Source: a candidate division Zixibacteria bacterium RBG_16_53_22 (GTDB taxonomy: Bacteria > Zixibacteria > MSB-5A5 > UBA10806). From it: 32,621 nt of DNA. The position numbers were made by a program, and so were the translations under genes. The DNA is taken from assembly GCA_001775395.1 (NCBI GenBank), contig MEWP01000112.1, positions 1 through 32,621 of the forward strand, read 5' to 3'. Position 1 is the first letter of the stretch. The number at the start of each line of letters is the position of its first letter. The notes beneath the pieces were generated by a model. That model did not search any database. It saw only the letters and a list, made by a program, of their open reading frames with translations, and was not told where the DNA came from. Below are positions 1-32,621 of the stretch, in pieces.

Positions 1-1
1 C

Positions 2-160
2 GAGCAGATCTATAGTCTGACTTCGCTGTGCACGTTCGAGGATCGTTTCGTCATCCCGCCATCACACCGCGAGGAGGCCATCGAGATGATGGAGGACCCG
101 TTAAATCACAAACAGGAAACAGGATTTGGGTTCCTCTCAGGGCCAAGGAGGGGGCAGTGA
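2..160 (+). CDS. narH: Nitrate reductase beta subunit NarH, C-terminal end (5' truncated by window)
   Basis: The frame is open from base 2 and ends at TGA 158-160, giving 52 residues that include CTFEDRFVIPPSHREEA. That stretch is typical of the C-terminus of NarH, the Fe-S electron-transfer subunit of membrane-bound nitrate reductase. The cluster-binding cysteines lie upstream of the window. The stop codon overlaps the GTG start of narJ by four bases, so the two are translationally coupled. Identification rests on this short tail plus the narJ-narI genes that follow. narG is inferred to lie further upstream but is not seen. Confidence 0.82.
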   Translation, partial: EQIYSLTSLCTFEDRFVIPPSHREEAIEMMEDPLNHKQETGFGFLSGPRRGQ

Positions 161-696
161 GCACCGAACTGCGGAGAATTCTGGATACCTTATCCGGCAT
201 TGTGTTCTATCCGATGGATAATTATAAGGCAAGAGTGAAGGACTGCCTGGATTCTCTGCAGGGAGAATCAACTCAAACAATTGAAAATATCAGAAAATTC
301 TGGAATGATGTCGACAATTTGCCCATAAATGATTTGAGGGAGTACTTCACCCGCACATTTGATATCAACCCGCTCTGTTCACTTGAGGTTGGATGGCAAC
401 TGTTCGGCGAAAATTACGATCGTGGAAATTTCCTGGTCGTCATGAGAAGAGAAATGCGGTGCATGGGACTGGCCGAATCCAGCGAACTTCCCGACCATTT
501 AACCCATGTGCTTCAGACATTGGGCCGCATGGAACCCGAAGCGGCGAGCGAATTCGCGTCGGCCTGTGTAATACCCGCGCTGATGAAAATGCTCGCGGGT
601 CTCGAGGGAAAAGGAAACTTATTTGAGCCCGCGCTCCAGGCAATCTCAAATATTGTGATGGATCACTTTGGAAATTCCAAGGGGGTGGCTAATTGA
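157..696 (+). CDS. narJ: Nitrate reductase assembly chaperone NarJ (TorD/DmsD family)
   Basis: This 179-residue, mostly helical soluble protein fits the NarJ/TorD redox-enzyme maturation chaperones, which bind apo-NarG and time insertion of the Moco. No membrane segment or signal peptide is seen. I chose GTG 157 because AAGGAGG (145-151) sits five bases upstream and because the start overlaps the narH stop in a GTGA junction. An open frame extends back to base 28, but that extension reads the narH tail in the wrong frame. The 3' end overlaps narI by four bases. Sequence in this family is weakly conserved, so the call leans on position between narH and narI as well as on length. Confidence 0.85.
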   Translation: MSTELRRILDTLSGIVFYPMDNYKARVKDCLDSLQGESTQTIENIRKFWNDVDNLPINDLREYFTRTFDINPLCSLEVGWQLFGENYDRGNFLVVMRREMRCMGLAESSELPDHLTHVLQTLGRMEPEAASEFASACVIPALMKMLAGLEGKGNLFEPALQAISNIVMDHFGNSKGVAN

Positions 697-1397
697 GCGC
701 TTTTCCAAACTACATTGATCAGTTCCTTCTGATGGTGCTTCCGTATGTGGCGTTTTTCACTTTCTTTTTGGTGACTATCCAGCGTTATCGCCTGCAATCA
801 TTCACTTATTCGAGTCTGTCGTCCCAGTTCCTTGAGAATGAGCATCACTTCTGGAGCCTGGTGCCGTTCCATTACGGCATCATTGCCGTCCTCGCTGGCC
901 ACCTGATCGGATTCCTGATACCAAGACAAGTGCTTCTCTGGAACAGCCATCCCCTGAGGCTCTTCGTCTTGGAACTTTCTGGCCTGATTTTCGGGGTTAT
1001 GGCCGTCCTGGGTATGGCCAGCATTATGATACGACGATTCACAATGCCGCGCGTCAGGGTGGTGACCTCGACCGCCGATTGGGTGCTATACATACTGCTA
1101 CTGTTCCAGGTTGTCGGCGGAGTGTATATCGCCGTCTTTTATCCCTGGGGATCATCGTGGTTTGCGGCGGCGGCCGCGCCCTACCTCTGGTCGCTTCTGA
1201 AACTCAATCCCGATATAAGCTACGTGGCCGCCCTGCCCGTCATGGTTAAATTGCATATTATCAACGCTTATCTCGTCATTGGGTTTTTCCCGTTTACGCG
1301 GTTGGTTCACGTTTTGGTGGCGCCTAATCCGTATCTCTGGCGCCGTCCGCAGGTAGTCAGATGGTATGGCAAGAGGAGTCAGGCGAGAAGGGCTTAA
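693..1397 (+). CDS. narI: Respiratory nitrate reductase gamma subunit NarI, diheme cytochrome b
   Basis: NarI anchors nitrate reductase in the membrane, oxidises quinol and passes electrons to NarH through two b hemes. The 234-residue protein has about five hydrophobic segments and matches the family length (225 in E. coli). The four heme ligands are visible with the spacing of E. coli NarI: His60 and His70 in FHYGIIAVLAGH (ten apart), and His188 and His206 (eighteen apart), the latter in FFPFTRLVHV. Translation starts at TTG 693, which overlaps the narJ stop by four bases; TTG is less common but no better start is nearby. The narK-actA fusion follows after seven bases. Confidence 0.93.
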   Translation: MSAFPNYIDQFLLMVLPYVAFFTFFLVTIQRYRLQSFTYSSLSSQFLENEHHFWSLVPFHYGIIAVLAGHLIGFLIPRQVLLWNSHPLRLFVLELSGLIFGVMAVLGMASIMIRRFTMPRVRVVTSTADWVLYILLLFQVVGGVYIAVFYPWGSSWFAAAAAPYLWSLLKLNPDISYVAALPVMVKLHIINAYLVIGFFPFTRLVHVLVAPNPYLWRRPQVVRWYGKRSQARRA

Positions 1398-1404
1398 AAG
1401 GCAG

Positions 1405-3393
1405 ATGGCCGATCTCAAGGGAACTCCGAATCAGGCGCTTCTTGGCGCTACCATAGGCTTCTTTTCGGGTTTTGCGGCGGTGGCTTTATTCGGTCCGACT
1501 GCCGGCAGGTTCCAGGATGTGCTTAAGCTCGACCCCGTGTTAATCGGATTTCTAATTGCCATGCCTTCACTTTCGGGATCGCTTCTGCGGATTCCGTTTT
1601 CGGCCTGGGTCGATACTGCCGGCGGCAGAAAACCGTTCATCGTCTTGCTGTTGCTTTCAATACTCGGGATGTTGGGCCTTTTCCTGGTAGTGCATTTCCT
1701 TTATCCCGAAAAATTAACTCCGAACTTGTATCCGCTGCTTCTGCTCTTGGGTCTATTGTGCGGTTGCGGCATTGCCACTTTCTCGGTAGGAATCAGCCAG
1801 GTTTCTTACTGGTTTCCTCAGAAAAGACAGGGTAGCGCTCTGGGCGCTTATGGCGGAATTGGTAATCTAGCCCCGGGGATTTTCTCATTTGCCCTGCCTA
1901 TCGCGTTGACCTCCTGGGGGCTGGCCGGATCGTACCTGGCCTGGTTGCTTTTCCTGATAATTGGCACATTGCTATACGTCTTGATAACAAGAAATTCCTA
2001 TTACTTTCAGCTTATCAAGAAGGGCCACGGCGCCTCCGAGGCCCGTCGGCTGGCGGGCGAACGATCGCAAGAGCTATTTCCCACGGGAAAAGTTAGAGAA
2101 AGCCTTCGTATTTCAGCCAGCATCTGGAAAACGTGGGCGCTTGTTGGAATCTATTTCGCGACCTTCGGTGGATTTATCGCGCTTACCGCATGGCTTCCGA
2201 CCTATTGGAAGTCATTCCATGAGGTAAGTGCGGTTACGGCCGGAATGCTGACCGCGCTATATTCGATTCTGGCCTCGGTTATGAGGGTGGCCGGCGGCAC
2301 GATCGCTGACAGGCTGGGTGGGGAACGGACAATTATGCTGTCGCTGACTGTAATGCTTGTCGGTGCGGTCCTTATGGCGACGACGGGCAATTTCAATTTA
2401 TCCATTGCGGCAGAGATAATTCTGGCAATGGGCATGGGAATCACCAATGCTGCTGTTTTCAAGCTCGTTCCCCAAGAAGTGCCTCAAGCGGTCGGAGCCA
2501 CCGCTGGATGGGTCGGTGGCCTGGGGGCTTTTGGAGGTTTTGCGATTCCCCCGGTAATGAGCCTCTTCGTAAGCGGACTGGGCAAGAAAGGGTATATCAG
2601 CGGCTTCTTGGTGTTCGTGGCGCTGGCTGCCATAGGGATCTTGTTAGCCTGGATTTTGGAACGCGCCCGGCAGAAGGAAATTGCTGCAGTTTCTGTTCGG
2701 AATTTATCTTTTCGGGAGCGCAAGGCGGAACGCGGCTCCAGTGGCGGAAGGATCGTAACAATTACAATATCGACTGGCCTACTCTTCAGCGTTATTGTGC
2801 TAATGCCAGGGGTTGGAGCCTACCGGCTGCCTGGAAACCAGAAGGGGTATGAACCTAATCAGCCTATAGACTTCTCGCATCGGCTCCACGCCGGAGAGAT
2901 GCAGATTCCATGTCTTTATTGCCACTCGAGCGCCGAGACGAGCCGTTACGCCGGAATTCCAACGGCTGGCACTTGCATGAATTGCCATAAATTTGTTACC
3001 GCGGCGCTGGGCGCTGTAAGAGCCGAGGACGAACTAGCCGCCAAGGAAAACCGCGATCCGCGTAGGGTGGTCTCACTGGAACTAAAGAAATTATACCAGG
3101 CCCTCGGGCTCGATGAGAATTTGAACCGTGGTTCTGCAGCCGATTCCCGGCCCATCGAATGGACTAAGGTTCACAACGTGCCGGATTTTGTTTATTTCAA
3201 TCATAGTTCGCACGTCAATGTCGATGTGGCCTGTCAGACCTGCCACGGCCCGGTGGAGACGATGGAGCGGGTCAGGCAGGTCGAGTCACTTTCCATGGGA
3301 TGGTGCGTCAACTGCCACCGTGACGCAAATACTAACGGCCTGAACGGCCGCGCAGTGAAGGCCTCGATAGACTGCGCCGCGTGTCACTTTTGA
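1405..3393 (+). CDS. NarK-type nitrate/nitrite transporter fused to pentaheme cytochrome ActA of alternative complex III
   Basis: Residues 1 to about 440 form a twelve-helix MFS transporter of the NarK nitrate/nitrite family. Two glycine-rich segments, GAYGGIGNLAPG and GWVGGLGAFGGF, correspond to the paired nitrate-signature helices. A basic linker (near FRERKAERGSSGGR) leads into a thirteenth hydrophobic helix. A periplasmic cytochrome domain follows with five CXXCH heme motifs, at Cys503, 524, 610, 634 and 657. Five c hemes plus an N-terminal anchor helix describe ActA of ACIII, which normally is a separate gene at the head of an act operon. I see no stop codon and no convincing internal start at the junction. 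With the MFS C-terminus in the cytoplasm, the extra helix places the hemes correctly in the periplasm. ATG 1405 is chosen over ATG 1366, which would overlap narI. A lost stop codon through an assembly error is the main alternative. Confidence 0.88.
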   Translation: MADLKGTPNQALLGATIGFFSGFAAVALFGPTAGRFQDVLKLDPVLIGFLIAMPSLSGSLLRIPFSAWVDTAGGRKPFIVLLLLSILGMLGLFLVVHFLYPEKLTPNLYPLLLLLGLLCGCGIATFSVGISQVSYWFPQKRQGSALGAYGGIGNLAPGIFSFALPIALTSWGLAGSYLAWLLFLIIGTLLYVLITRNSYYFQLIKKGHGASEARRLAGERSQELFPTGKVRESLRISASIWKTWALVGIYFATFGGFIALTAWLPTYWKSFHEVSAVTAGMLTALYSILASVMRVAGGTIADRLGGERTIMLSLTVMLVGAVLMATTGNFNLSIAAEIILAMGMGITNAAVFKLVPQEVPQAVGATAGWVGGLGAFGGFAIPPVMSLFVSGLGKKGYISGFLVFVALAAIGILLAWILERARQKEIAAVSVRNLSFRERKAERGSSGGRIVTITISTGLLFSVIVLMPGVGAYRLPGNQKGYEPNQPIDFSHRLHAGEMQIPCLYCHSSAETSRYAGIPTAGTCMNCHKFVTAALGAVRAEDELAAKENRDPRRVVSLELKKLYQALGLDENLNRGSAADSRPIEWTKVHNVPDFVYFNHSSHVNVDVACQTCHGPVETMERVRQVESLSMGWCVNCHRDANTNGLNGRAVKASIDCAACHF

Positions 3394-3405
3394 TTCTAGG
3401 AGAAT

Positions 3406-6400
3406 ATGTCCGCGGAGAAGATAGAAAAATACTGGAAGGCTACGGGGCAGGCGGACCGGCCGAAAGGGGCCGCCTCGCCCGATGAATTCCCCGCCCTCAT
3501 CGAGAAGTTTGACTCGCCGCAGAGCCGACGGGGTTTCCTGCGGATCGCCGGCTTTACTTTCGCCGGGGCGGTTGTAGCAGGGTGCAGCCGGGCGCCTGTC
3601 GAAAAAGCCATTCCTTACCTGGTAAAACCCGAGGAGATCACGCCGGGCGTGGCGTATTATTATGCCTCGACCTGCGGTGGCTGCAGCGCTGGATGTGGCA
3701 TTTTAGTTAAAAACCGCGACGGTCGTCCGGTCAAGCTCGAGGGCAATAAAGCCCACCCGATATCACGTGGCGGCCTTTGTGCTATCGGCCAGGCCTCGAT
3801 CCTGGGATTATACGACAGCCAGAGATATAAAGGGCCCCAGATCGGGGGCAGTGACGCAAGCTGGGATCAGACTGATTCGCAAATCGTGGGCGAACTTGAA
3901 AAGATAAGAACGTCGGGAGGCGCGGTAAGGCTGTTGAGCGGTACGATCACAAGCCCTACGGCTCTGGCCACGATAGATAAGTTTCTGGGGCGGTTTTCCG
4001 ATGCCCGGCATGTGGTCTATGACCCCCTTTCCGTCTCGGCCATCCTCGATTCCCATTTGCGTACGCACGGCATCCGCACACTGCCGCGGTACCAATTCGA
4101 AAAAGCCGATGTGATCGTAAGTTTCGACGCCGATTTCCTTGGCACCTGGATATCACCTGTGGAATTTTCCAAGGCGTATAGGAATGGCCGCAACCTCGAG
4201 GCCGATCGTTCAAAGTTTTCTTATCATGCGCAGTTCGAATCTCGCATGTCTCTGACCGGCAGCAAGGCCGACAAACGATATTGCGTTCCGCCGGGCGAAA
4301 TCGGAGCAATCATGACTCAATTGTTTTTCGCGGTATCCGGACTGGCAGGACGCAGCGAGGGCATCGCCGATGCGCAATCATCCGTGTCGCGGGAAACCAT
4401 TGATAGAATCGCAGGAAGGCTCTGGCGTTCGCGCGGCAATAGCCTCGTCGCGTGCGGGGCTCATGATGTTCGCGTCCAGATAATTTGCAATGCCATAAAC
4501 GAGCTACTGGGTAATTACGGGAATACTGTCGACATCGAAAATCCATCGAATCAATTTCAAGGTAACGATTCGGAACTCGCCAAGCTGACCGGGGAAATAA
4601 AATCCGGCAGTGTCGATGCGCTCTTAATCTATGACGTTAATCCGGTCGCCGAGCTTCCGGGGGGTGAGGAATTGGCGAAAGCGGTAGCGGATATCCCACT
4701 CACGGTGAGCTTTTCCTCCAGGCCCGACGAGACAGCCTTGATAGTCAGGTATATCTGCCCGGATCATCACTTCCTGGAATCCTGGAGCGACTCGGAACCG
4801 GTGGTGGGTACTTTCGGCTTGACGCAGCCGGTAATACATCCGATTTTCAAAACGCGACCATTTATAGAGAGCCTGTCGAAATGGTCCGGCTCCAATAAAG
4901 CTTCTCACGACCTTATAAGGGACCGCTGGAGGGAGGAAATCTTTCCGAGAAACAACGAGTTTCGAACATTCGAAACTTTCTGGGATAGGGCTGTGCATGA
5001 TGGCTTTGTCGATTTCAAAGCCTCCAGATCGATCCAGCATAAATTTGATTTTGCCGAAGTCGAGCCGGTTGTTAAGGCTGATTACGGGAGCGGCGCCCTG
5101 GCCCTTGTGTTATATCCGAAAGTCGGCATGGCGGATGGCCGCCACGCATATAATCCCTGGCTTCAGGAGCTTCCCGACCCGATCACCAAAATCACCTGGG
5201 ACAATTACGCCTGCATTTCGCCGTCGCTTGGCGAAAAGCTCGGCCTGGAGCAGGGCGATCTTGTCAATATACAGTCCGGCGACGGGTTGGCATCGATGGA
5301 CCTGCCCGTGGTCATCCAGCCGGGCCAGGACGCGAATACGATAGCGGCAGCGCTCGGCTATGGTCGGATCCAATCGGAGCGTTTCAAGGATATTGGGCCG
5401 AAATGGTTTCAGAAACGTTCGGGCGTTGGCGACAATAGCCGGGTTGGGGAAAACATGACGCCTTTCCTAAAATTTCGGGACGGCAACCTGCGATATTCTT
5501 TGCATGACATAGTGATTGCCAAGACCGGAAAAAAACGCGCGCTGGCCTCGACCCAGAACCATCATGACATCAGGGTATCGGAAAACATCCTACTGAAGGG
5601 CCACGAGCCTCACCCCATAATCCAGGAAATCGCCCTTTCCGATTTGCATCATGGAAGCCATGCCCCTGGCCAGCATCATCGCGAGGATCTCTGGCCACCC
5701 GATCACCAGTATACGGGCCACAAATGGGGCATGACGCTTGACCTCGAGGCCTGTACGGGGTGCTCGGCCTGCCTGGTCTCCTGTCAGGTGGAAAACAATA
5801 TCCCGGTGGTCGGCAAAGATGAGGTGGCCCGCGGGCGCGAGATGCATTGGATCAGGATCGACCGCTACTACATCAGTGATGGCGATGAAGTGGAAGTGGC
5901 CTTTCAACCGATGATGTGCCAGCAGTGCGATAATGCTCCCTGCGAAACCGTCTGCCCGGTCCTGGCCACGATCCATAGCGAGGAAGGATTAAATCAACAG
6001 GTCTACAACCGCTGCGTGGGGACCCGTTATTGCGCCAACAATTGCCCGTACAAGGTCCGCCGCTTCAACTGGTTCGATTACCCTCATGAAGACAAATTGC
6101 AAAACCTGGTGCTAAATCCGGATGTTACTGTCCGCAGCCGCGGCATAATGGAAAAATGCACGTTTTGCGTGCAGAGGATACAAAGCGCCAAAATCGATGC
6201 CAGGAATCGTGGCAATGTCATCAACGATGGCGATTTTGCTACTGCCTGCGAACAAGCCTGCCCGGCCGATGCCATAACTTTCGGCGATTTGAATGATCCG
6301 CAAAGCCGCATAAGCCGTCTGGCGGCCGGCGCCCGGGCCTACCGGGTGCTCGATGAGTTGAATGTCAAGCCGGCTGTCACATATTTGAAAATCGTACGGA

Positions 6401-6423
6401 ATGACGAGAATGAGAAAAGTTGA
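3406..6423 (+). CDS. actB: Alternative complex III subunit ActB: Tat-exported molybdopterin-oxidoreductase-like domain fused to four-cluster Fe-S domain
   Basis: ActB is the large periplasmic iron-sulfur subunit of ACIII and relays electrons within the quinol:cytochrome c oxidoreductase. A Tat motif, SRRGFLRIAGF (Arg41-Arg42), is followed by VAGC ending at Cys60, a possible lipidation site. Residues 75-750 resemble the molybdopterin oxidoreductase fold (B1 domain), which in known ACIII carries no molybdenum. Residues 775-1000 form the ferredoxin-like B2 domain, with cysteine motifs beginning CTGCSACLVSC (Cys783) and continuing CQQCDNAPCETVC, CVGTRYCANNC, CTFC and CEQAC, enough for four clusters. 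The B1 domain keeps a complete set, Cys90, 93, 97 and 125. AGGAG precedes ATG 3406, twelve bases past the actA stop. At 1005 residues it is the usual fused ActB length. The end overlaps actC by 23 bases. Confidence 0.93.
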   Translation: MSAEKIEKYWKATGQADRPKGAASPDEFPALIEKFDSPQSRRGFLRIAGFTFAGAVVAGCSRAPVEKAIPYLVKPEEITPGVAYYYASTCGGCSAGCGILVKNRDGRPVKLEGNKAHPISRGGLCAIGQASILGLYDSQRYKGPQIGGSDASWDQTDSQIVGELEKIRTSGGAVRLLSGTITSPTALATIDKFLGRFSDARHVVYDPLSVSAILDSHLRTHGIRTLPRYQFEKADVIVSFDADFLGTWISPVEFSKAYRNGRNLEADRSKFSYHAQFESRMSLTGSKADKRYCVPPGEIGAIMTQLFFAVSGLAGRSEGIADAQSSVSRETIDRIAGRLWRSRGNSLVACGAHDVRVQIICNAINELLGNYGNTVDIENPSNQFQGNDSELAKLTGEIKSGSVDALLIYDVNPVAELPGGEELAKAVADIPLTVSFSSRPDETALIVRYICPDHHFLESWSDSEPVVGTFGLTQPVIHPIFKTRPFIESLSKWSGSNKASHDLIRDRWREEIFPRNNEFRTFETFWDRAVHDGFVDFKASRSIQHKFDFAEVEPVVKADYGSGALALVLYPKVGMADGRHAYNPWLQELPDPITKITWDNYACISPSLGEKLGLEQGDLVNIQSGDGLASMDLPVVIQPGQDANTIAAALGYGRIQSERFKDIGPKWFQKRSGVGDNSRVGENMTPFLKFRDGNLRYSLHDIVIAKTGKKRALASTQNHHDIRVSENILLKGHEPHPIIQEIALSDLHHGSHAPGQHHREDLWPPDHQYTGHKWGMTLDLEACTGCSACLVSCQVENNIPVVGKDEVARGREMHWIRIDRYYISDGDEVEVAFQPMMCQQCDNAPCETVCPVLATIHSEEGLNQQVYNRCVGTRYCANNCPYKVRRFNWFDYPHEDKLQNLVLNPDVTVRSRGIMEKCTFCVQRIQSAKIDARNRGNVINDGDFATACEQACPADAITFGDLNDPQSRISRLAAGARAYRVLDELNVKPAVTYLKIVRNDENEKS

Positions 6424-7783
6424 CGCGATCTCGATATATCCGCCCCCTCTGATCGGCGGACATAAGACTCCCCGGGATGTCACGGCGGATATCGCCGCCC
6501 CGATCGGCCGGCGACCATCGGCTTTGTGGTGGACAGGGTTTGCATTTTCGTTTGCCCTGATGTGTGTGGGGATAGCGGCCGAGACCTACCAGATAAAAAC
6601 CGGCATCGGCACCTGGGGGCTGAATAAGACTATCGGCTGGGCGTTCGATATAACTAATTTTGTCTTCTGGATTGGTATCGGGCATGCCGGAACGCTGATC
6701 TCAGCTATCCTGTTCTTGTTAAATCAAAAATGGCGCACGTCTGTCAATCGCTCGGCCGAGGCCATGACTATCTTCGCGGTCATCTGCGCCGGCATCTTTC
6801 CCGTCATCCATATGGGCCGCCCCTGGTTGGCTTTCTGGATGCTGCCATACCCCAATACGCGGGGTTCACTATGGGTGAATTTCCGTTCCCCTCTCGTCTG
6901 GGATTTCTTCGCCATCGCAACGTACTTCACGATATCGCTGACCTTCTGGTATGTCGGCCTTCTTCCGGACCTGGCGACAATCAGGGACCGCAGCAGGCCG
7001 GGTCTCAAGAAGCGAATTGTGGGTTTTCTCAGCCTGGGTTGGAACGGCTCGTACAAAACCTGGCTTCGTTACGAAACGGTTTACTTGCTCCTGGCGGGGC
7101 TGGCCACGCCGCTGGTGGTCTCTGTGCACACCATTGTCAGTTGGGATTTCGCGACCTCGATCGTTCCCGGATGGCATACAACCATCTTTCCGCCCTACTT
7201 TGTGGCCGGGGCGATATTTTCCGGCATGGCTATGGTATTGACCTTGATAATCGTGGCTCGAAAGGCGATGAATCTTGAGGATTATATCACCAAACGTCAT
7301 ATCGGGGCCATGGCGAAAATCATAATTTTTACCAGCGGCATGGTTGGGCTGGCTTACGCCACCGAGTTTTTCATAGCCATGTATTCGGGAAATCAATATG
7401 AGCAATACGTATTTTTCAACCGCGCTGCCGGGCCGCTTAGCTGGGCTTACTGGACTATGGTTGCCTGTAATGTCGCGGTACCTCAGCTTTTGTGGTTCAG
7501 GAAAGTGCGCGATAATTTGGCCTTGGTCTTCGCGATCTCGATTCTCATCAATGTCGGCATGTGGTTTGAGAGATTCGTCATAATCGTCACCTCGCTTTCG
7601 CGCGATTACCTGCCTTCGAGCTGGGCAAGCTACTCTCCGACCATAATAGAAATCGCCACCTTCGCCGGCACTTTCGGTCTGTTTTTCACGCTCTTTCTCC
7701 TCTTCTGCCGCTTTTTGCCGGTGATCGCTATCAGCGAGGTCAAAGGCGTCTTAGGCATCGGGCGTAAACGGGGGGTATCTTGA
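6401..7783 (+). CDS. actC: Alternative complex III subunit ActC, NrfD-family quinol-binding membrane protein
   Basis: This 460-residue, strongly hydrophobic protein fits the NrfD/PsrC family, whose ACIII member ActC is an integral membrane subunit with about ten helices and a quinol-oxidising site facing the periplasmic Fe-S subunit. A soluble N-terminal stretch of about 45 residues precedes the first helix. The ATG at 6401 lies inside the end of actB; a second ATG at 6410 is an equally possible start. The 3' end overlaps actD by four bases. Order directly after actB and before a DUF3341 protein is diagnostic of act operons. Confidence 0.92.
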   Translation: MTRMRKVDAISIYPPPLIGGHKTPRDVTADIAAPIGRRPSALWWTGFAFSFALMCVGIAAETYQIKTGIGTWGLNKTIGWAFDITNFVFWIGIGHAGTLISAILFLLNQKWRTSVNRSAEAMTIFAVICAGIFPVIHMGRPWLAFWMLPYPNTRGSLWVNFRSPLVWDFFAIATYFTISLTFWYVGLLPDLATIRDRSRPGLKKRIVGFLSLGWNGSYKTWLRYETVYLLLAGLATPLVVSVHTIVSWDFATSIVPGWHTTIFPPYFVAGAIFSGMAMVLTLIIVARKAMNLEDYITKRHIGAMAKIIIFTSGMVGLAYATEFFIAMYSGNQYEQYVFFNRAAGPLSWAYWTMVACNVAVPQLLWFRKVRDNLALVFAISILINVGMWFERFVIIVTSLSRDYLPSSWASYSPTIIEIATFAGTFGLFFTLFLLFCRFLPVIAISEVKGVLGIGRKRGVS

Positions 7784-8307
7784 ACCAGCGATACCTGATC
7801 GGTATTTTCGAACGAGAGGAAGATATCCTGTCTGCGACGAATGCCTCCCGCCTGCATGGATTTGTCATATCCGATGTCTACGCGCCTTACGCGGTCCATG
7901 GCCTGGACAAAGCGATTGGCCTTTCGCCTTCGCGACTTCCATGGGTCTGTTTCCTGCTTGGCCTTCTGGGAGCGGCTCTTAAAGTATGGTTCGAATTCTG
8001 GACAACGGGAATCGACTGGCCGGTTAATGTTGGCGGCAAGCCCTGGAATTCATTGCCGGCTTTCGTGCCTGTCACATTCGAGGTTATGGTGTTCTTTGCC
8101 GGAGTAAGCACCGTGATCGCATTTCTGTTCGTCAGCCGGCTCTGGCCCGGGGCCAGGGCGCCGCTGGCCGACCGCGGCGTAACCGACAATAGGTTCGTTC
8201 TGATTCTTGAGGACACCGGCCCGGCATTCGATCAAGACAGGGCCCGGGAGATTTTCAAAAAATCTAACGCCGTCGATATCGAGGAGAGGGTGGAGACTAC
8301 TAGATGA
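7780..8307 (+). CDS. actD: Alternative complex III subunit ActD (DUF3341 family)
   Basis: ActD is a small ACIII subunit with no cofactor and two transmembrane helices. The 175-residue product matches. It has an N-terminal cytoplasmic domain (YLIGIFEREEDILSATNASR), two hydrophobic segments separated by a short loop containing NVGGKPWNSLPAFVP, and a C-terminal soluble tail. The NVGGKP-NS-P-F-P pattern is typical of the family. Translation begins at TTG 7780 overlapping the actC stop by four bases, and the gene ends overlapping actE by four bases, so it is co-translated with its neighbours. Confidence 0.9.
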   Translation: MNQRYLIGIFEREEDILSATNASRLHGFVISDVYAPYAVHGLDKAIGLSPSRLPWVCFLLGLLGAALKVWFEFWTTGIDWPVNVGGKPWNSLPAFVPVTFEVMVFFAGVSTVIAFLFVSRLWPGARAPLADRGVTDNRFVLILEDTGPAFDQDRAREIFKKSNAVDIEERVETTR

Positions 8308-8867
8308 ATTTCGGGAAGACGAATATCATCTTATTGTTGGCGTTCACAGTAAGCCTTGTCGCGAATTGGGCAATCCGCCCGAACCTATCGAAGCCCAATG
8401 TTGAATACTTTCCCAATATGGCCCGATCGGTGCCGTATGATGCCTTCTCGTATAATCCCAATTTTGTCGATGGCATGACACTTCGGGAGCCGGTCGAAGG
8501 AACGATTGTTTACGGCCGGATGCCACTGCATTATGGGGCTGATACCCTCGAAGCGATACGCGCTGGAGAGGAGTTAACCAATCCCTATTCCCATGATGAT
8601 ACGACCTCACAGGCCAGGGGTGCCGCTTTGTATGGGACCTTTTGTCAAACCTGCCACGGCGCCTCAGGCGTTGGTGATGGCCCTGTGGCCCAAAGAGGTT
8701 ACCCTCCGCCCCCACCATTGAAATCGGAGAGGGCGATCGGCATGAAGGACGGCCGCATGTTTCATATCATTACTTTCGGGCAGGGGAATATGCCGCCCTA
8801 CGCATCGCAAATATCGAGAGAGGATAGATGGAAGATCGTATTGCATCTTCGGTCGCTTCAGGAATAA
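8304..8867 (+). CDS. actE: Alternative complex III subunit ActE, membrane-anchored monoheme cytochrome c
   Basis: ActE is the monoheme cytochrome c of ACIII, probably handing electrons to a soluble carrier or terminal enzyme in the periplasm. The 187-residue protein starts with one hydrophobic helix (residues 7-24) and then carries the N-terminal ActE signature SVPYDAFSYNPNF. The heme site is CQTCH, and a likely axial methionine lies in GQGNMPPYA. No lipobox cysteine is visible, so the helix probably stays as an anchor; described ActE proteins are often lipoproteins. ATG 8304 overlaps the actD stop by four bases. The gene runs 40 bases into actF. Confidence 0.92.
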   Translation: MNFGKTNIILLLAFTVSLVANWAIRPNLSKPNVEYFPNMARSVPYDAFSYNPNFVDGMTLREPVEGTIVYGRMPLHYGADTLEAIRAGEELTNPYSHDDTTSQARGAALYGTFCQTCHGASGVGDGPVAQRGYPPPPPLKSERAIGMKDGRMFHIITFGQGNMPPYASQISREDRWKIVLHLRSLQE

Positions 8868-10054
8868 TCGGAGTTGAATCTAATGGCAACCTCGCCGGGC
8901 GATTCAGCCCTGATCGCGACCTCAGGCGCGTGCTCTACGCTCTGGGAGTAGCCGGTGGCGCGGCTTTCGTGATTGGGGCTGCGATTTCCGCGCTTCATGC
9001 CTGGCGGGCGCTACTGATGTCGAGTTTTCTGCTTATCTCATTTGGTCTGGCCGCGACGCTCTTTATCGCCATTCAGTACGTCACCGGCGCCGCCTGGTGC
9101 GTAGCAATACGCAGGGTTCCCGAGGCCATCTCGTCCGTCATCCCCTGGGCCGCGTTGGGGATTGCCGCCGTAATCATCGTGAAGCCCGATATCTACCCCT
9201 GGTCGGCACAACCGGAGATGTTTTCGGAGGCGGCCTGGTTCAAACGCCTTTGGTTGAGCCAGCCCTTCTTCACGGCTCGCACCATCCTCTACCTATTAAG
9301 CTGGATAATAATATCGCGGGCAATTGTTCGAAATTCGCGGCTGCAGGACGACACCGGCGACATCGCCTATACCCGGAAAAATATCAGGCTTTCGGCGCTG
9401 TTTGTTGCCCTGTTTGCGGTGACTTTCTGCCTTGCCAGTTTCGATTGGATCATGTCGCTCGAACCCGAATGGTACAGCACCATCTTTGCCGTCTACAATT
9501 TCGCCGGGCTATTTGTCGGGGGGTTGGCGGCCATTATTATCTTGACTGTCTGGATGGACCGGCTTGGCCCCCTAAGGGGAATCTTGAACCGCGAACACCT
9601 GCACGATCTGGGGAAATTGCTTTTTGCCTTCAGCACCTTCTGGATGTACATCTGGTTCAGCCAGTACATGCTGATCTGGTATACGAACTTCCCGGAGGAA
9701 ACGGTCTATTATTTAAGGCGAATCGAAGGCGCATGGGGTACCCTGTTTGTGCTGAACATGTTTCTGAACTGGGTTGTGCCTTTTCTGGCCTTATTGCCGA
9801 AAGCCACCAAAAGAAACCCCTCGGCCCTGATAAAAGTCGCCTATGTGGTCGTTGCGGGACGGATCCTGGATTTATACCTGATGATCGCCGCTCCGTTTGC
9901 CAATGGTGGGCCGAAGATTGGGATTATTGAACTTGTTATGATCCTGGGTTCACTAAGCTTGTTCTTATTAATTTTTATTAAGGCCTTTCGAAATGCCAAT
10001 TCTTTCCCGACTGGAGATCCTTTTTTGGCCGAAAGCCGGCATTATCACAGGTAA
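8828..10054 (+). CDS. actF: Alternative complex III subunit ActF, large membrane subunit
   Basis: ActF is an integral membrane subunit of ACIII, distantly related to ActC and proposed to take part in proton translocation. The 408-residue product has about ten hydrophobic segments and the conserved stretch FSTFWMYIWFSQYMLIWYTN, characteristic of ActF. ATG 8828 lies 40 bases inside actE and is preceded by GAGAGG; the start cannot move much downstream without losing the N-terminal tail. This is the last gene of the respiratory operon. In many genomes cytochrome oxidase genes come next, but here a riboswitch and molybdenum genes follow. Confidence 0.92.
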   Translation: MEDRIASSVASGIIGVESNGNLAGRFSPDRDLRRVLYALGVAGGAAFVIGAAISALHAWRALLMSSFLLISFGLAATLFIAIQYVTGAAWCVAIRRVPEAISSVIPWAALGIAAVIIVKPDIYPWSAQPEMFSEAAWFKRLWLSQPFFTARTILYLLSWIIISRAIVRNSRLQDDTGDIAYTRKNIRLSALFVALFAVTFCLASFDWIMSLEPEWYSTIFAVYNFAGLFVGGLAAIIILTVWMDRLGPLRGILNREHLHDLGKLLFAFSTFWMYIWFSQYMLIWYTNFPEETVYYLRRIEGAWGTLFVLNMFLNWVVPFLALLPKATKRNPSALIKVAYVVVAGRILDLYLMIAAPFANGGPKIGIIELVMILGSLSLFLLIFIKAFRNANSFPTGDPFLAESRHYHR

Positions 10055-10099
10055 TATTTAGAAGAGAGAAAGGTATGTAGCCGTAAATTCTGCAATAGA

Positions 10100-10215
10100 A
10101 TAACCCTCCGAACCCTGCAAGTCCCACGTGGATGGCAGGGACTCTACGGCCGGGGAAGTAATTCCCCGACCTGCCCGGTTTGGCAAAGGAGTTGGATTAC
10201 CGAGATCATCCCTAT
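10100..10215 (+). promoter_or_regulatory. Probable Moco riboswitch (Moco RNA motif) upstream of molybdenum cofactor operon
   Basis: The 228-base gap between actF and moaB holds a compact, strongly paired RNA. The hairpin at 10151-10168 has a seven-pair stem (CGGGGAA/TTCCCCG) capped by GTAA, a GNRA tetraloop. CCCTGC (10113-10118) can pair with GCAGGG (10135-10140). The segments GCAAGTCCC, GCAGGGACTC, GACCTGCC and AAAGGAGTTGGATTACCGAG resemble, from memory, conserved blocks of the Moco RNA motif, which senses molybdenum or tungsten cofactor and represses moa genes. The terminator just downstream and the moa genes beyond support this. I could not score it against the Rfam model. Confidence 0.8.
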
Positions 10216-10227
10216 TTGATTTCGTTG

Positions 10228-10257
10228 AACCCCTTGCCGGACCGGCGAGGGGTTTTG
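10228..10257 (+). terminator. Intrinsic terminator of the Moco-riboswitch expression platform
   Basis: An eleven-pair stem (AACCCCTTGCC with GGCGAGGGGTT, one T-G wobble) with a five-base loop (10239-10243) ends in TTTT at 10253-10256. It lies 26 bases before the moaB start and directly after the riboswitch-like RNA. It could stop transcription when cofactor is bound; it may also end read-through from actF. The T run is short. Confidence 0.75.
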
Positions 10258-10282
10258 ATTCTGGAAGGTATTAAGAGGTGAT

Positions 10283-10798
10283 ATGATGATCGAAAAGAAT
10301 GAAAATCTCGAAGACCGATTTACAGTGGCAATACTAATCGCCAGTGACAGGGCGGCCGGGGGAATACGGCCCGATTCCACCGGGCCGGCGCTAAAAAAAT
10401 GTCTGGAGGAGGCCGGATTTTACGTCCAATTTTACAGTGTCGTTGCCGACGACGAAGGGGCGATCAGTGCCGCTATCAGGAATTGGGCTTATGAAGATGG
10501 AGTCAACGTGATACTGACATCGGGCGGAACGGGCCTGGGTCCGCGAGATGTGACTCCTGAGGCGACGCTTAAAGTCATTGGAAGACGCGTCCCCGGGCTG
10601 GAAGAAGCCATGAGACATGCGTCGGTCAAGATTACCCCAAATGCCATGCTCTCGCGGGCGGTAGCCGGCACCGCCGCCAACAGCCTGATAATCAACCTGC
10701 CGGGCAGTTCGAAGGGCGCTGTCGAGAATTTCAAAGTGGTCGAGCCTGCCCTGCGCCACGCTATCGAGCTTATTATTGGAAGAAAGCCTGACCCATGA
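10283..10798 (+). CDS. moaB: Molybdopterin adenylyltransferase (MoaB/MogA family)
   Basis: Proteins of this family bind molybdopterin and adenylate it with ATP, preparing it for metal insertion by MoeA. The 171-residue product has the MoCF-biosynthesis fold, with SDRAAGG near the N-terminus, the conserved LTSGGTGLGPRDVTPEAT block, and the later NLPGSSKGA loop, all hallmark substrate-binding segments. Two start codons lie side by side, ATG 10283 and ATG 10286; AGAGGTG (10274-10280) fits the second slightly better. It is the first gene of the molybdenum operon and overlaps moaA by four bases. MoaB and Mog cannot be cleanly separated from sequence alone. Confidence 0.93.
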   Translation: MMIEKNENLEDRFTVAILIASDRAAGGIRPDSTGPALKKCLEEAGFYVQFYSVVADDEGAISAAIRNWAYEDGVNVILTSGGTGLGPRDVTPEATLKVIGRRVPGLEEAMRHASVKITPNAMLSRAVAGTAANSLIINLPGSSKGAVENFKVVEPALRHAIELIIGRKPDP

Positions 10799-11802
10799 TG
10801 ATTCGAAGGAATGAGGGGCCTCGCGCGTTGATAGATTCATTCGGCCGGGCCATTACATATCTGCGGGTTTCCCTGACAGACAAGTGTAACATGAAATGCG
10901 GCTATTGTTACGCGTCGACCGCACGCGATACCGCCATAACACCAGAGCTTGATAATAAAGGGCTGCTGACACCGATTCGGGCCTTCGCGTCTCTTGGTGT
11001 CAACAAAGTGCGCTTCACTGGAGGAGAACCGCTTCTGCGGCGCGGAATAGTCGAGCTTGTGGCGCACACGAGGGAGATAGCCGGCATCTCCATAATCGGA
11101 GTAACGACCAACGGGCTATTGGCGGAGCGCAATCTCGCTCGCCTCATAGATGCCGGTCTCAATCGCATAAATATCAGCCTTGACACCCTTAATCGCCACA
11201 GGTTCAAGGCCATAACCGGTGTCGACGGTTTCGACCGCGTAGGGGCAGGCATAGAGGCGGCCGTCTCATCCGGCGCTTTCTCCCAGGTAAAGGTAAACAC
11301 GGTGGTGATGCGAGGGATTAACGATGATGAGCTTCGGGCGCTCGCGGAATGGGCGATTGGCCGGGGTATCGACATCCGCTTCATAGAGTTCATGCCAACC
11401 GAGAAATCGGGCTGGAGCCGCGAGAGATTTGTGGGCGAGGTAGAAATGCGATCTAAGATCGGGTTAGAACTTATACCTGTATCTGAGGAGGGTAACAGCC
11501 GTGGGCCGGCGACGACTTATAAATATAAGGACTTGCCGGGGCGGGTGAGTTTTATATCGGCCGTAAGCTGCAGCTTCTGTGATAATTGCAATCGTCTGAG
11601 GCTGACATCAAAAGGAGAAGTCATTGGCTGCCTGTTCCAGGAGGACAAAATGGATCTTGGCCAGATGATCCATAAGGGCGCCTCGATCGGGGAAATCTCC
11701 CAGCGGATCGTTGAGGCGGTTGCCAGGCCCGGTTTCAGGAGGCAGCCCGATGATGTCTCAATTACCAGCTATAAACCTCTAATGAAGGCGGTCGGCGGAT
11801 GA
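10795..11802 (+). CDS. moaA: GTP 3',8-cyclase MoaA, radical SAM
   Basis: MoaA converts GTP to 3',8-cyclo-GTP, the first committed step of molybdopterin synthesis. The 335-residue protein shows the radical SAM motif CNMKCGYC (CX3CX2C), the SAM-binding FTGGEPLLR segment, and a second Fe-S site in [12 protein letters not shown] with a further cysteine in VIGCLFQ. It ends in the C-terminal Gly-Gly that MoaA needs for activity. ATG 10795 overlaps the moaB stop, and the 3' end overlaps moaC, each by four bases. Length is normal for the family. Confidence 0.97.
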
Positions 11803-12281
11803 GCAAAAAGCGATTGACACATATCAATGACAGGGGAAAGGCCAGGATGGTAGATATTTCGGGCAAGAGAGATTCAAAGCGCACTGCGATAGCCGAGGGC
11901 CGGGTGGTAATCTCGCCGGAATTGTTACATCAACTTAAAGATAATACGCTGGCCAAGGGGGATGCGCTGGCCGTCGCCAGGGTGGCCGGCATCCAGGCGG
12001 CCAAAAGGACAGCGGACCTTATCCCGCTTTGTCATCCTCTCCCGCTATCATCAGTTGAGGTTGACCTGAGGCTCGAGGATGAACCGCCGGCCGTAGTTAT
12101 AATCTCGAAGGTTAGCACGACCTACAAGACCGGCGTAGAGATGGAGGCCTTGACGGTAGCAAGCGTGGCAGCGCTTACCATCTACGACATGGGTAAGGCC
12201 GTTGATAAGGGCATGACGATCGAAAACATCCGGTTGCTGGAAAAAAGAGGCGGCAAAAGCGGGCATTGGAAACGAAGATGA
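11799..12281 (+). CDS. moaC: Cyclic pyranopterin monophosphate synthase MoaC
   Basis: MoaC turns 3',8-cyclo-GTP into cyclic pyranopterin monophosphate, following MoaA. The 160-residue product carries MVDISGK near the N-terminus, the [10 protein letters not shown] block, [18 protein letters not shown], and the catalytic [10 protein letters not shown] with its Asp and Lys residues. The stop overlaps the start of the following transporter by four bases. Nothing unusual is seen. The later enzyme molybdopterin synthase (MoaD/MoaE) is not encoded here. Confidence 0.97.
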
Positions 12282-13465
12282 AACACTGGCTTGAAAAGAG
12301 AAACCTATTTTTCTCAAATGGAGACATTAATGGCTCCTTGGGAGATATGGGCACATTTATCCCGCTGGCCGTGGGGCTGGTTAGCCGTTGCGGTTTTAAT
12401 CTCGGGCATATTCTTTTGTTCGCGGGAGGAGCGAATATTGCAGGTGGCCTGCTATTCGGTCTTCCGATGCCGGTGCAACCAATGAAGGCGATTGCCTCGA
12501 TAGCAATCGCCGAGGGAATGAAGGCCGATACGATAATGGCGGCCGGCATAACAAGTGGCCTGGTGCTGCTTTTTCTATCTCTTACCGGCTTATTTGGTTA
12601 TTTTTACCGGATTGTTCCCAAGACGCTTATTCGCGGCCTGCAGCTGGCGATCGGCTTGAAGCTTATGCTCGGCGGGCTGGATATGATTAAAACATCGGGC
12701 CTGAACCTGGAATTAAACTCAATTTATATTTCTCTGGCTTGTTTTATCGTCATAACGGTTTCCCTTTCCAACAAAAATATTCCTGGTGTTATGATTTTGT
12801 TTTTGGCGGGTGTCTTGATAGCGCTCTATTCGATACCTGAATCGGAAGCGGCCCTCTCGTTTGGTTCATCTTTGCCAACACTGCGGATTCCCGAATTGAG
12901 GGAGCTTACAGACGGTTTTATCCGGGCGGCCATGCCGCAGATTCCGTTGACCGTGCTCAATTCCGTTATTGCTGTCAGTGCCCTATCGGTGGATTTATTC
13001 CCAAACCGTCCGCTGGCGCCAAGGGCAGTGGCGCTAAATGTAAGCGTCATGAACTTGATCGGTTGTCTTTTCGGTGGGATGCCGATGTGCAATGGAGCCG
13101 GAGGATTAGCCTCGCAATACAAATTCGGCGCTCGAAGCGGAGGAAGCGTGGTTTTTCTCGGGCTAATAATGATTTTGGCGGCTCTGGCGCTGGGCAATTC
13201 GCTTTTGGCTCTTTTCGCGGCGTTTCCGACCAGTGTGTTAGGGGTGCTGCTGGTTTTCAGTGGCCTGGAACTGGCGATTGTCTGCCGGGATCAATCCTCC
13301 GCAAAAGCGCGCACTACTGTTATACTGACCGCTGCTATATGCGTTACAATAAATACGGCAATTGGATTTGCGGCCGGATGGATAATCGCGGCTATGATGA
13401 TGGAGAGAGCGCGGAAGCCTGCTGAGTCACCACAGCCTGCTATTAGCGTGGAAGGAGGTATATGA
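12278..13465 (+). CDS. MOT1-type molybdate (or sulfate) transporter
   Basis: This 395-residue membrane protein has about ten hydrophobic segments and resembles the MOT1 family of molybdate transporters, relatives of SulP sulfate permeases without a STAS domain. Recognisable family segments are [19 protein letters not shown] at the start of the first helix and [20 protein letters not shown] in the third. Its place inside a moa-moe-mob operon makes molybdate the likely substrate, replacing ModABC, which is absent here. ATG 12278 is chosen because it forms an ATGA overlap with the moaC stop; a TTG twelve bases upstream is also open. No STAS or ATP-binding domain is present. Confidence 0.88.
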
Positions 13466-13932
13466 CCATCAATCAATGTTCCAAAATCGGGCGTGTGTTC
13501 AAAATCTCGATCTCACCGCAAAAAGGTCAGAAAAAGATGAATATCCCTGTTGCCACCATCCGGCAGGGATGCGGAATTGACGGCGACGCCCATTCGGAAA
13601 GCACTCGCCCACTGAGCCTTCTTCCGCTGGAGAGTTTCGCCAAATTGTGGCATCCGAGGCTACAGTTAAATCCCGGGGATTTTGCCGAGAATATAACTAC
13701 GGTTGGGCTTGACTTCTCACAATTCGCAGTTGGGTCCCGGTTGATGCTCGGGAACTCAATTGAAATCGAAATCACACAAATCGGTAAGATATGTCATAAC
13801 GGCTGTATCATAAGGGAGTTGGCCGGCGATTGCATCATGCCACGCGAGGGTGTATTCGCAAAAATTATAAGCGGAGGAGAACTGAAGGAAGGAGACCCGA
13901 TAAGGATGGTAAGCTCATATGATTACGCTTGA
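13462..13932 (+). CDS. MOSC-domain protein
   Basis: MOSC domains bind molybdenum cofactor and in several enzymes mobilise sulfur. This 156-residue stand-alone version shows the family features: a basic N-terminal segment, GIDGDAHSE, LNPGDFAENITT, SRLMLGNSIEIEITQIGKIC, and a conserved Cys-His pair in KICHNGC. Similar small MOSC proteins sit next to moaB or moeA in many genomes; their exact role is not established. AAGGAGG stands just before ATG 13462, which overlaps the transporter stop. The end overlaps moeA by 14 bases. Confidence 0.88.
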   Translation: MTINQCSKIGRVFKISISPQKGQKKMNIPVATIRQGCGIDGDAHSESTRPLSLLPLESFAKLWHPRLQLNPGDFAENITTVGLDFSQFAVGSRLMLGNSIEIEITQIGKICHNGCIIRELAGDCIMPREGVFAKIISGGELKEGDPIRMVSSYDYA

Positions 13933-15118
13933 TGAAGCGAAATGTTTTATCGACAACGGGGTAACCTCATTAAAGCCGGCGCTATTGCCGTTGCTCGATT
14001 CTGTCGGTTGCGCCCTGACTTGCGATATCATTGCCCCAATCAATGTCCCGGAGTTCGCGAGTTCCGCTATGGACGGCATTGCCTTCAAGTCGATGGACCT
14101 GAATGGAAACGGCCCCTGGAAATTGCCGATCCAGGAAACAATCGCCGCCGGTGATTATAGTCGTCAGCCGTTGAAATCCGGACACGCTGTAAAAATTATG
14201 ACCGGCGCGCCGTTGCCCCGCGGAGCCGACACAATAATGCCGGTCGAGTATGTTACGTTCGTGGATGGATGGGCGATTTTTAGTAGAAACGCCGCTGGCG
14301 AAGACCATGTCCGACCCTTGGGCGATGATATTAAGAAAGGACAAATCTTATGTAAGAATGGAGACATATTGAAACCGGTCGATCTGGGTGTCCTGGCTTC
14401 GCTTGGCATGAAAGATATCGAAGTTATCCCTCGGCCGAGAATTATGTTGCTCTCAACAGGATCCGAAGTGATCGAACCGGGAGTACAGCTTAACCCGGGG
14501 CAAATTTACGATTCCAATAATGTCGTCCTGCGTGCCCTGCTCGCCCGCGACAGCCACTTGTTCAATCCGGCCAAGCGTGTCATGAAAGATGACCCCGAAA
14601 TAGTCTCCGCCGAGCTATCCGATTGTCTCGAGCATTATGATATCGTTATCACCACCGGCGGAGTCTCAATGGGGGATTTCGATTTCATTCCTCAGGTGGT
14701 GCGGAAGCTCGGCGGCGAGATTGTCTTCCACAAAGTTGCCATAAAACCAGGCAAGCCCGTGCTCCTGGCGCGATTCGGAAGCAAGTGGCTGCTGGGACTG
14801 CCAGGCAACCCGGTCAGCGTCATTGCGGGATATCACCTTTTCGCCAGGAGAGTCATAGGCAGGCTGATGGGGCAGGCCTGCTCCCCTAGAGGTCGGCAAA
14901 CGGTGCTCGGATGTGACGTCTCCGTCCACGGCGACCGTCTCTGCCTGGTGGGCGCCAAATTCCAGGAATGCGCGGAAGGCCGCGTCATTTCCTTTCCTTC
15001 AAATCGCCAGAAAAGCAACAGGCTCTCCTCGATATCCGGCATTGATGGCTTTGTATTCATAGATGGCGGCACAAAGACGGTGCCTGCCGGAAGCGAGGTT
15101 TACGCTGAATGGTTGTGA
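13919..15118 (+). CDS. moeA: Molybdopterin molybdotransferase MoeA
   Basis: MoeA inserts molybdate into adenylated molybdopterin to give active Moco. The 399-residue protein has the family order: the N-terminal domain with FASSAMDGIAFK, the block IMTGAPLPRGADTIMPVE, then the MoCF domain with LLSTGSEVIEPG, TTGGVSMGDFDF and KPGKPVLLARFG, LLGLPGNPVSV, and a C-terminal beta-barrel. The start lies within the MOSC gene, and its 3' end overlaps mobA by ten bases. Length is typical and no residue of the usual motifs appears to be missing. Confidence 0.96.
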   Translation: MITLDEAKCFIDNGVTSLKPALLPLLDSVGCALTCDIIAPINVPEFASSAMDGIAFKSMDLNGNGPWKLPIQETIAAGDYSRQPLKSGHAVKIMTGAPLPRGADTIMPVEYVTFVDGWAIFSRNAAGEDHVRPLGDDIKKGQILCKNGDILKPVDLGVLASLGMKDIEVIPRPRIMLLSTGSEVIEPGVQLNPGQIYDSNNVVLRALLARDSHLFNPAKRVMKDDPEIVSAELSDCLEHYDIVITTGGVSMGDFDFIPQVVRKLGGEIVFHKVAIKPGKPVLLARFGSKWLLGLPGNPVSVIAGYHLFARRVIGRLMGQACSPRGRQTVLGCDVSVHGDRLCLVGAKFQECAEGRVISFPSNRQKSNRLSSISGIDGFVFIDGGTKTVPAGSEVYAEWL

Positions 15119-15681
15119 TCGTGACTTACCCTGATGTAACCGGTTTCATCATCGCCGGCGGCAAAAGCCGACGCATGGGCTTTGACAAGCGCCAGATTCG
15201 CGTCAACGGAGTCCCGCTTCTTGAACGCATGCGAAACCTGCTCCGCGATGTTTTGGGACGAGAACCGGTTTTCGTCGGTGACAATTTATCATCAACAGAT
15301 ATAAGCATCCTGCATGACGCAAAGGTCGATTGCGGGCCCGTTGGAGGGCTGGTAGCGGCGCTTGAGAACTGTCGTACGGAGTGGGCGCTAATCCTGGCTG
15401 TGGATTTGCCATACCTCTCGTCGATCGAGCTTGCGTTGCTTCTGGGGGCGAGAAATGAGAACTATGATGTCATACTATTCTCATCGGATGACCGCGTCGA
15501 GCCGCTGGCGGCGTTATACAACGCCAATAACGCCGAATTCTGGCGGGGCCGCCTCGAAAAGAAAGAGCTTTGCTTGCGAGATGGCTTCAAAAATCAAAGG
15601 TGCCTTACCGTCAAATTACAGGATGACAGTCGAGCTCTTGAGAATATCAATGAGCCGTGGCAGTTGGCGGGTCTGCTTTAG
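15109..15681 (+). CDS. mobA: Molybdenum cofactor guanylyltransferase MobA
   Basis: MobA attaches GMP to Moco to make the MGD form needed by NarG-type enzymes. The 190-residue product has the nucleotidyltransferase loop GFIIAGGKSRRMGFDK, where Gly-rich and Arg/Lys residues bind GTP, followed by GPVGGLVAAL and the metal-binding ILAVDLPYLS. These match MobA well. ATG 15109 overlaps moeA; an alternative GTG at 15115 is close. mobB follows after two bases. Presence of mobA fits the bis-MGD requirement of the nitrate reductase encoded upstream. Confidence 0.94.
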   Translation: MVVIVTYPDVTGFIIAGGKSRRMGFDKRQIRVNGVPLLERMRNLLRDVLGREPVFVGDNLSSTDISILHDAKVDCGPVGGLVAALENCRTEWALILAVDLPYLSSIELALLLGARNENYDVILFSSDDRVEPLAALYNANNAEFWRGRLEKKELCLRDGFKNQRCLTVKLQDDSRALENINEPWQLAGLL

Positions 15682-15683
15682 GG

Positions 15684-16199
15684 ATGAAAAAACCTGTATT
15701 TTTACAGATTGTCGGGCGTAAGAAAAGCGGCAAAACGACTTTAATAGTCGCCCTGACTGCGGAACTGACGGCCAGGGGATTTAAGCTCGGAACGGTCAAG
15801 CACACTTCCCATGACCACGAATTTGACCAGCCCGGCACAGATTCCTGGAAACATCGCAAGGCGGGGGCAGGCGGAACCTTCATTATATCACCCAATGAAT
15901 TTGTTATGCATACACGGAAACCCGATGCGATTGCAATCAAGGAAATAATGGATTTGGTCTTTGCGGGCATGGATATCGTGCTCTGGGAGGGCCGTAATGG
16001 GATCGACGTCGACAAGATCGAATGCGTTGGGCCGGGCAACAAGGCGATTTTCGGCTTAGATGATAAATTAATCGCCACCGTTAGTGAAAAAACGCAGGCA
16101 CCGAATCTGCCAAACTTCGCGCAATCGGAAATGAATAGTATCGTCGAGTGGATTCTTTCCCGATTAGACGTAAGCAATATCAGTTTTCCAGATAAATAG
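15684..16199 (+). CDS. mobB: Molybdopterin-guanine dinucleotide biosynthesis GTPase MobB
   Basis: MobB is a GTP-binding protein that assists MobA; it is not essential in E. coli. The 171-residue product begins with a P-loop, GRKKSGKTTL, followed by LGTVKHTSHDHEFDQPGTDS, a conserved MobB segment, then the KHRKAGA region and a later LWEGRNG. ATG 15684, two bases after the mobA stop, places the P-loop at residues 9-17 as usual; an in-frame GTG upstream would only add residues overlapping mobA. This is the last gene of the molybdenum operon. Confidence 0.93.
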   Translation: MKKPVFLQIVGRKKSGKTTLIVALTAELTARGFKLGTVKHTSHDHEFDQPGTDSWKHRKAGAGGTFIISPNEFVMHTRKPDAIAIKEIMDLVFAGMDIVLWEGRNGIDVDKIECVGPGNKAIFGLDDKLIATVSEKTQAPNLPNFAQSEMNSIVEWILSRLDVSNISFPDK

Positions 16200-16328
16200 T
16201 CATATGGCGAGATTCTACTGGCAAAAGAGTAGTTCTCACATTTATAGGTACAATATCGCTAAGTTATTTCGCTGATATTTCCTTTCTTACATTTCTCTAA
16301 CAGAACACGCCGTAATACGGGATAAAGC

Positions 16329-16380
16329 GGGACAACACCGGAAAAGACGACAAGGCGTAAGCCTTTGCCTTCGTTGTCCC
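16329..16380. repeat. Intergenic inverted repeat with nested hairpin
   Basis: GGGACAAC (16329-16336) is matched by its reverse complement GTTGTCCC (16373-16380). Inside lies AAGGC-GTAA-GCCTT (16352-16365), a second hairpin with a GNRA-type loop. A further partial copy of the arm, ATTGTCCC, begins the 29-base direct repeat at 16393. It sits between the converging mobB and AsnRS-like genes, so it could stabilise or end both transcripts, though no T run is present. It could equally be a dispersed REP-like element. Confidence 0.5.
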
Positions 16381-16392
16381 TTAGTGTTCGGT

Positions 16393-16421
16393 ATTGTCCC
16401 AGAGGGTCTGATATATCTACA
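16393..16421. repeat. 29-base direct repeat, copy 1
   Basis: The 29 bases from ATTGTCCCAGAG to TATATCTACA recur without a mismatch at 23871-23899 in the same orientation. This copy ends two bases from the stop codon of the AsnRS-like gene. In such a short window, a perfect 29-base intergenic repeat is not expected by chance. What it does is unknown. Confidence 0.85.
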
Positions 16422-16422
16422 C

Positions 16423-17478
16423 CTAAGGCCTTATAAAATCCGGGCTTCTGGGAAACTCCACACAGTCCTTTATCGATTGCGCCTGCGTCATAAACTGAAT
16501 CAGCCTCTCGAACCCGATCCCGCATCCCGCCGATTGCGTATCGTCATCGAGTATAGTATCGAAATACCAATCGAATTCGGTCTCCGGGTCCAGGCCGGTT
16601 TGTTTTATATGCTCATACATCAATGATTCTTTGAATTGCCGTCTTATAATATCCGGTTTCCCCACGCGCACCGCGCCGCCGACCGTCTCGCCGACATTCG
16701 GCAGTAGAAGATCGCAACACTCAGTCACCCGATCCGGGCTGACATGTTCCGGGGATGTCGATCCGCATCCGCTGGAACATCCACCATTGCGGTCCTTCCG
16801 CTCCATCGAGAAGAATTTCACTACGCCGCCCTGCTTTGGCCTTGGATCAGCCGGGTATTCCGTCAGGAATAACGGCGCTCCGCCGGTCAGACTGACCAGT
16901 ATCTGTTCATCGTGGCTGGTGAAATCCTCGCCGTATCGAATAGTAACTCCGTTATCGCGCAAGACCTCGATACCCTGATCGTAAGTCAGCCTCGAAAAGG
17001 GCTTCTCAGTGTACTCAGCCAGGTTGGCGCGATAACCGTTGCCGCTTTTACCGACAACCGCCGCAAAGCAAGCCTTGAACAAAGACTCGATCTGATCCAT
17101 CAAGCCTTCAAGCCCAAAATCGCGCCCCTCGAATTCTATCAGCGTGAATTCCCAGAGATGACGAGTTGTGATTTGCTTTTCATAGCGGAACGACTGCCCG
17201 ATTGTGTAGACTCTATTATGCGCAACCGTCATCGGTTCCAGATGAAGCTGGGCGGTCTGACGCAAAAACATCTGGCGCGGGTTGCCCAACTCATCGATCA
17301 TCTCGATATTGATGGCATTGGGAAACCATTCGCATGAACCGGTGGCTCCGGTCAAAGTCGGTGGAATAACCTCAAGATAACCATTTTCATCGAACCATTT
17401 TCTTATAGCCGACAGGGCTTTGGCTCTGATAATGGTCAGGTCGCCAAATTGTCCTCTCAGTACTTCGGTGTGTCTCAT
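16423..17478 (-). CDS. Asparaginyl-tRNA-synthetase-like catalytic core without anticodon-binding domain (AS-AR-type asparagine synthetase candidate)
   Basis: The 351-residue product is a class IIb aminoacyl-tRNA synthetase catalytic core. Motif 2 is seen in SFRYEKQITTRHLWEFTLIE, and motif 3 in GCGIGFERLIQFM near the C-terminus, which ends FPRSPDFIRP. The N-terminal OB-fold that reads the anticodon in AspRS and AsnRS is missing. Archaeal proteins of this shape (AS-AR) make asparagine from aspartate rather than charge tRNA, so a similar role is plausible but unproven. An unusual insertion at residues 225-257 holds Cys234, 238, 254 and 255 (GGCSSGCGS and ECCD) and might bind a metal. GAGAGGAACG precedes ATG 17478. 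The gene stands alone, converging on mobB, with an attenuator-like leader upstream. Confidence 0.82.
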   Translation of the reverse strand: MRHTEVLRGQFGDLTIIRAKALSAIRKWFDENGYLEVIPPTLTGATGSCEWFPNAINIEMIDELGNPRQMFLRQTAQLHLEPMTVAHNRVYTIGQSFRYEKQITTRHLWEFTLIEFEGRDFGLEGLMDQIESLFKACFAAVVGKSGNGYRANLAEYTEKPFSRLTYDQGIEVLRDNGVTIRYGEDFTSHDEQILVSLTGGAPLFLTEYPADPRPKQGGVVKFFSMERKDRNGGCSSGCGSTSPEHVSPDRVTECCDLLLPNVGETVGGAVRVGKPDIIRRQFKESLMYEHIKQTGLDPETEFDWYFDTILDDDTQSAGCGIGFERLIQFMTQAQSIKDCVEFPRSPDFIRP

Positions 17479-17523
17479 CGTTCCTCTCTTCTTATTTTAT
17501 AGGGTTAACGGTTTATTCCGGGC

Positions 17524-17552
17524 AAAAAAAATCCCCGACCCGATGTCGGGGA
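17524..17552 (-). terminator. Strong intrinsic terminator in the leader of the AsnRS-like gene
   Basis: Read on the minus strand, an eight-pair stem (TCCCCGAC/GTCGGGGA) with a five-base loop is followed by eight T. It ends about 45 bases before the ATG of the AsnRS-like gene. It therefore lies inside the apparent leader instead of after any gene on this strand. Confidence 0.8.
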
Positions 17553-17563
17553 ATACGAATCCA

Positions 17564-17583
17564 CCGGGTCGGGCGCGACCCGG
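17564..17583 (-). promoter_or_regulatory. Hairpin that competes with the leader terminator (candidate antiterminator element)
   Basis: A perfect eight-pair stem (CCGGGTCG/CGACCCGG) with a four-base loop sits just upstream of the terminator on the minus strand. Its second arm also contains CCCGACCC (plus positions 17566-17573), which is exactly complementary to GGGTCGGG in the terminator (plus positions 17534-17541). The two structures thus exclude one another, as in transcription attenuators. The signal that would switch them is unknown; no T-box sequence was recognised. Confidence 0.55.
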
Positions 17584-17622
17584 ATTTGAATGCGGCCACA
17601 CCTCAATCTTTCGGGTAAACAT

Positions 17623-17646
17623 AAAAAACCCGGCAACAATGCCGGG
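17623..17646 (-). terminator. Second intrinsic terminator in the same leader
   Basis: On the minus strand a GC-only six-pair stem (CCCGGC/GCCGGG) with a six-base loop is followed by six T. It precedes the other terminator by about 70 bases. A transcript from the promoter at 17770-17798 would be about 140 bases long if it stopped here, so a small RNA is possible. Confidence 0.7.
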
Positions 17647-17769
17647 CTTGAAATTCCACTAAAAGCAAACATCTGGTTAACGGTGTTTGCCCTGATTCGA
17701 GGGTTATTTTTTGCGGCCGCACTATTTTCATCGGTTGTTTTCTCGATACCTGCGTGGGAAATTTTCGCA

Positions 17770-17798
17770 ATTTTACTGGAATTCCAAATAATTGTCAA
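17770..17798 (-). promoter_or_regulatory. Sigma-70-type promoter driving the AsnRS-like gene leader
   Basis: On the minus strand TTGACA (17798-17793) and TAAAAT (17775-17770) are separated by 17 bases, five of six and full consensus matches respectively for -10 and -35. Transcription would start near 17763, giving a leader of about 285 bases that contains both terminators before the AsnRS-like start codon. No other gene lies downstream on this strand before it. Confidence 0.65.
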
Positions 17799-17925
17799 GT
17801 ATTATTTTTGAAATTCTGTTATGCGTGGCATCAGGTCGCCATACCGTAGAGGTCGAGGCCTCTCGAAACCTGATCTGACGCATTGCCCCTGTTTTCCCGT
17901 AAACTGGGATTAGCGTAACCCTCGG

Positions 17926-17957
17926 AAAATAAAAGGGCCGCCATTTAGAGCGGCTCC
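17926..17957 (-). terminator. Terminator of the Kelch/CARDB/dockerin gene
   Basis: On the minus strand, 22 bases past the stop, GCCGC and GCGGC pair around an eight-base loop, with weaker pairs outside. A T-rich tract (TTTTATTTT) follows. The stem is modest, but position and T tract fit an intrinsic terminator. Confidence 0.65.
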
Positions 17958-17978
17958 TTTGCCCGGAATGGACAATTT

Positions 17979-20900
17979 TCAGTCGGAGGCCTCGATCTTG
18001 CCTCTTTGTTTAATTACCGGGCGCTGAATCGGAGCTACCGGCTTTTCCTGCTTGATAGGCTCCGAAATGATTTTATCATGTGATGGCTCTCCCTCAATTT
18101 GCCTGGCTATGACTGGCCCCCTGCTTGCCGGCGGGCAGTCCTCGCAATATAGCAACGCCGGCTGGCCGCCCTTGAGATATGACACGAAGTAAGTAATATC
18201 AATCCCATTTGTGCTGCAGGTGCCGTTGACATCCATGGCGCCGTAGAATGGGAAAGTCATTGGCGGGCAGTCGCAGGAATCGGGCGGGGCGTTGCCGCCT
18301 TTAAGATAGGTGACCCCATATGTAACATCGATACCGTTGGCGGCACCGCTGGAGTTGATGTCGCCGGGAATGTAGGGACAGAGCGGCTGACAGAAGAATA
18401 AGCTCGAGTGGTGGTTATTGCCGGGATTATAATCATGGGGATATACATAGGATACCCTGGTAAATATGAAAGTGGAATCCGACATCCTCTGCCACCGAAT
18501 AGACGCCAATGTCGTATCGCTTCCGCCCAGAATGGTATCCAGGACGGCCGATGCGATGTATGTCGTATCCCACCAGCCGATCGCGGCATCGCCCAAATAG
18601 AAGAAATCAATAATCGCCGAGGAGTTGGCATTGCCGCTGTCGGCCACCACCGCTACGATGTTAACGCTGTCGCCGATTTCTCCGCAATCCGGATCGAGAT
18701 ACAGCTCCTTTACGTAGAGGTCCGCGGCCTCGCAGTAGATGACGGATTTGGTTGCACAATTATTGGCCTCATTCCATTCCACGATGGCATTAAGGGGATC
18801 GGCGCAGACCTCGATAATATTGGTACTGGGCTCGCAGGTATCGACGATCACGAACTCGGTCGGCTGAATCGACCGGTAATTACTGGGGCCATAGAACGGG
18901 ATCGAATCGATGGTCACGACTTCCCCGAGGGCGATGCCGTTCAACTGGAATGAAACAAGCACATTGTAAGCCGTCGAATCACCATTGTTGTAAACATCGA
19001 CGTTATCGATATAGAGGGTATCCCCCAGATCAGGGTTGAGCTGCGAAAGCAGTATCCACTCGCTCTGGATTACCAGGTCCGATTGGGGTTCAATTATATC
19101 AATGCCATACGTCACCCGGTTGTTGCCATAATCGCACTCTGGCACAATGGGGCCTGCATTAATTTCCAAAGTCACATAGTGAGTACCCGGTTCGGAAAAG
19201 GAATGCGAATAAATGTCATGGACCATGTTCAATCGATGATTCAAATAGGGCCCGGAAATATATCGGGATTCCATCAGAACTGGCGCAGGGCTCCCAGCCA
19301 GTGAGTCATATAGATTTATCTGTAAAGAGCCATTGAAGTTAAATAATCCAGCATTCCTGATGTTGATATTGATTCCGACCGTGTCGGTGGTGTATGCCCA
19401 ACAGGCATCAAAAAAGGTTGGAGGATTGTGTAGAGGGCATCTGCCGCCATAATGGGGATAAAAATCATAGGGCATCGGCACGATTGCCCCGTTGTTGCCC
19501 TCGTTGTACTCATCTATCGCATCGCCATAATCTATATAGACGTCCAATGGGCATTTGCTCCAATCTACCGTCCAGCTCTGGGGGTGTACTATGGTCATAG
19601 TTGTCTCCGAACCGATGCCGGGGATGAAGACATCGGGATTGCCTGAGTAGGGCTGGCCATCCAGCGCAAAACGGACGTTAAAGCCGCCGGCGCCGACGCA
19701 GGCGCTGTTGCCGACCTGGGCGCTGAATGTCACGGTTTGGCCCTCAATGGCTTCCGGATTATCGACCCGGATGAGATCGTAAGACGTGTAGAGCTCGGAT
19801 TTTTGCGGATAGACATAAACCCATTTGTCGAATTGGTTGTTATCTTCCCGGCATTCCACCACTGCATAATGAGGGTCGGCCGTCACGATTATCTGGTGCC
19901 AGCCGGTATCGGGAAAGGAATAATCGTAAGCTGTGAACCAGACCGAATCTCCTCCGGCCGAAAGGGAAAGATCCTCCATCATGGCAATGGTGTCGATGCC
20001 GCCCACGTAACTGTCGATAAACCTCAGATCGAAATCAAGTGCGGGAAGACCGCCGAGGTTACTCACCAGCGCCGAGATATTCACGGGGGGACATTCCTTA
20101 TAGGCCACCCTGTTCAGGCGGATATCCTCCGTATTTAGGTCCTCCGGGCAGCACCAGACCGTATAGTTCTTGATATTGATGTTATTCCCCTCCGCGATCT
20201 CCGCAACCTCGTTGGCGTAATCGGCCACGCCCCTTACGTCATAGTAACCCTGTGTGGTGTTGTAGACGATTAGCGGGACCGTAGAAAGCATGTAGAATTG
20301 ACCGGGATTCAACGGCGGCACGTTTACGCTTAACAGCGTGTCGGAATCGTGGAGGATCGCCGCCCTGCAGGAATCCGACATTTGCGCTCCCAAGTTCTGA
20401 ACCACCGGATTGTTGATATAGAGGTTGTTGCTGCCGCAGACATTTAGCGGCAATCCCCCCAGGTTATAATTGATGACCAAATCCGGCCCAGGCGGCGGGA
20501 CCACCTCGAAGGGCACGAAGGCTGTATCGGTTATCGTGAAATCAGTTATTGTAATATGGGCATGGTACTGGCCGACACCCAGCGGGGCCCTGAATGAATA
20601 ATTAAAAAAGCCGTTATCGTTGACATATACGGTATCGAGCGGAATGTCTCCCTCCAGGAGCTTGATGTAAACTGGCGTGCCGGATAGATGCCTGAGGCTG
20701 TCTCCGTTCTGCTCATACCACGCGGAGCCGCCGCCGCTCACCCAGGACATGGGATAATAGTCTCCCAGCGTGAAATCATTGATGTGGATATTGCCAGCAA
20801 GGAGATAATCACCTATCAGCAGGGCCCGTATTGCCGTATTGTTATGCTCGTTCCATTCGCCTATGGCGTTCTGGGGATCGACGACGAACTCGATATCCAG

Positions 20901-22637
20901 GAAATCGGCCTGGTTGAACACGGTATCGACCGAAATATCGACAAATCCGGGGTTACCGTAGATATCGCGAGACGGCAGTTGCACGAAAAAGCTATCGGCC
21001 AGCACGCCATCAATATGGAAATCGATCCTCACCGGATTGAATGCGTTGGGCGAATTATTGCGTATGCGAGCGTAAATCACGACTTCTTCCCCAACCGCGG
21101 GTAAATCAGGATAACCTGAGAAGTTAATATCATTGGCATACATGAATAAGTCGGTCGAGCCGGCATCGATAATGGTCGGTCCGTCGAGCCAGCCGGAAGC
21201 CGGGTATACGGCATATCCGTTCTCGGAATTGTAGGCTTCGAATTTTATCTTCGGATTACCCCCTGCGGGAATGGGCATGAAGACTGAATAATCCACACCA
21301 TCGATAAATTGCTCATCGGCGATCGACTGTGACATGGGGAAGTAACCATCATTCTGATGGTCAATGCTGCCATTGCCGTCCCAGTCGAGGACCATCCTGG
21401 GATACCCGCCCAGAGGCCAGAGGCTGGACGAATCCTGGTACTCGATTCGAAACTCGAAATTGGTATTGGCATCTCCCGAAGGGGGATAAAAGCTGGTGTT
21501 GTTGTTAAAAAAAGGAGCGGAACAAAGGCTCAGGTGCGGTGGAGCATAAGTATGTACCGATGTTAGCTCCCAGGTGTCATCAAAATCTGTATTTAGATTA
21601 ATCTCGCCACCAAACATAACAATTCGATCTCTTACGGGGTCGTAAATCAAGGCAGGTCGGCTTCTGTCGACAGGCTGGACCCCCGCAACGGTCACGCTCA
21701 CCCAGCTGCCTATAGATAAATCAAAATCCAATACATAACCGTACTCAGCTGCACCCCAGCCGGCTACCGTGATCATGGAATTTTCCGTTGGGTCGTATAC
21801 GGATGAATGCTGCCCACGATTGGCACCGAGGTCCCCCAATAAACTCCAAGTCCAAGTAATTAGATCAAGCGAGAAGATATCGCTCGCCCAGCCACCAAAG
21901 ACTAACATTTCGTTGCCGGATTCATTTAATACAGCTGTGGCAGTATTCCGTGGTGAAGGAGGAGTGCCTGATGAAGAAACGAGAGTCCATTGCAGGGAGT
22001 CAAGATCCAGTTTCCATACATCATTCGTCAGTAAACCCCCTCCCAAATTACCACCAAATATCACCAAGTCATCGTTCTGGCTGTCATATATTCCGCAATG
22101 TGCAAATCGTCGGGCAGGTTTGAGGGTGCTGGTTTCAAGCAATGTCCACTGGTTTGTAGATAGGTTGAGCTCCCAAACATCGTTATGTACCGATCCCCAC
22201 CAATTGCTACCGCCAAACACCAACATGCGGTGACGTTGTGAGTCATAAATAGCTGTATGTCCGCCCCTATTAGAAGGAGGTCCTTCGGTCGGAAAAAGCT
22301 GAGTCCATATGTGAGAGCTTAAGTCAAACGACCATGTGTCGTTCCTAGAATTGTATCCCTCATGAGACCAGCCACCAAAAAGAATCATGCGATCTTCTAT
22401 AGGATCATAAATCGCCGAGGCCCACCCGCGAGGTTGTGGTAAGGGTTCAGGCACGGCAATTTGATGCCACGATACTTCAATTCCAGTAATCAAATCAGCA
22501 GGAGTATCAATGTTTCTGTTTAGGTTGTTTATTGTAGGATTGCTGCTGCTGAATGCCGATTGCTGCCCATAAATATCTATACTGACCAGAACCGTAAATA
22601 AGATGAATGATAGGCAGGTCAATCTGATACACTTCAT
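17979..22637 (-). CDS. Secreted giant protein: Kelch propeller, multiple CARDB modules and C-terminal dockerin-type repeats
   Basis: The 1552-residue protein begins with a signal peptide (MKCIRLTCLSFILFTVLVSI). Residues 40-375 hold Kelch-type repeats, each with a GG pair followed by a W-containing strand, such as RMILFGGWSH and HRMLVFGGSNWWG, which should close a beta-propeller. Residues from about 490 to 1400 are a string of CARDB modules (cell-adhesion-related, Ig-like), marked by repeated DL-I and VEWNEANN/GEWNEHNNTA segments. Two dockerin-type calcium loops follow from about residue 1425 (GDINSSGAANGIDVTYG and DVNGTCSTNGIDITYF), then a basic, proline-rich 50-residue tail. ATG 22637 is chosen for its GGAGG site; an upstream ATG at 22658 lacks one. 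A cell-surface or matrix role is likely; the ligand is unknown. Confidence 0.88.
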   Translation of the reverse strand: MKCIRLTCLSFILFTVLVSIDIYGQQSAFSSSNPTINNLNRNIDTPADLITGIEVSWHQIAVPEPLPQPRGWASAIYDPIEDRMILFGGWSHEGYNSRNDTWSFDLSSHIWTQLFPTEGPPSNRGGHTAIYDSQRHRMLVFGGSNWWGSVHNDVWELNLSTNQWTLLETSTLKPARRFAHCGIYDSQNDDLVIFGGNLGGGLLTNDVWKLDLDSLQWTLVSSSGTPPSPRNTATAVLNESGNEMLVFGGWASDIFSLDLITWTWSLLGDLGANRGQHSSVYDPTENSMITVAGWGAAEYGYVLDFDLSIGSWVSVTVAGVQPVDRSRPALIYDPVRDRIVMFGGEINLNTDFDDTWELTSVHTYAPPHLSLCSAPFFNNNTSFYPPSGDANTNFEFRIEYQDSSSLWPLGGYPRMVLDWDGNGSIDHQNDGYFPMSQSIADEQFIDGVDYSVFMPIPAGGNPKIKFEAYNSENGYAVYPASGWLDGPTIIDAGSTDLFMYANDINFSGYPDLPAVGEEVVIYARIRNNSPNAFNPVRIDFHIDGVLADSFFVQLPSRDIYGNPGFVDISVDTVFNQADFLDIEFVVDPQNAIGEWNEHNNTAIRALLIGDYLLAGNIHINDFTLGDYYPMSWVSGGGSAWYEQNGDSLRHLSGTPVYIKLLEGDIPLDTVYVNDNGFFNYSFRAPLGVGQYHAHITITDFTITDTAFVPFEVVPPPGPDLVINYNLGGLPLNVCGSNNLYINNPVVQNLGAQMSDSCRAAILHDSDTLLSVNVPPLNPGQFYMLSTVPLIVYNTTQGYYDVRGVADYANEVAEIAEGNNINIKNYTVWCCPEDLNTEDIRLNRVAYKECPPVNISALVSNLGGLPALDFDLRFIDSYVGGIDTIAMMEDLSLSAGGDSVWFTAYDYSFPDTGWHQIIVTADPHYAVVECREDNNQFDKWVYVYPQKSELYTSYDLIRVDNPEAIEGQTVTFSAQVGNSACVGAGGFNVRFALDGQPYSGNPDVFIPGIGSETTMTIVHPQSWTVDWSKCPLDVYIDYGDAIDEYNEGNNGAIVPMPYDFYPHYGGRCPLHNPPTFFDACWAYTTDTVGININIRNAGLFNFNGSLQINLYDSLAGSPAPVLMESRYISGPYLNHRLNMVHDIYSHSFSEPGTHYVTLEINAGPIVPECDYGNNRVTYGIDIIEPQSDLVIQSEWILLSQLNPDLGDTLYIDNVDVYNNGDSTAYNVLVSFQLNGIALGEVVTIDSIPFYGPSNYRSIQPTEFVIVDTCEPSTNIIEVCADPLNAIVEWNEANNCATKSVIYCEAADLYVKELYLDPDCGEIGDSVNIVAVVADSGNANSSAIIDFFYLGDAAIGWWDTTYIASAVLDTILGGSDTTLASIRWQRMSDSTFIFTRVSYVYPHDYNPGNNHHSSLFFCQPLCPYIPGDINSSGAANGIDVTYGVTYLKGGNAPPDSCDCPPMTFPFYGAMDVNGTCSTNGIDITYFVSYLKGGQPALLYCEDCPPASRGPVIARQIEGEPSHDKIISEPIKQEKPVAPIQRPVIKQRGKIEASD

Positions 22638-22884
22638 AGTTCCTCCACGGTGGGGCAATTAAACAACACCATCTCACGTTTCTTTGCGGATGACAGTGGT
22701 TATGCATATAGTGAAAGCTCGAGTCTCGCTGAAACAAGCGCATGCGGCCGCAAAATTAGCTTCAAGTAGAAATCCAAACACCACTTAGGACCTCAGGCAA
22801 AAGGGAAAAGCAAAGAAGACTATTCAGTTTTCGTTAGGCGGTATCCCAATCGTTCCAAAGGTGTCAAAACAAAGATGCAGAATA

Positions 22885-22912
22885 AATATAGCAAAGGATT
22901 GTGATTTGACAA
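22885..22912 (-). promoter_or_regulatory. Possible promoter of the CARDB gene
   Basis: TTGTCA and TATATT on the minus strand are spaced by 16 bases, each close to sigma-70 consensus. Transcription would begin near 22878. FCB bacteria such as Bacteroidetes often use a different promoter consensus, so this rests on sequence resemblance alone. Confidence 0.4.
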
Positions 22913-22930
22913 GCGAATAAATTAAACTTC

Positions 22931-22953
22931 GCCACTAACTCGGGGTTAGTGGC
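22931..22953 (-). terminator. Hairpin likely ending the lipoprotein transcript
   Basis: GCCACTAAC and GTTAGTGGC form a perfect nine-pair stem with loop TCGGG. On the minus strand it is followed by GAAGTTTAATTTATT, T-rich but not a clean run. It lies about 140 bases past the stop of the repeat lipoprotein gene. Confidence 0.5.
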
Positions 22954-23089
22954 AATAGCGCAGAGCCGCCCTTTCGCGCGGCCGCATCAAACCCTATGTC
23001 TGTCTAAATTCCTGTGAACCGAAACACTTAAACACTACTCAACAGACAGGTATTTGAGCATCTGGCCATAGGCACCGTCGCCGAAGAAA

Positions 23090-23719
23090 CTATTTCGGTG
23101 TCGCTGGAGGTGAATCGAGCGGCGCACCAACTGGAATATCACACCTGTGGTTCGGCTGTCCGTGCGGTGGATTCATGCCCGGAGCCGTTGGTGTCGTGGT
23201 AGTCTGGACCGGGGCATTCAGCTGTGAGCTAACAGGTGGTGTCTTCCCTGTCCCTGGAGGCGAATCGAGCGGCGCACCCACGGCAATGTCGCAGCGATGA
23301 TTCGGTTGCCCATGTGGCGGGTTCATACCGGGGGCTGTCGGCGCGGCAGCGGTCGGAGTCGACGTTATGGCAGTCGGAAGCGGCATATTTTGCCCGGAGG
23401 CAACAGGTGGTGTCTTCCCTGTCCCCGGGGGCGAATCAAGAGGGACTCCGACGGCAATGTCGCAGCGATGGTTCGGCTGCCCGTGCGGGGGATTCAAGCC
23501 TGCCGCGGCAGTGGGCTCGGGGGCCGCAAATGGCGCGGCCACTGGAGGATTCTCCTCAGAGACGGGCGCAGCTTCTGATGATTGAGATTGGGCGGGGGCA
23601 GACTGCGTCGTGCCTGAATTAGTGCCTGGACCCTCGCGCGTAGAAATTTCCGATGATTTCTTGCAGGCCATCGTAAAAACCATAAAGAGAATCACAATCG
23701 TGATGCTTAATCGCTTCAT
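23090..23719 (-). CDS. Lipoprotein with three NPPHGQPNHRCDI repeats
   Basis: This 209-residue protein starts with a lipoprotein signal (MKRLSITIVILFMVFTMAC) whose cysteine would be lipidated. A Ser/Ala/Pro-rich linker follows, then three near-identical modules of about 30 residues. Each module reads NPPHGQPNHRCDI followed by VGAPLDSPP, and between them lie GTGKTPPV and T/P-rich spacers. Each repeat conserves two His, one Cys and one Asp, which suggests metal, heme or disulfide chemistry. Similar HGQP-HRCDIPVGAPL modules occur, as I recall, in other FCB proteins without assigned function. AGGAG precedes ATG 23719. A longer in-frame start at 23833 also has a good GGGAGG site but would bury the signal peptide behind 38 residues. 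Function unknown. Confidence 0.82.
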   Translation of the reverse strand: MKRLSITIVILFMVFTMACKKSSEISTREGPGTNSGTTQSAPAQSQSSEAAPVSEENPPVAAPFAAPEPTAAAGLNPPHGQPNHRCDIAVGVPLDSPPGTGKTPPVASGQNMPLPTAITSTPTAAAPTAPGMNPPHGQPNHRCDIAVGAPLDSPPGTGKTPPVSSQLNAPVQTTTTPTAPGMNPPHGQPNHRCDIPVGAPLDSPPATPK

Positions 23720-23870
23720 AACGCATCTCCTGTTTTTAATGAGTATGCTAATTTTACAATCCTCTCCACACAGGCTGGCGTATTCCAAAACCGCTTGCTT
23801 CTTCCTGAGGGCTAAAGTCTCTTTAAGCGTCATGTTAACCTCCCTGAGCCTCCCTTAATATACAAATCAA

Positions 23871-23899
23871 ATTGTCCCAGAGGGTCTGATATATCTACA
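23871..23899. repeat. 29-base direct repeat, copy 2
   Basis: This is identical to 16393-16421 and in the same orientation. It lies between the divergent lipoprotein and LVIVD genes, 18 bases upstream of the -35 box of the latter. Read on the minus strand, both copies can encode VDISDPLGQ in one frame, but neither has a start codon, so identity at DNA level is the better description. Confidence 0.85.
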
Positions 23900-23916
23900 G
23901 CTGGTCAAAATATATC

Positions 23917-23944
23917 TTGACACGTGATGATAATGAAATACATT
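23917..23944 (+). promoter_or_regulatory. Probable promoter of the LVIVD-repeat gene
   Basis: TTGACA (23917-23922) and TACATT (23939-23944) are separated by 16 bases. Transcription would begin near 23951, giving a leader of about 55 bases before ATG 24007. The 29-base repeat ends just upstream. Promoter consensus in this phylum is not known to me. Confidence 0.5.
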
Positions 23945-24006
23945 ATCAAAACCACCGTCCTTTTCAATTCGCTAGACTGTCACAAGCTAACCGTAGGAGC
24001 CTGTTT

Positions 24007-27000
24007 ATGAAAGCCGTATTATCTTTTCTCGCGATCGCCTTCCTGTTTGCCGTTCCGGAATCTTCCCCGGCCCAGGAACTTCGTTACGCATCATCAACTC
24101 TCTGGACCGGGGTTCAGGATGCGGAAGTCGTGGACAACTACGCTTACTGCGCATTCAGCAATGGATTGGTGGTCATGGATGTTTCAGATCGCTCAGCCCC
24201 GGTGCCGGTGAGCCGCCTTTATCTGTGGGGAACAGGCAAAGGAATAGCAGTGTCTGGCAACTATGCCTATTTGGCCGACGGGTCATCCGGACTGAGAATT
24301 ATCAATGTCTCCAACCCTTCTTCTCCGGCATTGACTTCGACTCTAACAACACCGGGTGGGGCTTTTGATGTTTTTCTATCGGGGAATTATGCCTATGTCG
24401 CTATGGGCGAGGTGATCACAGGATTTCAGATTGTCGATATCTCTAATCCCGCCAATCCGATCGTCATTGGAACCTTCGATTCACCAGGCGAAACTCAAAA
24501 GCTCTTCGTGCTTGGGGATTATGCATATGTGGCCGATGGCTATTCGGGGTTGACAATTGTGAATATCTCCAATCCCGAGACACCGAATCTGGTGGGAACC
24601 TACAGTGTGGATGGGTTCACGAATTCTGTCTGGGCAATTCCAGGATTTGCCTTTACGGTTGGGAATCAGGGCTTATTTTTCATCGATGTAAGCAATCCAT
24701 CAGCTCCAGCATTAGTAGAAACCTTCTGGTCTTATGGAACATGGGGATTCAGCGGGCTATATATAGGTGGTAATTTTGCCTACACGGCAGATAACGACAA
24801 CTATGATTTGCTAATACTTGATCTTAGCGACCAGCTTGGTATTACGGTGGCGGGGAGCGCGAGGATAACCAGCGATAATTCAAAGAATGTAATTATCTCC
24901 AATGGTTTTGCTTTTGTAGCGGCCGGCACCTATGGATTAAAGGTCGTTGATGTCGTTAACCCCGGGTCTCCCATGCTCGCAGGGAGTTACGATACGCCTG
25001 GTTCGGCCGGGAATATTTTCATCGATGGCAGCTATGCGTTTGTGGCTGATGCGGATTACGGATTAGAAATAGTGGATATTTCCAATCCGCGATCGCCAGG
25101 ATATATTGGAGGTCTCGATACGCCGGGTTATGCATACGACGTCTTCGTGGCAGGAAATTATGCCTATGTCGCAGATAATAATTTCGGCTTGGAAATTGTG
25201 AATATTGCAGATCCCGCCAATCCCATAATAGTTGGCAACCTGTTTACTCCCGGTAATGCGATGAGTACCTTTGTGGTAGGCAACTATGCATTCATTGCCA
25301 ATAGCGATTATGGTCTTTATATCGGCGATATCACAGATCCCTCAAATCCAACATATGTCGGCCAATACAATACCCCTGGATCCGCCACCGATGTTTTCGT
25401 TGCTAATGGTCGTGCGTATGTCACTGATGGTTTATCTGGCCTTCACGTTATCGATATTAATGCTCCCCAGAATCCGGTCTTGCTTGGAAGCTATGATGCG
25501 CCAGGAGTGGCATGGGGCGTTCACATTCAGGGTGATTATTGTTATATCGCCGATGGTGATTCGGGTATCGTGATAGTCGATATCACTGTCCCATCAAACC
25601 CGGTGCTGGCCGGAATGCTCAATACCCCGGGGGAGGCATTTGCCATCTCGGTCAGGGAGAATTACGCATTTCTGGCCGACGGCAATGCTGGATTGACTGT
25701 GGTAGACATCACAGATCCAACTCATCCAGCACTGGAGGGAACATTCAATACACCTTACTATGCTCAAGGGATCGGTCTTTATGGGGATTATGCCTGCATC
25801 GGGGACGGCTATTCGGGCCTGATTGTGGCAGACCTGACTTATCCAGGAAGTCCGGAAATGGTTGGAAGCTCCGACTCGCCGGGGCCGATAAATGACGTAT
25901 ACATCGATGCCGATTACCTATATGTGGCCGACCGCCAACGAGGGCTTTGGATAATTGACGTGTCGGATCCCGCCAATCCTCAGATTCGGGGAAATCATCT
26001 CAGCCAAGGGATAGCATTGAATACCTTCGTATCTGGCAACTACTGCTATCTTGCGGAAAATATTTACGGGGTGGAGATTCTTGAAATTTCGGATCCTGAG
26101 AACCCTACGCTTGTGGGAAACTATCGAGGAGCAAGCGAGACCTGGGACGTTGTCGTTTCAGGAAACTATGCTTACAATGCAGTGTGGGACGCAGGTCTTT
26201 CGATAGTTAATATCTCCGATCCCACCAATCCGACTCTGGCCGGAAGATATGATACGCCGGGCTATGCAATCGCCGTCTTCGTCGACGGCTATTACGCTTA
26301 CGTTGCGGACGGTGTCTCGGGGCTCCAGATCATAGGAGTTTATTATCCTAATAATCCGGTATTTGTTGGAAGTTACGATACCCCTTTTTCTGCTTATGGG
26401 GTGTGGGTATCTGGAAATTATGCCTATGTGGCGGATGTGACCACAGGATTGGTGGTATTGAATGTTGCCGATCCGACCAATCCGACCTTGGTGAGCACCT
26501 TTGACACACAGAATGCCCGCTCAGTTTATGTCGATGGCAATTACGCTTATATTTCTGATGGCTTTGGAGGTTTGTTGGTAATCGATGTCAGTGATCCAGC
26601 CAATCCTGGCCTTGATGAATCATACGATACGCCATGGTTTGCCAGCAGCGCCGCTGTTATCGGCGATAATGTCTTTGTGGCCGATTATCATTCTGTTTTG
26701 GTTCTTAATTCCGGTCTTACAGGGATCAAAGATGATTCTCCTCGAATTCCCGGCACAGCATTCCTATTTCAGAACTACCCCAACCCCTTCAATGCCCAGA
26801 CAACAATTCAATATTCTCTGCCCCGGCCATCAACAGCAACAATCGATGTCTTCGATCTTCTTGGCCGCAGAGTGGTGAGGCTTGCAGAAGGGACGAAACC
26901 TGCTGGGAACAGTCGAGTAGTTTGGGATGCTGGCGGGCAGTCATCGGGAATCTACTTTTATAGGCTCAAGGCTGGCGATAAGGTCGAATCGAAGAAGATG

Positions 27001-27015
27001 GTGCTGATGAAGTAA
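24007..27015 (+). CDS. Secreted LVIVD-repeat beta-propeller protein with C-terminal Por/type IX-like sorting domain
   Basis: A signal peptide (MKAVLSFLAIAFLFAVPESS) opens this 1002-residue protein. I count 21 tandem repeats of about 42 residues between residues 28 and 910. Each has the core NYAYVADG-SGL-IVDISNP followed by -NP-LVG-YDTPG, which is the LVIVD family. Twenty-one blades suggest three or so consecutive propellers. The last 80 residues contain FQNYPNPFNAQTTIQYSLP, then a segment around DLLGRRV, SSGIYFYRLKAG and a final KKMVLMK. That is the typical C-terminal domain that directs proteins through a type IX-like system in FCB bacteria. AGGAG stands before ATG 24007; the frame is open back to 23917 but that start lies inside the promoter. 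Ligand unknown. Confidence 0.9.
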   Translation: MKAVLSFLAIAFLFAVPESSPAQELRYASSTLWTGVQDAEVVDNYAYCAFSNGLVVMDVSDRSAPVPVSRLYLWGTGKGIAVSGNYAYLADGSSGLRIINVSNPSSPALTSTLTTPGGAFDVFLSGNYAYVAMGEVITGFQIVDISNPANPIVIGTFDSPGETQKLFVLGDYAYVADGYSGLTIVNISNPETPNLVGTYSVDGFTNSVWAIPGFAFTVGNQGLFFIDVSNPSAPALVETFWSYGTWGFSGLYIGGNFAYTADNDNYDLLILDLSDQLGITVAGSARITSDNSKNVIISNGFAFVAAGTYGLKVVDVVNPGSPMLAGSYDTPGSAGNIFIDGSYAFVADADYGLEIVDISNPRSPGYIGGLDTPGYAYDVFVAGNYAYVADNNFGLEIVNIADPANPIIVGNLFTPGNAMSTFVVGNYAFIANSDYGLYIGDITDPSNPTYVGQYNTPGSATDVFVANGRAYVTDGLSGLHVIDINAPQNPVLLGSYDAPGVAWGVHIQGDYCYIADGDSGIVIVDITVPSNPVLAGMLNTPGEAFAISVRENYAFLADGNAGLTVVDITDPTHPALEGTFNTPYYAQGIGLYGDYACIGDGYSGLIVADLTYPGSPEMVGSSDSPGPINDVYIDADYLYVADRQRGLWIIDVSDPANPQIRGNHLSQGIALNTFVSGNYCYLAENIYGVEILEISDPENPTLVGNYRGASETWDVVVSGNYAYNAVWDAGLSIVNISDPTNPTLAGRYDTPGYAIAVFVDGYYAYVADGVSGLQIIGVYYPNNPVFVGSYDTPFSAYGVWVSGNYAYVADVTTGLVVLNVADPTNPTLVSTFDTQNARSVYVDGNYAYISDGFGGLLVIDVSDPANPGLDESYDTPWFASSAAVIGDNVFVADYHSVLVLNSGLTGIKDDSPRIPGTAFLFQNYPNPFNAQTTIQYSLPRPSTATIDVFDLLGRRVVRLAEGTKPAGNSRVVWDAGGQSSGIYFYRLKAGDKVESKKMVLMK

Positions 27016-27202
27016 GACGGAGGTTGCAGCCTGATATGCAATGCTGCTTTCCGGTGCTGTCTGGTGCTCAAAATACTTAATTGGCCATGCTCTGCTTTTC
27101 AATAGGTTTGAATGATTCTCGTAAGGCTATCAGTAAAATACTCTATTTTAATCTGGGCTGATGCAAACCAATGATTACCCGTAATTTATTATATTTCTTC
27201 GG

Positions 27203-27250
27203 CTGGGAATCATAATCCTCGTGTCCGGGGTTCGAATCCCTGCGCCGCTA
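27203..27250 (+). pseudogene. tRNA 3'-half remnant (CAT anticodon-like), possible attachment site
   Basis: The T arm is clear: CGGGG-TTCGAAT-CCCTG (27226-27242), followed by seven acceptor bases CGCCGCT and a discriminator A. Upstream at canonical distance is an anticodon-like loop ATCATAA (27209-27215) flanked by a stem with one mismatch, and a five-base variable loop. The D arm and the 5' acceptor strand (AGCGGCG expected) are missing, and no CCA is encoded. Fragments of this shape are left where elements integrate into tRNA genes. Confidence 0.55.
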
Positions 27251-27338
27251 TCATCTTTCAAGGACTTACAGGATACTTCATAGGCGTATAATCGGCTGAG
27301 GTAACGCCACGGAAACACTGCGGTAACAAGGCTGGCAT

Positions 27339-27368
27339 AAAAAAACCGCCATCTATTGATGACGGTTT
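27339..27368 (-). terminator. Terminator of the small Ig-like gene
   Basis: On the minus strand AAACCG/CGGTTT and CATC/GATG pair around a TATT-type loop with one mismatch, ten pairs in all, followed by seven T. It lies 40 bases beyond the stop of the gene at 27408. Confidence 0.75.
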
Positions 27369-27407
27369 GCCCCCATTTGCACCACCATTAATATGGCAAT
27401 TTAGCGC

Positions 27408-27644
27408 TCATTTCCAGATATTGATCTTTTCGCCGTTTTCGTAATAGTACCTCCCGTAACTGGTTCCATTCAAATAGACCTTGATCGGGCCTTCCTCGTA
27501 GCCATCGAAGAAAGCAATTCCGTCGGAATCGGTGTATTTCTCATCGGACATCCCGCGTGCCAGGCCGGTGAATTCGAGCTTTACCCTGACGCCTTTTATA
27601 GGCTGCTCGTCTTCATTGTTGACGCGGACCCTGAAGCTTGCCAT
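27408..27644 (-). CDS. Small Ig-like/carboxypeptidase-regulatory-like protein, 78 residues
   Basis: The product, MASFRVRVNNEDEQPIKGVR and onward, looks like a single beta-sandwich domain of the carboxypeptidase regulatory/Ig-like kind: a polar turn with EDEQPIKGVRV, the DSDGIAFFDG segment (common in such domains) and GPIKVYLNG. No signal peptide or membrane segment is seen. AAGGAGG lies eight bases before ATG 27644; a longer start at 27686 has no such site. It lies 56 bases downstream of the HNH gene on the same strand and ends in its own terminator, so the two likely form one transcript. A partner or immunity-like role is conceivable but not supported by motif. Confidence 0.7.
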   Translation of the reverse strand: MASFRVRVNNEDEQPIKGVRVKLEFTGLARGMSDEKYTDSDGIAFFDGYEEGPIKVYLNGTSYGRYYYENGEKINIWK

Positions 27645-27700
27645 TACCTTCGCCTCCTTCCTTGAATTCAATGGCATTGCAATCATTCATTTTCTCTCCG

Positions 27701-27961
27701 TCAGCGATCATTCTGCAGAGTCATCTCGTGACAGGGCCAACAATAAATGCGGCAATTTTCGATTGTGTCCGAGCTGCCTTCCTTGTCGGGTACCAGGTGA
27801 TGGGCCTCCCAGCCGCCGTGGCCACGGCGGCCCGAATTCGAATAGACCACCGGATTTGAGCAACGGCCAGCGTGGCCATGGCCGGCCTCGAGACATTCAC
27901 ATTGCGGATTACCAAGCATATTGATGAATCTGTCGAATTTCACATCTTCTGAGAATGGCAT
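27701..27961 (-). CDS. HNH endonuclease, small stand-alone
   Basis: The 86-residue product carries a clear HNH nuclease motif: CECLEAGHGHAGRC with metal-binding cysteines, then WEAHHLVPDKEGSSD with the catalytic His pair, then NCRIYCWPCHE with the second zinc pair. Short HNH proteins act in restriction, intron homing, phage packaging or toxin systems. No other domain is present. ATG 27961 is preceded by GGGGGTG; the frame stays open to an ATG at 28057, which would give 118 residues but has no ribosome-binding site. It is next to the tRNA remnant, in line with a mobile-element remainder. GC content does not look different from neighbours. Confidence 0.8.
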   Translation of the reverse strand: MPFSEDVKFDRFINMLGNPQCECLEAGHGHAGRCSNPVVYSNSGRRGHGGWEAHHLVPDKEGSSDTIENCRIYCWPCHEMTLQNDR

Positions 27962-28180
27962 ATGACACCCCCGATGCATTAAGTCAGAGTATTTCGATAG
28001 ACTATATGGAATTTGCCGGGACAGATTTTTGCTTGCGGACTCGTAGGACACCTCCATTGCTATATTCGTTCATTCCCCGCTCCCGCGTTGCTTTTCCCCT
28101 AGCGGTAGGCAGGTGTCCCGGATAATGGAATCAATAAATGCTTATTGGGCTTCTTGTCAAGGACCACGTTTCTATTGCTT

Positions 28181-28204
28181 GGGCCCGGGAAAAACCCCGG
28201 GCCC
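28181..28204 (-). terminator. Strong hairpin downstream of the SBBP gene
   Basis: GGGCCCGGG and CCCGGGCCC form a nine-pair GC-only stem around six bases, 24 bases beyond the stop codon at 28228 on the minus strand. There is no T run on either side, so rho-independent termination is uncertain; it may protect the mRNA end. Confidence 0.5.
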
Positions 28205-28227
28205 GATTCAACCAAATCAGCCGAAAA

Positions 28228-30738
28228 TTACGGGGTCGGCAGACAATCAAGACAGGATTTCGGCGCCGGACCGACGCCCTTGAAGTAATTGACCAGGTAA
28301 GTGTTATCAACCCCGTTGTAGACGCAATTGCCGTTGGCGTCGCCACCGGCATAGAGTCCCCAGACCTGGGGTGGGCCGGGATCAAGAAGCATATTATGCG
28401 GCGGGCAATCACAGTGAATGGGCGGAGGCGGTCCCCAACCCTTGAAGTAATTCGTGTTATAGGCAACGTCAGCGCCGCTGACTATTCCATCGCCGTTGGA
28501 GTCGCCCGCGATGTAATGACAAATCAGGGGCTCGAATCTGGCGAAAAAGGCCTCGAAATTGCCATGGTTGCCATAAAGGGGATTGACGAGAGGGAACAGC
28601 GGATTATCCGTGAAGCCGATCGCATAGGCCTTGGTGCCGTTGACGGCGATGTCGTGTCCCGAATCGAGGAAATCGTTGTACTCATCCCCGGAGAGATAGG
28701 TGCTGTAGATGAGGCCGCCGCCGGTATAGCCGACTTTCGTGACAAACACCTCCCATTCGCGAACGAAATCATCGTCGTTATTGACCAGCGGAAAATCGTT
28801 GGATGCCGTTTCGCCGGTAATATAGGCTATACCCTGTGCATCAATGGCAATTCCGAATCCTTCTTCGTGAGAGCCTCCGCCAAGATAAGAGCTGTAGACC
28901 AATGAAAGAATGGGGTCTGTATAAGTGTATTTCGCTATGAAGGCGTCATTGTCATAGTCGCCGGGGCCGTTGTTGAGTTGATTGTCGAAACCCCCGACAA
29001 TCACAAAGTCGGCGCTGTTGGTTCCCCCGGTGACATATGCGCGTCCGTCGGAGTCAACGGCAATATCATAGCCGGTTTCATAATTGGAACCGCCCAGATA
29101 GGTGCTGAATTGCAGAGTAGAGGGGATGGCGTTGAATTTCGTTACAAACGCGTCTTTCTCCGCGCCCCCGTTTACGAGGTCAATGGCGTTCCGCAGCGGG
29201 AAGCCCGTTTCTTGTCCCGGATGCTCCGCGGAATAAGTTTCACCCGTCAAAAACGCATAACGACTGTAGCCAACCACCTGGACTGCGATGCCATAACCCT
29301 TGTCCCAGTCGCTTCCACCCAGGTAGGTGCTATACTCCAGCGCGCCGGCGCTGAATCGCCCCATGAAAGCGTCTGGAGGCCCGGGATTCCCATCGTTTAG
29401 AGTTGCATCAAATGCGTTCTGGGTGATCGGAAAACCCGTGTCATCATAGGGATAGATATCGGGGGGAGAGACCGTCCAGCCGGTAACGAAGGCGATGCTC
29501 ACGGTTTTATCGACGGCGATATCGGCGCCCTCGTCATCTTCCGGCCCGCCGTAGTATGTGCTGAATACGATGTCGCCGTCCTCATCGAGCTTCGCGACGA
29601 AGGCGTCGGACCTGTAATTGGAAGGATCGTCGTCGTTCAGGGTATAATCGGTGGCGGAGACCGTCGGGAAATTATCCGAATTGGTTAAGCCTGTCACCCA
29701 AACCTTGCCGAACGCGTCCACCGTGATGCCGTTGGCGGAGTCGGTGTAAACGCCTCCCAGGTAAGAACAATAGACCATTTCCAGGACGCCTGATTGGTTG
29801 GGGCAGAACTTGGCGACGAAGGCGTCGCATTCGCCGCCGTTATAATGGAGTTGACTCGGCCGGAAGCTGGGCGGGTCGGGGTCCAGGATCGGAAATTCCT
29901 CGTTATCCTCGTCGGAATCGGTCCGGCCGGCCAGGTAGACACAATTATTCGCGTCAACGGCCACAGCAAGGCCCATATCGTCGTTTATGCCGCCGAAGTA
30001 ACTGCTGAAGACCAGATGAGGGTCGATGACCAGCTGATAATTCGGGTTGAACGCCTCCAGGTCGAATCGGAAGGAATTGTGTCCGGATATCATGTAGCGA
30101 CCGGAGATCTCCACCGTGGCCCCGTCGATTTCCTGATATACGTAGGGCTTCTTTTCATATACCGGTCCTGTTTGGGAATTGATCTCCAGATCACCGGCGT
30201 CGGTCACCTCGACGCCGATGGCGCCCGAGTATCGGATCTCGATCCGGGAATATTCAGCCCCGGGCGCCACGATGAAGTCGTACTTCAGGGCCCCATCGTC
30301 GCCATGATATCGCAGGTCGATGCCCGGGTAGAGATCTCTATAAATTACCGACGAGTAATTTGGCACGCCGGTTCGCCAGCAGGCCGGATCGTTTCCGATA
30401 AAGTAATTGGAGTTGTGGCCAAGGCGTTCTTCTCCCGCGACTTCCACCTCAGGACTGGACCCGACGAATTGAGCAGCAAGGAAAAGGTTTCCTTGCTTTG
30501 CGGAAAGCGCGTAAAGAACTCCGTCCCGATGAAAGGCAAAGGTGGCACCACCGGTTTGAGCCTGGAAGAGCGTTATGTCATCCCATTGGCCGAGATTCTG
30601 AGTAAACGCCAAAGGCAAGGACGAGAGGCTGCGGATGACCGCTCCCCTCTGATTGCCATCCGGAGGCGCCTGCGAAGTGGCGTTATTTACATATATCGAC
30701 AGAAGCCCCACCACTAAAACGAAGATACGGCAAAACAT
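28228..30738 (-). CDS. Secreted SBBP beta-propeller protein with dockerin-type repeats
   Basis: The 836-residue protein starts with a signal peptide (MFCRIFVLVVGLLSIYVNNA). Residues 40-260 form the domain that regularly precedes SBBP repeats (FTQNLGQWDD, IYRDLYPGIDLRYHG, YDFIVAPGA). Residues 265-740 contain about nine SBBP repeats with the cores FSTYYGG or YSSYLGG, then D-G-AYVTGGTNSADF and DAFVAKF. Two dockerin-type loops end it: GDSNGDGIVSGADVAYNTN and GDANGNCVYNGVDNTYLVN. AAGGAGG stands five bases before ATG 30738. Long open frames on the opposite strand across this gene are shadows of its composition. A surface or matrix role is likely; the partner is unknown. Confidence 0.9.
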   Translation of the reverse strand: MFCRIFVLVVGLLSIYVNNATSQAPPDGNQRGAVIRSLSSLPLAFTQNLGQWDDITLFQAQTGGATFAFHRDGVLYALSAKQGNLFLAAQFVGSSPEVEVAGEERLGHNSNYFIGNDPACWRTGVPNYSSVIYRDLYPGIDLRYHGDDGALKYDFIVAPGAEYSRIEIRYSGAIGVEVTDAGDLEINSQTGPVYEKKPYVYQEIDGATVEISGRYMISGHNSFRFDLEAFNPNYQLVIDPHLVFSSYFGGINDDMGLAVAVDANNCVYLAGRTDSDEDNEEFPILDPDPPSFRPSQLHYNGGECDAFVAKFCPNQSGVLEMVYCSYLGGVYTDSANGITVDAFGKVWVTGLTNSDNFPTVSATDYTLNDDDPSNYRSDAFVAKLDEDGDIVFSTYYGGPEDDEGADIAVDKTVSIAFVTGWTVSPPDIYPYDDTGFPITQNAFDATLNDGNPGPPDAFMGRFSAGALEYSTYLGGSDWDKGYGIAVQVVGYSRYAFLTGETYSAEHPGQETGFPLRNAIDLVNGGAEKDAFVTKFNAIPSTLQFSTYLGGSNYETGYDIAVDSDGRAYVTGGTNSADFVIVGGFDNQLNNGPGDYDNDAFIAKYTYTDPILSLVYSSYLGGGSHEEGFGIAIDAQGIAYITGETASNDFPLVNNDDDFVREWEVFVTKVGYTGGGLIYSTYLSGDEYNDFLDSGHDIAVNGTKAYAIGFTDNPLFPLVNPLYGNHGNFEAFFARFEPLICHYIAGDSNGDGIVSGADVAYNTNYFKGWGPPPPIHCDCPPHNMLLDPGPPQVWGLYAGGDANGNCVYNGVDNTYLVNYFKGVGPAPKSCLDCLPTP

Positions 30739-31425
30739 CTGAACCTCCTTACGATCAAAGGATCAAACAAATGCTGAATGTTTTTTCCCAGGTAACGATT
30801 AAAGATGTTTGCGCTCGATGTGGCTCTGTAGGCTGCCTCGGATAAACCTGATTTCCCGATGATTTTCGCCGCGCCTTATTCGCCCGATCGCCACATGGTT
30901 TTCCCCAACCGGAGGATCGGTATCCCGATGATGGATAAGATATGCATTGTTACCGCTCTGTTGTCAAGGCTAATTTTCGAATAGTCAATTGGGCCACCCG
31001 GCATTGAGCTGCATGACAAAGACTCGGCGGCGGCCGAAATCGGCATTGCGCATAGCAAGCGCGGCATAATTTAGAACCCTCAACTTCAGGCGAATTTCCC
31101 AATTAGCCTTCACTGTCAGACCTTGCTCCAGTTAACCCCTTAAATCCAATCAGTTGTGTCAACCGAGGTCAGAGGGTTCGCAATTGCGCCAGATTTGATC
31201 ATGCAATCACCATAAAAGTGACAGGCAATTACAAGTAGCATATGGGGCATTCAGGTGAATGCCGCCACACCTCTATTCGTGCATATCGCGCGGAAGCACG
31301 GCATACCGAGCCTCGACGAAAATTAATCTTGGCCTCCGGCCCCCGAACCTTACGCAGTCTTCTATGGCGGCCCGGCAGATTCGATTCCGGATCAACTCAT
31401 CGACTCAATCTGATTTCTTTGCCAA
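30739..31425. other. 687-base intergenic region
   Basis: No convincing gene is present on either strand; short open frames (for example 30876-31067 minus) lack ribosome-binding sites. A weak minus-strand promoter candidate, TTGACA (30967-30962) with ATATCT 18 bases downstream, might serve the SBBP gene. An 18-base stretch at 31256-31273 repeats 17587-17604 with one mismatch. Confidence 0.45.
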
Positions 31426-32316
31426 TCAATAATTCCAGACCACAGGCAGATTCCAGAAATAACGCCCGACCAGCGGATTTCCACCCTTCAAATAGGTAAC
31501 AAAAAAGGTTACGTCGATACCATTTGCCGCCCCATTGCCGTTGACATCGCCGACCGGCTGATAAGTGCAAGTCGGGAAAATGGGTTGACATGCGGAATAA
31601 TTGACGCCGTCGCCCTCATAGAACCTTGGGGGACCGAATATGGGGTCATCCAGACCAAGATTTAAGATCACATTGGGTGCCCCCGCGGCGGCAGTCAGCA
31701 CGAGATCAAATACGTCGGTCATTATCGGATAGGCAGTTCCTGGGCCGTTTGCCCAGGAATCAAACGTGATGGCCGTTATCGCTTCTCCCGGCAGGAAGGG
31801 ACGGGTTGCGCTAAAATACACGGGCGCAATTTCATCTATGGCATCGATGCCGGCAATTACTGCCGGATCGTATGCCATTGAAAAGTTAAAGCCCGATACG
31901 GCCACGGCTGTCATGATGGTCACTGTGAATGTGGCCGTCGAAGGATCGCCATCTTGAATCGGTCTTAGTTCAATTTGAGCCGTCGCTGCGGGATCGCATG
32001 AGGCCAACGGACAGGCACACAAACCGACAGGAGCCGGACCGCCGCCCTGTAGGAAGTCTACTAAATAGGTTACGTCGGAGCCTTGAAAAAAACCGTTACC
32101 GTTGGCATCGGCTCCGGCGGGGCAGAAATCCGGGCAAGCCCATCCTCTAAAGAAATCCCTCATCGCCCAGACATCGGCCCAATTGCACCAGCCGTCGGCA
32201 TTGGCATCGCCTGAATTATAAAATGCTTGGGCAGCCGATATTCCCGGTAGAAACAACAAAACACACAAAACCACCCCCGCCCAAAGAAGTAACCGTGGGA
32301 AGATAACTGCTTTCAT
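31426..32316 (-). CDS. Secreted protein with N- and C-terminal dockerin-type repeats flanking a cohesin-like domain
   Basis: A signal peptide (residues 1-30, ending near GISAAQA) precedes two calcium-loop repeats, GDANADGWCNWADVWAM and GADANGNGFFQGSDVTYLVD. Residues 115-245 form a beta-rich domain with VSGFNFSMAYDPAVI, resembling cohesin-type domains. A single dockerin-type repeat follows (GDVNGNGAANGIDVTFFVT) and the protein ends fifteen residues later. AAGGAGG stands just before ATG 32316. Cohesins bind dockerins in cellulosomes, so a protein with both could bridge the other dockerin proteins in this window. The cohesin assignment rests on pattern only. Length 296 residues. Confidence 0.82.
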   Translation of the reverse strand: MKAVIFPRLLLWAGVVLCVLLFLPGISAAQAFYNSGDANADGWCNWADVWAMRDFFRGWACPDFCPAGADANGNGFFQGSDVTYLVDFLQGGGPAPVGLCACPLASCDPAATAQIELRPIQDGDPSTATFTVTIMTAVAVSGFNFSMAYDPAVIAGIDAIDEIAPVYFSATRPFLPGEAITAITFDSWANGPGTAYPIMTDVFDLVLTAAAGAPNVILNLGLDDPIFGPPRFYEGDGVNYSACQPIFPTCTYQPVGDVNGNGAANGIDVTFFVTYLKGGNPLVGRYFWNLPVVWNY

Positions 32317-32621
32317 TTTTGCCTCCTTAGGAAGGTTAAAGAAGGAGTGTAAATGGAATTCGATAATAAATACTATTACTCATGCACAAATGTCAAGCTT
32401 TTTAAATTTTCGATCCATCGGCCAGTGCTTCGGTTCAGAGAAATTTGGACAGACGGGGGGTTTGAGTTAAGAGACGGTTTTGATTAGCTTTTGGGTTGGA
32501 AAGGAGGATTTTAGTTTATGCCGCCCAAGGTTAGATCAAACGATCCCGAGTCTGTTGTCAGGGGCTTTCCCCGTTCAATGATTAATGTGGTATTATTTAT
32601 TGCCCCAGGCTCTTCGCTTAT
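32317..32621. other. 305-base right end: promoter and ambiguous truncated frame
   Basis: The left part carries the promoter of the dockerin/cohesin-like gene. The last 111 bases are open on the minus strand to a TAA at 32511-32513, ending LTLGGIN, and also open on the plus strand from ATG 32518, ten bases after AAGGAGG. Both are cut by the window edge at about 35 residues, so neither can be chosen with confidence. Confidence 0.4.
32367..32396 (-). promoter_or_regulatory. Probable promoter of the dockerin/cohesin-like gene
   Basis: On the minus strand TTGACA (32396-32391) is followed after 18 bases by TATTTA (32372-32367). Transcription would start near 32360, about 45 bases before the start codon. 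A TAGTAT at shorter spacing overlaps and may be the true -10. Confidence 0.5.

Follow-up and report, generated by a model that had tools for sequence, protein, structure and literature searches.

An open reading frame joining a NarK-like transporter to the pentaheme cytochrome ActA looks like a recent gene merger within a nar-ACIII cluster

The window, i.e. the whole stretch of 32,621 nucleotides analyzed here, carries on its forward strand at 1405-3393 one stop-free frame of 662 codons (662 aa), in which a NarK-family transporter (residues 1-418, 12 helices) continues via a 31-residue basic linker into the anchor helix and the five CXXCH motifs of ActA, with actB-F next in line. The fused gene looks like the outcome of a recent merger; the nitrate-respiration cluster around it is widespread. 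In our view narK and actA, which lie side by side in a nar cluster linked to alternative complex III (nar-ACIII) and presumably acquired from an Acidobacteriota-like source, have probably been truly fused in this lineage only, which would tether NarK to ACIII. The initial annotation of this DNA knew of no described NarK-ActA fusion, and none was found in the literature searched. The features of the cluster are as follows.

28..696, + strand: narJ, nitrate reductase assembly chaperone (TIGR00684, E 1e-12, below cut-off; narJ homologues precede narI in relatives; the contig begins here)
693..1397, + strand: narI, nitrate reductase gamma subunit (PF02665, E 2e-57; TIGR00351 above cut-off)
1405..2658, + strand: NarK-like MFS domain of the fusion (residues 1-418, 12 TM helices; MFS_1 and TIGR00886 matches, fold match to NarK 4u4t)
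2659..2751, + strand: linker (residues 419-449, 9 K/R; AGT at 2740-2742; narK stop absent)
2752..2808, + strand: ActA N-terminal anchor helix, 13th TM helix of the fusion (hydropathy; aligned with ActA N-termini of relatives)
2809..3393, + strand: ActA periplasmic pentaheme domain with five CXXCH (PF14522/PF02085; PDB ActA 6btm/8k9e/6f0k/6lod)
3406..6423, + strand: actB, molybdoenzyme-like B1 and ferredoxin-like B2 (PDB ActB matches; twin-Arg RR41-42, lipobox Cys60)
3673..3780, + strand: CxxCx3Cx27C [4Fe-4S] motif, Cys90/93/97/125, in the ActB B1 domain (PF04879)
6401..7783, + strand: actC, NrfD-like quinol subunit (PF03916; PDB ActC)
7780..8307, + strand: actD (PF11821, E 1e-53)
8304..8867, + strand: actE, monoheme cytochrome c (PF13442)
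8828..10054, + strand: actF, second NrfD-like subunit (position and homology in relatives; the listed start overlaps actE, the true start is probably further 3')
10283..16199, + strand: moaB, moaA, moaC, MOT1 molybdate transporter, MOSC, moeA, mobA and mobB (Pfam; directly after actF)

The single polypeptide of NarK, anchor helix and pentaheme ActA had been proposed by the initial annotation, and both its composition and its coordinates are corroborated by the stop-free frame together with Pfam, NCBIfam and PDB matches. A start at 1366 is possible as well; in the relatives, NarK starts at the position matching 1405. Pfam assigns residues 17-382 to MFS_1 (E 1e-34) and residues 476-661 to cytochrome c7/c3, and the NarK family TIGR00886 of NCBIfam matches residues 11-378 with E 3e-51, which is below its curated cut-off. 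In a PDB sequence search the N-terminal part retrieved NarK/NarU, and the C-terminal part the ActA subunits of four ACIII structures (6btm, 8k9e, 6f0k and 6lod). An AlphaFold model was confident for the MFS part (pLDDT mostly 85-98) and poor for the linker and the heme part; Foldseek returned NarK/NarU as top fold matches of this model, with NarK 4u4t as the closest. The CXXCH motifs lie at residues 503, 524, 610, 634 and 657. Both halves are conserved domains with about 50-68% identity to homologues, which rules out a chance open frame at 1405-3393. Furthermore, the transporter part carries the two substrate arginines in LLRIPF (Arg62) and VMRVAGG (Arg294) and the nitrate-signature glycine motifs of TM5 and TM11, GGIGNLAPG and GGLGAFGG. 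Arg62 and Arg294 presumably correspond to the nitrate-binding Arg89 and Arg305 of E. coli NarK. Judged by these motifs and matches, the N-terminal half is a NarK-family transporter with predicted nitrate/nitrite transport activity.

As seen in the hydropathy profile, the MFS helices are followed by the 31-residue linker with nine K/R, a single helix and then the five CXXCH. This agrees with the topology suggested beforehand, in which 12 helices leave the linker on the cytoplasmic side, for which its nine K/R are fitting, and one further helix carries the hemes to the periplasm. The C-terminal half has what is expected of an ActA, i.e. five CXXCH, an N-terminal anchor helix and a position adjoining actB-F; a separate actA gene with its own start, which is usual and not strictly defining, is lacking in the fusion.

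All six ACIII genes, actABCDEF, are present, and the nar genes lie directly upstream in the order narJ, narI, narK-actA, actB-F, so that the ACIII context claimed for the fusion is borne out by actB-F downstream of it. The moa, moe and mob genes and MOT1 are, by their domain assignments, a molybdenum cofactor supply beside the nar/act operon. No narH was found in the assembly of 169 contigs (96% complete), and the contig break falls inside the nar operon. Presumably narC, narG and narH are off the contig, narG and narH having been lost at the break, and a nitrate reductase is presumed from narJ and narI. The same assembly encodes a second, ordinary ActA on another contig (C18). A dockerin-type domain from the right half of the contig matches many contigs of this assembly at about 70-87% identity, and the contig is thus well binned. 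Downstream of the cofactor genes, 16423-17478 on the reverse strand encodes a 351-aa class II tRNA synthetase-like protein, which comprises the AsnS catalytic core only and scores far below the AsnS cut-offs. Large proteins, secreted and with kelch, CARDB and repeat beta-propeller parts, are encoded at 17979-32316; a dockerin-like domain at their C-terminus recurs on dozens of the genome's contigs.

In all 28 distinct close homologues (Acidobacteriota and one Planctomycetota) a stop ends narK and ActA begins with an ATG of its own. In 28/28 close narK-actA pairs this ATG precedes a conserved residue, usually an Arg, by exactly three codons. The narK stop is found at -15 to +8 nt relative to this ATG, and the two often overlap as ATGA; the exception is locus L034 with -102. 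A fused NarK-ActA frame occurred in none of the 80 loci retrieved from genome contigs and was found neither in 58 relatives nor in 132 genomes of the window's phylum. The same was true for 257 genomes of a Bryobacterales-type order and for 396, 392 and 395 genomes from the phyla of G134, G137 and G136, respectively. Long ActA open frames in G1009, G858 and G1020 turned out to be off-frame readings of high-GC DNA with the MFS gene in another frame, and an 890-aa open frame in G139 (L034) had to be rejected as a fusion as it bridges a TAG. The initial annotation had named separate narK and actA genes in all close relatives as a finding that would refute the fusion, and this is exactly the arrangement in all relatives found, none of which joins the MFS and cytochrome domains in one frame. 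As a general feature the fusion is therefore not supported, whereas it holds for the present sequence: because neither the stop of narK nor the start of actA is left and no single-base edit restores two genes, the separate genes of the relatives point to a derived, lineage-specific fusion and not to an artefact.

In a maximum-likelihood tree of NarK and ActA the window and L034 are sisters (support 100/97), with the window on a long branch. In L034 narK and actA share one frame; between them lies a single TAG, which is followed by 34 more open codons and then the ATG. With respect to this arrangement an in-frame deletion, or loss of the stop with later decay of the start, would suffice for a fusion, and one of these routes may have merged narK and actA, the actA start having decayed after it was no longer needed. 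In three further loci (L033, L035 and L118) the two genes also share a frame and are parted by one TGA and a few codons, i.e. they are one mutation from a fusion. The nearest relatives of the window are Acidobacteriota and one Phycisphaerae MAG, and its ActA type was found in no other genome among the 132 of its phylum. Consequently, horizontal acquisition of the nar-ACIII cluster is likely.

A genuine fusion may have no functional meaning. The merger could simply have been tolerated, ActA needing only its anchor and NarK only its fold, and this neutral origin is quite conceivable, at slightly less than even chances overall and about as likely as a functional fusion. It fits the fact that a fusion arose once in about 30 adjacent pairs and lies one or two mutational steps from the sister state. 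The closest precedent, by analogy, is NarK1-NarK2 of Paracoccus denitrificans (PMC5217062), in which likewise adjacent nar-operon genes are fused with a linker after helix 12, but the partner is a second MFS domain and not a cytochrome. There the conserved linker residues of NarK are dispensable and the linker is apparently a mere tether (PMC5217062), which also suits a neutral merger. Against it stands the cost of having transporter and complex always made in a 1:1 ratio, should this be unwanted.

The fusion is known from the sequence of one MAG, and a lost base or a collapsed segment in the assembly could in principle have joined two separate, slightly overlapping genes. Where the relatives carry the actA ATG, the window has AGT (2740-2742), and the narK stop is missing. 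All single-base insertions, deletions and substitutions at 2665-2748 were evaluated for a nearby narK stop combined with a start for actA no more than 12 codons away from the conserved Arg. None of the 664 edits restored both, so that one base-calling error cannot account for the fusion. The uniqueness of the fusion among the relatives would suit an assembly or consensus error, as would a GTG at the conserved start position that is shifted by one frame; a one-base insertion at 2743-2747 would bring it exactly into place. This insertion, however, creates a narK-actA overlap of about 110 nt (narK extends 101 nt beyond the Arg codon), compared with at most 8 nt in the close relatives, none of which has such an overlap. 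Codon-frame scoring of the linker gave low scores for the fused frame and did not favour it, again in line with an error; on the other hand, a second copy of the junction, which might have led to a collapse, is absent from the source assembly, and the remaining genes of the cluster are all intact. Taken together, an error of this kind, a larger misassembly included, appears improbable, and the sequence evidence makes it likely that the fusion is real. An exact search for the junction in viral contigs returned nothing.

Between TTG 2656 and GTG 2797 no in-frame ATG, GTG or TTG is present, so anchored ActA can arise only within the fusion, except by initiation at a rare start or at TTG 2656. Two products from a real fused frame, the second being a separate ActA from a rare start or from cleavage of the chain, seem more improbable still: GGAAGG (2746-2751) just 5' of ATT/ATA codons at the anchor helix and the in-frame TTG at 2656 would allow them, but rare starts are uncommon and there is no ATG, GTG or TTG that keeps the anchor at the conserved position.

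The genuine fusion, which we prefer, would sit in a cluster of a kind that is already on record (PMC10732223): nar genes upstream of a six-gene, ACIII-like (NrfD/ActD) cluster were described there in 13 instances from Planctomycetota and KSB1 MAGs, with an NrfAH-like nitrite reductase as the guessed function of the six genes. Like the window, those loci have nar directly upstream of the ACIII-like genes; unlike it, they have a separate multiheme cytochrome and no NarK-ActA fusion, and the part consulted does not mention the cysteine motif of ActB dealt with below (PMC10732223). According to our analysis the six genes are actABCDEF, conserved in Acidobacteriota, Planctomycetota, Ignavibacteria, KSB1 and others with an ActC identity of 64-76%. 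Furthermore, in every nar-ACIII locus whose upstream DNA reaches far enough, narG is directly preceded by a NarC-like diheme cytochrome c, which was found before narG in 31 of the 33 nar loci checked, both exceptions lacking ACIII. One example is located at L049:1578-2603. In the literature searched this cytochrome of the nar-ACIII loci is apparently undescribed; it resembles the product of narC in narCGHJIKT of Thermus. The Thermus thermophilus operon (PMC6394727, PMC10609526) shares with the relatives studied here the order cytochrome c, narGHJI, MFS transporter, but as written there it is without ACIII genes.

In molybdoenzymes, CxxCx3Cx27C is the motif that belongs to the proximal [4Fe-4S] cluster. 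This FS0 motif is present in 83/83 nar-linked ActBs, among which some loci are duplicates of one genome, and Cys90/93/97/125 are invariant in all 55 aligned full-length nar-linked sequences. Only two of about 30 ordinary ActBs of this class have it, and it is missing from the three solved ActB sequences in the PDB alignments inspected. The B1 domain of Rhodothermus marinus ActB is without a prosthetic group (PMC5928083); for nar-linked ActB the four cysteines argue against such an empty B1 domain and for a putative cluster. The motif, apparently undescribed in the literature searched, suggests for nar-linked ACIII a subtype of its own, in which the FeS chain is longer. Two loci of the same class, L008 (G017) and L010 (G031), encode an ACIII-like ActB with the four-Cys motif and show no narI within their short length, possibly representing another ACIII subtype. 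ActB as a catalytic Mo/W-bisPGD molybdoenzyme was rejected, as a PF00384 match is absent and a Mo site not supported; PDB alignments of B1 to catalytic subunits of Mo-enzymes are limited to roughly residues 40-190.

Compared with the ACIIIs of R. marinus, Flavobacterium johnsoniae and Roseiflexus (6f0k, 6btm, 6lod; PMC5928083), the actA-F order, the pentaheme ActA with N-terminal anchor, the FeS cysteines of ActB B2 and the NrfD-like ActC are the same. In contrast to them, the window has a whole NarK at the ActA N-terminus, an ActB B1 that keeps CxxCx3Cx27C, missing from the aligned solved ActBs, and a location in a nar operon instead of beside an oxidase. ActA of F. johnsoniae (6btm_A, 444 aa) is already extended N-terminally. 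The anchor helix of R. marinus ActA stands by itself, is flexible and has contact with nothing but loops of ActC/ActD (PMC5928083), so that sterically a transporter could plausibly be carried at its cytoplasmic end.

Accepting a genuine fusion, the membrane-inserted protein would consist of 12 MFS helices, a cytoplasmic linker of basic character and the ActA anchor as 13th helix, with the five hemes in the periplasm and bound to ActB/ActE. Quinol would be oxidised by ACIII at ActC, and the electrons would pass from the membrane-near FeS cluster of ActB to the hemes of ActA, on to ActE and finally to an acceptor in the periplasm. NarK on its tether would meanwhile exchange nitrate and nitrite for NarGHI. 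The fusion would set a 1:1 ratio and hold the transporter beside ACIII. The initial annotation had proposed that nitrate/nitrite exchange would be tied physically to a quinol-oxidising complex; a functional tie to quinol oxidation, or an energetic coupling of transport and electron transfer, would be hypothetical. It is a rather remote prospect that nar-linked ACIII in general is a distinct nitrate-respiration complex with the extra ActB [4Fe-4S] cluster, the diheme NarC as partner and NarK bound to ActA in all members, covalently here, i.e. a supercomplex of transporter, nitrate reductase and quinol oxidoreductase.

Proteins working next to each other are often revealed by fusions of their genes. 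The covalent link between NarK and ActA accordingly suggests that the transporter may sit beside ACIII in the widespread nar-ACIII clusters, a supercomplex that can be tested. The wider cluster of diheme cytochrome c, NarGHI, NarK and an ACIII with the extra ActB FeS motif bears on the role of ACIII outside oxygen respiration, and with it on a published claim (PMC10100899) according to which ActB has a role solely in aerobic respiration.
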